Shown: piece by piece, positions 1 to 64,000 of the stretch | How positions within the stretch are numbered: position 1 is the stretch's first letter | Layout of the letters: each line of letters starts with the position of its first letter | Assembly: GCA_963971425.1 (NCBI GenBank) | Contig: OZ020514.1 | Span: 25,718,602 to 25,782,601 of the forward strand | DNA: 64,000 nucleotides | Direction: 5' to 3' | Source: Bryoerythrophyllum caledonicum | Taxonomy: Eukaryota; Streptophyta; Bryopsida; Pottiales; Pottiaceae | Notes under the pieces: generated by a model | Seen by the model: only the letters and a program-made list of their open reading frames with translations | Databases searched by the model: none | Told to the model about the DNA's origin: nothing | Position numbers and translations under genes: made by a program

Positions 1-3000
1 GTGAAAGAGTGGACAAGCAAGAAGACGTTGCTTCTCCTGGAGGCGTTGCCATTTGGGGACAGCTACTTTGTGGAAAACGCGGAGACGGAGGCGACAATAA
101 GGGCAACCTCACCAACATCAGGCAAAGAAGACGAGGCGAAGGCTGCATACGCTGCAGAGACACGAAGCAAGATTGACAGTATACCAGCAGAGACCCGAAA
201 GCTTGAACTTGACGAGAGCGCCGGAGCCAAGAAGGTGGGAGGTCACGGCCAAATCGTGGAAGAAGACCCCCGCACCAGGGACAACACCAACAACGAAGCC
301 ACTACAGCAGCTACAGTAACCGAGAGCAGAGACCATGGTCAGCGAGAGCACTTGAAGAATGCTTGTGGAACTCCAAGTAAGGGCCCAAATATTGTAGTTT
401 TAGAAGCTTTGTTGGCATTGAAAGATAAGGACAAGAGTGTTAGGATAACAAAAAACATTAAAACAAAAAACAATTCAATGTTAGAATAGTTTCAATCTAG
501 CAGATTGTAGAATTTTGCAACTAGTTTAAAGTCACCTAGCATCCATGAAACTGTTCCAAGAGTAGAGTCTACTAGAAAGGGGTCCAAATTGGTAATTAGC
601 AGGGAAGTTTGGAGCCACGAAGAGAGACGGGAGTGGAGGATGGCAGGAGCATTGTCTAGACCTTCGGGACCCTGGCAGCCCATTTCAGTGACTACGCCAC
701 TAGATACCAACCCCGACATACCAACAAGTGATGCAGGATCTCCAACTCCATGTCGAGTACAGCCTCTAACGTCTACGACGTTGTTGATGACTCCTCCAAG
801 GAGAGGTGCATTTCTTGAACTAACTATCCTTTTAGGCGAAGATCCAGAGCATCAAGTACTTTTGTTACCAGCTGGACCTCCTGAAGAGATACCTCGGACT
901 GCAAGGATGCCTAGCCTTGCTGAGTTGCAGGAAAATATCGCACCAAGGAGCACGGGACTTCGGGGAAGTATTCCTGGAGTGTCAAACACCGGAGACCAAG
1001 TCCCAGTCGGGCAAAAAGTCACTCAGTAGGATGCCAAAGTCCCGAGACGGATGCACATTCCTCGTCAGGTAAACTGAAGATTGAACCTCCAGTTTTTACC
1101 TTTAAGATTTTGGAAGAAATGGCGGGATATTCACGATGATGCTTGGGCTGGATCAATGGGACTTGGTGCATTCTATGAATACACATGGTCTCCACCTCGG
1201 GAGGAGTTGGTGCGGGATTTTGTGGAAGGATTCATCCATGAGAAACCCGAGGTACTAATTCCAGAGTCACCAGTGCGGGCAGTAGTCCGGGGCATCCCAG
1301 TCAACAATACTCATCAGGTGGTTCAAGAGGCCCTGAGTTTTGAAGGCAATCAGACTTTAATTGTATCCAAGAGCGCCAAGGATACACATCGACTGTATCA
1401 TAAACGTTTCAAGCTCACTCTTAAGCATTTTTCTACCGATGGTGTCCTTATAGCTGGATTTTCAGAGTTATACCAGACCCGCATCCAGGCCTTGGTGGAG
1501 GTACTATGTGTGAAGAAACTGTCTTCACACACAAGTAATGACCTCATGGCTCATCTGTATACTGCGGTGGAATCTAAGGATGGTAACTACGACTCGACAC
1601 CACTAGTGATATCTGGATTGCAATGGATGTTAATCCGAGTATATCTCGGGGGGATGTCTGAAATTCCAGGAGCAGAATTGATCAACGCTTAACGCAGGGC
1701 CAGGTTTCTACATGACGAGGAGTACATCGACGCAGATGTCCAAGTTGGCCACGAGAATCCCTTATCTGGCGCACCACTAGACTTGCATGAGAGTGATGTT
1801 TGAATCTCGAGGGTGGACCGTAAGAAACCCAATTCTTCTCACACCATCTCTAAAAGGACCACCTCCTCCAACGACTACACCTCCACGCAGACGGTCCATA
1901 AGGAACCAATCCAAGAAGAGGAGTCCCCCACAGAGCCCCATCCAAATCCGAAAGAAGACCCGACATGCTCAGCCTACAGGGACTCCCCAGACACTTGCAG
2001 CCAGTATAGCAGAGGAACTGATTCTTTGGAGCTTTAACAGATAGAGCAAGGTGTGGTCACCTCCAGTCAAAGATAGCTTTCACCAGTAGCTACCACGATG
2101 GGAGTAGAGTTCTCTAGCCCATTACCCAGAGTACCAAAGAGGTTGCGGAGGCTAGTCCACACCCATCTGGAGACGGACGAGGAGTCTCCACCACAATACA
2201 GACCAGGCACTTCTGAGGTTCCACAAGAGCAACCACGTATCATACTAGAGAAGGCGGTTCTAGAGGAGTTACCCTCCGTTCAGGACTCCAAGCCAACGGG
2301 CCAATCCTCCGAGGTTCTTCCAACAACTATGGCGTTGGAACAGATGATTTCCCAGGTCCAGCTGAAGTCACAAGAAGTTGCGGCAAGATTTCATGAAGCA
2401 CTGCAGTATCTGGACCTCAATACCAAAACGCTATCTTGAACTCACGAACTCCAAGGCCAATTGGAACAGACGCAGCCAACTCGAAATCAACTACTCGAGG
2501 ATCAGGCTCAACTCCAGAGAACAATTTAGGCACTCCAGATTCAACTACTTCTCGGGCCTTGGTGGATAAAAGAAAGGAGCTAGATACCTCGCAACTTAAG
2601 ATGTCCAGATTCGATCCCACGATCGTTGCAGCAGCTCATGTCAAGAGGGTGGAATTGGAGACTTAGATGAGTGCTCGACTTCGGGCTTTTGACTAGTTGG
2701 TGGTTGATAACCATCAATTTCTTCGTCGACTGGAGTTAGTAGAGGGGCGCGAGACGATCTCCAGTCGGGGGATAACCAAGCCCCTCCTTGGATGGGGCTA
2801 GATGGCAGGCTACTCCCCAGTCCAAGGCACCTACTGCCCGAGCGGTGACCCTTCCATGGAACCGGACGCTTCCTCTCCCAATTCGAGATTTTTAGCCTCA
2901 GACTACTCCTTTCTGGGGAACAGCTTATCCTTTCCAGGGTGGCTCTAGTTCTAGACCCATTTAAGGTCCAGCAATGGTTCCTTCAGGATCTCGAGATGTC

Positions 3001-3423
3001 CAAGGTGGAAGAGGACCGCCAGTGTTCCACATGGCTACTATGGAGCATTACGCTCGAGCAGGAGGCTACGGAGTTCCATATCTTTATCCACCTCCGGGAC
3101 ATTATCCGTTTAGCGGAGTATCTGGACACTATGGTATGGGTTCTAGTACGGGAGGGCATGCACCGCAGTATCAGCAATATTATCCGATGGCTCCTCCAAT
3201 CACTTTTCCAGGGCCAGTCGAGACGCCTATTCCGCCTCCAAGGGTGGAATTGACGAAGACACTCAAGCCGAAGATAGTTTCAGGACCCGAATCGATCAAG
3301 CTGAAGGCAATAGTATCCAGTTCTAGACATGATTTACAAGCAGCGACTAGTTTAGAGCCTGGAGTCGGTTTGATGAGCACTGATGATCTTCCCCGCGAGG
3401 TAGTTCTTCCTTCAAGTGGCTAG
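1..3423 (+). pseudogene. Decayed long ORF of an LTR retrotransposon (3' internal region)
   Basis: One reading frame (frame 1) can be followed from base 1 to the stop at 3421-3423 and is broken by stop codons, not by frameshifts. Stops are at 487, 508, 1027, 1075, 1690, 1801, 2035, 2437 and 2527, with several more before 2960. The longest open block (1081-1692, 203 codons) is a basic/aromatic domain I do not recognise. The part from about 1810 to 2300 is Pro/Glu/Ser-rich, and the end (2974-3423) is Gly/Tyr/Pro-rich. The frame ends about 120 bases before a polypurine tract and LTR-like start, so I infer it is the last internal ORF of an LTR element. No protease, RT or integrase motif is visible. 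The 5' end lies outside the window. The function of the protein is unknown. Confidence 0.5.
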
Positions 3424-3542
3424 AGATGTCCAGTAGAGCTTCAGAGGTGACTTCATACTCTCGATATTAGTAACCAATATTTTGTGTCTAGAGTTATGTT
3501 TCTCTCCAGCACCACATGAACATCTGAGGGCAGATGTTGTTC

Positions 3543-3554
3543 AAAAGGGGATAA
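3543..3554 (+). promoter_or_regulatory. Polypurine tract before 3' LTR
   Basis: AAAAGGGGATAA is directly followed by TGTTAACCGG. A purine run ending just before a TG dinucleotide is the usual plus-strand priming site at the 3' LTR boundary of LTR retrotransposons. It lies downstream of the decayed ORF ending at 3423. Confidence 0.5.
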
Positions 3555-4619
3555 TGTTAACCGGAGATTTAGGCTTATTATAAGGTCCCGGTAGTAATTT
3601 TTCGAGGTTACTAAGTAGTTATAGTTAAAAAGTAAACCAGTGGATGAATCCGGACAGTGGATGAAATTGTCCTGAATGTCAGTGGATGAAATTGTCTGAA
3701 CTTTGGATGAAATTGTCCGGACATGGATGTCATCCATCCAAACACCTTTCATCTATTAGGGAAGATTAGGGTTTGGAGGGGGTAGAGAGTGGCCCTCTAG
3801 GACTTGGAGGCTTTTTTTTTAATTTTTCCTCTCCTCTCTCTTGGTGTGTGGATCTCTCTTGGTGTGTTAGAGTTAGTGTAGATGTGTGGTTAGAGAGCTA
3901 GAACTTGAAGTTGTAGTGAGTATGGAAGAGGTTTGTGAAGGTTTGAGGAAGTAAAGCATGAATTGGGTTCTACTTCTTGTGTGTTTGTGTTAGTGTTATG
4001 AATGTGTGAGTAGATCTGGTGGTTAGAAGAGCATTTATGGTGCAACTTGGTTGTAGGTATTGTAGATCTGGCCTAAATACACTAGATCTGGTATAGATCT
4101 AGCTTGATCTACAAAATCCTAATCAAATCTAGCATGTTAGAGTTAGAATCAAGCCCGGATCTGTTGTGGATATGGTCTGATTTGTTGTAATCAAGTGCGG
4201 AAACATCTGTGCGTTAAACTTAAGAAAAACTACAGAAACAAAGTCCCAACTAACTCTGAATTCAGATCTAGATTCAGATCTAGGTTGAATATGAGGTTAT
4301 AGACTCAATACAAGTCAGATCCTTTGCTTGTGTCTTATTGCTTGGAACTATAGTTTGAACGAACGTAGAGAAGATGTTTCACTTTATTTTTAGGTGAAAT
4401 CACCCTTTAACAGTAGTGAACTTAGTTCTTATGTGTGAAGTGTTGCAAGGGTTGCACCTAGTACAACCGGTTGGAGCTTGCTTTGGGAGATCGCTCGGAA
4501 GAGCTCAAGGAGAGGTTAGGTAGAGTCTGACGATCCACAGGGACCAGAAGTAGCCTGGAGGGGGAGGGAGGGTACTGCAGGGGTGAGCCTGGTAGCTCCT
4601 AGGGCACGGAGAATCCGTG
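3555..4619 (+). repeat. Probable 3' LTR (right end not defined)
   Basis: Starts with TGTTAACCGG after a polypurine tract. It has no coding potential and contains a T-rich stretch near 3812-3828 and many AGATCT/AGATCTGG words between 4010 and 4330. No second LTR copy is in the window, so the end is a guess: sequence character changes near 4620, where ATCCGG-rich DNA begins. A short tandem array sits at 3640-3730. Confidence 0.4.
3640..3730. repeat. Short tandem repeat, GTGGATGAAATTGTC units
   Basis: Four or five imperfect copies of a roughly 15-25-base unit containing GGATGAAATTGTC, separated by short CCGGACA-like spacers, inside the probable LTR. Confidence 0.6.
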
Positions 4620-4983
4620 TCAACCCGGATTCCGGTTGCGGCCGGAATTTTTCCTTACGATAGAGGAGAAAGCCTGAGGTGTATGTCTAGAAGGGAGTCT
4701 ATGTGCAAATCTACCACTCATCCAATAGAACCACTGAGCATCAACCGGAATGTCGTTGTAGTCCGGACGAACCCCTGAGTGACCGTATCCGGAAGGCCTT
4801 CTGGATGATGTGAGAGGGCAAATCCGACAGCAACAAACCAACTACCGGTTAGCAAAGTAGGAAGAGTGGGGGTCTAGCCACTATAAGTCTCAAGACAGTG
4901 GGGAATCCGACCACTTACACAAAATAGGATCAGTGGTACCGGGCCACTCGATTAAAAACTCCGGAAGAAAACTCCGTCTAAAA

Positions 4984-5047
4984 CATCCGGAATCCGGAAG
5001 GATCCGGAAGATGAAGAAAAGGACATCCGGAATCCGGAAGGATCCGG
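4984..5047. repeat. Two direct copies of an ATCCGGAATCCGG block
   Basis: A 25-base block (4984-5008) is repeated exactly at 5023-5047. It is built from ATCCGGA words, which stay over-represented from about 4.6 to 10.9 kb and mark this region as one retroelement family. Region 4620-5279 holds no coding signal. Confidence 0.6.
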
Positions 5048-5279
5048 ATGAGTAGATCGAGGGATGAATAGGAACGCTAAACAATAGGTTATAGTGTGGT
5101 AGTATTTAGTTGTACTTATCATTTGAGAAAGAAACAATAGGTCTCTGTGGGAACGAATTTAGAGCGGATACTTTGAATACACTTAGCTACAATTAAATGC
5201 TATCCGGAGGAATACTCACTCTACGAACTGCAACACCATGTTATGGCGTAGTCCGTTTCTAGTATGATGTACTGGTGCT

Positions 5280-5751
5280 ACTGACTTCCTAAAGGTTGGC
5301 ACGGGTCAATGAAGTCGACTCCCCACTTCTCGAAAGGTGCCAATGGTACAATTGGGGTCATTGGCCAATGGTTCTAGAAAGTGGGATTTTCGGTGCGTTG
5401 GCATGGGTCACAGCTGTGGATGAAGCTTCGGATGTCCCGAGTTAGGTGTTGCCACCAATATCTGGCGCTCTAGATTCTTTGGACGGTAGTGACGGCTGCA
5501 AAATGACCTACAGCCGATCCATCGTGTAAACTTCGGATAACTGTAATCCGGAACTTAGGCTCCATGCATCTCCTCAATACATCATCCGGACTCACCTGGA
5601 AGAGTATTTCCTTGATAAGCGAAGAAAGGGCTGTCCGGTGTAGAAAAACATTCTTCTCTTCTAGAGTCAGTCCAACCGGGTAGCAATGAGTACGGAAGTA
5701 CTCTCGTATGCGCAATACCTCCGGTTCTTCGTCTTCTTTGGTCATGAACAC
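5280..5751 (-). pseudogene. Ty3/gypsy integrase N-terminal part
   Basis: Minus strand. The reverse complement encodes an H2C2-type integrase zinc-binding domain, with HDGSAVGHF supplying the His pair and CDPCQRT the Cys pair. It is followed by the linker PLAPFEKWGVDF that normally opens the integrase catalytic core. The core is missing after about 5280, so no DDE triad remains. Stops interrupt the frame, for example after TTVQRI and after ENPTF. It is downstream of RNase H at 5.9-6.2 kb in the same orientation, as expected for a Ty3/gypsy pol. Confidence 0.75.
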
Positions 5752-5936
5752 CGAATTTCCCCAGAAACATGAAGTATTTCCGGATTGAGGATGTTTACCG
5801 GAGTTGCGATGTCTGGAAACTCATCCGGAAAGTCTGCCCGAGGCTCAATCAGGCTTTCTGGGCCCCTCTAATGCAACAAGTAATCTGCATTTGAATTGGA
5901 CTTATTGGACTTGACTTGCACCTCATAATTAAACTT

Positions 5937-6430
5937 CTAGAGAAGAAGTATCCACCTGGCCAGTCGTCCTGACATATCTGGCTTATTCACTAGGTATTTT
6001 AAGGAGTCATGATCCGTATGGAAAATCACCTTATACCCTAGTAAATAGTAACGGAACTTCTTGCACGCGTAGATTACAGCCAAGGCTTCCCTTTCGGTGG
6101 TCGTGTAGTTCCTCTTCGCTGGTTTCATCTGACGGCTGGCGAAGTAGATAGGTCTCTCCCGTTGCTCCCCATCCAGCTACCACACGATCGCTCCTAAACA
6201 CCATCCGGATGCGTCCAGCGTAACGCGGAACTCCTTCGTCCAAGCCGGTAGGGCCAAAATTGGTGCTATCACCAATCGCATCTTCATCTCTTCAAAGGCT
6301 GCTTGCTTGACTTCGGTCCACGCGTACTCAATTTCCTTTCTCAGCACCTCCGTCAACAGCATGGCGATCCGGGCATAACTTTCAATGCATCTCCAGTAAT
6401 ATCCGGTACAGCCGAGAAATCCACATAGCT
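5937..6430 (-). pseudogene. Ty3/gypsy RT tail and RNase H
   Basis: Minus strand. About 6430-6250 encodes the C-terminal RT thumb/connection (FLGCTGYYW, then LLTEVLRKE). It runs into RNase H with VTLDASGWCLGA (first catalytic Asp in DASG), REALAVIYACKKFR (Glu) and FHTDHDSLKYL (Asp). These are diagnostic RNase H residues of Ty3/gypsy pol. The frame is interrupted by stops and shifts near 6175-6240. Protease and the RT fingers/palm (YVDD) are absent: the sequence upstream is gag. Confidence 0.8.
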
Positions 6431-7110
6431 TGGCCTTCTCCGATCGCTCCTCTTGGCTTTCTTCTTCTTTTCTTCTCGTTCACTTCTCCTTAACGATTTC
6501 CGCAAGGACCAGGCAGAGTTCTCGTAATTCTGGGCAGCCTCCATTGCTCCTCTTAGGGTGGTAGGTCGGGTCTGCCGGATTTGGAATCCCATATCCTCGG
6601 AGAACCCTGCTACATACCACTCGATCTGAACGCTTGGTGCGATCTCCATAGTCAGCTTCTAGATTAGTGCCTTCACTCTTTGCCCGTACCTTCGTACTGA
6701 TTCGTGGGGCTTCATGCTCATCTTGCTCAACCTGCCGAGAGCTCAGGCTTCTCCATCTGCTTCTCAAAAAGTTTGGAGGAATAAGGGGATCACCGTATTC
6801 TAATCCTCATGTACCTCATCTGCTAGATCTTGGTACTACTTCAGAGCTTCTCCTTTGAGTAAGCCTTCAAAAATTCTCCTCTTTGACTCGCCTCCTTCTT
6901 CATTTGCCAAGGCCGTAGATTCGAACTCTCTGTACCAATCAACCACGTCCTGCCGTCCATCTCCTTTGAATCTCTTGTACTTGAGAAGCATGGCAGGGGC
7001 CATGTCTTCCTCGGGTGTTACTTCTTCTCGCTCCCAGGAATCTTCCGAATCCGGATCCGGATCCGCACAAACCAGATTCGCCTCTTCCCTCTAGAAACTA
7101 ACAACTCCTT
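6431..7110 (-). pseudogene. Ty3/gypsy gag
   Basis: Minus strand. The reverse complement reads KYKRFKGDGRQDVVDWYREF, then FEGLLKGEAL, and later VAGFSEDMGFQIR and AMEAAQNYENSAW. This is the typical retrotransposon gag (capsid-like) domain pattern, followed by a Lys/Arg/Glu-rich tail. In-frame stops occur, for example after GEALK. The gag tail is joined almost directly to the RT thumb at about 6430, so this copy is an internal-deletion derivative. Confidence 0.75.
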
Positions 7111-8724
7111 CTTCTGTGGTAACAACCACAATCACCTCCTCTGATCTTGACGCAAAGGTGGCTGGAGAAATCAAGCTAGGGCCAGGAATCCCTGATGTAC
7201 TTTATCTTCGATTCTCTAGTCGGGTTGACCTTCTTTTCTCCAACATCTGAAGGTGCTTCCGGTTCATAGGGTAGTGTCTAGGTAAAACTCCATATCTACC
7301 TTTGAACCTCCGGATCTAGGTCAACACTTGTGGCCCCCGGATCTCAACTCTACTCAAGGTCATCAAACCAGAAGTTCCTTCCGGATTTGAAAACAACAGA
7401 ATCCGGTCATACATTTACAAACTCCAATCCGAATGTCCTTCTAACAAACTATTAGAATCCCCGGCAACGACGCAGTTGTTTTTACGTGTCGGAACACGGT
7501 TGTTGCAAGTGCATCCCCTTGAGTGTTTTAAGTGACCAAAACACCCCAAGTGGTGACTCGTGTATCGTTCCAGGGATTCAAGTGAAGTTTGCTAGATTAG
7601 GACAATCCAGTTATGACTCCTTCCTAAACTTCCTCTTATTCTTCTTATCCAATCAGGCTTAATCCGATTATTTCACCTTCTCGGTTATCCGGACTGTCCT
7701 TCCTTACTTTCTCGTTTCCGGTTTTGAATCCGGATCCGGTAATAATCAACCATACATACACACCAGTAATCAGCTCTAGTTTTTCCTCATGGCATTAGCT
7801 ATTGGAGGACGCGTCCTATTTGGAGAGGGACGGTGTGCAAAACTCTCCCCTCGTAGATTAGAGTGGCAAAAGACTCCACTATCAATCCTAATCTCGTCTA
7901 CACATGACAAACACGCGCACCAGGTTGGTGTCTACCTCCTCACAACTATTGGAATGTTATCCGACAGCCAGTCACGCAAAAGGTATTCCAACCCTCCGCT
8001 TACTACAACGATGGGAATCCTAGAATATCCGGATCCGGTTATGACCAGTTACGGTTTCTAACCCTTTCGCGGAATCCTGTAGAAACCCGGATCCCTTACC
8101 TTTTCCTCTCCACCCAATTCAGGCTTCACAAAGGTTACAGAACCATTCAAAATAAGGTACGTCCGTGACAAGGACCACTTCGGAACTCACACAAACAGGG
8201 ATAGATAGGTGTCAAAATAAAAAGACACAAACTTAACATTAAAAGTGGACAGCCCATCTCATACAAACTGGGGAAACAACGCCCCGTAGTTGGGTGCTTG
8301 CAAACCCCCTTCCTAACACTAAGATAACGGGAACCGGATTCTAGCTGCGGCAGCGACCTCGCAAGGCGTCCGACCTACACACCAAAACCCTAAGTTGCCC
8401 AGGTCCGTAATCTTTCCTGCTTTTACGATTAGGTCGACTAGCAAGACCCAAACCACCTTGAAACTAACAACAAAATACCCTCCCTTTGGGCGTCAAAACA
8501 CAACACCCAAGAACCCACGATCAAAACGGGTACTGACACTTGTCCACCACTTCCTAACTATCTACGACCAGATCCGAAAGTTACGGATCCGATCCACCTT
8601 TTTCGGAACAGGTTCCGGATCCGGGTAAAATCCTAATAATCGAGTGACCTCGGTGACCGTTTAACTCTACTTCTAAACTCCTAACCTCCTACGGCTAATT
8701 TCTTGTGCACAAGGCAGGGGAGCC
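7111..8724. other. Retroelement spacer without recognisable gene
   Basis: No coding region I can support. The sequence is rich in GGATCCGG/ATCCGG words and has short frames only. It lies between the accessory ORF and gag of the minus-strand gypsy element and is probably its degraded leader or spacer. Confidence 0.4.
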
Positions 8725-10570
8725 ATCCTACTCCTTGTCTTCTTGGTCCTGACCTTCATCTTCCTGTGAAGAATCCGAGAGTCTTACCATTGATGTCCCA
8801 ACTTGTGGTGAAGCCGGTTCCTCCTCTTCGATCTTGTCCTCCGGCTTCTGCACCTCAATCTGCTGGCTTGTAGGGGTCCTCTCCTCCGCCTCACGAGTGA
8901 TGGTCTACGAAGCAGACCGGGTCCTCTGCATGGGGGTTGCCTTCTCGAAAATGCACAGGGTCCGCCTCTTGGAGACTCGCGAATCCGGTGTGTCGATCTC
9001 CACCTTACTCGCCTTCCTCGGTCGAACCCTCGTCTTCAACTGAGACAACGATGGAAGCACATCCTTCCGCTTCTTGGGTTCCAGAGTCGAGACCTGGGGT
9101 TTGGAATCCGGATCCAAAACCGGAAACGGGAAAGTAAGGATCTGAAACCGCCAGCACTACCGGAAGTGCCTCCGTTGGCTCGGAATCAGGAGGCACCTTC
9201 TACTTACCTTTCCCAATATCCCGGAAGATCCCTGCGCGAATCTTGCGGCACTCTTCCAGCACCTTCTCCATCTTAGAGTGGTACTCCACTAACACACCGA
9301 CAAGTTTCTTCGCCACCGGGCCGTCCATCTTCCGGGCCTCATCAAATCCGGCGACGAACATTTTCGCCTTCAGCAACACATCTCCTAGCTGCTGTACAAA
9401 CTCCGTCACCTGGGTAAGAGCAATCGCAGAATCATTGGCCTTACCCATCGCTGCAGTCAGCTCCACCTCCTTCTGGCTCAAGGTCGTCTTCATCTTCCGA
9501 TTCCGGTTTTCCATGGAGACGAGTCGTGCCTCCAGCTTGTGCACGTTTCAGGGTTGCAATTTCTGCTCCAGTTGTCTGCAAATCTCGTCTGCTCCCACGT
9601 CTCCCGCAATCCAGCACGCCTTAGCCAAGATGACCTCGATCTGCTCGTAAGTCTCCTTCGTCTTCTCGTATCCTTCCGCAATCATGTCGAAAGGATGTTC
9701 CTCTTCCATCTCCTTGCCGACCTTCTTTCGGCGAATAGGAGGGGTCGTGTTGCTCCTCTCTGTCTGCTTCCTCTTCTTCCTCGAGCTAACTGTCGATGGG
9801 GGGATGTCGTCATCGGAGGAATTCGAGTCCGAATCCGAATCCGAATCCGGTGTATGCTTGAATTCCGCATCCGGTTTTGTGTTTTCCCAGCCATGACTCG
9901 CCAACACCTTGGCCGTCTCGTAGGAGGTCTTCTTGTTGTCGTACAGCAAATCCTCGTGCTCGTACAAGTGATACAGGAATGGGGAGTTTGAAGTAGGTCA
10001 CACCTTCCCCAATCCGGTCAGGAACTTACTTACCGGTTCCCGCACGATGTTTCCCCACGCCACCTTCCGCTCGCCGGTGTACGCTCCCCAGATCGTGCTG
10101 GCCAAAGTTGTGGTAGTCTTCGATGGCCGATCCGGATACTGGATCGGGAACAGGAACTCGTATACCCTTCTCGCCCTCGGGTCCTTACAGTCCGCCACCG
10201 TCAAGCCGTCCTTTGGATCCGCCTTCCGTGCAAACTTCTCATCGACAAAGCATTCCCGAAGTGAGCACATTCCTTCTCCGCGGGTCGAGAATCCATAGAC
10301 TTCGCTCCTCATTGTTGATGTCCACTTCTCCGGCTTCCCGCGGATTGTGCCGTCGAATTCGTTGGAGACCCCATCCAATAGCTCCCGGACCATGGCGTTG
10401 TCCCTGAAAGCCCATGTCTGCTCCCGAAATCCAAAGCATCCCATCATCTTCAAGTCTACATCCAACGCCTTCCGGTCACTCTCGGATTCAAGAACCACCG
10501 GAACCACATTCCGGAGGTTCACGATTGATTCGGTTGGCGCCCTGCTGCTGGTCGCCTTCTTCAACGTCAT
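8725..10570 (-). pseudogene. Accessory ORF upstream of gag in minus-strand gypsy element
   Basis: Minus strand. A single frame from 10570 to about 9005 is interrupted by TGA (near 9998 and 9548) and TAG (9200). A shift to another frame near 9100 continues an acidic tail to about 8725. The N-terminal 190 codons form a globular unknown domain (WAFRDNAMVRELLDGV; TIWGAYTGERKVAWGN; after the stop, SPFLYHLYEHEDLLYD). Then come a Ser/Asp run, a basic KKRKQ nuclear-signal-like patch, and a long Glu/Lys/Gln-rich helical stretch likely to be a coiled coil. It ends upstream of gag in the same orientation, so I infer an extra ORF carried by this retroelement family. No enzymatic motif is visible. Confidence 0.5.
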
Positions 10571-11090
10571 TGCAACTACCCTCTCTCTGGATATGAATCC
10601 AGACTCTTTCTAACGGATCCGTAGAGAAATCCGCACTCAAACCCTAACCCACAAAGGTGGCGCTTCCGACTCACCAAGCTCACTCTCACCACCCTCAGCC
10701 GCACACAATCGCTCACCTGCCGCTAAACAACCCTGGAGATCACTAAGAAAGATGAGAGGAAGAACCCTGGGATTAACTATTTATTTCCGGTCCGGTAATC
10801 ATTACCTGAATCCAAATCCGCGGCCGGTTATGGCCGTTAAACCGGGGGACGGTTCTGACCATTAGATCCTGATCTTAGTTCCATCCTACCGAGACCGGAA
10901 TCGGGCTAGAGATGCCCGGATTCTTTCTTAGTGATTTTAGGGTTTTTAGTTTTAGGCTACGAGTGCTTGTGATAGTTTTCAGTAAAACTATCTATTTATA
11001 ATGGGGATGTTTCCTATTTCCAAAAAACCACCGTCCATTTGCCTTTTACTTACACTAAGACCTTAATTCCATAAAAACTAGGTTCCGACA
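10571..11090. other. Noncoding retroelement 5' region and junction
   Basis: No gene. Contains stretches resembling a 5' leader or LTR edge of the minus-strand element (TTTAGGGTTTTTAG near 10940, TATTTATAATGG near 10990). At about 11090 the sequence switches abruptly into the middle of an RNase H domain in the opposite orientation, marking a rearrangement or nested-insertion boundary. Confidence 0.4.
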
Positions 11091-12838
11091 CACGTGACTT
11101 TGGATGCCTCTGGGTGGTGTTTGGGAGCCATACTTTGGCAAGCAGACGAGGAGGGCCGGGAGCATCCAGTTTACTACGCCAGCCAGCAAATGAGCTCGGC
11201 AGAGAAGAACTATACGGCAACCGAGAGAGAAGCTCTAGTAGTGATCTACGCCTGTAAGAAATTCCGGCACTATCAACTGGGGTACGAGGTGATTTTCCAC
11301 ACGGATCATGATGCCTTGAAATACCTAGTAAACAAAACCAATTTGTTCGAGAGACTTGCTAGGTGGATTTTATTATTACAAGAGTTCAACTACGTCGTTG
11401 TAGTAAAATCCACGAAGTCCAATTGCAATGCGGATTATCTTTCTTGGCAAAGAGGCTTGAAGAGTTCTACTAATTTGCCTGCAGAGTTACCGGGTGAGTT
11501 CTCGGGGGTCCCGGAGACCAGCCTCCCGCAGCGCGAAAGAGAAATTCCGGTATACCTAATTGTACGGACCAGAAGTTCTGACTTCTAAGAGATCATAGAA
11601 TACCTTCAGATTGGAAGATACCGGGTCCACCTCAACCGGGAGGAGAAGAGTGTTTTTCAACACTAGGTGGCGCCATACTCTCTAATTTGAGGAGTTCTTT
11701 TTCGAATGGGAGGGGACGACAAGCTTCGCCGGTGCTTGGAACCGGAGTACCAAAGACCGGTCATTTGAGCATTGCACGAAGGACCGGCCGAAGGACATTT
11801 TGTGGCGGTGAGCACCATGGGGCGTATCCGGGAGGCCGGGTATTGGTGGCCTCATTTGAATAGAGATGTCAAGGAATTGGTGTAGAGTTGTGACCTATGC
11901 CAACGAACCGGAACTCCATCATTCCGGCATCATTGACCTCTCACTCCCATAGTTCCATTGGTACCTTTTACCAAGTGGGGTTCGATTTCATTGGTCCCAT
12001 TGCACCGGTGGGTTCCGGTAAAAACCGATATATTGTCCTCGCGACGGACTATTTTACCAAGTGGGTGGAAGCCAGAGCTACCAAGAAGAATGATGTTCCC
12101 ACCGCCGCCACGTTCTTGTTTGAGCAGATTTTGATGAGGTTTGGATATCCTCTAGAGTTGGTGAGTGACCGAGGTACTCACTTCTTGAACGACACCATCG
12201 AGCAAATCACCAAGTGCTATCACATCAAGCACCGGAAGACAATGCCTTACAACCCAAAGGCAAACGGTTTGATGGAAAGAGCTACTGGGATTGTAGGGAA
12301 TATTTTGAACAAGGTGGTGTCGGCGCATAAGATTGATTGGGACACGAAGCTCCATTCGGCAGTTTATGCCTACAAAAGGACTTAGAAGAAGACTACAGGG
12401 ATAACTCCCTACTTCCTTGTGTATGGAATGGATGTGTTGCAAGAAATTGAATTGGATGTGGAGACTTACCGGGTGATGGCCCAAGAATTCGGAGAGAAGA
12501 CCGAAGACATAGAGGACCGGCTATCACAAATTGACCAACTTGAGGAGCACCGAAGAGACTCGTTGGATTGGAAAACCTCCACCCAAGACCGGAGAAAGGA
12601 AGACATTGACCGGAAGCTGTTCCAAAAGACCGGCATCCGAGAAGGCAAATAAGTGTCTTGTTCTACAATAGGCACAAAGACTTTCCCAGTAAGCTTCAAA
12701 CCCGGTAGATGGGTCCTTATAGAGTCATTCAAATCTTTGAGAATGGTAGCTTGCAATTGGAACAATTCGACGTGACTCCTTCGAATACCCAGACAAATGA
12801 TTCTTGGGTTATACTTTACAACCCGGCAGAAGTAGAGT
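11091..12838 (+). pseudogene. Ty3/gypsy RNase H and integrase
   Basis: Begins inside RNase H (TLDASGWCLGAILW, then EREALVVIYACKKFR and FHTDHDALKYLVNK). The H2C2 zinc-binding module follows (HEGPAEGHF ... CDLCQRT, about 11770-11920). The integrase core comes next, with the first Asp in ATDYFTKWVEA, the second in VSDRGTHFLND and Glu in NGLMERATG, so the DDE residues are all present. The C-terminal part ends at 12838. Stops (TAA 11586, then TAG, TGA, TGA, TAG, TGA) and a 1-nt frameshift near 11977 kill the frame, and TAG at 12383 separates core from tail. RT, protease and gag are missing at the left edge. Confidence 0.85.
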
Positions 12839-13490
12839 GAGTGCTTGCGAGGACGCTCACAGACAAAAAAAGGGTTATAGGGGAGTCTTAAACTCCCACT
12901 TGGTTGCCCTACAAAAAAAATTAAGTCAAAATAGGGTTTTTAGTGTTAATTAAATAGAAAAATAGTTAGTGTTGTGTGGAATTAGATTAGATAGCGGATA
13001 GCAAAAATAGGAAAATGCTTAAGTAGTTAATTAGGTTTATAGTGGTGATAAAACCGGGTCTTAAAATCACTCGTTTAAGCCCTGGAAAACAATTTCAAAA
13101 GAGTCCCGGAAGAGATCCTGGGACAAAAGTCTAAAATCACCACTTAACCTAAGTTAACTAGTTAAGTTTAGGAGGTAGATAGGAAATAGTGAGATGCTAA
13201 TTTTTGTTAGTAGTAGTGGTAGAAAGAAAAAAAAATAGAAGAAAAGAAAAAAAGAAAAAACTTAAAAATTAAAAAATTAAAAAAATTAAAAATTAAAAAT
13301 TAAAAATTGGGCTGATATCCGGGCAAGACCCACCCGGGTACCAGCCGGGCTAGGGTCCTGACCACCAGGGCCGCGCCTTGGCCGACCCTGGTCGGGCCTT
13401 GCCCACCTGGGCCGTGACCACGCCCCGGCCAACTGGACCGGGTGGCCTGCTGGTCAGGAGGGAGACGATCCCCCCGCCAGCCGGGAAAAG
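12839..13490 (+). repeat. Probable 3' LTR of the plus-strand gypsy fragment
   Basis: Starts just after the integrase tail with a purine-rich stretch (AAAAAAAGGGTTATAGGGG) and then GAGTCTTAAACTCCCACTTG. About 300 bases (12880-13180) are clearly related to 58535-58830, including TTAGTGTT, GTGGTGATAAA, CCGGG and ACAAAAGTC blocks in the same order. An A-rich tract (13225-13305) and a GC-rich block (13310-13490) follow. The exact right edge is not visible. Confidence 0.5.
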
Positions 13491-13493
13491 CTC

Positions 13494-13600
13494 GTATGTG
13501 AGCGGAGAGCAGAGAGTAGAGAGCAAGAAAAGAGACCGGAGAATCATACATTTCATGTGTACAAATTGCATTAAAGGAGCCCTATTACCGTGGTCTTTTC
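13494..13600 (+). repeat. Terminal-inverted-repeat-like end of outer DNA transposon
   Basis: TGTGAGCGGAGAGCAGAGAG at about 13496 and CCCTATTACCGTGG at 13580-13593 occur in the same order and similar spacing as in the left end of the well-defined element at 24186. The right end of that element shows the same pair inverted. I infer this is the left terminus of an older, related element holding the ParB-methyltransferase gene at 17.8-23.6 kb. Its outermost bases and target duplication are not resolved, and a matching right end was not found. Confidence 0.45.
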
Positions 13601-13824
13601 ATAGAAATTTTTTTTACATAGACAAATATTTTCCTTCTTCAAGTAGTTTATAGTAATTAGGGATGACGTCATCGTGAACTATTATCAAAAGAACTGAGTG
13701 CAAAAAATATGTGCTGACGTCATTGTTGACGAAAATTAAAAAGATCATATCAAAAATATGAAGTTCTGAAACTAGTACACAAAAATGGAATGTCAAACTT
13801 CACTCTAACTCGGCACTAACTTGA

Positions 13825-14402
13825 CTAGTAGTCAACATCAATGTCCGAACGCATAAGTGGTTGCCATACATTTGAGCTGCCAAATAAAACTGGCGGTTGG
13901 CCGTTCCGTTCGTTGCGACCAAGAGCCCTCCGTAACATGACGATCAATTGGTGAAGCTGAAATGCCGATAGCGTCCGCACCGGTCGAAGCAGCGCTGCAT
14001 CAAATGGTAATGGAATAACCGTCCGCGCACCCAGCAACAGAAGATAGCGATTAAAACTCCGCCGAAAGTGAGGAATCCAAATGTGTCGAGGTCTAGGGCC
14101 ATGTCCACGGCCACCATAAACCAGAGCCATGTGTAACGAAGCCCTAACCGCAGTGACCTCCAATGAACCCTCAACAAGTGACCACCATCGGGCACTGAGT
14201 TGCCGAATGGAGTAACGAAATCAACAACATCACGGATTCTAGAATCAGAAGTACGGTGGTTGATCATGTGCACTAACCTAGCGATGCGTGGCCAAATGCA
14301 TCCCAAGACAACATCGTTCACCAAGCCCGGGATGAGCAAGGCATTCAACCTCGAATCCGCGCTAGGGTCTGAGAAACAAACACAATAGAAACAACTCAGC
14401 AA
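13825..14402 (-). CDS. Hypothetical ORF region, weak F-box-like start
   Basis: Two overlapping minus-strand frames (14402-13944 and 14163-13825). The first contains LLIPGLVNDVVLGCIWPRI, which resembles the opening of a plant F-box module. The rest, with a possible hydrophobic segment (FGFLTFGGVLIAIFCCWV), does not extend the match. I cannot assign a function. It lies inside the probable outer transposon, so it may be a fragment of captured host sequence. Confidence 0.2.
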
Positions 14403-14439
14403 CTTGATAGCTCAAAACAAGTATAAACTGAACAATAAC

Positions 14440-15310
14440 TGCTGGCATGAAGTCGTGTGGGCATAAAAAGTGTCCTCTCAATCTAAGAGAATACACATTC
14501 AAAGCAAGCGTCTTGGCTGCAAGTTCTTCGGCAGAGTCGCATCCAAGGCGCTTGCAATGAATGAGGGTGTATTCTCTCGTTTCCGAGAGGGTACTCATGT
14601 GAGCTCCATAGCGAATAATCCGAAAGCAACTCTCGGTTCCGGAGTTGCATTCAGGGCAAGCCCTACCCTGAATGCAACTCCAAGGAGTGGCATTCGGGGC
14701 GCTCGCTCTAGAGCTTCCACGAGTTCCAGCGAAAGCGCTCTGAATGCCACTCCGTCAATGGGGTCGCATTCAGGGCAAGCTATGCCTTGGATGCAACTCC
14801 TTGGAGTTGCATTCAAAGCAAGCCATGCCCTGAATGCAACTCCATGGAGTGGCATTAGGGGCGCTCGCGCTGGAGATTCCATTAGTTCCAGCGCAAGCGC
14901 TCCGAAAGCAACTCCGGGATTGAAGTTGCATTCACGGCAAGCCATGCCCTGGATGCAACTTCTTGGAGTTGCATTCAGAGCAAGCCATGCCCTGAATGCA
15001 ACTCTTTGGAGTGGCATTCGGGCGCTTGCCCTGGAGCATCCATGAGTTCCCTCTCGGAACTCATGCGCTTACTCGGTAAAGCTCCATGGCAAACTCCATC
15101 AACGGAGTTGCTCCGATAGCAACTCCATCGACGGAGTTGCATTCTGGGAAAGCCATGCCCTGGATGCAACTCCATTGACGGAGTTGCTTTCGGAGTACTT
15201 GCCCTGGAGCTCCAAAGTGTACCCTCTCGAAAACAAGAGGGTACTCATCAAAGCTCCACGGCAAGCGCCCTGGATGCAACTCCGAAGACGGAGCCGCAAT
15301 TCCCAAAAAA
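14440..15310. repeat. Array of imperfect inverted repeats (GGAGTTGCATTC family)
   Basis: About 870 bases made of alternating forward and reverse copies of short arms such as GGAGTTGCATTCAGGGCAAG and its complement, with AACTCCAT/GGAGTTG boundaries. Many adjacent pairs can fold into long hairpins. A second motif, GAGAGGGTACTCAT, occurs near 14585 and 15236. Small open frames across it are by-products of the repeat. It lies 2.5 kb beyond the 3' end of the ParB-methyltransferase copy and inside the probable outer element. Confidence 0.8.
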
Positions 15311-15800
15311 AACAAAAAAAAAACAACGGCAAACAAGAACACTAGAAAAATCAAGAATTTCAAGACCATAAAGTGCAGCTATCGAAACTCACCTCGGTTT
15401 GCGAGAGCCTCCATGGCGATAGAAGGCATGTCCTCCGAGAGCTTCACCAACAAATGAAAAGAAGTGTCCACCGCCGGGACCGAGGGCACCAAAGACCGGT
15501 AGAAGACAAGAACTAGCGGCACATGCAAGTATACCTCTCCATGAAACTAAGTGAACAAGTGTTTGTTCCAGCAAGCGTTTGAAAGGTGAGTCCGCGGCTA
15601 TCAACTCATGACTTTGAAAGGTGAGTCCGGGGCATTAAACTAGTTGCACCATCATGATTTCAAGTGCAACTGAAAATTTGAAAACGTCAAGTAGCAAAGG
15701 ACAATAGGATTTCAAATTGTCATATACGAAATAGGGGTACAGGTATAGAAGGCAACTATGAACATCTTTGCTCAAAAGATAGAGTAATTTAGGAAACTGT

Positions 15801-16142
15801 CTAGCGGTCCTTCAAGAAAGACGGCATGTACATATCAGAGTCTACATCGGAGCCAGTATCACAACCACCATACAGAAAGGCACGCCCATTGTCAAATGAC
15901 TCCACTTGATCCGACACGAATCCAAGAAGGTCCTCTTCAAGATTTGCATTTCCATCGCCAAACTCCTGGTCGGAAGACTCCACTACATCCATTTCCGATC
16001 GCCAGTGATCCTCCTCTTCGCGCATTACACTGCCACCGACACACTCGTCGTCAAAATACTCACGACAGTAGCCGAAGTAATCTACACCCTTCTCGTTAAA
16101 AATGTCAAAAATGTCGGTGCATTCAAATCCGGGAGCCATCAA
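15801..16142 (-). CDS. Hypothetical acidic protein, 113 aa
   Basis: Minus-strand ORF starting at ATG 16142. It is rich in Asp/Glu (FDDECVGGSVMREEEDHW) and Gly, with no recognisable domain, signal peptide or membrane segment. It could be a short exon of a larger spliced gene. No supporting homology is visible in the window. Confidence 0.25.
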   Translation of the reverse strand: MMAPGFECTDIFDIFNEKGVDYFGYCREYFDDECVGGSVMREEEDHWRSEMDVVESSDQEFGDGNANLEEDLLGFVSDQVESFDNGRAFLYGGCDTGSDVDSDMYMPSFLKDR

Positions 16143-17791
16143 ATCCTAGTGACAACGGGGTCCGTCAGACACTACTTCAATGTTGGTTGTGGAAATGTTG
16201 TCCCCTTCCTCCTTGACACTTCTCTCATCGCTAAAACCCTCGGCTAGAAGATGCAAATCTATAGCCTCTCTCTCTCTACGAACACGAGCCATATGGCGAG
16301 TCTCTACCATCTTCACTAACAACTCAAAACGCCTCGCAAAATGTAAGATGAATTAGCCATTCTGATCTTTCAATTTATGCACACCGACATGCAAACCAAT
16401 CATAATTAATCTAAGCTCTCATAATTTCTCACTAAAACATCCCCTCAAAAGCAAGAGTGACGGCGTGCTTGAAAAACTTCATCATGATTGTACTAACGTG
16501 TGTGAGGGCAATGGCCGTGAGCTTGAGACATCCCATCAACGTTGTACATGAATCATTAGATTGAAACCTGACTAATTACACTTGCTATAAGTGTGTCGTG
16601 GCAAATGTCGCGTGCACGAAACATTCCATCGCGGTTGTACACAATCATGTGGCGTCAAATGATTATCAAGCCGGTCATAAGTAGGGACTTTGGCCGCGAG
16701 CTAGAAAGGTATAAATAATGCTGAATTAGATGGTTATGGCCGGGCTTAATTAAAAGCCATGACTAGAGTGGGGGGAGATTGACGGGGTCCTAAAACATTA
16801 AATCGATGGTACAATCTAACCATAATAATGTCACATTCTCCGATTCAACCAAAATGTGATATAATCAATGTGTGACAGTTTTCATAATATCACGTTAGGC
16901 AATTTTAGGCAAAATGTGATTATCAAAAAAGAAGGCCCAATTTATATTATTTTTTTAAAAAAAATCAGAAAATTAAATAAAATTACAAAATGTCGTACAC
17001 TTTGTTTTCCAACCTGAATCAATCGTAATCAGATGTTATAAATCACAAAAAAACAAATAAATGAATTATTGAAATGTATTTAAACCTAACATATGATTTA
17101 TCTCATCTCATGTCGAATGGCCATTGAGAAATAACATGTAAGACAGTGAAACTAGTTCACATTACACATATAGTATCATCAATTCATCGCCATAACAGCA
17201 ATGATACCCCCAAACGCCCTGTACAATACTAAATCCATAAAGAAACCAACTGCAAGCAAACCCTTGTCCACTCCCGAGTCTCAAAGCATTTGGAGCTCAG
17301 TACCCTCATTCTTCCTAGAACCGTCGTCTTCATTAAAGTCTATGATTTGCACACATTTTTGCACAATGATTTGAACAATGTGATACTTTCATTCTGGAAT
17401 CATCCCCAATCGTAAATAAAGTAAACATAATTTGGAGCTGAGTAGGTGGTAATGAGATGGAAGAGGGTGGGCTAGACCCCAAATGTATAGGTGTTGGCGA
17501 TGGGAGTTTGTGGATTATGACGAGGCTTACCTTAAGGATAATTAATCATTCACCGGCAGCAGCCCCAGAATATAGTTATACATGGATATTTTGTGGAACT
17601 TTATCCCAAGCTCTACTCAAAACCGTTCGGAACTCAAGCCAGTTGGATGTCCTTGAAATTTCTTTAACATATCATCCTATACTGAGATTGTCAGATGCCA
17701 AAATATATTATTTAGATAAGAAGCCGCAAAAAACTTGCATGGATATTAAGTCACGAAATGCAATGCTTGTATGTTTATAATAACCACGACG
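16143..17791. other. AT-rich region without supported gene
   Basis: Mostly AT-rich sequence with scattered stops in all frames. A 107-codon plus-strand frame (17457-17780) shows no motif and I do not call it. The stretch lies between the hypothetical ORF and the 3' exon of the minus-strand ParB-methyltransferase copy. Confidence 0.4.
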
Positions 17792-20700
17792 CTAAGATTT
17801 TCTTGCAGAGCATTTATCTGACCCATAGAAATTGTCAAAGACATTATCTTCCACAGCCTGGATGTCTAGAAATTTATATACTGCTGGATCAAAACGTTGC
17901 CTTCTATAACGAGTAGTAGGTGGGGAATTTGAAGCCGCTAGTGCATTGGCCATATCCCGCGCGTATACGGGCAAGGAAGGAAAACGTTCGAGACTTTGAG
18001 GTACACAGAAATGACGTCTGCAGTCAAAAGAAGAGTCGATGAAAATCGATGCCGAGATAAAGAAGAAAATTATGACATCAACAACGTTCTTGGTGAAGGT
18101 ACCGTTGAGTTTCACCTACTTACGGCTTTGTTTGTTTGGCATGCATTGGGGGGGTCTCGAAGTCCATGTCGGCAACATCTGGAATAACACTTGGAATGTC
18201 AAAGGGTAGGGTCAATTAGTCAGAGTCGTCGTCAGATACATCCATGTGGTCTTCGACGCGCATCGCAGGGACTTGGACAGTGAGAGGCTTTAGAACGGCC
18301 TCAAATACCTCCGCATCAGCCTCCAGCGCAACGATGTGATGACCATGATCCTTGCAGACTCAAATAGAATTTCTTGGAAAAATATGAGACATTGTTAACA
18401 CAAGCGGAAAAAAAAGGAAAAGCAAATACGGAGGAATTCTTAGGCGCACCTCTTGCGGCACTAATGTCAACAACGACGTCCCCTTCCTTCGTCTGCTGTA
18501 GATAGAATCAACGACGTGTAGAAGTGCAGACCACGTTCCTTTGCTCCACGCCACACCCGATCAGCAGTCCGAGTGAGTGTCTCCTTACTCACAAAATTGA
18601 GAATGGCATTACTCCCAGCAATATCCAATGAGAGCTCCTCAAGTGCCGGATGCTTTTGAAATCGGAAGTTTGATTTGCGGTACGTTTTGACTGGACCTTG
18701 AAGAGAATTAGCACGCACAACCTTCACGACCTTGAACAAGTTGGTGGTCCCTGAAGCCACACCTGCGGATCTTTCTGGCAGTCTGTTAATACCGACCCAC
18801 TCCTTCATGATCTTGAATCCGAACCCTTGAAAGTGGGCCTTGAAGATTTGCATCATCTTGTCTTTATCATCGGAAAAGGTTAAAAACAGACCGCCATCAT
18901 CATGCAAGAAGACGTTGGCAAAACCAAAGAGCATCTTCATCCAGCCTGTGAAGAGCATGTCCCAACTTGGAACTTCATCTGGTAGTAGTGATACATTGGG
19001 CACGAGAAGATTGTCCGATACTTGAGCAAGGACGAGGTCCACCCTTTGCCCCTTCTGAACGACATTCCCTAGCAGTAGACAAGTCTTTCCGTCATTGCAA
19101 TCAGTGACAAAGTCTGAGATCTGGTTCCAAACATCACGCGATATTGACTCGTTCATGATCAGTTGTGTCGACGTTGGGTCTGCCCCACCAGGGTTCGTGT
19201 GAGTCGTGGGGGTGATTTTGAGACTCGGGGTCGGATCGTCAAGTGGCACCCTTGTGGATGTGGAGTGGGAGTGCGTAACAGACACTGTAGGATTAGCAAT
19301 AGGGGACTTGAGAGTCTGGAGAGGCTGGACACATCGAAAAATCAAAGGAGCAGCTTCTGAATCCTCCATTGGTGTAGGCTCCGTCCTAGGCCCTATGGGG
19401 ATCTCCGCCTGCAGCGATGCATCATCCTCCAAAGGCCTAGCATCCGACAAAGTGACACGGGTTGGGGTGGAGACGTCTTGAGAGGCTGTAGCAACTCCAT
19501 GTTCTCGGATGGAGGCCTCGGAAAATCTTGATTCCTCCAATATCTGGAGATTATCCTCCACTTCCAAGTCATCGTCCGCAGCAGACTTGCCTTTAGCCTT
19601 CCTCATCTTAGCACGTCGCTCCTTAGCCTTCTTGTTGGCTTGTAGACATTTTGTGTTTGGGCTCATTGGCTTTGCGCGCTTCTTCTTCTCCTTTGCTGTC
19701 TCAGCCTTCTCCGGCACGTCCTCCTTAACGTCATTCAGAGGACCGTGCACCTCCTTCATGAATAGCTCCTCCTCATGGCAATAGTTCTTGTGACACTCAA
19801 CATACCAATAGCAGTCCTTCCGATGATCCAACGGAATCAACAACAACTGATACAGGGAGTACATGCAAGAGCTGGACAACGATGAGTACGCCGTGTGCAT
19901 CCATAGCGGAAGAGAGGAAATTGCACCTTTCTCAAGGAGTTCATGCTTGACATATCGGTAGGCAAACCGCGTTGCGATATCTCCGCGATCCTTGACGTCC
20001 TCCCATTTCGACAGTCGAGTGAAGGGGGACTCTGCCAGAAAGTGGCTGTTGAACGCATGGTCCCACAAGCGAAGCTTCGACATCGCCAAGTACTCCATCC
20101 AAGATAGTGGTTGCTCCCTCAGTTGGACGTTCATCTCCAGGTTGCCAAGGAGATCATCCATCTTTAGCCCGAGATCCTCCTGAAGTTGTGATAAATGAAC
20201 AGGTATACTTTAAAAATACATGACAATTGCATAATCCAAAATTGGAGCAGTAATTTAACGCACCCATGCATAGAAGACCGCTTGTGCGAGGAACTTCTTC
20301 AGATCTGCTTCAGAGCATGGATACTCAGGAAAATGATTATGTTTTCGCCGAAAGTCCGACTCGTTCCACATCCTCAGCCACATGACCTTGTACTTGGCGG
20401 GAACAGCTGTTGTGGCAACGAGCTGAAGCTACTCAAGGCCCATCTCTACTCGGTCCAAGTTATGCTGGTCGTGATTCTTTCAAACCTGTTCCGTTTACAA
20501 TAGGACACAAAATTAGCTATGCATTGTGCTCAAATATGTTTCAATACAAAAGGAAAAGGACCAAGGTAATAAAGTCCGGAGTCATATCATAAAGAATTAG
20601 TATTTTGACGTCACAAGCACCTAATCACTCGGAGCCGGACTACATAAGAAATGATAATCTCACAGTACTATGATGGTACCCAACGTCGTCGGGGTACCAC

Positions 20701-23586
20701 CCAGCATACCCTCTCGTGACGAGAGGGTATGCTGGGTGGTACCCAGACGACGCCGGGTACCCTCTCGGAATCGGGAGGGGACCCCTCCGAGTGAACCTCT
20801 CTCGATTCCGAGAGGGTACCCGGCGTAGCCCGGGTATCACTCAGCATATTCTCTTGTTACGAGAGGGTATGTTGGTTGGTACCTGGGCTATGCATAGAAT
20901 CCTCTTAAATTGAAGCAAAGACAATGTGAAATAATCACCCTCCAATTCCTGGAGGGTACCCGGCGTCACCCAGATCCCACAAAAACTACCGTCTCGTTAC
21001 GAGAAGGTACTCCCTGTAGTATCCAGGCGACGCCAGGTACCCTCTCGGAACAAGGTGATGCTAAACAGAGCCGTCCACCCGTCTCCAGGAGGGTACTCGG
21101 CGTCGCCAGATACCCTCAAGCGTACCCTCTCGTAACGAGAGGGTACTCCCGATAGTACCAGGGCGACATCGGGTACCCTCTCGGGATCCAAAGAGTTACA
21201 GCTGGAGGAGTCCCCTACCGATTCCGAGAGGGTATCGGTGTAGCCCGGGTACCAACCAACATACCCTCTTGTAACGAGAGGGTATGCCGAGTGATACCCG
21301 GGCTACGCCGGGTACCTTCTCGAAATCGAGAGGGGTCCACCCGGACAAGACCCCTCGCAATTCCAAGAGGGTACCCGGTGTCGCCCGAGTACCACCGGGA
21401 GTACCCTCTCGTTACGAGAGGGTATTCTCAGTGGTACTCGAGCGACACCGGGTACCCTCTCGGAATCGAGAGAGGGACTCGCCTGGGTGGACCCCCTTTG
21501 ATTCCGAGACGGTACCCGGTGTCGCCCGGGTACCACCGAGAGTACCCTCTCGTAACGAGAGGGTACCCCCGGTAATACTCGGGCGACACCGGGTACCCTC
21601 TCGGAATCGAGAGAGGTCCACTTGGAGGGATCCCCCCCCGATTCCGAGAGGGTACCCGGTGTCGTCTGGGTACCACCAATCATAATCTCTCGTTACGAGA
21701 GGATATGCTGGGTGGTACCCAGATGACGCCGGTTACCACCACGGAATCGGAGTGGAGGTTGACCCTATCTAGTCACTGAATTTTTCTTAACTTCTTAGTG
21801 TTTTAAAATGAAGCCTAGTAGTCTGATTAGCAGCCTAATAATGACCTATGGGTCCTAGTCATTTGCAAATATTTAGAAATATTTTTAAACTATATTTATT
21901 TTAAATTACTATCATAGAAGATTAACGGTGGTTTGTGTGGTTACCTCGTTGAGGAAGCTTTCTCCGTTAGCTGGGTTTGCCACTCCAACAAGCTTGCCAA
22001 ACCTCTTCGTCAGCTTATCATGCCTCAGACGGATCTAGCCTTCCATATAATCTTGCATACCTCGTCCAGTCTATTTGTCCTGAGGAGTCTCTACCAGATA
22101 TGTGAGTCGCTCTTTCACTGCGGTTTCGTGTAACTCATCCTGCCAGAACGTGCAAAGCGAGTATGAGCACGAAATAGAAATTTGTTTGATGTAAGAATGT
22201 AAAAACGAGGATTACCTGGAATGGCACTTTCACCATCTAAGATGCAGGAATCGGGTACCACGTAGTGCTTGGCTTCTTCACGCACATTTCATAGCGATGG
22301 GGCGGAATCAAGCCCTTATAGTACTCTAGTGGCCGAGTGCCGTATAAATGCACCTGGTCAAGTTGGTGCATGACATTCGTAACGACATGGTTTGTCTCCT
22401 TTGCCCTAACAAAACAGAGGTCATCAGCTGCAAAAACCAGATAAACTTGCAAATCTGCAACTTTAGAAGGACACTTACTTGTTGACGGCGTGCATCGCGG
22501 ATAGTATTCGTGGATACCCATTCGGTATAATGTCAAGTATAATACAGAACAGCCTCCCGTTCTTCTTGACAAATTCTGTGTCTCAGCTTTGTTCGTGTCA
22601 ATGTACTCTTTCCACGCCTCGTACCGGTGGTTGCCATCATAGATGAACAACATCTTCCCACTCAGATGCTTCAGGTCTTTGTCGTCAGCCAACTCGGATT
22701 TGAATTCTTTGTTCATGGTTTTCCAGTCTGAGGACCAGGAATTCAAAATCGAATCATCAACAGGTCGCTCAATTCCCTCCTTGCCAGTTCCTGCAAGATA
22801 GAAGGAAGTGTCACCATCTCGATAATCATGAGCAAACCCAGCCATCATCCTCTGCTTCTCGATTTTGTGCACTTTCCGAAGCTCGTGCATTGGTATCATG
22901 CGGCACAATAAAATTTGAATATGTGAGAATTTACCCATCGGGAGACGCCACATTAGGTTGATCGCCGCAAATGCATTAGAGTGATACACGATGCCAATTC
23001 GCTTCGTCACTTCCTCTATAGAGGCATCCGGATTGTCGCCGAGGTCGTCGTTTAGGTCAGGCGTAGCCTCCTTCTTCTCCCTCTTCTTGCTCTTGCATTT
23101 GTTCTTTCTCCTCGACCCTCTCTCGGAATCGCTGTCCTAGCTTGAGTCGGATAAGCCTTGCGGGACAAGGGCCTCACCGGCAACGGTTGCATTGCTCTCC
23201 GCCTCCTCTTCTTCCCTGTCGATATCGTCATCTTTGTCGCTCTCTTCTACGTCGCCTTTACATGAATCATCACCTCCCTTGCCAGCCTCATGCTCTTCTT
23301 TGCCCCTACTTTTGCTCATCGTCCCTAAAACAGCTTCCTCCAAGTCGTTTACGCCTCCAAGTCCCGCCTTGTCTCCTTCGCCTCTGTCTCGAACTTCTTC
23401 ATCGTCGACCATGGCCATCGCCAAACCCTCGCCTCCACCTTCGCTCGTGAGCTCCACACCGACTTCACGTGCGTCCTCGTCACCAACAGGCACCCTCTCG
23501 CGGCCTCTAGCTGTGCGCAAAACCGGATCGCCGGGAGCTTCCTCTTCATCCATTTGCGATTCCATCAATTCCAATGTTAGCTACAT
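17792..23586 (-). pseudogene. ParB-like/beta-class methyltransferase-like fusion gene, copy 1 (exon 2 onward)
   Basis: Minus strand, several exons aligned by homology with copy 2 at 29.3-38.2 kb. Exon 23586-22479 has an acidic/Ser-rich leader, then a ParB/sulfiredoxin-like domain ending in IYDGNHRYEAW (about 22621-22650). Exon 22405-22220 ends in a splice donor. Exon about 22135-21942 contains VGVANPANGESFLNE. Exon about 20485-20277 contains MWLRMWNESDFRRKH. A long exon runs from 20179 to about 18450: a helical region, a basic KKKRAK patch, a Ser/Thr/Pro linker, then the methyltransferase-like fold. The motif IV region is VDLVLAQVSDN (about 19012-19044), followed by GGLFLTFSDD and GFKIMKEWVG. 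The motif I strand is GDVVVDISAARG (about 18450) and the next exon (about 18355-18213) has HHIVALEADAEVF. The last exon (about 18040-17810) encodes LPVYARDMANALA. Defects: TAG at 23137, 22237, 22071, 22035 and 20429, and frameshifts near 22535 and 18500. The DPPY-type and FxGxG residues are not conserved. I infer a domesticated or element-borne pseudoenzyme family. Confidence 0.7.
20640..21760. repeat. Array of inverted repeats (TACCCTCTCG family) in an intron
   Basis: About 1.1 kb of alternating palindromic blocks. Typical units are TACCCTCTCGTAACGAGAGG and GGTACCCGGTGTCGCCCGGG, flanked by CTCTCGGAATCGAGAG. Adjacent units are inverted, so the whole array can fold into repeated cruciforms or hairpins. 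It falls between the exon at about 20.3-20.5 kb and the exon at about 21.9-22.1 kb of the minus-strand ParB-methyltransferase copy, so it is intronic. Open frames within it are repeat artefacts. Confidence 0.85.
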
Positions 23587-24175
23587 ATCGTACCCTCTTC
23601 ATAGAAGTTCTCTCCAAAACACCTCACAATACCTTGACTCTCACTTCACTCCAAACCCTTAGCAATCCGTCACCTAAGCTTGCCTACAATTACCTGCATA
23701 GAACGCTCCAGAGCCCCATCTAACACAGAATTTCTCGGCATCGCTCTGCACTAGTACGCTTAAACTTGCAAACCAAAACTATCAACTATAGAACCTAAGA
23801 CTCCAAAGGTTGCACAAATGAAAGAAGATAAACAGTAGAGGTTGCACTACCTATAACATTGGTCGGGGTGAGCCGTCAACCTCCGCCTCTACCCAACCAG
23901 TCCAATTCAAGAACTCATTATGACCACTATCCTTCCATCAACAACCCAATTATTATGTTTACAACCCATCTCATCCAGAACCGTCATTTCTTAGGGCCTT
24001 GATTTGACATAACATGCGAGACCCTTTTGCATCGGCCGCAACTTAAACCGTCAATATCGAGTACACATGTCTCTTTATGTTATATACTCATCATTTCAAC
24101 TTTGCTTACAAGTCAAGCAATCAACTTACCTTACCACTTCAACATCCTTTTCGGCCACCACCCAACTTGTCCTTA
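23587..24175. other. Intron 1 (left part) of ParB-methyltransferase copy 1
   Basis: No coding signal; AT-rich with T/C-rich minus-strand stretches. The 15-kb element is inserted at its left edge. On the other side the intron resumes at 39316 and reaches the exon 1 donor at about 39658. Confidence 0.5.
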
Positions 24176-24185
24176 ATCAGACTTA
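24176..24185. repeat. Target site duplication, left copy
   Basis: ATCAGACTTA, identical to 39306-39315, immediately outside the inverted termini. A 10-bp duplication is in the 8-11 bp range typical of Mutator-like (MULE) transposons. Confidence 0.85.
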
Positions 24186-24340
24186 GAGCGACGCTATTTT
24201 GTGAGCCTAGAGTAGTGAGCGGTGAGTAGAGAGCAGAAAAAATATACTCATTTTAGGAAAAATGATTATTTTATTATAGTTTTATTATAAAATTTCCATT
24301 TCTATTTATATTTAGTAAATAAATGGCCCTATTACCGTGT
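24186..24340 (+). repeat. Left terminal inverted repeat
   Basis: Imperfect inverted match to 39190-39305: GCTATT near the tip, GTGAGCGGTGAG, AGAGAGCAG, then CCCTATTACCGTG. The same sequence order recurs at 13494-13600. Confidence 0.7.
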
Positions 24341-24834
24341 AAAGTTTTACATAATAAAAAATAACATACGTCCATTAAAATAGGTTTAGGGTCAAAAAAC
24401 TTAAACTACATGAATCATGATACATAATCAGTAATAGATGAACATAATTGCTAGAAAACAAAATAGAAATTTGTACAATCAAGACATTACACCACTGAAG
24501 AGATAAAACTTTGTAGTGGCCCTTTTAGTCTTACTACATTTTTACTGCACATTGAATATTGATTGCAGTACAAGGATGCCGAACGGCATAAGAAACCTTA
24601 AGGAATAGGATGCCTAAGTAGACCACTCTCAAGAATATGCTTGATCTCGTTAAAGCTAAGACTTGGAGCATGTATAAACACATTAGTTTCGGAGTCTAAT
24701 CCACATATCACAATAAAAATGTAATACAAGTGCTTACAATTTGTCCACTGACCTCGCTTACCTAGAGATTTCCTCATCATCTCTTGAAAAAATAGACATA
24801 AACAAGTGAGGAACTGTCCAACAATGATAGAGTA

Positions 24835-27800
24835 CTATTCAATTTTTGGAGGAGTTCCGAAATCAAACGTAACAACGCAGCCAAGAGCTGGAATAGGTAT
24901 CATGGTCAACCGGCGAAGACGGCCTGTGACCAATAGGGTTGATGCACAAACATTGGCTTGTTTCGATGATGGTGCTTTTGCATTCCTACGAATGTTTTTT
25001 CCAAATCTCCGCTTGGGATGATCATCAAGAAATTCCGGAGAAATATATCCGGACAAATCGACTGGAATTTGCTGACCTTCGAATAATCTCCGTGGTGATA
25101 TTGCAGCACGTGGCTGAAGATGAAATCCTGCATTCTCCAAAGGAAGAATCTCAGAGATAGTTAGATTAGTGCCCATCTTCACTGGCCAAGTCTCTGGCAC
25201 AACTGGTCTTGACACCACCCACTTGCGCTTTGTACCCTTCACGCATCTTTCAATATCATCGTTGCAGAAGAAGAACTGCATACGCTCCATCCGGTTCCTC
25301 TGGTAATTGTCCATCATTCCAGTGTATGTTGGAGCGGCCATGTTCTTACCATCTTGGACAATCTTCGCAACACACTTTTTCTTCGTAATTGCTTGTTGGG
25401 CAAAACATGCTTTCGCCGAGGTCTTAGGTAATCTTGCAATGTGCCACTCAGTCACATCGCATGCAGTTTCTTGGACGGAAGTCACATGCACTTTTGAAGG
25501 TGCAACAATAGTTGTCTCCACATCTTCACGTGCATTTTGTTGATCTTCATCTGTCTCTTCTTGAACTCTAGCTCTTGGTGATGCATCCTCTCGGGAAGTT
25601 GATGATCCGCGCCTAGTTTGAACACGAGGCCGAGAGAAGTTGACCTTGTCGGGTCTGTGGGAGTCGACGTCACAACCGGGAGGAAGATCTAACTTCCGTT
25701 TCAAAGAACCAAATACCTCCTCACCTTCAAGATGTGGTTCCCAAGTACAAATATAGGAAGCTCCAGGTAGTTTGGCCATTGCAGCATGGAGTGCTTTAGG
25801 ATTACCTGATTGTTGAATTGTACGTTGAGCCACTTGTAAAAGGAGTTCCTCCTTGTTAGGACCGGTGCCTGGTCGATCACCATTCAAATATTGGAAGTAG
25901 GCGACCACTTGCATGAAGGCTCGAACATAATCATCCACAGTTGCAACATAGAGATCATTGCCTCGATTCCCAGACTGTTGTAACCACTTATTATGTACGG
26001 TCTCCGCAAGATTGCAAGAAGGCATTTCAGCCAACTCAGGTTTGGAGAGAGGCTGTAAAAAATCACGCATTATACAAAATATTAGAGTAAAACAAAAGAA
26101 TGGATTAAGAACCATCGATTAAAATTTGACAAGTTCAACATTGACGTGGATATCATAAAAAGGATGGGTCAAAATATACCAATTGCATGAACCCGCCCCA
26201 TTGGCGGTAGCAAAAATGCCAAAAGGCTAACCAAAGATCTAGATGGACGATCTCCTCATTTGTTGTTGCTCCAGAAGACAACCACCAAGATCGGATGGCA
26301 TGGTATCTAGCCTCCGCCTCGTCAATGGTTTTTGCATCCTTATATTGCTTGCACATCTGGCGATGTTGTGCTTGGAGATCCGGCCGAATACTTGCTTTTG
26401 TGTGTTTCTCCAAAGATTGGGTCCAATGGAAGAGACATGTCCTTTCTTGATTCTCCATAGGCACCGATGCATCTCCAGTACCATAGATGATGCGAATAGC
26501 ATTCCAATTTGCTTGTGCACTATCCGCCATAAAGCCTTTAAATTTCGGGTTTAGAATGCCATGCCTAGCCATGATGATGTTGAGATTCTTCCAAAAGAGT
26601 ATTTGAGCAGTAGCATCTTCTGACTGCATATCACAGACGGCAATAGTCATCACTCGGCAGTATTGAGTGTCATAAACATGGCAAGCCATGGTAGTTCATC
26701 CTTTGACACGCTTGACGTGGTCATACATGATCCATGCGTTCTCCAAGTCCCCTCCAGATTGCATCCGCTTGACAAGATCTACTCCACTCCCGGAGCCAAC
26801 TTCAGACATTTTGAAAACGAAGACTTTATCGGAGTCCGATCCTTGGCGAGGAAATTTGTTTTCTTGAACAAATGCCCACTTGCTAGATCCGCGAAGCTTA
26901 GTAATACTATCCAAAACTCCAAATCGACGCAAGTACCGAAAGGTGGTGACCTTGTTGCAAATGCTTGGCGAAGTCATGTGCTTGCAAGTATTATGCACTG
27001 GTATAAGTTCCTTGAATGTGAGAGTAGTTTGAGGTGCATCGTCAGAGTGAAGCAATAACTCTCCGACTAAATCCTTGCTTGCCTCCATTATAATGGTAGA
27101 ATTGGTGGTTGAAAGTGTCCTCTCTACTTGCTCTCCTAGAATACTATGTGCCCTATCTGCAAATTTCCTATCAACTCCAATCTTCACAGGATGTGCATGT
27201 GAACCAAGGTGGATACAAGCACGAGTCATATGATCTTTAGTAAGAACATAATAGATTTTTGTAGGACAGATGGCTAAGCAAGAGGGAGGAACTTTACACA
27301 CCTTACAAACGACGGACGAACCTTTGGGATGCTCAGATCCTACGTCAAAGGTGATAGAGCTGAACCCATCCCATTCAACTTCATTTGCCGCTGAGGTTCG
27401 GTGAACTCGTGTCACATAATCACAGTTGACATTAAAACATTTGAGATGCCCCAAACAGGATGATGATCTGAATGTCAGCCCCATGTCGTTCTTGATATTG
27501 GATGTGATGGTTCGTGTCCACGCATGTCCGTCGTGTCGTTTTTCCATCCCACGGAGGAGTCGAGCTTGAGAGTACGTTGTTGAGGCGCCAATAGGGGGAA
27601 GTTCAAACACAACGTCTCCATCAAATGTGGGTGGCAAGAATTCGACCTTCTCTACTCTGATACGGTTGTAATCAATCTTGGTAACTACAGACTTCGACCC
27701 TTTCCTAGCTGATAACGTTTTAAGACAATCAACGACACTCAACGAATTTGAGGCGCGTTGAGGAAGTGGAGGTTTGCCAATAGAACACCGAAATGATTGA

Positions 27801-28339
27801 GAGGGTTGAGAGAGTGGAGAAGAGACAAGTTGGTCAACAGGACGAGGATGAGGAGGTACAGGAGCTGGAGAGTCATCATCGGAGTCATCACTAAGAAGAT
27901 GGATAGGTTCAAGCCCAGGCTCTATCTTTACTGACCGGACAGGAGGTGTGTTGTGCGTGGAAGTAGATGACTGCCTAGGCGTGAGAAATTCAGTAGACCC
28001 ATTAAGGAGAGAGTCAGAGAGACCATATAGTCTAAACCTCCCTGGCGTAAGGCGCCTGAACTTTACACCATCATTCATATAGGAGAGTTGACCAATAGTA
28101 TGTGTGAGCTCACCGGAGGCATTGTCAAAAATCTCTTGATCGATGTGAATGGTCTCTTCCTGGAACTGAAACCTAAGACTCAATTGAGAAGCTGTAACAA
28201 TACAAAACCCTTCATCGCCAATAGGAAATGAGACAGGGATTCCGTGCCCATTCGCATGAATGAAGGCCATCATCAGAAGGAGAATTCTGCAATCTAGTAC
28301 TTGACAAAGAAGAGGCAAATTATGGTGCTTGAAAACCAA
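24835..28339 (-). pseudogene. MULE-like transposase with WRKY-GCM1-like zinc finger
   Basis: Minus strand. The first block (28339-26696, 547 codons) has an N-terminal region with little motif content. An acidic patch after VKIEPGLEPIHLLSD and a finger-like module follow: GHLKCFNVNCDY, VCKVCKVPPSCLAICP, then CIHLGSHAHPV, a Cys-Cys-His-x-His arrangement of WRKY-GCM1 type. After an in-frame TGA (about 26693) the catalytic part continues: HVYDTQYCRVMTIAVCDMQ, then FKGFMADSAQANWNAIR with a likely catalytic Asp in ADSA, then WLAFWHFCYRQWGGF. An intron (about 26165-26070) leads to 26069-24835, with NLAETVHNKWLQ carrying the likely catalytic Glu, VATVDDYVRAF, and a long basic C-terminal tail. The Asp...Asp...Glu pattern with N-x-AE-x-x-HN fits MULE transposases, which are known to carry WRKY-GCM1 fingers. 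The TGA makes this copy defective unless it is read through. Confidence 0.75.
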
Positions 28340-29341
28340 TTGGAGTCATTATAAACGCCATGAATGCCAAGAAGGGTACATTCAAGTCAACGCTGTAAAA
28401 GGTGGAGTGAATTGAACATAATTAATCATTGTAATAAAAATGCATTTAACAAAAGCAAACAGCGGTGCAAATAAATATATATAGCATATGGAAGACGGCG
28501 GAATTCAAGAATAACAAAAAAAATTGTATATTATTGAAGGAGACAACAGAATGCCAAGATAAGTAAAATGTTGTTGATTTTTAGATCAAAGAATAACGAG
28601 ATCTTTAGCATAGGATAAATATTGCCCCTATTGGGCAGTCGATAACGCATTACATTGTAATACTCGGACAATGCTCGGCGAAGTAGTTTTTGAAATATAC
28701 ATGAATCAATGGCTCAAGCATTTAATAGACTAGAATCACAACTATACGATCCAATAACATTAGAAAAGAACCAGACAAGCAAAAAGTGGCATGACAATGC
28801 ATGTAATTAAGTAATGACTAAAGGTCACCAAAATAATAGAGATGGTAGGTGATATGATAATATTTGAACTATCGAATTATAGGTGTTCTAAAAGTCGAGG
28901 AATGGCAATCCTCTCTGTTACATAAAATTCTGTAAAGAAGTCGTCCACCTGCAAGTAAGGTGGGCGATCAATAATAATAGAATGTGAGGGTGAATGTAAG
29001 ATGTTTTGTATTTGAAATAGAGCCAAGGAAGGAGGGGCAAAGATGAAGCAAATGAGGGATTTAGGCACATTACACATGGATACTTGACTGCGGATTTAGC
29101 CACAAAGCATGAGGGCTTGACACCACATTTCATCTCATGTCGGCACAATTCATGTGAGTAGATGCGGCGTGATTAACTTACCTCAATGTAAATTTTTGGA
29201 CTTCTATCTTATCCTCTCGATTATTTGGATTCAAGATAGGTATCCCCAGATTTGTGCTTGACAAACACTCAGCATAGCCATCCTTTCTTCCTTCAACTTG
29301 TAGGAATACTCAAAGGTGAGAGTTTTGATGTCATTTGAGAG
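28340..29341. promoter_or_regulatory. Intergenic region between divergent transposase and ParB-methyltransferase genes
   Basis: About 1 kb, AT-rich, with no supported gene. It separates the starts of two divergent genes in the 15-kb element, so it should hold both promoters. I could not single out a specific TATA or regulatory site with confidence. Confidence 0.4.
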
Positions 29342-31443
29342 TTGCAGATCCAGATGCCAGAGGAGAGAGAGGAGTTGTTAAGTTTGGCAGCTGCACAGAA
29401 GAAGAAACGTAGGAGGCGTGGTTTGCGCTTCTCTAGTACGAAGAAACTAAAGAGGCATAGGATGAGCAAGAGAGTTGCTTCGAGGGTAGACTGTGATGTG
29501 GGGGACACTGCACGCGTGCTATCATTTGACACTGAGAATTGCAGAACCAAGGGCAGTTTATGAACTGTTATCGAAGTGCAAGGAAGCCTGCTATCAGACC
29601 TTGTACGGAGTGGTGGTGTTCGGAGCGGTAATCCTGGAAGCGGTGACTCGGAGGGGCGGAGGCAAGGGATGAAACGAGGAGGTGAGGTGGAGGCAAACGA
29701 GATGGAAGGAGAGCAGCCACTATTAGAGTTAGGTACAAGTGAAGCGCCTTCAAGTCAATCTGAGGAGCATGATGGATTATTGAACGGTCAAAGCAGTGAG
29801 TTTGATGCCTCCAATGAAGAACCAAAGAAGAGAAAGGTAAGATCTGACTTGCTTTGCTTGGAACTTTTTGGACTTTTCATGTGTGTTTAAGAAAGTGAGT
29901 TTAAGATGCATGCTAAGTCTTCTCAGGTCAAATATTAATGATTAGGAATGCTCATGGAATGGTGGCAAGGAATTGGAAGATATTGAGCTCGGTAGGCTTC
30001 GGGGCCGAAGCTTCATTTGGGCAACCGTTGGGCCTTGTCTAAACATATTCTTCGTATGCAAATTGACCAATTTACTCTTGGAGTACATAGTGGTTGGACC
30101 AAAAAGTATTTTTGAAAGTCAAAAGTTTCTATCATCATAAAAGTATTTGATTGTAAATTACTTCCACTATCATTCATCCAACTCATCTCAACCAGATTGG
30201 TCAAATATTTACCAACTTTGGCATTCTGTTGGATGTAAAACATCATTTAGTATATATTAGTATTAGAGAACAAATAAGAGTATAATACCCTCAACATGTG
30301 GGTCACATTTTGATCAGGTTTTGATGCCAATATCAACAACTTCAAATACGTTTGGTCCTTTAGAAGGTAGAATAGTAACTGAGCTTCAGTGATTAGATTT
30401 CATACCATTATTATTGACACAGTTTGTCAAATATCGAACCCATTAATTATATTAATTTTAATGTTATAGTTAAGAATAATAAATTCAAAAGAGAGGGACA
30501 AATAGTTTGTTAGAAATTGAATGGTATTCAGTCCGTGGGGCTAAATTATCATAATGAAGAATAAAAATTGATAAAAAATCAAGTCATAGTCATTCAATTA
30601 AGTCTGTTCAATATATTACAATTTCAATGAGAGACTTTAACTGTAATGTGTACTTTTCCACTAATACATGTCTTCAAGTGTACATTTTCAGTGTACATTT
30701 CCAGTGTACAATGAGAGACTTCAAGTGTACATTTCCACTAATACATGTCTCTCATGTGTTGAATTAAGTAATTTGTAGATTTGAAGTCTAAAATGTCTTT
30801 GTTGTCCAGAATTCTTTGCAACGATGTTCCTGTGTAGTGTAGATGATTATTCTGTGCACAATGTTCCTGTGCAAGTACCTTCACCTGTTTTAGATCTGAA
30901 GGTCTTGCTTTGGAATTGTATTCGTTACAGATCCCAAGTCTGACGGAGTGCCGGCAAAAACGGATTCGCCGGTTCAGTCTTGGTGAGAAGTTTGCAGGAT
31001 TCGTCACAGAGAAGTTTGCTGGATTTGTTGCTGGATTCGTCGTGTATGTGGTGATCGTCGTGTGTGTGTGCTAGATTCGTCGTAGTTGAAACTTGTGTTT
31101 GTTTGCATACTCTGGTTGTGTCCTGGTGCGAACGCTAGATTGATTATGGGTCTCGTTAGGTCTCGAAGTGCGTCGTTAGGTCTCGAAGTGGCAGGTTCCA
31201 ATAGCTTAAATTAATTAGCATATTTGTGAGCTGGTCGGAGGATGATTGATCTTCGAGTGGAGGAGGCTTCGGTGCCGAAGCCTTCTCGATGCGCAGAACA
31301 TAGTATCTCCGCCGACATCCTGGCGACAGGACCTCGACCTCCCAGCGCCGAATTTCAGGCACCATGGGATAGTTTTCATCGGGACAACAAGTGGCGGGAC
31401 ACGCAACAAGACTCTTCGCCGCGGCACACAATGCCGGGACTTG

Positions 31444-31600
31444 CATTGAGACTCGCACCTGGACTTGCATCGAGACTCGCACCTGGACTTGCATCGAGAC
31501 TCGCACCTGGACTTGCAGCAAGACCCGCACCTGGACTTGCATCGAGACTCGCACCTGGACTTGCAGCGAGACTCACACCTGGACACAGTGCCGGGACTTG
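31444..31600. repeat. 24-bp minisatellite
   Basis: Six or so tandem copies of CGCACCTGGACTTGCATCGA plus GACT, with small variants (CATCGAGACT, CAGCAAGACC, CAGCGAGACT). Long open frames on both strands here are produced by the 24-base (3n) periodicity and are not genes. Confidence 0.85.
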
Positions 31601-32204
31601 CATCGAGACTTGCAGCGAGACTCGCAGGGAGACAGTGCCGGGACACTTCGCAGCCGGAAACCCAGTGCCGGAATTGCAGCAGGACACTCCGCAGCGGGAC
31701 ACCCAGGGCCAGGACTCGCATGTAGAAAGTACAAACTCCTTAAGACGATCTCACCAACAGTGCCGACTTCTTCCGTGTAGTTCGTAAGGCCAAGCTAGAA
31801 GAGACCAACTCATCCTACGTTGCAGATCAGTGACAGGCTTCGCACAAACAGAACAGCCAGGCACCCAGCAAAGCGTCAACGAATTTCAAATCATTGAAAG
31901 TTCGTCAAGACACAAATCCCTTCCTGCAAGTAGAAGCTACCGGAATATGCTTGTCTAGACACACCATGGCCTCCAAAACTTGGCTAGAGCGACCACGGAT
32001 GATCCCTTTCTTGCTCGTGCACACAGTTGCGAGAAGCTACTATCTGTCTCCGAAAGTTAGCAGAGAGCAGGAAAAGAGGGTGTAGAAAGTAAGTGGGGCA
32101 CAATCACCATGTGAAGCTGCTCTTTTCAACTCATCTGACAGAATCTTGAGTGCTAAACTTTCCAGCAGCCTAGGCGCTCTCCCAGTTTGCGACTTGCAGT
32201 AAAT

Positions 32205-32298
32205 CAGTGCATCAGTGCATTGCATCATTGCATCAGTGAATTAGTGCATCAGTGCATCAGTCCAGTTCGCGACTAGCAGTGCATCAGTGCAGTGCATC
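32205..32298. repeat. GCATCAGT-type short tandem repeats
   Basis: Repeated GTGCATCA / GCATCAGT words with small variants inside the long first intron of the plus-strand ParB-methyltransferase copy. Confidence 0.6.
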
Positions 32299-32865
32299 AG
32301 ACATCGGTGCTCAAATTTGACGCTTGGGTTTGGTCAATTAGTTCAATTTTGATAATTGTGTTATGTAGGACTTTGGCTGGTGATAGGAAGTTGACAAAAG
32401 AACGATGGAGGCCCCTCTCGGAGAGAATTTGGCACCGAACCCTCCTGTAGTTACGAATGTAAGTCTTCCAGTTGATTACGGTTTTGGATATGTATCTCTC
32501 CTGTATATGCGCTTGGTGCGCTTGATGCGAATTGTTTTGAAAACCTTTCGAGATCGTTCTAGTTGAATCCAGATTCTCTTGTCCTATGTTGGTCACAGGT
32601 GGGAGCCGGGATGACTAAGGATAGAGAGCTGCAGGAGCCTTCGGCCCCAAACCCTTGCTTGGCGACCGAGGTAAGCCTTAATATTCTCTTATGAATTGTG
32701 CACTTTGTCCATACTTTGATTATGTTAATATGGAGGTAAGGTTCTGTATCATGGAGTTGTTAAGTGTTGTTGCTCTCTATGCTCTTTGTGCTCCTGTTTG
32801 ATTTGAAATTATATCAATTAAATTGGATTTTTCATGGAAATTATCATGTGCTCAAGAGATCACGA

Positions 32866-32907
32866 GTTGCCTGATGAGGCTTCGGCACCGAAGCCTCATC
32901 AGGCAAC
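32866..32907. repeat. Perfect 42-bp palindrome with GAGGCTTCGG core
   Basis: Two 20-base arms, the left being GTTGCCTGATGAGGCTTCGG, separated by two bases. Shorter relatives with the core GGCTTCGG-N2-CCGAAGCC lie at about 31266, 29992 and, degenerate, 33872. All fall in the first intron of copy 2. Confidence 0.85.
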
Positions 32908-35900
32908 CTATCATTTCTTCTATGAAATATGTATGAAGTTGATATATCAAGTTTAATTAAGTCCATTTCCTTGGTTCTGTTTGTGCTTAGCTATAATTTT
33001 TGTGTTATTTGTCTTTGGATGCCGCATGAAGAAAGCTTTCGCTTCGAAGATTTTATTTAGGATTTTTATATTGGTTCATAAATCATGTTCTACACTTCTT
33101 CAATTGTCCACTTGAAGTGGTTTAGATTACGTAGCTGGGTTTTAAGACGATTGGCAATTTATATTTGATGAACCGTCATTCTCATGATATGTTGAATTCA
33201 ATGCGGATGCCATGATTGACTTTGCCACGGTTATTTGTAATTTTGTTGCTTTCAACTTGTCCAGCTGTGTCCAACATGTTTTTTAAAATATTATATTTGT
33301 ATGAGTGTATTACAACAGCTTAAATTAATTAGCATTTAACTTCAATTTAAAATCGCTTGATAATATTTGGAGATCAGTTTAAGATGCTCCTTAGAAAAAC
33401 AAATTGTTTAACCGTAGCTTAAGTTTTTAGATTTCTCTCCATGAGTTATATGCTTTATTCATAAATGAATTTTATAAACAATTTAAGGTCTGATATGGTT
33501 TATGATATGGTAATTTAAGGTTTATGATATGGTAATTTTTCTGGGTGTTGGTGTTGTGCTATGCTATTTATGCTCAGAGTTTGAAATGGGTCGGTGACAT
33601 GTCAGAATATTTTGATAACTTAATAACATAATATTTTCATCTTTGTGCTTTAGAATAGAGAAAATTCAGCTAATTGTCAATCTCTAAACGCGATATTACT
33701 ATGGATTTTGCAACTATGGAAATATTTACATATATAGTTCATATTGTCTTTAAAATGAGAGTGGAACGAGATTCACATGTAGGCATGGGATACAATCTTT
33801 AGTAACTACCTTCCATAGATTGTAATAAGAAAAAAAAATCTCTTGTAGGTAATGGCACATATAACGATGAGGCTTTTGTACCAAAGCCTCCTTGACAGCC
33901 ATCCTAGGATATTCTTGACCGCAATCATTCCTAGGTTTAGCATGTTTTATGTGATGGACATGTTTAATATCTGGTAATTCATCAAATGTGCTTATGATTG
34001 TGACTCTCGTTTGTTTCAACTATGGAGGAATTTGCCGTTGTCCTAATCAAATAATTGAGTCTTGAGTTTATAGACCCAATTTGAATATGGATATCCTATT
34101 TCATGCCCCATGTTTAATGTGCCGCATGTGTTAACCCTGACTATTTTGATATGTATTGAGACCACTCTACTTTAATGATATGTGTGTTACCTTGATTTGT
34201 TTTCTTGAAAGCTTTGGCATTATCTAGTATTGCTATGATTTAGTGAATTCTTTAAAAAAGGGGATACAGGTCTCTGATTCGGCGGATTCAGTTGCCGACT
34301 CCGACGACTGCACAACAGTGAAGTGTCCACCGAATTGCCACGATGCTAAAGAAGGGGAGCGATTGCGGCGCAAGTTGGAGAAGCGACACTATCACTCCGT
34401 TTTAAGTAGCATGCGATCTTTGGATTCAGGGTTACGAATCCCATTATGCAGGCTCTTACCTTTGCCACGAGTTAGACCAGTTCAAGAGGTGGATGTCCGA
34501 CGCTTGGGGATTCTTTTTGAAGATTGTGATGGATATGATGATGCAGATCGTGCTCTATACGTGTCCATCTACAACGATAAGGAGACCACTACTGACGTTG
34601 GAGACGAGCATCGGACTTCTTAGGGTCATCATTGGCATGATGCAAATGACCGGTTTGACGCCCAGCTTGAGTATTCACCTTTATACGCTCATTTGAGAGG
34701 TAAGATGTTCTATGTTTGGGATGGCAATCACAGATTCTCCGCTTGGTGGCGCAAAATCAACAACGATCACTCTGAGGAGGCTCGCTGGCATTTCTCAGTC
34801 ATCTGCATCCTCTTGGACCCCCGAGGCCGCATTGGACCTCTTCTGAATGCAATGAACGAGGTTAACTGGTATGTCTTTGAAATTTCTATTCATACAAATT
34901 CCATTATTTCATTTATTTTCTTTAACCACTCTCAAATTAGGTCCACTCAAAATGATCATGTCAAGACTAGTCTCCCTGCTCGATTGACACGGATGCAATA
35001 TTTTGGAGCACTTTCATTGGAGGACTTTCGTGACTTGTTGACTCCCACTGAGTACAAAACTTGTGGAAAAATAAAAAAGAGTAGGCCGACATGGTTCCCT
35101 CTCACGGTTGATGTCTTCATCTCCTTTTTGAATCGGGTGCGTTTTCTTTTATCACATTTGAGATTTCAAGATTATTTCACTCAATTTGAAAAAATACTTT
35201 CGTTGCTGATAATAGAAATTCTCTCCCCAGGCTGACATATCCTGTGCTTCTGATGAGGCTGTCCGTGAGTACAATGATCGTACTCAGGAGAAGGATAGGA
35301 CTGCAGAGGCCGTGTGGGGGGTCATGCAGGCTGCTTCAGAAAAAGCCATTAAAGTCATTAAGCAGAAGGACTTTCTGAAGTACTTGACTGTAGCGAATCC
35401 TAGAAATGGGGAGGATTTCTTCAATCAGGTTAGAGCATTACATCTCTATTTCTACTTTCATGTCATTTACATATACTATCTTTCATGACTTTTCATATTT
35501 TATTTATTCTCATATATCATATTTATTTTTTATGGGCAACAGATCAATTTGCACTTTAGTACAAATTCCAAGCCGGAGATGACAATTGAGAAGCTTCAAA
35601 AGATTGCAACATCTGTGGTGGAGCCAGAATTCAAAGCCAAATGGCTTCAGTGGTGGAATTTAGGCACTATGCGGCGAGCCGCCTACCGCTTCCTTCCTGC
35701 CAATTTTAAGGAGGCAAACCTTGATACTTGGCTCAACAAAGCCACATTTTGGGCTCAGGTAATATGATTTCCTTGCATTCATTCTTCTACTTCTGTAACA
35801 TCATTTAATTCCACTCCTTGATTGTATATCTTCATTGCAGATCGAAGACCGTGTTGTCAAGCAGTTCAATGAAATTTCTGGTGATGAATTGGGTAATATT

Positions 35901-38699
35901 GATTGGAGTGCATCTAGAGGCATCAAAAAGCCCTCAGATTTTGTGGAGTCTTAGAGAATTTTTCTTCGGAACAAAGCGTTCCAAACTTTTCTCCACCCAA
36001 ATGCTACCCGTCCTTTTATGAAGGGATCCATATTTGATGATCATCCTGGAGCTCAATTGGCAAAGAGACGGGTGTTATATTGGTATTTTTTGAACCTTAA
36101 CTTATATATTTATAATTGTCTCCTTTTACTACATTGAATTTTTTGAGCTAACTAAATATTTTTCTTTTGCCAGATATATGATGCGGGAGCTCATTACTAA
36201 ACATGCCATTCCATCTCAATCTCTCCCACCCTATATTGAAGCTTGGATCAAGCTTTCCTCCGACCTTTGCATGTATACTCCAATGCAGCAAAAGAGGTAC
36301 GCAGCCAATCACCTTCAAGCTGGGTGTTGGTACCTTGATTGTTCACCAAACTATACTCCGGACGATGAGGTACACATTAGGAATAGCCTTGATGTTGCTT
36401 CTGTGTCTCCTATTGGAGCTACCGACGTTGTCGACATTCTTGAGGAAGACTCCATTCAACCAATTCATGTTCGTGGCAACGGTTCTTCTCAGAAGAAGAA
36501 ACCTTTGACCAAAGCCCAGAAGGAGGCGGTAGACAAGGTTGCACAAGTGAAGGAGGTAGGAGATGCCACTACTACTGCGGCCTCTAGTCTTCCTACATTC
36601 TCAGTATTACCTAGCAATATCACTGCCCCAACAAGTGACCAACATGGTATGTTACCACCCTCTTCATCTCAGTTCCCTACCACTTCAAGTGTTGCATAGG
36701 CCACGGAGGAGCTCTTTGGGCAACGGAAAGTCCGCCAACTGCCCTCTACTTCCACTTCTCTTGCACAGATACATCCTTTGGAGGTGATGTTGGAAAATGC
36801 GTCCCTTTTTGCGGTAATGGAGACTCTTGGAAGGCTAGCAGGCCCTGATCAACTATGGGAGAAGCTTCATAAATATATTACCCAGGTATTTTTTCATATT
36901 TGTGACCTATTTTGGTTCTTTAGACTATTCATCAGATTATTCATCATTTCATCTCATTTCTTATTGTTTCATGCATGTTGGTTCTGGTCGAACACGTCGT
37001 GTGTCTTCTCCACATTGTAAGAACACCGGTCTGGATCTCATCATCACCGACATTCCAGAGAATCTGCCAGTGCCTGGCATTTTAACGACCCCTTTGACAA
37101 TTCCACAATGGAATTCACGACGTGAACGGTATGTAGAGTCCATTTTTGAGTTTGGTGATGCATATTTGCATGATGACGCCGCCATTCTTCTTTTCCACTG
37201 CGATGATCGTGCACTCTGCTCCGAAGTTGAAGAAGTTGCGGAGCAGTATAGCTTCCACCTTTGTAAAGATTGGTGGGGAATTAATGATATTGCCTTGGCA
37301 TCTCCAAAGTTCCCCTCGACCACGGTACAATATATTTTCCAATTCCATTGTCTCTTTTGGAATTTTTTTTATCATTTGTGATTTTCAATGGATTGGGTCT
37401 ATTGCAGTCGCATCGTTTTTGGATCCAGTTAGTTGTCCGTGATGAACCCATTCAATCACAATTCTCTATCATTGAGAATCGCGAGCTTTCAGATGTGGGT
37501 CTCGAAGTTGAGCAGACTAACACTTTTTTCAATCTCACCACCGTCAAGAACCAGCTCATGCGAGGGAGTTTGCCCTGGCGTGGTGCACGGGAAAAAGATC
37601 CCCTTTTCATGCAAGTCTTGAGTGAGTCCTTCACGAAACCTGGTGACATCGTGTTGGATTGGAAGGCCTCCACTGGTACCTTTCATGAACTCTTTATTTA
37701 TTTTTGCAATTTGATTTCTTGTTAACCATTATCATATGATTATTTATATGTTTTCTAATTCTTGCAGGTGCCTCTATTTGTGCCTGCCAAGCCACTGGTA
37801 GGCACATTGTTGCATTTGAAGATGATCTGGATATCTTCACTACAATCCTACAGCCTTTGGTTGCTAAGCCTTCTCCTCCTCCGGCGATTGCCAGGAAGGC
37901 TCTCAAGAAGGCTAGCCAACCTCTTTTAGAGGAGCGCCCATCAAAGAAGCCAAAACGCAATCGATTTGCCTGTGCGTAAGTTTTTTTTTATTTATCCATT
38001 CTAAAATATTTGTAATCCATATACTCTACTTGTTAGCGGATCACTAACTGTATGTTATGCAAAGCTTTTCGTTCGAGCCTTCCAGAGGCTTTCAAGCTTC
38101 CAAGCTATGCCGAGGATATGGCTATTGCATATGCACACACTCCTTCTCCAGCTCCTTCTCCTCCCCGCCGGAACAATTTATGGATGTTGAGGCTTCGGAA
38201 GGGGATATTAGTGAGGGATACAGTAGTTAGGAAGGGTCTTCACTTGTAGCCCGTAATTTTACTAGTATTTGTATTTTCAGTGTCATTGACTTGTGAGTCC
38301 GACATGCATATTTTTTATGTGCAATTTGGCTAACAATCATTAGATGTGTTTCTATATATTTATTTCATATATTATCTATTTTGTTTATGGCCTACTACTA
38401 TTCATAGTTTTATTTGTGAGCCATAAATAGTGACTAATGTATTAAATAGAATGAAGTAAATAAAATGGTAGAATTTATGAGAATTTAGCCTTAGTTAGAC
38501 AATTAGATGTGTGTAAATGATTAGCAAAGATATTTCACTCAAATTTGAATTTTTAGTTTAGCAAGGATTGTATTTATCAAAGTCATTTTGTATTAGTGAG
38601 TAACGGTGACTTATCTAGAGAAATGATATGGATAGAAGTTGTACTGGTTATCACTAACCAGTATTAAAGCTTGAGGTTTCTCATTGCAAAAAACATGTT

Positions 38700-39010
38700 T
38701 TTAAATAATTGAAAATAAAAAAATATAGACAAAGAAGGAGAAGAAAAAGAAAAAGAAGATAAAATTTTAAACAAGAAAAAATAGAAGAAGAAAAAAAGGT
38801 AAAAAAATTATTAAAAATAAAAAAAGAAAAAGAAAATATAAAAGAAGAAAAGAAGAAAATGAAGAAGAGAAAAAATGGAAAAGAAGAAGAAGAAGAGAAT
38901 AAATTTAAAAGAAAATGATAAGAAAATAATGGAAAGAGAAAAAGAAAAAAAAAGAAATGAAGAAAAAAAACAAAGAAGAAGAAAAAGAAGATGAATGGAG
39001 ATGAAGAACA
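38700..39010. repeat. A/G purine-rich low-complexity tract
   Basis: About 300 bases of AAG/GAA/AAA-type purine sequence on the plus strand, downstream of the plus-strand gene and just inside the right end of the 15-kb element. The Phe-rich minus-strand frame is an artefact of the tract. Confidence 0.8.
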
Positions 39011-39189
39011 TCAATAACAATAAAAAACAAAATCAAATAAAATCAAATCCTCCTACCGTTTTGTTTGCTCTTTTTTTCTGAAAATTTCAATACAACAAAT
39101 ATAATGTCAAAATGCCCCACTCACTTTAAACAAATCCCACGGTTATAGAACCTCTAATTACTAAAAAAATCCTTCCAACCTCTGATAAT

Positions 39190-39305
39190 CCACGGTAATA
39201 AATCCCTAAAATCTAAATTTTTGGAACTTTCATCTCATCGTCGCTTAAAATTCTCTGCTCACCGCTCACAGCTCACCGCTCTACGCACACATAATAGCAT
39301 TCCCT
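39190..39305 (-). repeat. Right terminal inverted repeat
   Basis: The inverted counterpart of 24186-24340. Reading inward from 39305: AGGGAATGCTATTATGTGTG, GAGCGGTGAGC, GTGAGCGGTGAGCAGAG, then ATTACCGTGG at 39191-39200 (complement). Confidence 0.7.
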
Positions 39306-39315
39306 ATCAGACTTA
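39306..39315. repeat. Target site duplication, right copy
   Basis: ATCAGACTTA, identical to 24176-24185, directly outside the right terminus. Bases beyond it differ from those beyond the left copy, as expected for a true duplication. Confidence 0.85.
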
Positions 39316-39658
39316 ACCACTTCCTCACCTTACCATCATATTACTCATTACCAATCGCATCGACATTGTATTCCATCATACATCATAATTGTCCGCTACT
39401 TAAGCCGTCAAAGTCTAATCCCCTCTCCCCATCCAGAGGACTCTTTGCAATCCATCCAAGTCACCCTCTATCAAATTCATCGTTTCGTAAGGAAGCTTTC
39501 AATCATCAAATTCTGCCACGAGGTCGACTTTGAATAGCACTATCATCCATCATTCTTTTTTCCAAAAAACAACATCTAAGTAAAAGTCACGGGACACCTA
39601 TGACCCTCTTTGGAGATACATTTTCAATCACCCTTCCTTGCTACAAAACAAGCGTGTA

Positions 39659-39893
39659 CCTGCGTTTCTGAAACATGCGCATCGTCCATCGATACTTGAA
39701 CCTCCTGCTCCTTGTCAGTTGTTGCTTTCCCTCTCCGCCTCGACGTTGTCACTAACTCCAGCTTCGCGAACTCCGGACCTAATATTCTAGCTGTACCGTC
39801 TATGCCCGCGTACCTCCGCATTCGCGACTCCTGTGACGCCTTCAGTTGTTTCAAGGTAGAGAATTGGGCCGCCCGTTTCTTTCTGTTTGGCAT
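39659..39893 (-). pseudogene. Exon 1 of ParB-methyltransferase copy 1
   Basis: Minus strand, ATG at 39893, ending at a CAG/GTACAC donor near 39658. The product start (MPNRKKRAAQFSTLKQLKAS, then IDGTARILG) matches exon 1 of copy 2 (KKRRRRGLRFSSTKKLK, then GDTARVL). It is a basic, possibly nuclear-targeting or DNA-binding leader. The next exon of this copy lies at 23.6 kb, on the other side of the 15-kb insertion, which therefore sits in intron 1. This exon itself has no stop. Confidence 0.6.
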
Positions 39894-40483
39894 CTGATCT
39901 AACTGGTTTTCCTACTCAACTCGTTCCTAACATCAGCTAAATAATACAAACTTCCAAACTCTGGGCTTGCAATTTACTGCCTATCTACTCGCTTTGTGCG
40001 GACATATCGTGTGCCCAATAGAACTTGCCCGCTTTTAAAAGCACACCGCTCTATACACTAGGATTGTCATATTTACGTCAAGACGGCGGCGTTCAATATA
40101 AGTACCCTATACTGTGGTGATGTTTAAATTATCTGACACTTAACAACTGTCACCCACCACTTTTAATAGACAATCCGAATCGTGCACTATTTAGGCCATG
40201 CTTTGTTGCTATACTCTATTTACATATCACGCCATCTAATAATTCCAAAACTTTACTCCCAATTCTATATAATTGATCGCCTTTGCTCCTACCTTCTCAA
40301 GTATTTTTAGAAGCTACGTACAATAATGGACTCCCTCGCAACTTTTATTTCAAACTCCTGCTAATCTTTCATGCAAGCGCCGTCCTCCCTACTCACTTCC
40401 TCTTGAATTTAGCTAAATAGGCCTCTGCACCAACTTTTGGTGAGCGCTCGCATTTGCTACAGCAGGATTAATACGACCCACAC
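39894..40483. other. Upstream region of ParB-methyltransferase copy 1
   Basis: About 590 bases, pyrimidine-rich on the plus strand, with no coding signal. It should contain the promoter of copy 1 and possibly the boundary with the neighbouring transposase unit. I see no convincing terminus or TATA box. Confidence 0.35.
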
Positions 40484-43400
40484 TCACTTGCATCCATCAT
40501 AATCGCCATCTTTTGCAATGGCATCCTCTTCCGATGCACCTGCCCCTGTCTTCGGTAGAGGATGTCTGTCCAAACTTTTGGTGGCAAGAGGAGTTTTCTG
40601 TATTTGCTCACCAATTAATGAAGTGATGCTCTCCTTAACCTCTGGGTAATCTCGAGTTTTAACCGGATGGTTGTGTGTCCCCAGGTGAATACATGCACGG
40701 GTGATATTGTGCTTACTCGACACGTAGTAAACTATAGCAGGACACAACGCAAGACACGAAGGGGGCTTGCAGCAAATTTTACAAACCAAAGTTGAGCCCG
40801 AAGGTGGTACCTGATTCGGAGCAAAAGGATGTTGCGTAGTGCCTTTGAAGTCCGTTTCATTAAATGGCGCCGTCCAGTGGTTTAGGCGGAGGTACTCGCA
40901 ATCCTCGTTACTGCAACGAAGATGTCCAACGCACTTGGAAGTCCTGAAGTTGAGGCCATCTTCGTTGGTGATATTTGTGGTGATAGTCTTTGTCCAAACG
41001 TGCCCGTCGTATCTTTTGTCCATGCCATGAATGTTCTTTGCCTGAGTAGATGCTGATGAAATGCCTGCAGGGGGTAATTCAAAAATAACATTGTCGTTGA
41101 ATTTGTGAGGAAGGTATGGAACTTGCTCACGGCGGATCTTATTATAGTCTAATTGTTTCAAGGGATTCTTACTACCTGGTTGGGTTCGCAACTCTCTCAG
41201 GTAAGAAATAACACTCATAATAGTCGAGTCTGTGGTACGCTTAGGAGGACAGGACATCGGCGTACGAGATACTGGGGCGCAAGACGAAGGGGTGTTAGAC
41301 GAAGGATCGTGCGACATAGGAGTGGTATTCCAGGGAGGGCATGACATAGGGGTATCTGTCATGATTGGACAATTCCTCAGAGAAGGGGACTCGTTATCGG
41401 ATGACAACAAAATTACGCTTTCCGTCCCAGGTTCAATCTTAACTCTTACTCTAGGTGGAGGCGGGGTGTGCATACTAGACGACGATGACCTGGGAGGCAT
41501 AGGAGCGTAGGAAGGTTCCTTGAGACGCCGAAGCAATCTCGCAAGGGAGGAGATAGTGTAATTAGAGTCTCATGGCCACAAGTTAGTGGAGTAGTGAGCA
41601 TAGGCACCATCTCCATGACCGTGCGTGACCATATCGGTGACGTTCTTTGGGAACTGACCCAAGGGTGATGTGAGTTTGATAGAAACTTGCATACAAGGAA
41701 TAATTGTCTTGGTTGTATCCATTTTATCGTGGATAATACAAAGAATATCGCCCTTTTGCCGCTTAGACTCCTCTCTCCAGGTATGGTACACACGCCTACA
41801 CGAAGCTTGGAGGTTGCAGTGGGTTTGTTTTTGCTTGACGAACGAATTATATTCGGCGGAACCCTTAAGTGATCTGTTGATGTACTGCAATAGAGTGTCA
41901 CAGAGGGTGCACTTTGCAAATGAGCTCCCAACGGGTTTAACCGCAACATTGTTGAAGTGCTCCCTCCTCATTCTACTAAGAGCGGATTGCAAAACCACGG
42001 GCAACCCGCATTGTAGATTCGTCTGCAAATGAGTAAAAACATTGAGTGCGTCAGGTGAGTGCCCAGTGAGAATTGATCTTAAATCAGATTGAGGATAACC
42101 ACAGAATGTGAGGACTGTAAGATTGTAGCATACCCTTGGCAATCGTAGGATCCTACCATGACCTAGATGTACAGAGCAAAGATAGAGGGTCTTTCAGGAT
42201 ATTATCATAACCATGAGGTGCTTAAAGTACACGTGAATGCAGATAAGTGGTTCATGTGGTGTACTATGTAGAGTAATACCTCTGTAGCATCAGCCTAGAT
42301 CTTCTTCCAACTATGTTCAGAGGGCAGAAACTTTAGAGTGTCCATTCGGCCTGGTACTGTCAACCTCATCTGATTGGGCATGTGATCAATAGTCTCATTG
42401 ATGATAGCCGTAATCGTACCAAGTTCTTGCACGGTTCTAAGGCAAGGTCGTTTGACGTCTTTGTTCCCGTGCGTAGAGGAAACAATGCCTTTCTTGTACT
42501 GGTCCATATATTCGTAAAACGTTGTTTTTTGGTATGCCATGGATTTTGTACCGCGCTGTAGCGCAGATATCCTGACCTAATAAAGTGACATACTTTCGTT
42601 TCCGATTGTTGCCCATATAGCGTAATTGTCCACCTACAGACCTTGCATAATCCCGGCGTTCGTCAAAGTCCTTCAGCCAAAACTTCTGGCGAATGAAAAG
42701 GGTATCATGGGGCGTGATTAAGCGCACGCATTTGTCAGAATAACATGATTGCAAACTAACTGACGTCTCATCTCTTCTGGCATAGTCTTCTTAGCGAACG
42801 CGTTTAGCTTCTCCTCAGTCCACTTCTTGCGACGAACAAACCGGCATGGTGCTTTTGGGCGGCCACCAAGGTGCGCATTTGCGTCCGTTGCTTGAAGAAG
42901 ACGATTGAAATGGATGAGCGTATTGCTAAGACTTTGTCCTCCTTCGAATGCATAGTCGGCAATGGGCCACCTCCAATGACTCATGATGTCACTAGGATCT
43001 CCGATGAAAACGTCGAATATTATGACGCCAATGTTCCCCTCCCCCAAAGTACTGTTTTTGAACGGCTCATCTGGACAGACGCAATTAATGCCACCAGAGG
43101 CCATAAGATCCCCATCACCGTCAAAGCGCTTGACAACCTTCCCCACCCACTCTGCCTGACGTACAAAAGGAGGAGTGCTTGTGGACCCAAAAGTTTCGCC
43201 AAAGTCCGAAGTCAGGACAAGGCTTGATGTCTCCCAAAGAATTGTTCTACCAATCGATTCAGCTAAGACAGAGATGCCCTCTTGCATTGGATGAATGAGT
43301 AGACTTTGCGCCATTGCATATATTTCAACAGGTCAAAGAAGAACCAATTCCGCGAACGTGAGATCAATGCCGACGCCAAGCCAACACCCAGTAGGAACGG

Positions 43401-43569
43401 CTTCAATGACAATGGCATGTCCAACAACGCCATGTCCAGGGTAGCAAAGTAAAGCACTCATGCCCGGTTCATATCGATTACGCTTGTCATTGGATTCATC
43501 ATCAAGTTTAACGCTCGTAGAATCAGTAAACTCATCGTCCGGTCCGCAACTTGAAGACATCGAAGGCAA
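40484..43569 (-). pseudogene. Chimeric transposase-like gene: unclassified DDE-type N-part plus WRKY-GCM1-like finger
   Basis: Minus strand. 43569-42718 encodes a variable N-terminal part with a basic WTEEKLNAFAKKTMPEEM segment. 42754-42295 reads YMGNNRKRKYVTLLGQDIC, KIHGIPK, then TTFYEYMDQYKKG...HGNKDVKRP, a helix-turn-helix-like module seen in a widespread unclassified transposase family. An intron follows (about 42285-42060). 42055-41570 continues with AKCTLCDTL, RRVYHTWREE, IIHDKMDTTKT (a likely catalytic Asp) and THGHGDGAYAHYST. An in-frame TGA at 41570-41572 separates this from 41536-40484, where the frame carries ISSLARLLRRLKEP and then VRVKIEPGTESVILLSS, YDGHVWTKTITTNI, a GHLRCSNEDCEYL...CKICCKPPSC finger and CIHLGTHNHPV. 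This second half matches the middle of the transposase at 24.8-28.3 kb. There are frameshifts at about 42755 and at an A-run near 42530. The second DDE part is absent. Confidence 0.65.
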
Positions 43570-43679
43570 CCGGAGAAAAAAGGATCCAATAAACCTTCGA
43601 TCAGCCCTACTCTTCGTTCTCCTGATAAAGAAAAAATCGTAAGAGACATCAATCTACAGATCAAGCCTGATGACACTAG

Positions 43680-44055
43680 ATTGTAAGATCCTACGATGAA
43701 CCGTGATTTCATGCTCACCCCTATTCCCAGGTTCTGCAATCAACCTTGAGTATCACCAAAGCGATCGTAAGATCCTACGATTGTTTAGTAACTCCTAAAC
43801 AATCTTAGGCGATAGTAAGATGCTACGATAATCTGAGATTATCTACAACATCCACAGTGCTTGTTCAATCACAAACCAAAGAGATCGTAAGATCCTACGA
43901 TAACCAGAACCTGTGTTCGATCCTTAGTGATAGTAAGATCCTACAATCTTCTAGAATACTAGGCTGCAATCAAAGCGTGTTTTCATCCACCACCAAATAG
44001 ATCGTAGGATCATACGATCTTAACATCACCCTGAAGGATAGTACTATCCTATGAT
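43680..44055. repeat. Cluster of GATCGTAAGATCCTACGATC palindromes upstream of transposase
   Basis: Seven imperfect copies spaced about 40-70 bases apart, directly 5' of the minus-strand chimeric transposase gene. Such clustered palindromes could be protein-binding sites or hairpins. The position would suit a promoter or subterminal region. Confidence 0.75.
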
Positions 44056-45107
44056 TATACAATATTATCATAGAATCATCCAATTTCCTACAATCATCAT
44101 GACTGTACGGAAAGTACGTTTAAGAACACAGTAAAAGCTATTGAACCAGTTGATTTAAGCAATGGAAACAGTTGTTTCTACCACAAGTATACGTAGTTTA
44201 CAGAATATGATGTAGACTAATTTAAAACAGTTAATACTTTACAAACCACCCTAGCACTTCGACAATTAAAATTAGTTCAGAATCTATGATTCTAACGCAC
44301 TTACAACAGCATCAACTCTGAAAACCACCGCGGCACTTGCATTTCCAAAATATTTCAAAACCCCAATGAATACAAAGTGGAGGAAGGAGACAGTACCGTA
44401 GATTGTGATGAAACGGGAGAGAGATGAATCAATACTAGCAGCGGGGCAGCAATGAAGCGCTCGATCAACTTGAAGATGAAGCTCAGATTGACTTGAAGGT
44501 GAAGTTGAGATCGACGCGAATGTGAAGCTCAAATTGACGTAAATGTGATGCTCACATTGACGTGAAGGTTAAGATGAGTTTACAGCTTAAAGCTCGCTGT
44601 CTAAGCTCGACAGAACATGACAAAGAAGAGACAAAGTAGGTGAAGCCCAAGCTCCACTAAACACAAAGACGATGTCACATTACTGACGCTCTCATGCTCC
44701 AAGTGTCTTCAAAACAAACACAATGCTCTCAATTCTTGGGCAAATACAACGCTCTTAGACTCTAACTTTGCTGGAAATGAACTCGTAATGCTTGAATATT
44801 AAAAGGAGAGCAACCTCTTCTTGATCTAAAGAAAGCGGGAAATACATCAAGAATAGGTTGAATCCTTGGCGGGGTTAGAATCACAATCATTTTCAAGGAC
44901 GTGGAGAGTTGTATGAGTGCCACTTCTAATGTAATTATTTCCAAGACAGAAAATGACAACAACGGAGACAAGATCAAATATATTAGTGAAATTGTTTTTG
45001 AACTATGGGAACGTTCAGTGATCATGAAGAACGCAACGTATTTCAGTAGTAATCATGAACTTACGACAATTCCTCATGGTTACAATCATGAACCTATTAG
45101 ACTAGGT
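44056..45107. other. Intergenic region, no supported gene
   Basis: About 1 kb between the palindrome cluster and the telomere-like repeats. It contains short repeats of TTGAAG/GTGAAG/GCTC words at 44450-44600 (AGATTGACTTGAAGGTGAAG type). Short frames show no motif. Confidence 0.4.
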
Positions 45108-45640
45108 TAAAAGTTCAGGGTTCTAGGTTTAAGGTTTAGGGTACAAGATTACAGACTCAAGCTTCGAGGTTTAGGATTCTAGGTGTAGGGTTTTAGGTTC
45201 GGGGTTTTAGCTTTAGTGTTTGGAGTTCTGGTTTTTATAATTAGAGTTTCAGGTTTGGGGTCTTTAGCCTCAGGGTTTGCTTCGAGGTTTAGGATCCAAA
45301 GTTTTAGGTTTAGGGTCCTGGGTTCAGGGTTTTTAGCCGCAGGATTTAAGGTTCATGGTGGTTGGTTTAGGGTCCCAGGTTCAAGGTTTTTGCTTCAGGG
45401 TTTAGGGTCCAAAGTTCTAGGTTTAGGGTCCTATGTTTAGGATTTTTGCTTCATGGTGTGGGATTTAAGGTATCAATCTTAGGTTTTAAATTCAGGATTT
45501 CAAGTTTAGAATTTAGGCTCTACGGCGTAGGATCGTAGGTCGATGGTCGAGGGTTTAGAGTTTAGGGTTTAGGTTTAGGGGTTCCACGTTTAGGATATTG
45601 GACTAAGATTCAGGGTTTAGGGTAATCCTTGAAACCCTTG
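45108..45640. repeat. Degenerate telomere-like (TTTAGGG) tract
   Basis: About 530 bases of variants of GTTTAGGGTT, GGTTCTAGG, TTTAGGATT and GGTTCAGGG. The unit resembles the plant telomeric heptamer TTTAGGG but is strongly diverged and interrupted, so it is an old interstitial tract or a telomere-like simple repeat and not a chromosome end. Confidence 0.7.
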
Positions 45641-46430
45641 TATAAACGATTCGTTGAACTTGGATAAAACATTCACGTATTTTACACTAAACATACAATA
45701 AATGTACTAGAATATAGCAAGACATACACCTTTGGATTGGAGATTCAACTAAAATCTTTCATTTGGGGATCATTTCAATATCTAAAGCTTATCATGCATA
45801 AATATGACACCATACATGTAAATAACATGACCATTTTGCAACTTCTCAACCCTAAATTTAGATGCACTAATGATCTAAAATAAAATTGTCATGTGTCCGT
45901 GGATCAAGCTCAACACAATTATAGGGAATTATAACTATTGTATACATCAATTCCTACACCTTCTATGTGAAATTCAAATTAACAATGATCAAGTTGTATT
46001 TATCCTTCAATAACAAATGAATTTCAACACATAGTAAATGTATGTATTGCCAATTCCTTGAGTGCCACGTATTGTTTTATCAAATATTTTGATGAATCTT
46101 AAAAGGCTATTAGGAGCTCAAGGTGAAAATTTGTACCGATAGTAGGAGATTATGATGCAAAAGTGAATTCTCTCAAATGCAACGCGTTAGGCCTAGGACT
46201 TTTATCATTTGTATTCCTAGTCTATGTTTTTAAAAAATTCATTACTACTCGGTCTAGAGAAATTGTAATTTGTTATGAAGAAACTATCACTTTAGTGTGA
46301 AATCATTGAAATAGTATATAGAATCTCTTTTGCAAATGATTTTGTAACTTATTTGCCACCCATGTAAAGGGAACTTCCCTATAGTTATATAAGATTCATT
46401 TTGAAGTTCTTTGAGTTTTAAGATTTATAT
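45641..46430. other. AT-rich spacer without gene
   Basis: Nothing recognisable; all frames are short and the composition is AT-rich. Confidence 0.4.
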
Positions 46431-46434
46431 AAGG

Positions 46435-47345
46435 TTTATTTAATAGAAATAAGTAGAATAAAAAATAGAATAAAGAATTAGTCTAATAAAAGATTGAATA
46501 GAAATAAGTAGAATCAAAAATAGAATAAAGAATTAGTCTAATAAAAGATTGAATAGAAATAAGTAGAATCAAAAATAGAATATAGAATTAGTCTAATAAA
46601 AGATTGAATAGAAATAAGTAGAATCAAAAATAGAATAAAGAATTAGTCTAATAAAAGATTGAATAGAAATAAGTAGAATCAAAAATAGAATAAAGAATTA
46701 GTCTAATAAAAGATTGAATAGAAATAAGTAGAATCAAAAATACAATTAAGAAATAGAATGAAAGACGGCATAGAAATAAGTAGAATCAAAAAATAGAATA
46801 GGGAATTAGAATGAAAGATCAAATAAAAGTAAGTAACATCAAAAAATAGAATCGAAAATTAGAATGAAAGATTGAATAGAAATAAGTAGAATCAAAAATA
46901 GAATAAAGAATTAGTCTAATGAAAGAATGAATAGAAATAAATAGAATCAAAAAATAGAATAAAAAATAACTCTATTAAAAAGACTGAATAGAAATAATTA
47001 GATTAAAAAAATAGAACTAAGAAATTGAATGAAAGACAACATAGAAATAACTAGAAATAAAAACAAGAATAGGGGATTAGAATGAGAGATTGAATAGAAA
47101 TAAGTAAGATAAAAAAATAGAATAGGGAATTAGAATGAAAGATTAAATAGAATTAAGTAGAATCAAGAAATAGAATAAAGAATAAGTCCAATGAAAGATT
47201 GAATAGAAATAAATAGAATCGAAAAGAAAAATAAACAAATAGAATGGAAGATTGAATAGAAATTACTAGAATCAAAAAACAAAAAATTGAAATAGAATGA
47301 AAGAATGAATAGAAATAACTAGATTTTAAAAATTGAATAAGGATT
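46435..47345. repeat. 55-bp tandem repeat array decaying to the right
   Basis: Unit begins GAATAGAAATAAGTAGAATC and ends GTCTAATAAAAGATT, 55 bases. About five near-identical copies lie at 46440-46735, then progressively degenerate AATAGAA/TAGAATCAAAAA copies continue to about 47345. It has no coding potential. The gradient from near-perfect to degenerate suggests recent amplification at the left side. Confidence 0.85.
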
Positions 47346-47799
47346 GAATAAAAATAAATCGTGAATTGACAATTTATGAACCTCCACTCCTTGCACAGTT
47401 GTTTTGAATATGCTACACCCCTTCTCTACCTCTAAAAATTGGTGTATAGGGAACTAACCTCATGCTTAAGACAATGTTACGAGATTTAGAGCTTGTGTTG
47501 TGCAAGAATATCATACAAAGTGAAGTCTAAAGAACTTGTAATTTAATTTAATTTTCAGCTCTAAACTCTGAATTAAAATTCAATTCTTGATTCGACGTTT
47601 TAGTCTTCACCGTATAGTAATGATGACTCGAAGCATTGTTAGAGCTTGATGTAGATGGCAACTCAGCCGTCGTGGAGGAGTTGTTCGACCATCAATTACA
47701 CTTCTCGTCGTCTCTCCCCCTCCCTCCTCCCCTCTTCCTTCAGCTTCTTGTTTTCGCCTCACTTTCGGTTTCTTGTTTTCAGAGCCGTTTTTGGTGATT

Positions 47800-48251
47800 T
47801 GTTGCGAGTGTAGTGCGTAGAAATTTGTGTTGTTACCGTGAGTGTATGCGCGAGTGTGAGTGCGAGTGTGAGCGCTGTGAGCGCTGTGAAAGTAGTGTGA
47901 GTGTGAGTGTGTTTCAACTTCAAATCGGTGCAATTGGCGGACGCGTCGTTACGAAAGAGTGCGGCGCCTTGAAAGAAACAGGAATACGAGGTATGTGTTT
48001 TCTTCTTAGAAAATCTGGTTAGTTGATATGTATTAGAAATTCGGTGTTTTTAGGTCCTTGTGTAGCTGAGGATGTCGGTAAGGAGAATGAAGTTGTTCGG
48101 CGTTCTTCAACTGTCGATGTTTTCTAGACATTGAATAGGTGTTGTTGCTGTGACTCACGAGCTTCTAACACGACGTCTCATCTAGCGTTTAGGGCAACAA
48201 ATTTACGAGGATGGCAGGCCCATTTGGCAATACAAGCGACTAGAGTGACCC
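47800..48251 (+). other. Possible 5' region and first exon of HAD-phosphatase gene
   Basis: A GTGAGTGTGAG-rich simple repeat (47840-47912) is followed by short frames. One ends in FRATNLRGWQAHLAIQATR and a GTAAGT-type donor near 48251, which could be an early exon of the plus-strand gene continuing at 49.3 kb. The assignment rests on position and splice-like signals only. Confidence 0.25.
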
Positions 48252-48734
48252 GTAAGTTTCTATCCTTTCAATGATAATAAATTTTTCTTTCTCGCGTTTT
48301 GGTTTAGATGATTTGTAGTATGTTATGAATGATTGTCAAATTCAGGTTTTCATGTTAGGTTTACAAGGTGCGTAGTATGTGCTGAAGGTTTTCAGCTTTA
48401 GATTTCACGTAAAGTTTGCCGGATCAGTACAATCTTCTGAATGATTTTTTACTAAGGGTTTCCATGTTCTGGTTTACAAGCTCTGTTGAATGATGTGAAT
48501 GATATTCTAGCTTTGGTACTCATACTGAGGTTTATGAGGTTTGTAGTATGTCATGAATGTCATAACACTCATCGAATTTTTCTTAATCGTATGTCAATCC
48601 CTTTTGGTATGATATGCAATTTAGGGTTATTGTGTATGGTATGCAAACTTTTCACGATAGATAGAATGTAGATCTATTGTACAATATTTACACATGAAGT
48701 TGTTATAAGTTGTACATTGGTGCTCAAGTGCACA

Positions 48735-49100
48735 TGAAGTTCATATGATCGTCATGGGGATCGTAAGATCCTTCCATCGTCATGAGGATGGTAGGATCTT
48801 ACGATCCCCATGAGGATCGTAAGATCATACTATCCCTCAAGGGGATCGTTAGATCCTACGATCCCGTTCAGAATCGTAAGATCTTACAGTCTCCTTGAGG
48901 GATCGTATGATCTTTCGCAATCCCTCTGGTTTGCTTGAACCAAAGGTCCCCTCGAAGATAGTAAGATCCTACGATCCCTTTCACGGTGTACTCTAGTTAT
49001 CACAACTTCTTCTGTATCCATTGTAGAATCCCATCGTAAGATCTTACGATTCCCCTGAGGTCTGTATGAACTAACCATACCTTTTTGGATGGTAGGATCT
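48735..49100. repeat. Second palindrome cluster (ATCGTAAGATCTTACGAT)
   Basis: About nine copies of the GTAAGATCTTAC/GTAGGATCCTAC palindrome family in 370 bases, in the presumed intron before the exon at 49.3 kb. Some copies are in AGGATCGTAAGATC arrangements, giving nested inverted repeats. Confidence 0.8.
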
Positions 49101-49749
49101 TACGATCCTCAGTTTGATGGTTGGCCGTAATTTGGAAGGAAACCGTTGACAATTGAGTTTCTTTTATGAGTACTAAATTTATGCATTGGTATGGTCAAGG
49201 AAAACATCATCAAACTCGAAGATGTGAATCCTGACTGGTGTCCTGTAAACCTGTATGATACTGTTTTGTGTGGGCAGAAGAACATATAATGTAATCTAGT
49301 TAGTGATCCTCAGCCCACGACTTTCTTCATGGTCGACAAGGTCGTGGAATGGGGTCTTCATTGGACGCTTGATCGGAAGCAAAAGAACATTTTGATTGCG
49401 CCAATGATGGCTATTACAAATTCCGCAGCTCCTGGAGGTGCTTCATACAAGTTATCAACGATGAACATGGAAGTACAAGAGTTAGTGCACTTCACCGCCA
49501 CCATTTTTGTAATTGTCATCTCCGAGGTTGTAGCGAGTTCGGGCTGTTCCAGGGTGTATGGCTTAGTCATTGATAAAGTAGGTTTAATCCCTGCACTAAA
49601 CGAATCGGTCAAGGACTAGGGACTTCCTATATCAAATTTTAATCCCGACGTTTGAAGGATTGCGCAAGGCTGGAAGGAGCTGCAGGCAAATTGAGATTTG
49701 TACAATAGAGACCGACAGAAATCAGCTCCACCTACACCTCCTTAGAAAA

Positions 49750-49752
49750 AGC
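49750..49752. repeat. CACTA target site duplication, left
   Basis: AGC, matching 51523-51525. A 3-bp duplication is diagnostic of CACTA elements. Confidence 0.8.
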
Positions 49753-51522
49753 CACTATAAGAAACCCGTGTTTTTTGTAACACGGTGAAAAACATGCCTG
49801 AACGTCAAAAGTAACATGTTGCTGCGTCAATGTTGATGTCACCTAAAATCCATCAAGATGAACAAGCCAAAACGTCAAAAAATTTGTTGTAACATGGTTG
49901 TCAACCTCTTGCCATCCAACTAAACGTTGCTTGAAATGTGTGGGAAAGGGCTCCACGTGGGGGAGCCAATGTCCACATCAGCTATGTTTTCCTTTGGGCA
50001 GCGCCATGCGGGGATTTTTCATCCAGCTCCATTTTGAGCGGGCAGAGACGTGGAATTTTAAAAATTGTTGACTTCGACCCGAAGAATTATGACGTGGACA
50101 ACCCACGTCAGCTGACGTCATGCTTTTAAAGCATTTTTCGTCCATACAAGGCTGTTAGTTTTGACGTTCGTTTTGACATGCTCGTGTTGCTCATGACATC
50201 AATCCTGACGTTGGCGCGTTCTGCCTATATGTTGTCAATGACCTTTTTCATGCTGGAAATGATGTTCACTTGAACATCTAGCATGTTCTTTTGGACGTTT
50301 TTCTAAACATGTTTCTAAAAATGATCAAAACCCTAATGTGTGATTTGGCGCTTGCTGGGGCAATTGATGAACGAGCATGGGCATTTGGGAAGGATTTAGG
50401 GTGCCTAAAAATTGTTCTTCAGACTACGTCATGGGTGTGCGACGAACTAGGTCACAGCTTCCGCGCTCAAGAAGATCTATAGAGCTGGAGTTTGGCACTG
50501 AGTGAATGGGAGAGTTGCGGTTTGCAGCTTGGCGCGACCTGCGCCACGAGGAGGAATTCGGCGCGAAGATGATTGCGAGGTGGAGCTCCGCGCAAGTTTG
50601 TGTTAGAACCACGTACCTGCAGTTCGATGCGAAGACCTCACGACGTGTTTCACGAGTTCTAAGTAAGTGGAGGACGTACCGGCCTTGCTGCTATAGCGCC
50701 TCTCCACGGTGGTGAATACTGAACTTGGCTATGGCTAGGGTTTCCTGGCCATGGCTGAGGTCAGCTATGGCTGGGATTAGCCGGCTATGGCCAAAGCTCC
50801 CCCTATTATCGTTCTTCTTCCCTTTGAGCTCTCCCCTTGCCGTCTTGATCTGCCGTAGGTCACCTTCCTTGCTCCCAGCTAGCTCCGTCGTCACCGCTCC
50901 ATGGCTGCCGCCATAGCTGCCGCCATAGCCGTCGCCATAGCCACCGCCATAGCCGCCGTAGCTTTGCTCCATCACCTTCAAGTTGCCTCTTTCTACTCCT
51001 TGTTGTTCTCCTAATCTCCTTCCTCTTAGCGTTGAAGTGAGCTTCGCCGCAACCCACCTCCCACTTCTATCACCTAAGTTCAATTTGTTCTCACCCACAC
51101 TTCCAAAAGTAAAGTGTAGATGTTGTGGAGGTTGCTTGTGTGTAAGTCGCCCTTCGGCTCTTCCTTCCTTGCGACATATTTCATCCACTACGGATGAAAG
51201 CTGCCCATTTCCTCAATTTTTGGCTTTTGGGCAGCGGGTTGCAATCATTCCATAGTAAAATTAAATGCAACTGTGGCTGACGTGGACATCCCGTGTTTTC
51301 TATGTCGTCACAGTCTGACATGGTCACGTTTCTTTTGACGTCACAAAAAACGTGCATGTCTACGGTGACATCAATGCGTTTTGTCTTTAACAAGAACATG
51401 TTTGATGCAACGTCAAACTAAATTCGAGGTACTGTTGCAATTTTTTGACTAACGTGTGACATCACAAAAAACACAACATGTAACAGCCTTGACGACACCA
51501 AAAACATGGTTTTTCTATAGTG
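49753..51522. mobile_element. Non-autonomous CACTA transposon, 1770 bp
   Basis: The left end is CACTATAAGAAACCCGTGTT and the right end read inward is CACTATAGAAAAACCATGTT. It is flanked by AGC/AGC. Subterminal regions contain repeated ACGTCA/TGACGTC words (for example around 49800-49870, 50085-50170, 51270-51490). There is no transposase. A minus-strand frame at 51188-50691 includes a Gly/Tyr-rich stretch (SYGGYGGGYGDGYGGSYGGS) that may be captured host sequence. The element is inserted in a coding frame of gene 3; element plus duplication is 1773 bases, a multiple of three, and the flanking frame continues in phase. Confidence 0.9.
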
Positions 51523-51525
51523 AGC
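51523..51525. repeat. CACTA target site duplication, right
   Basis: AGC immediately after the terminal TAGTG. Confidence 0.8.
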
Positions 51526-54126
51526 GGTTGTCTTCACTTTTTACGGCGGAGGGGCTGCCAAAGAAAAAGTCATAGAGGAAGAAGTCGGACCCCAAGGTGG
51601 ACTAACTGACACTAGCTAGGGCAGTCGGGATGACGAGCAAGACGGTGGCAGGGAAAACCGCAAAGGAGTTGCAGCTTGTGAGGACCCCGCAGGACCTCGC
51701 TGATCCAGTAGTGGACATTGACCGCCTTCACCGAGTTCCTGGCGGTACTGTTGTTTATCGACCACTGGATAAGAAGCGAGTTTTACAGCTCATTGACCAG
51801 AAGCACACAATGCCATTGAAGGGTAACTATCATCACGTACAGATAGGCGGGTAACCTTGCTTGGCTGCGCACAAAGTCCTCATTAGGGAGGGTAGTCTCT
51901 TGGAAGAAGATGAGAGAGATGCCAAGAGCTTCATTGTAACAATCATCTGGCATGGTCCCAAGGACTAGAACTTGATGTTATACTATTCAAGGGTCCTCAA
52001 CCAAGATCTTGCTCGCATTAGATCGGAGGGCAACTATTTAACCCTGCTGGATCTTGCGCGTAAGAGCTGGGTTTTCGCCGATAGTCCAGCTCCATCCAAG
52101 AATGGATTGGCACACTCCAATGAGTTAAAGGTGAGTCACTGAAACATTACCCATCACCTTAATGTTTGAGTTACTGATTCATACACAAGGTGTGGACGGA
52201 TAGAACGATCTTACGATCCCAACTTAAATAAACACATGGTCGTCAGGATCGTAGGATCCTACTATCTCCAAATTTCTGTGTTTAACTTCTGACTACCCCA
52301 ATCCTTGCAGGCCTAGTCTGATAAACTTTGAGCTTTGTCTCAGGTGTTGACGAAGACTCTACAGAGGACGTCGAAGACAACGAGGATAGGACAAGGAAGG
52401 AGCGTTTGAAGCAGAAGCGATACTAGGCGAGGGCTCTAAAGCAGAACGACTTGATGCCACTTTATTTCATGTGGGATAGTGACATCAAGAAGATGGCCAA
52501 GTTTGTGATGGCAAATAAGTCTCAATGAAGTCGACGAAGTCGGCAAAGAAGGTACTCGTCTTTCAAGGCCTCGAGAAGGCGTGTCAGATTGAGAAGAAGC
52601 ATAGACTCATCAAGAATGAGTCCATGCACTACTTCTTTAAGAAGCCCCTAAGGTGTAAGACATTGAAGGAAGCCTTGTATTCTGAGGATGATCATCTTAA
52701 GGCTGCAGCGGAGTACAAGGTTATCAAAGCCACCATCGTAACGTGGTTTGAGAAAGTCATTAAGGACCTTACTGGAGAGCGCTTCTTCTTGAAGCGAGGA
52801 TCCGCGTTAGCCCCCTCAAACAAGGAGGATGACTTTTCAACTATTCTGAAGATGCTCTTCGATCACCAGAGGGCCATCAAGGAGAATCGAGTTGATAGCG
52901 CTCCAACCTCATCCGGATCGTCGCTTTCAGCGAAATATAAATCCGTTTGGATGAACAGGAAATCTAGAGACTTGGCGAAGATTCTACTGTTGGGCAGTGA
53001 CCAGATGCTGCAATGGACAAAGAAGGACGCGATGGTGGTTATGGTGTACTACTTTGTCAATCGCAAAGAGAAAGGAAAACTTGATTTTTCAATCATGGAA
53101 CAGGTTTTGCAAACTTTGCAGGCCATGGAGTATAAGGATGATAACTAGTTCAGGAGGGTCCGTTATCCAAGTGTGTTTATCACAGATCGGGCTGGAATGG
53201 TGGAGGTTGCCAACGCTGTAGCTGAGAGGGGCGCGGTCGCTACACAAACGCTACCATGGTTTCACACCCCCACTTTATATATTACCTAGGGGACGGAGGG
53301 CTTCATGAGTCCTGAACCAATGTTGCCCTTGTACTTTGACTTTGTGTACGGGAACGACTTTAGTTTGGCTCAAGCAATGTGCTTTCGATCAACTCTTGGG
53401 AATGAGATGCCGTTCCAAATAATGATATCCACAGCATATTTCGAGGATGCTTCCAAACAATGGGCTCAACATTCTTATGCCAATTTCAATATCGACGCGG
53501 TTAGCAAGTTGCTTGGCACATTGGGGGCTCTAAACAATGTTATTGTCAACAACGGTGGGGGTCCTTCGATTACCTAGATTGGCCTGGTAAGATGACTGTA
53601 GGATCCTACGATCTTTTTACCTCATCCCTTAGTTCGTTCAAGTTCTCTCTTCCACACTATCTTTACATCATATGAATCTGTTTTCTTTCATCTAATACGG
53701 TCTACTATTTTGTGTTGCTGACTAAAGGAGCACAAGTCATCGAAGGCGTCTTCTCCAGGGAAGAAGTGACGAGAGCCGATGAGCTATCGAACGATATCTG
53801 GGAATGTGCTCAGACGCTAGCAATAGCGGTACCTGCCATGGCGGCCTTGAATGTGAGCGAGAGGAAGAAAAAGAAGATCGCAAGAGGCAAGAAGAAGATC
53901 ATCAACGTATCCAGCTCCAAGAGTGACACCTCCAGCGACTCGGACAAGGCCCCCTCTGAGAAGGGCACTGATGTGGAGGAGGAGGAGATCAAAGAAGCAG
54001 ATCAACCTATGGACGACAAGCGCAAGGGCAGGTCCAAGACTCAGTGAAGATTACAATTGGATAACCAGGAGCACATCAACTTGACTCCTCCCTCTTCTAC
54101 ACAACTCGATGCCCATGAGGCGACCA

Positions 54127-54719
54127 TTGTATGATATACATGCTAAATTTTATCTCTGTCAATGGACAAACTATTTCTAAGACAATTGTATATAACAATA
54201 ACCATGTGAACTGATCAGCAATGCACTGTGGTTAATTTTCTGTTTGCATATTCGTTGTATTCACCATCATATCCCAACTCCATGCAGAGAACTGAGGAAG
54301 TTCATGATCGACATCTGCATACTTCATCTTCGGAGCCGCCTGTATGAATAAGATTGCTCTGCTTGTAGTTTATACAACTTGGAATATATGTATCGATGGA
54401 TCCATTTTACGCGATATAGTCATCAGTTACTAGTCGATGAGTGCTTTAGGATTGTTATATGAAGGAATAAGTGCATGCATATTTGTTGCCATCAAATCAC
54501 GAATAAACATCATTGGTTGCCTAAATATTCCTACTATCCCTTTCTCGTCTTTCCTTGTAGAGATTTATTCTTACCAGGTTCCGATCGTTGTAGTTATGCA
54601 TAAATGCTTCGGTGCACAAAGCACTTTCTCCTACACCCCCTTTCATCCATCTCGATCTTCATTTTTTCATTAGTAGTTCCTGGCTGGGACAACAATTTGA
54701 TTGACTTTATTTCATGGCT
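54127..54719. other. Introns and short exon of gene 3
   Basis: Mostly noncoding between exons of the plus-strand gene. A short acceptor-bounded piece at about 54288-54343 (RTEEVHDRHLHTSSSEPP) may be a small exon. The 78-codon frame at 54437-54673 shows no motif. Confidence 0.3.
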
Positions 54720-55885
54720 GCAGCATCTCCAAATTGCTCATGACGATCATGTGCCGTCTATTTCAGCAGCGGCGGAGCATGTCTACTCCCACGGCAATTC
54801 ACCTATGCATGATATCGACCATGTCAATGCCAGCAGAATTTATGAAGAGGAGGATAGCAGCCTTCAGGCTCTAGTTAACGACTTGGCCGATGAGTGCCAT
54901 GGGGACTTGAGTTGTCGAGGAGGTGAACTTCTGGAGGTGAGTTCCGTTCTAGATTAGGTGATGACAAGAAGAGAAGAGGAGGCGTTGTTGCTCGCGGAGG
55001 AAGAGTTACTTGCTCCCAAACTAGGATAACCGTCAGGAATGCACCACCTTTAAAGCCAAGAAGATGGGACGTGCTTCATCCCCCGTCGTCCGGACCTACA
55101 CCGATGGAGATAGAATCGTCATCTCATCCTTCCTCTAGCGAGGACATGGAGACTACGATGGATCCTGAGCAACACTCTGCCGCGAATACACTTGCTAGGT
55201 TACAGGACATTGATCCGATTGTTTCACCCCCACTAAGTAAAGCGCCGTTCGATAGGGAGCTTATCATAGGCATATTCAGAGAGGCTAGTGTGTCGCTACA
55301 GGCCTTCAGTCCTCTTAGGAATGTTTTGAATGCATCTATTGTTGAGGACTACTTGGATGACCCTTTGAATTTCAGCCAAAAAATTCAGCCAACAACCTTT
55401 AGGATCGTCCCAAGACCTGTTGATGTTGAGGCTGATGCTGCTGAAAAGGGTCCTCCATCCGCACAACATACCAATGCAGGACCCTCTGTAGAAGATATGT
55501 GGCTATTAAATTCTACCATCTTGTTGTTTTTTGTGTATCTTATTTGTTCTACGTTCACACTAATATCCTCAGGGAATATCAGGATCTGCAATCCTAACGG
55601 CCATGGTAGGATCTTACGATTCCTTTGGGGAGGGTAGGATCTTACGTTCCCATTGGGATGGTAGGATCCTATGATTCCAATGGGATGGTAGGATCCTACT
55701 ACCCTCGAGCACTGATGTCTCGAATGTTGGCAATGTGTAAGCATTCTGAATGGCATATGGGTCGTGTATTCTTCACTAATGACCTTTTTTTTGGGCAGGT
55801 GAGATGTCGGGGACTGCTCAGCGTCGTGAAAAGGTTCCATCATCGGTGGCACATAAGGGCTTTGGTCCCTCTAGAGAAGGTATGA
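54720..55885 (+). pseudogene. Acidic linker exons of gene 3
   Basis: Frames at 54720-54957 (HDDHVPSISAAAEHVYSHGN; EEEDSSLQALVNDLADECHG) and 55071-55490 (Ser/Glu/Pro-rich, then RELIIGIFREASVSLQAF and PTTFRIVPRPVDVEAD) lead to a short exon at about 55800-55880 (GTAQRREKVPSSVAHKGFGP) with a GTATGA donor. Stops and frame changes occur near 54956 and 55028. The palindrome cluster at 55605-55700 lies in the intron before the last of these. Composition suggests a disordered linker preceding the phosphatase domain. Confidence 0.4.
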
Positions 55886-55937
55886 TTCTAGACAATTCTA
55901 TTGTTTATTATTAGTATTCTGTATTAGAGACTCATTC

Positions 55938-56648
55938 TTGCAATGTTGGTTTTTTGCAGGAAAACTCAGTGCACCCGCCAATAAATCAGCCCCTAGATCA
56001 GCAAAGGTAAGGCAACCTGGGTACATTGTTGTGCTGGACTTGAATGGATTTCTGATTCACATATCGTATGATAAGGGGCGTAAAATTGTCGCTAGACGTG
56101 AGTGTGCAAAGTTTCTGAAGGTGCTGACAAATAAGGCTACTATTGTGGTATGGAGTTGCGCCATAAGGAAAAATGTGGATAGCATGTTGCAGGTGGCTTT
56201 GGGTAGTTCTACTGTAAAGCTAGAGGACCTAACAATTATGTCACAATCTGATATTACGGAGTCGAGCTTTCCGAGAGTGGGGAACAATGTTGAGAAGAAG
56301 TGTATGCTCAAGGACCTCAAAAACGTCAGGAAATTTGTTGACCACGTAGACCTCAGTCTGACATTGCTCATTGATGACAACCCCGAGAAGAACCTCCTCA
56401 ACGATGAGTTCACTACGATTCATCCTCAAACATGGACAGGTGACCTGAAGGACAAGTTCCTCATGAACACTATGCTTTCATGGCTTGAGAATAGGTTTTC
56501 CTCAAATCTCTCTGTGGCCAAATATGTCTGTAACCATCCCCTTCCCGGATGTCCGATTCCTGGAGAATTTAGGCCCACTACATTGGCTCAGAACATCGTA
56601 ATTGGGTGTTTTCAAAAATGGAATTCCAAAGTCGGGGCATTTCAATGA
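55938..56648 (+). CDS. FCP1/NIF-type HAD phosphatase-like domain, terminal exon of gene 3
   Basis: An exon starting after a TTTTTTGCAG acceptor (coding from about 55961) and ending with TGA at 56646-56648, with no internal stop. It has the layout of FCP1-like (NIF family) HAD phosphatases. Motif I is VVLDLNGFLIHISYDKGR, where the usual second Asp (DxD) is Asn. Motif II follows at KATIVVWSCAIRKNVDSML (Ser). A Lys-containing insert with KCMLKDLKNV comes next, then motif III LTLLIDDNPEKNLLN with the paired Asp. A C-terminal YVCNHPLPG segment is conserved-looking. Known members dephosphorylate Ser/Thr of proteins such as RNA polymerase II CTD. DLNG variants exist in plants and may be inactive. 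It is the best-preserved domain in this unit. Confidence 0.75.
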   Translation: MQCWFFAGKLSAPANKSAPRSAKVRQPGYIVVLDLNGFLIHISYDKGRKIVARRECAKFLKVLTNKATIVVWSCAIRKNVDSMLQVALGSSTVKLEDLTIMSQSDITESSFPRVGNNVEKKCMLKDLKNVRKFVDHVDLSLTLLIDDNPEKNLLNDEFTTIHPQTWTGDLKDKFLMNTMLSWLENRFSSNLSVAKYVCNHPLPGCPIPGEFRPTTLAQNIVIGCFQKWNSKVGAFQ

Positions 56649-57539
56649 CTACTCACTCGTATCGGTAATGTGTATATTTTGTATATTTTGTATCAATATA
56701 AACTTGTAGGATGTACCTCTACTTTATCAGACACTCTTCAGTATTGAGGCCATCATCTAATTTTGAATGTTATTAATCGCAATATCTCCCATGAATTATC
56801 CTTAGGGTGGTAGGATCCTACGACCCTAAGGAATGTAGTAGTTAAGGATACTATATGATTTTTGTGCTTGAACCATGGCACTTTGAGCGAGTGTTACAAA
56901 GTACGTAGTTGGTTCCCTACATTGAGTTATGTTGGCGTTGGCTTTCATCTAGTTAATTCTATGAATATATTTTTTTTAGGGTCATTACCTCCATTCTCCA
57001 CGCCTATTTGGTTGCTTGTTTTTTTGATGTGTATTACATTGATTGCCCTTCATGTATTGTTAAACCGTAGGATCTTACTATGTACGCTATGTATCTTGAG
57101 CGAGTATTACAAAGTATATAGCCGCTTCCCTACATTGAGTTCTTCAGCGGCTTACTTTTGTTCAGTATACTCTATGAGTAAAGTTGTTAGTGGTTCTTAC
57201 CCCATTCTCCGCGCCTAATTGAATGCTTATTTGTTTGATGTGTACTATATTGATTGCCCTACATGTATCATTAGACCGTAGGATCCCACTATGTAAGCTA
57301 TTATGTATCTTGGATCGCCAGATCCCACTACATTGTTTGATGCCTTTTTATACTTTTGAATTCCTAAGTGAACGTTGCAGTTACCCCTAATCTGTAGGCT
57401 AAATCCTATTTTTGTTGAAATATTCGTGATGCCAATGGTAACACCGTATAATCTCATGATCTTGCTTCCAATATCAAGAATTGATCCAAAGTCCAGAATT
57501 CATCTTAAAGTCCACATTTACTTAAATGTTGCATTAAGG
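56649..57539. other. Downstream region of gene 3
   Basis: No gene. Contains the last dispersed palindromes (56808, 57068, 57277) and two related blocks with TTGAGCGAGTGTTACAAAGTA-like text near 56882 and 57109, which form an imperfect direct repeat of about 200 bases (56870-57070 and 57095-57290). The element's right terminus should lie here but is not identifiable. Confidence 0.45.
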
Positions 57540-57705
57540 TACCGGGGAAGCCATCCTCCGGGATGTGTTGAGGTATTAAGTGTGAATTGTTGTTAAGATT
57601 TAAAGAGTTTGATGCACATAAAAAATATGTGGAAACGATCTAGGTAGGTGGGCTCTCTTAAGGTTAATTTCAGTTAATCTTGAGAACTACAAACCACTAG
57701 ACTAC
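57540..57705 (+). repeat. LTR-derived direct repeat, copy 1
   Basis: About 165 bases closely matching 61313-61480 (GAAGCCATCCTCCGGGATGT; AGATTTAAAGAGTTTGATGC; GGGCTCTCTTAAGG; CAAACCACTAGACTA). It precedes a gag fragment. Probably the 3' end of a 5' LTR or of a repeated LTR segment. Confidence 0.75.
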
Positions 57706-58145
57706 GACACCAGTATCACGACAGCGCCACTTTGGCTCAAGCATTCGCCAAGGTGGAAGTGCTTGATAGAGTGTTGGGCGTGAACGAGGCCACATATATG
57801 TTCACGTCACTGTTTCATGCCGCCCAACCCAAGAAGCTTGCTACAACTATTCGTAGCTTGGCGGAAGCACAACCTCCAAAGATTGTGCATTGTTGAGCTT
57901 ATAGGAAGGCCGGTCATATCAAGATGGACTCTAACTCTTCTAAGATGAAAGGGCAGGGGTGGGGAAGGCCGAGACTAAAACCAAGGCGGTCAAGCCTACA
58001 GAGAAGGCTAAGGGCAAGGGGAAAACGACCGTGACATGTTCCCACTGTGGCAAGAGTGGCTACAGTGATAAGAATTGTTTTGTTATTCACTCAAATAAGC
58101 ACCGAGCAAGGTGCCTAAGCCGTTGTTGGAGGTGTCGCACGTAGA
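57706..58145 (+). pseudogene. Gag fragment with eroded zinc knuckles
   Basis: Reads LDRVLGVNEATYMFTSLFHA and TTIRSLAEAQPPKIVHC, then two CCHC-like knuckles. The first is degenerate (YRKAGHIKMDS, Cys lost and a stop within it). The second is CSHCGKSGYSDKNC, in which the His position is Tyr, consistent with one C-to-T change. Lys-rich stretch TKTKAVKPTEKAKGKGKTT between them. Gag of a Ty3/gypsy element, non-functional. Confidence 0.65.
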
Positions 58146-58320
58146 GACGGCGAGAAAGATTTGGTGGCAATGTAGGTCAAGTTTGCAGCGGAGGCTGCTT
58201 CTCTGTTTGAGGCCAATGCCACTTCCACACCTATGGAGCAGTCTTCCAGGGAGTAGTCCTTGATCTCTGTAGTCGCTTATTTATTTGAAGTTGTGCCTTG
58301 GTCAGCACGGGAGTGATGTA

Positions 58321-58535
58321 GTGTGCGTCCAGATATGGTACGCTTGGTGAACAATGATAGAGTCATGGTGGTTGGTCGTACGGAGGGCGACGCCATCGGA
58401 GCTACCCTCCTCCGTGCATGTTGGACTCCATTGCTTAGCTAGTGATGATTAACAAGCAACTAGCCGAGGATTTGGATCTACGTGCTTTGGACCTCAACCC
58501 TTGGCCGTTTATGATTGATTCATTGGTGGGTGTGG
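58321..58535 (+). pseudogene. Retroviral-type aspartic protease remnant
   Basis: LDSIA-stop-LVMINKQLAEDL corresponds to the active-site region of retroelement proteases (LDSGA...MI). The Gly after the Asp-Ser is lost and a TAG follows, so it cannot work. The frame is cut at about 58535 by the LTR-like segment and its continuation is recognisable from about 61485 (EKAMGYIRHPL; TNYDIFVHSLE). Confidence 0.55.
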
Positions 58536-61312
58536 GAGTCTAAAACTTCCACTTGGTTGCCCCAACCAAAAAAATTAATTAATTTGTGAATTTTAGTCTT
58601 AGATAACTGAAAAAGTAGTTTGTATTACGTAGAAGTAGGTTGTATAATAATTAGTGAAAGACGGTGAATCCTTAACTAGTTAATTAATTAGTGTTAAAGT
58701 GGTGATAAAGCCGGGCCTCAAAACTAATGAAGTTGTGCTTGGAAAGACCTAGAAAGAATGACCGGGAAGGATCTTTGGAACAAAAGTCCAAATCACCACT
58801 TAAAGACTAAACTAACTAGTCAAAGTCTTTATCAACTAGATAGTATACTTAGTAGTGTTAGTAGTAGATGTTTAGGTTTTGCGTTATTGTTGTAGAAGTT
58901 CAAAGTCTATATCAACTAGATAGTATACTTAATATTTATTGTTGTATCTAGGTTAGACCCTCTCTAAATTGGTACCCCTTCCTTCAAATTTTTCCCTCTA
59001 TCTTCTTCTCTAGTTCTCTCCAACTCATAGTTTCTCCCTCTCTCTCTATTTGGGTATTTTTTTGGAGTTAGGGTTTTAAAAAAGTAGTGGAAGAAGAAGT
59101 GGAAGAAGAAGAAGTTGAAGAAGAAGATTTGTGAAGGAGATTTCAAGGTGATAGGGGAGACTTTTGGAAGGCTTTTTAAAGTGACTTGAAGGTGGTGGAA
59201 GAGGTGCCCTCAATCTAGGCTTTACAGGAGATTGGTGGCACCTAGAATTTGGTGGTGAGAGCCTTTTTGACAAGCTGGTGAAGATTCCTAGGGTTTGGTG
59301 GTGCAACGAGGTTCGTGGTTGCGGCAAGAAGATCCAAGAGACAAGAGTTGACGGAGGTTGCGGGTGCTACGAGGAGATGGCAATAAGTTGGAGAAAAAGG
59401 TGATTCTTGCCCATGTTGAATTTCTCTCGTTTGTGCAAACTTCCTTGTTTGTTGAGTCTTTTTCTCTTATTCTACCGGGATGACCTCCGGTAACATCCTC
59501 CCTGGTCTAGAGAAAAGTCCACCGGTAGACTTTATCTAGACCTTGTATGTCAAAGGTTTTAGTTTCATGCACTTGCGAGTCTACCTTAGTGTTCCATGGT
59601 TTGACAAAAGTATTATTTTATGTTTTCTCCACTTCCCCGTCATCTCTAGTTCTTGCCTAAATTTTCTATCTTTTTCCCGGAAAACCCTCTTCCAACTTCT
59701 TGCTTCCCAAGTCACCTCTTCAAAGTGGTCTCTTATAATGTTGTTTTATTTGTCGTTTTACTAGATACGTGCGATATCTACATCCACGTTAGTCTGGTAA
59801 AGTTTTCCGGAGAAAGTAGACCGGTTGCCCGGTATACTTGTGTGTTTTCTGGGCCGGACCAGAATTCATGATAAGTTGATAGGGAGATTGGTGTAAATAC
59901 AAGGCACATCCCGGAGTAAGCCCATCCTGGACAATATGACTCCACCGGTGGCACCAACGCTTTCTAAGATTGACCCGAACAAGTGAGAGGGGATTGCGAA
60001 AGGAGAATAGTTAGAGGACACTAGTTAAGCTTTTAAACTCAATCTTCCAATTCTACTGGGAGATAATTCGACTCTTTTAGATGGGTCTTTCAATTGAGCC
60101 TTTATTATATGTTATGTGTTATTGTTGATTTATCCTACCGGTTGATGGGATGTTGTTAAAGTTGCTAGATTTAAACACTAGGGTGAGAGTAGTGATGTCA
60201 ATGGGGCCTCATTGTGGGCCCGGCCACTACCACTTGAGTGGTTTCTCCGGCTACTTATTTTTGTTTGGGAATGGTTCACCGGTTCTGGACTAGGAGTCTT
60301 CCGGTTTACCGGTGTACAAGTAATCCGCCGATGACTAGGCTACCCTTGATTTTAGGATCTAAATGCCATTTTATCCTTTTGTCGATCTACTTTTGGAGGA
60401 TAGCTATTGACTTTAGTGCACTCTCTAGATGCCATTTCTACCTTTTAGGGATCTAGTTTTGGAAGGTAGCAAACTTAAAGGGCCCAAGGTAGCAAACTTA
60501 AAGGGCCTTGGGCTCTTGTGTTAAGTACTCTTCTCTTTGTTTATTTGCTCGTGTCTTGCCTTCATTGCTTGTGTCTAGAGTCTTTGTTGAGCTTGTGTGA
60601 GTAGATCGGGAGAGAGTTGAGTCCTCAGAGTGTGTCTTTGCTAAGTGTGCAAGGTTGTGATTTGTTGTGTGTTATGTGATTGAGTGTGAGTAGAGACATC
60701 TCAAGTTTGTAGGATATTCAGGTTAGATAGGGGGAGTGAGATCCGGGATCTATGCTCCAGACCCTTCACCGGTGGAACCGAGAAGAGTTGATTTACCGGA
60801 TGGATTCCGGAAAGCCCACGGCTATTCATGATAGCCTTCCTTAAGTGGGAAGTGTTTGTATTGGTGGAGAGGAGGGGTGATATCGCCACTCGGAAGGGAT
60901 CCCAACTAAGTCTGAACCCGGAGAATTTCGGGGTTTATATCCTTGCGGTGGACGAGTTTCGACAATCCCCGTGGAAGGTTGTCTTGCTCATATGATTTGC
61001 TTAGTACTAACTTGTTGTGAGTCTTATATATTCTTTGTGTGATTCATTGGTTGTGGTTGTAGTTGGAACCCGCGCTTGCGTGACCGGTTGAGTGAGACAA
61101 GTTTTTGGTAGATTGTAAAGACCGGGAAATCGGGTGCAACCTTTTCAACTCTTTCAAGGTGTAGGGTTAGATTGTGGATGTTGTGGCCTTTGGACTGCGA
61201 GAACGGAGGGCAATGACTTCTGGGCACTGCAAAAACTTATTGGAAAACTACTCTGACGCTCAACGGAGTTTAAACTAAACACTTGTGGTTACTTGTTACC
61301 GGTTACTAAGGT
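58536..61312 (+). repeat. Long LTR-like segment interrupting the protease region
   Basis: About 2.8-2.9 kb without coding potential. The first 300 bases match the presumed LTR start at 12880-13180. It contains CTCTCTCTAT and TTTTTTGGAG tracts near 59035-59065, many ACCGGT words (59460-60800), and an exact short duplication GGCCCAAGGTAGCAAACTTA near 60465-60505. It ends in the repeat at 61313-61480. It is most simply a solo LTR or truncated element inserted into the protease of the methyltransferase-bearing gypsy element. I could not define a target duplication. Confidence 0.5.
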
Positions 61313-61480
61313 ACGGAGGAAGCCATCCTGCGGGATGTGCTGAGGTATTAAGTGTGATTTGTTGTTAAGATTTAAAGAGTTTGATGCACGATAAAAATTT
61401 GTGGAAACGATCTGGTTAGATGGGCTCTCTTAAGGTGAATTTTGGTTCACTTTGGGACTAACAAACCACTAGACTAGAAG
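61313..61480 (+). repeat. LTR-derived direct repeat, copy 2
   Basis: Counterpart of 57540-57705 in the same orientation, about 3.77 kb apart. It ends where the gypsy internal frame resumes. Confidence 0.75.
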
Positions 61481-62034
61481 AGCGGGGGACACGGAGAAGG
61501 CCATGGGCTACATCCGACATCCGTTGAAGTTCATGTTCGGAGTGGGATGTGGTCAAGTATTTTCCCACATATGTCTCCACTATGTTATGACTAGTGCGAC
61601 CAACTACGACATCTTTGTACATAGTTTAGAAAGCACGTTATCCACTTGGTTTTGTGGTGGATAACTGAATAGAAGAGGCTAGGATGAGGCGTGTGTGGTT
61701 TGTTGGTGATGGAAGAAAAGAGATGATCCCGGTTGACTTTGCAACTAGCACAGTGATTTCCATGGCGGATGCTATGTTTGATTTGAGTGCCTTGGCATCC
61801 GATTTGTTAGGTGGTTTTACGCTTTTGAAGGAGACATATGTTTTTATATTGGAGGTAGTGGAATCAATTGAGCATAGATTGGTGGAGATCTCTGCATGTC
61901 ATTGCAAGGGCCCACTTCCTCCATGGGTGACTCAGTTAAATCTCACATGTCTCAGTCGGGGGATTGTGAATGCTCTTGATGCTCCACATCTTTCAGTGGA
62001 CTCTTTCACTCCGTTATTGGCTTGCACTATTTAG
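61481..62034 (+). pseudogene. Protease-methyltransferase linker of gypsy polyprotein
   Basis: EKAMGYIRHPLKFMF and TSATNYDIFVHSLESTLSTW, then after stops FVGDGRKEMIPVDFATSTV and a helical stretch to 62034 (RLVEISACHCKGPLPPWVT). It continues the protease remnant at 58.3-58.5 kb and precedes a cytosine methyltransferase domain. Several stops and a TAG at 62032 break it. Confidence 0.55.
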
Positions 62035-62043
62035 TGGCGACCA

Positions 62044-62780
62044 TTGGATGAGGGTATTATCCTTGTAGAACTATTTACCGGTATCGGTACGGAGCACACG
62101 GCTCTGTTGGAGGCCAGACTGAAGGTATGCTGGTACATCCACGTCAATAGTCGCTTTGCAGCCAATAGTGTCGCTTACCATCACATTCACCGTCTTTTGG
62201 CCTGGTATCCGAAGCAGTTACCACCGTCTACCATTAGGAGGTGTTTTGGCAAACTCCGACGTGATGTGACATTTATCACTAAGGATGATCTGCGCCGATT
62301 AGGTCACCTGGACTTGGTATTTTTCAGATGTCACTAGTAAGATGGCCTTGTCAAAGCCACTTACGAGTGGAGAGTGAAGGTGGCTTGGATAATCTACGGT
62401 CTCGGCTCTTTGCAGATTTGCTCTGGCTCATTCAGTGGTAGACAACCCTCTAATTGATGTTACCGGCGTACATTTTTGAGAATGTACCCCCATTCGAAGA
62501 TACACGGTCAAAGGTGCGTGAGGATGGGGCATACATATATCATCTTCTTGGTCCCCCACCTTTATAGATGCCGCCGCGTTGGGATCTTACGCCCATCGGC
62601 CATGTTGGAATTAGACCAACATGGCATTATTGGTGGACGCTCACCTCTACACTTGCTGAAGGGCAATTGCCCGTGCACCATCAGGTCGATGATATTTTGG
62701 ATGACCGCCGTGTTTCTTTAGAGGTTATTAAAGATGATGAGCCATCTTTGATCGTGGTTAACCGCATTGGTTTCACTTAA
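62044..62780 (+). pseudogene. DNA cytosine-5 methyltransferase-like domain inside gypsy retroelement
   Basis: Motif I, VELFTGIGTEHTALLEARLK, matches the SAM-binding FxGxG of C5-MTases. RRDVTFITKDDLRRLGHLDL precedes the position of the catalytic Pro-Cys loop. Here the expected PCQ region reads FFRCH followed by stops, so the nucleophile loop is destroyed. Further on, another frame has YIFENVPPFEDTRS (motif VI ENV) and YIYHLLGPP, then a region with PIGHVGIRPTWHYWW and VDDILDDRRVSLEV typical of the target-recognition/C-terminal part. Recruitment of such domains by eukaryotic retrotransposons is known, for example in charophyte algae and dinoflagellates. Position between protease and RT suits a polyprotein domain. 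Inactive copy. Confidence 0.75.
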
Positions 62781-63816
62781 GGGAGATTTCCTACATTGAT
62801 GTGCTACCCGGGGTCTTTTGTCTTTAGAACTTGTGGTTCGGATATGATTTGGAATTCTACTTCCCAAACTTACAAGGAGCCTTTTATCAATGAGAGAAGC
62901 AGGCAATGGGCTTTTTGACAAGCACCAACGCCGCACCGGATCTCTGTGAAGACTAGTGACAATACTTCTTGGGTCAAGCCATTGACCTCAACGCTCTTGT
63001 TTGGTTTGTGGCCCTTGTTTTGTCGTTCAGTGCCGTTTGTGTGACCATCTACGCCTGCTAGGGGCAGACTGTCATGGTCAAGGAGCAGCGGTGCCCCATC
63101 TCATAGAGATCAAGGAAGCAGAGCTATTTTTTCATTTCAAAAGGCATGCAAGTGGGGAGCTTCCTACTCAACGTGTCTTTGCAGCCTTGGCCGAGGACTT
63201 TTGTCGAGAGAATGCCGGGGATATATTTTCGTGGTTTTATCATCACGATATGGGATTTTCTGTGGATCCCATGAGTGAAGAGTTTGGAGGCATGAATGCC
63301 CTCTCTTCTACCAAATAGCAATCACCGGTCGGGACGATATGCCGTGAGTTTGCTAAGGAGGAGAAGGAAACCACAAAATTTTGTGATTGGCCTTTGGATT
63401 TGGGGCCACATTTTACCAGTGCCATGGTGCAGAGGATACAAGCGTTCGTATGTTTGTATCGTAGTTGTTTTGCCTTCAATCTCCATGATTTACAGGGCTA
63501 AAGAGGCAAGCCCATTTACATTCAAATGGAGGACGTCCACCCAATCTTTCTTTGACCGTTCAAGCTCAATCTTCCAAAGAAAGTTGGGGTCGAGACTTGT
63601 TGTCAAGTGTTATTATCCGCCAGCTTGATTGAGCTCTCCAACGGCGAGTATGCTTGTGCGACGATTATGCCATCAATGAAAGAGATCTTTGGCAACTAGA
63701 CGGAGAAGCGGATGTGTGGGAATTACAAGTCAGTTAATTGTGAGACCAAGTCAGACCGGTATCCCATGCCCACGCAAGAAGAGTTGTTTGATGCGGGGGG
63801 CCACGCTAGAATACTA
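62781..63816 (+). pseudogene. C-terminal methyltransferase/RT N-terminal region of gypsy pol
   Basis: After a poorly conserved stretch, 63001-63318 encodes an unknown part (KRHASGELPTQRVFAALAED). 63340-63500 gives KFCDWPLDLGPHF...SCFAFNLHDLQGYK, the segment preceding Ty3/gypsy RT. 63630-63816 contains RT fingers: LSNGEYACATIMPS, EKRMCGNY and SDRYPMPTQEELFDAGGHAR. The sequence stops matching RT at about 63817, before the palm YVDD motif. Frames shift and stops interrupt. Confidence 0.65.
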
Positions 63817-64000
63817 AGTACTCAATAATTGCGGTCTCGTTATCACCTAAAGAACATTGATGGTTGAGGGAATCCGTTCTCACAAGGTTCCGGATATAAC
63901 CTTTAAAATCCAGTGAATAAAGAAAAATTAAAAATATTAGTGATTCAAATGATGTAGACTAGTATAACTAGATAAAAAATAGGAGATAAGAATTTTGTGT
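63817..64000. other. AT-rich sequence after truncated RT
   Basis: Unrelated AT-rich sequence; no feature seen. It marks a deletion or insertion breakpoint in the RT domain. Confidence 0.4.

What the first reader, a model, noticed from the sequence alone, without database searches (positions are those of the whole stretch)
24186..39305. A 15.1-kb Mutator-like transposon that pairs a transposase with a ParB-methyltransferase-like gene
Seen: perfect 10-bp direct repeat ATCAGACTTA outside both ends; inverted, diverged termini (GCTATT tip, GTGAGCGGTGAG, ATTACCGTG); a transposase gene running to the left end and a large spliced gene running to the right end. Known: MULEs make 8-11 bp duplications and may carry WRKY-GCM1 fingers. 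Inference: the ParB-methyltransferase-like gene is a regular cargo or partner of the transposase, perhaps protecting, marking or targeting element DNA. I know of no described MULE with this partner.
Basis: partly seen in the sequence, partly recalled or inferred. Interest (0 to 1): 0.95.

Follow-up and report, generated by a model that had tools for sequence, protein, structure and literature searches.

The report
Two-gene jumping element with ParB–methyltransferase partner
This is a real, recently mobile DNA transposon in which a transposase regularly travels with a second gene made from a bacterial-type DNA-binding (ParB) part and a probably inactive DNA-methyltransferase part, and the two halves appear to have been reshuffled between relatives.

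Summary
Confirmed. Window 24186-39305 is a 15,120-bp DNA transposon with a perfect 10-bp duplication and 48-bp imperfect inverted ends. This copy is dead (in-frame stops in both genes). The source genome (437 Mb, unnamed) holds 20 more left ends at 95% or more identity; I fetched 10. Eight of 10 have a right end, 6 of the 7 with a complete tip a perfect 10-bp duplication, and 9 of 10 carry both genes at least in part. Three 14.37-kb copies are 99.9% identical with open genes. 18 of 21 left ends have a methyltransferase exon within 17 kb in the expected orientation. The transposase models as IS256/MULE-like with a GCM-type finger. The partner is a spliced 1,107-aa protein: NLS, ParB-like motif, and an N4/N6 DNA-methyltransferase domain (PHROG E=8.5e-8) with catalytic motif DIPEN, DCQEN or QVSDN instead of (D/N/S)PP(Y/F/W). 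New here: the halves have different histories. Related transposases sit with deeply diverged partners; at two loci, 95% identical methyltransferase exons lie near diverged transposases. ParB–methyltransferase genes are already reported in Sola1, green- and red-algal transposons (PMC12477816); the MULE-like host, degenerate motif and reshuffling look new. Best guess: a DNA-binding, non-methylating helper, perhaps anti-silencing like VANC.

The parts
24176..24185 (.). target-site duplication, left copy ATCAGACTTA
39306..39315 (.). target-site duplication, right copy ATCAGACTTA
24186..39305 (.). the transposon, 15,120 bp
24193..24240 (+). left terminal inverted repeat with GTGAGC units
   Evidence: blastn 48 bp at 79% to the right end
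39251..39298 (-). right terminal inverted repeat with GTGAGC units
24330..24339 (+). subterminal motif TATTACCGTG, 145 bp from the left tip
39191..39200 (-). subterminal motif TATTACCGTG, 106 bp from the right tip
24835..28270 (-). transposase gene (this copy disrupted by in-frame stops; one intron near 26.1 kb); the intact copy L025 gives 1,181 aa
29669..29836 (+). first exon of the ParB-methyltransferase gene, ending in the NLS (PKKRK|V)
   Evidence: by homology to the intact copy L025; coordinates by my arithmetic
34270..34868 (+). ParB-like exon (DGNHR motif; in-frame stop at 34621)
34941..36885 (+). five middle exons 34941-35136, 35231-35428, 35543-35758, 35841-36082, 36174-36885 (stops at 35952, 36081 split codon, 36697)
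36977..37324 (+). methyltransferase exon with motif IV reading DIPEN
37408..38230 (+). last methyltransferase exons 37408-37675 and 37768-37975, and the C-terminal exon about 38063-38230
   Evidence: by homology to L025
13483..13669 (+). left terminus of a second, related element (outer element)
   Evidence: nhmmer and alignment against shuffles
18273..23580 (-). second, diverged ParB-methyltransferase gene (about 25-30% identical), outside the finding
40487..41569 (-). fragment of a second transposase (about 43% identical), outside the finding

Best explanation
An autonomous two-gene cut-and-paste DNA transposon of the MULE/IS256 kind. Shown: ends, 10-bp duplications, multi-copy spread, near-identical copies with open genes, and two genes on opposite strands that start near the centre and end at the two tips. 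Shown: between families A and B the left half (tip plus transposase) and the right half (central region plus partner gene) have different histories, while the last 54 bp of the right tip stay 94% alike. Inferred: the transposase recognises the terminal repeats and the subterminal motif. Inferred: the partner, a ParB-like protein with a nuclear signal, fused to a methyltransferase domain that has lost its usual catalytic motif, works as a DNA-binding helper rather than as a methylating enzyme. It most likely binds the element's own ends or non-coding DNA, to counter host silencing or to help assemble or target the transposition complex. Structural part about 0.95, non-methylating helper role about 0.55, anti-silencing specifically about 0.3.
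For: TSD and ends. Left ends at 95% or more: 21 including the window; 8 of 10 fetched others have a right end, 6 of 7 complete ones a perfect 10-bp duplication, 9 of 10 both genes at least in part. L023, L025 and L027 are 99.88-99.92% identical over 14,371 bp; the spliced 1,107-aa partner ORF is open in all three, and all 10 introns of L025 are GT-AG. 18 of 21 left ends have a methyltransferase exon within 17 kb, against about 0.001 expected per end; 10 have spacing 12,040-12,041. Domain: PF01555 E=1.8e-4 (whole protein) and 9.7e-5 (domain), PHROG methyltransferase families E=8.5e-8 (A) and 1.3e-5 (B). Motif IV: DIPEN in 13 of 14 covering rows and NIPEN in 1, DCQEN in 2 of 2 family-B copies, QVSDN in the outer gene. 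ParB exons dN/dS 0.28 between C14d and C10d, 347 codons. Different histories of the halves. Transposase fold.
Against: No function was tested. The ParB assignment rests on the GNH motif and weak profile matches (phrog_1033 in 6 of 25 members, best E=0.056; 0.11 for family B and no match at all for the family-A ParB region at E 10; DUF1015 in 2 of 25, best 0.015). For family B the Pfam methyltransferase match is only E=0.051. The methyltransferase structure model failed (pLDDT 43) and its fold search was uninformative. Within family A, dN/dS of the methyltransferase exons ranges from 0.22 to 1.11 on few changes, so purifying selection on that domain is not shown there; ParB exons of the near-identical C11d and C14d give 1.39, also on few changes. 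A degenerate motif IV does not prove inactivity. One of 21 left ends has none of the 49 close methyltransferase exons within 60 kb, and two have one 24.6 and 38.9 kb away. The fetched family-B copies each carry a stop or two.
Confidence: 0.65

Rival explanations
1. The partner is an active N4-cytosine or N6-adenine DNA methyltransferase that is brought to the element by its ParB part and marks or protects element DNA.
For: The C-terminal half of the domain still matches methyltransferase profiles in two diverged lineages, and an acidic residue at the expected SAM-ribose position is kept (IVAFEDD, IVALEKD; motif assignment recalled). The Ectocarpus authors suggest this for ParB-methyltransferase accessory proteins (PMC12477816).
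Against: Motif IV lacks PP and the aromatic residue in every sequence seen: [DN]IPEN in 14 of 14 covering rows, DCQEN, QVSDN. Motif I seems to have lost its first glycine (canonical motif recalled).
Confidence: 0.2
2. The partner is a VANC-like anti-silencing factor that binds variable tandem repeats and non-coding DNA of its own family.
For: Terminal GTGAGC units vary in number between copies (3-4 in family A, 5, 7 and 17 in C10d, C14d and C11d at the right end). Between families A and B the partner and its neighbouring non-coding DNA differ while the transposase and the right tip stay alike. VANC is a sequence-specific anti-silencing protein of VANDAL elements whose targets often form tandem repeats that vary between related elements (PMC5735166, abstract and one section read).
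Against: No sequence relation between the partner and VANC was tested. The tandem units sit at the tips, where the transposase would bind. Methylation and expression data are not available here.
Confidence: 0.3
3. The ParB-methyltransferase gene is passenger DNA captured once and carried along.
For: Transposons of the Pack-MULE type do carry host gene pieces (general knowledge).
Against: ParB exons are present in 9 of 10 fetched family-A copies and in 3 of 3 fetched diverged copies (methyltransferase exons in 8 of 10 and 2 of 3), in one fixed arrangement. The 11-exon frame is open in the youngest copies. ParB exons show dN/dS 0.28 between C14d and C10d. Diverged transposase lineages each lie with such a gene.
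Confidence: 0.04
4. The transposase half was homogenised between families A and B by gene conversion, rather than whole right halves being exchanged.
For: It gives the same pattern: similar left halves (82%) and unlike right halves.
Against: The reverse pairing also seems to occur: at two loci, methyltransferase exons 95% identical to the window's lie about 12 kb from transposases whose synonymous sites are saturated. Both readings are recombination; the direction is open.
Confidence: 0.25

Closest known systems
[quoted passage not shown] only passages of PMC12477816 read)
   Same: ParB-like plus N4/N6 methyltransferase domains, 1,104 aa there and 1,107 aa here, on the strand opposite to the transposase in a large transposon.
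   Different: Host element is Sola1 there, MULE/IS256-like here. Here motif IV is degenerate in three lineages and the halves have different histories. That paper calls its domain predicted to produce N4-methylcytosine or N6-methyladenine; I did not compare the sequences.
[quoted passage not shown]
   Same: Transposon (Mutator-like by recall) with a helper gene besides the transposase; helper specificity differs between near-related families.
   Different: The partner here is ParB-methyltransferase-derived; anti-silencing is not shown.
MuDR of maize, mudrA plus mudrB (recalled, no call)
   Same: Two-gene autonomous MULE.
   Different: Recalled: MuDR genes converge from long terminal repeats. 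Here the genes diverge from the centre, the repeats are short and the partner is unrelated by recall.
ISCth4, an IS256-family bacterial insertion sequence (PDB 6xgw, 6xgx, 6xg8; family name recalled)
   Same: Best structural match of the transposase core.
   Different: No partner gene, GCM finger or ubiquitin-like domain (recalled).

Membership tests
MULE / Mutator-IS256 superfamily | RNase H-like DDE/D transposase core of the IS256/MULE kind | tested here: met
   [not shown]
MULE / Mutator-IS256 superfamily | 8-11 bp target-site duplication | tested here: met
   10 bp: window perfect; of 7 fetched family-A copies with complete tips 6 perfect and 1 with one mismatch; 2 of 2 family-B copies perfect.
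MULE / Mutator-IS256 superfamily | WRKY-GCM1-type zinc finger N-terminal to the core (common, not universal) | tested here: met
   [not shown]
MULE / Mutator-IS256 superfamily | SWIM-type CxCx(n)CxH finger C-terminal (common in plant MULEs, recalled) | tested here: inconclusive
   CSC...CKH seen by eye in the intact protein; no Pfam match.
MULE / Mutator-IS256 superfamily | match to a curated MULE sequence profile | tested here: inconclusive
   No Pfam MULE profile matched the window exons (E up to 1), 8 homologues or the 1,181-aa protein (E up to 10); HMMER's filters drop most weak matches.
ParB-methyltransferase transposon accessory proteins (as in PMC12477816) | DNA methyltransferase domain of N4/N6 type | tested here: met
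   PF01555 1.8e-4 and 9.7e-5 for family A (below the Pfam cut-off), 0.051 for B; PHROG 8.5e-8 (A), 1.3e-5 (B) and others.
ParB-methyltransferase transposon accessory proteins (as in PMC12477816) | ParB-like DNA-binding domain | tested here: inconclusive
   GNH nearly invariant, mostly DGNHR or EGNHR; weak matches to PHROG ParB (6 of 25, best 0.056; B 0.11; family A none) and DUF1015 (2 of 25, best 0.015).
ParB-methyltransferase transposon accessory proteins (as in PMC12477816) | gene lies on the strand opposite to the transposase, inside the termini | tested here: met
   Window; 7 of 10 fetched family-A copies with both complete tips plus L011 with a cut right tip; C11d and C14d; in C10d ParB exons only.
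Active N4/N6 DNA methyltransferase | motif IV (D/N/S)PP(Y/F/W) (motif recalled) | tested here: not met
   [DN]IPEN 14 of 14 covering rows, DCQEN, QVSDN.
VANC-type anti-silencing factor | loss of methylation on its own family when expressed | not testable with these tools
   Needs plant experiments or methylomes.

The most novel reading that the evidence does not exclude
A modular MULE superfamily in which interchangeable right halves, each a central promoter region, a ParB-pseudo-methyltransferase gene and its non-coding targets, are swapped between transposase lineages. The catalytically dead methyltransferase serves as a sequence-specific anti-silencing or targeting factor, a counterpart of VANC built from bacterial-type parts.
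Probability: 0.3. Interest if true: 0.87.

Novelty: new variant of a known kind. Interest (0 to 1): 0.74.

Why it matters
It would show that ParB–methyltransferase helper genes have joined quite different transposon superfamilies (Sola1 and MULE-like), that they can spread while losing the usual catalytic motif, and that helper and transposase modules recombine. The youngest copies are 99.9% identical with open genes, so the helper's role (methylation, anti-silencing, targeting) is directly testable.

Tried and rejected
Other collections: viral contigs scanned with the transposase, alignment A3 and alignment A1, and genome contigs with A3, gave no related locus; phage records gave none for the outer gene. 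Solved structures by sequence gave nothing significant for the outer gene (no match) or the ParB and methyltransferase alignments (best E 0.13 and 0.28).

Paired left ends at C15:596818/601342 and C713:9593/20871 looked like elements bounded by two left ends. They are palindromes that include the flanks, one with a run of N, so I took them for inverted duplication or assembly and dropped them. The 19 diverged left ends and the 101 less similar methyltransferase exons were not used in the count.

Methyltransferase structure: alignment A4 misplaced a row and was replaced by A5; the model from A5 had pLDDT 43 and its fold search gave acetyltransferases and others without weight. Rejected as evidence either way. 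In one search an unlisted fold is not excluded.

The outer element's right end was sought in the window and not found. A contig length of 26,949 shared by a transposase homologue (P0008) and a methyltransferase-exon homologue (P0148) hinted at co-occurrence; it is only a coincidence of lengths and is not used in the argument. Empty sites were not aligned.
Full report
WHAT IS THERE. The window holds a complete DNA transposon at 24186-39305 (15,120 bp). It is flanked by a perfect 10-bp duplication that occurs nowhere else on the window's + strand. The ends match inverted over 48 bp at 79%. In register they agree at 38 of 52 bases, against a maximum of 28 in 20,000 random pairs. A transposase gene runs from its ATG at 28270 to the left end. 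A gene with 11 exons in the intact copy runs rightward from about 29.7 kb to 38.2 kb. Both genes of this copy carry in-frame stops, so this copy is a fossil.

THE FAMILY IN ITS GENOME. The window lies in an unnamed 437-Mb genome. A search with the first 300 bp gave 40 scored rows of 143 candidates: 21 at 95-100% identity including the window itself, and 19 at 71-78%. Counts are lower bounds. I fetched 20 kb for 10 of the 20 other close copies. Eight of 10 have the right end 14.4-17.7 kb from the left. One of the eight lacks its right tip; of the other seven, six have a perfect 10-bp duplication and one has a single mismatch. The transposase is present in 10 of 10, ParB exons in 9 of 10, and methyltransferase exons in 8 of 10 within the fetched 20 kb. 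L019 has the transposase and the region of the first partner exon only; a methyltransferase exon lies 24.6 kb from the left end of L021. Three copies (L023, L025, L027, on contigs C1, C9 and C8) are 99.88-99.92% identical over 14,371 bp. In L025 the spliced partner frame is open for 1,107 aa with all 10 introns GT-AG; L023 differs at 3 residues and L027 at none. The transposase of L025 is open for 1,181 aa after splicing; in L023 and L027 its exons show the same single stop as L025, which lies in the intron. A methyltransferase-exon search scored 150 of 1,649 candidates and listed 150 places; 49 are 86-100% identical. Of the 21 close left ends, 18 have one of these 49 exons within 17 kb in the right orientation (about 0.001 expected per end), two more have one at 24.6 and 38.9 kb, and one has none within 60 kb. 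Ten copies show the spacing 12,040-12,041 bp, which suggests a recent burst.

THE PARTNER. The intact protein has an acidic start, a PKKRKV nuclear-signal-like stretch at the first exon junction, a ParB-like region with a nearly invariant GNH motif, mostly DGNHR or EGNHR, a middle region, and a C-terminal DNA-methyltransferase domain. The methyltransferase call is firm for its C-terminal half: PF01555 E=1.8e-4 for the whole family-A protein and 9.7e-5 for the domain (below the Pfam cut-off; 0.051 for family B), PHROG methyltransferase families at 8.5e-8 for A and 1.3e-5 for B. The ParB call is weaker: phrog_1033 in 6 of 25 members, best 0.056; 0.11 for family B; no PHROG match for the family-A ParB region; DUF1015 in 2 of 25, best 0.015. 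Motif IV, normally (D/N/S)PP(Y/F/W) by recall, reads DIPEN in 13 of the 14 rows that cover it and NIPEN in one, DCQEN in both family-B copies and QVSDN in the outer gene. The aromatic residue is absent in all of these, which argues against an ordinary DNA methyltransferase.

TWO HALVES, TWO HISTORIES. A second family (C11d, C14d) has the same architecture and perfect 10-bp duplications, with elements of 14,159 and 13,840 bp; each copy carries one or two stops. Its transposase is 83% identical to family A (dS 0.66, dN/dS 0.14), but its partner is only 38-39% identical with saturated synonymous sites. Nucleotide similarity (blastn, E 1e-4) runs from the left tip to just past the transposase ATG (bases 1-4106, 82%), then stops until the last 77 bp of the right tip, the final 54 at 94%. 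One history does not give both patterns. The reverse pairing also seems to occur: at two sampled loci (C7:3.52-3.54 Mb, C3:8.51-8.52 Mb), whose methyltransferase exons are 95% identical to the window's, the transposase at the expected place is only 66% identical, with saturated synonymous sites; the two loci are 98.6% identical to each other over 2,948 bp. Of the 49 close methyltransferase exons only 20 have a listed close left end within 60 kb; the rest may be such chimeras or may be missed by the cap.

SELECTION AND ENDS. Between C14d and C10d the ParB exons have dN/dS 0.28 over 347 codons. Between L025 and five decayed family-A copies the values are 0.33-0.52 for ParB exons and 0.22-1.11 for the methyltransferase exons, the latter on few changes; C11d against C14d gives 1.39 for ParB exons on very few changes. 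The motif TAT[TA]ACC[GA]TG lies 98-227 bp from the tip, reading inward, in 11 of 11 right ends and 10 of 11 left ends examined, and on neither strand of the interiors beyond 500 bp (the outward strand of the ends was not scanned there). GTGAGC units at the right end number 3-4 in family A and 5, 7 and 17 in C10d, C14d and C11d.

HOW IT PROBABLY WORKS. The transposase cuts and inserts the element, recognising tips and perhaps the subterminal motif (inferred). The partner is kept, spliced, nuclear by signal, and differs between families together with the central region and its non-coding DNA, which is what one expects of a DNA-binding helper with its own targets. VANC of VANDAL elements is the nearest known behaviour: it removes methylation from its own family, and its targets often form tandem repeats that vary between related elements (PMC5735166, abstract and one section). 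This is an analogy; no anti-silencing was tested.

NOVELTY. Searches for a MULE with ParB or methyltransferase partners found none (open-licence PMC full text only, mostly listings seen). [quoted passage not shown] So the kind is known; the MULE-like host, the degenerate active site and the reshuffling are, as far as I could see, new.

Noticed in passing
13483-13669, 18273-23580 and 40487-41569: Remains of a second, older element around the finding: a related left terminus, a diverged ParB-methyltransferase gene whose 3' end faces it, and a transposase fragment on the same strand. The finding's element lies between the last two; the right end was not found.
   Followed up: partly
[not shown]
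   Followed up: partly
20671-21750: A complex array of direct and inverted copies of a CGAGAGGGTACC-rich unit between exons of the outer ParB-methyltransferase gene.
   Followed up: no
46383-47384: Tandem array with 53-55 bp units.
   Followed up: no
45123-45447: Degenerate TTTAGGG-like repeats, resembling plant telomere sequence.
   Followed up: no
11082-12382: ORFs that read like RNase H and integrase parts of a Ty3-like retrotransposon (by eye only).
   Followed up: no
L029 (C15:596700-601500) and L030-L031 (C713:9450-21010): Perfect or near-perfect palindromes of a diverged left half including its flanks, one with a run of N in the middle; inverted duplication or assembly artefact.
   Followed up: partly
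13583, 24330, 39191: The 10-mer TATTACCGTG has only three exact copies in the 64-kb window (both strands), each just inside one of the three termini and reading inward.
   Followed up: yes
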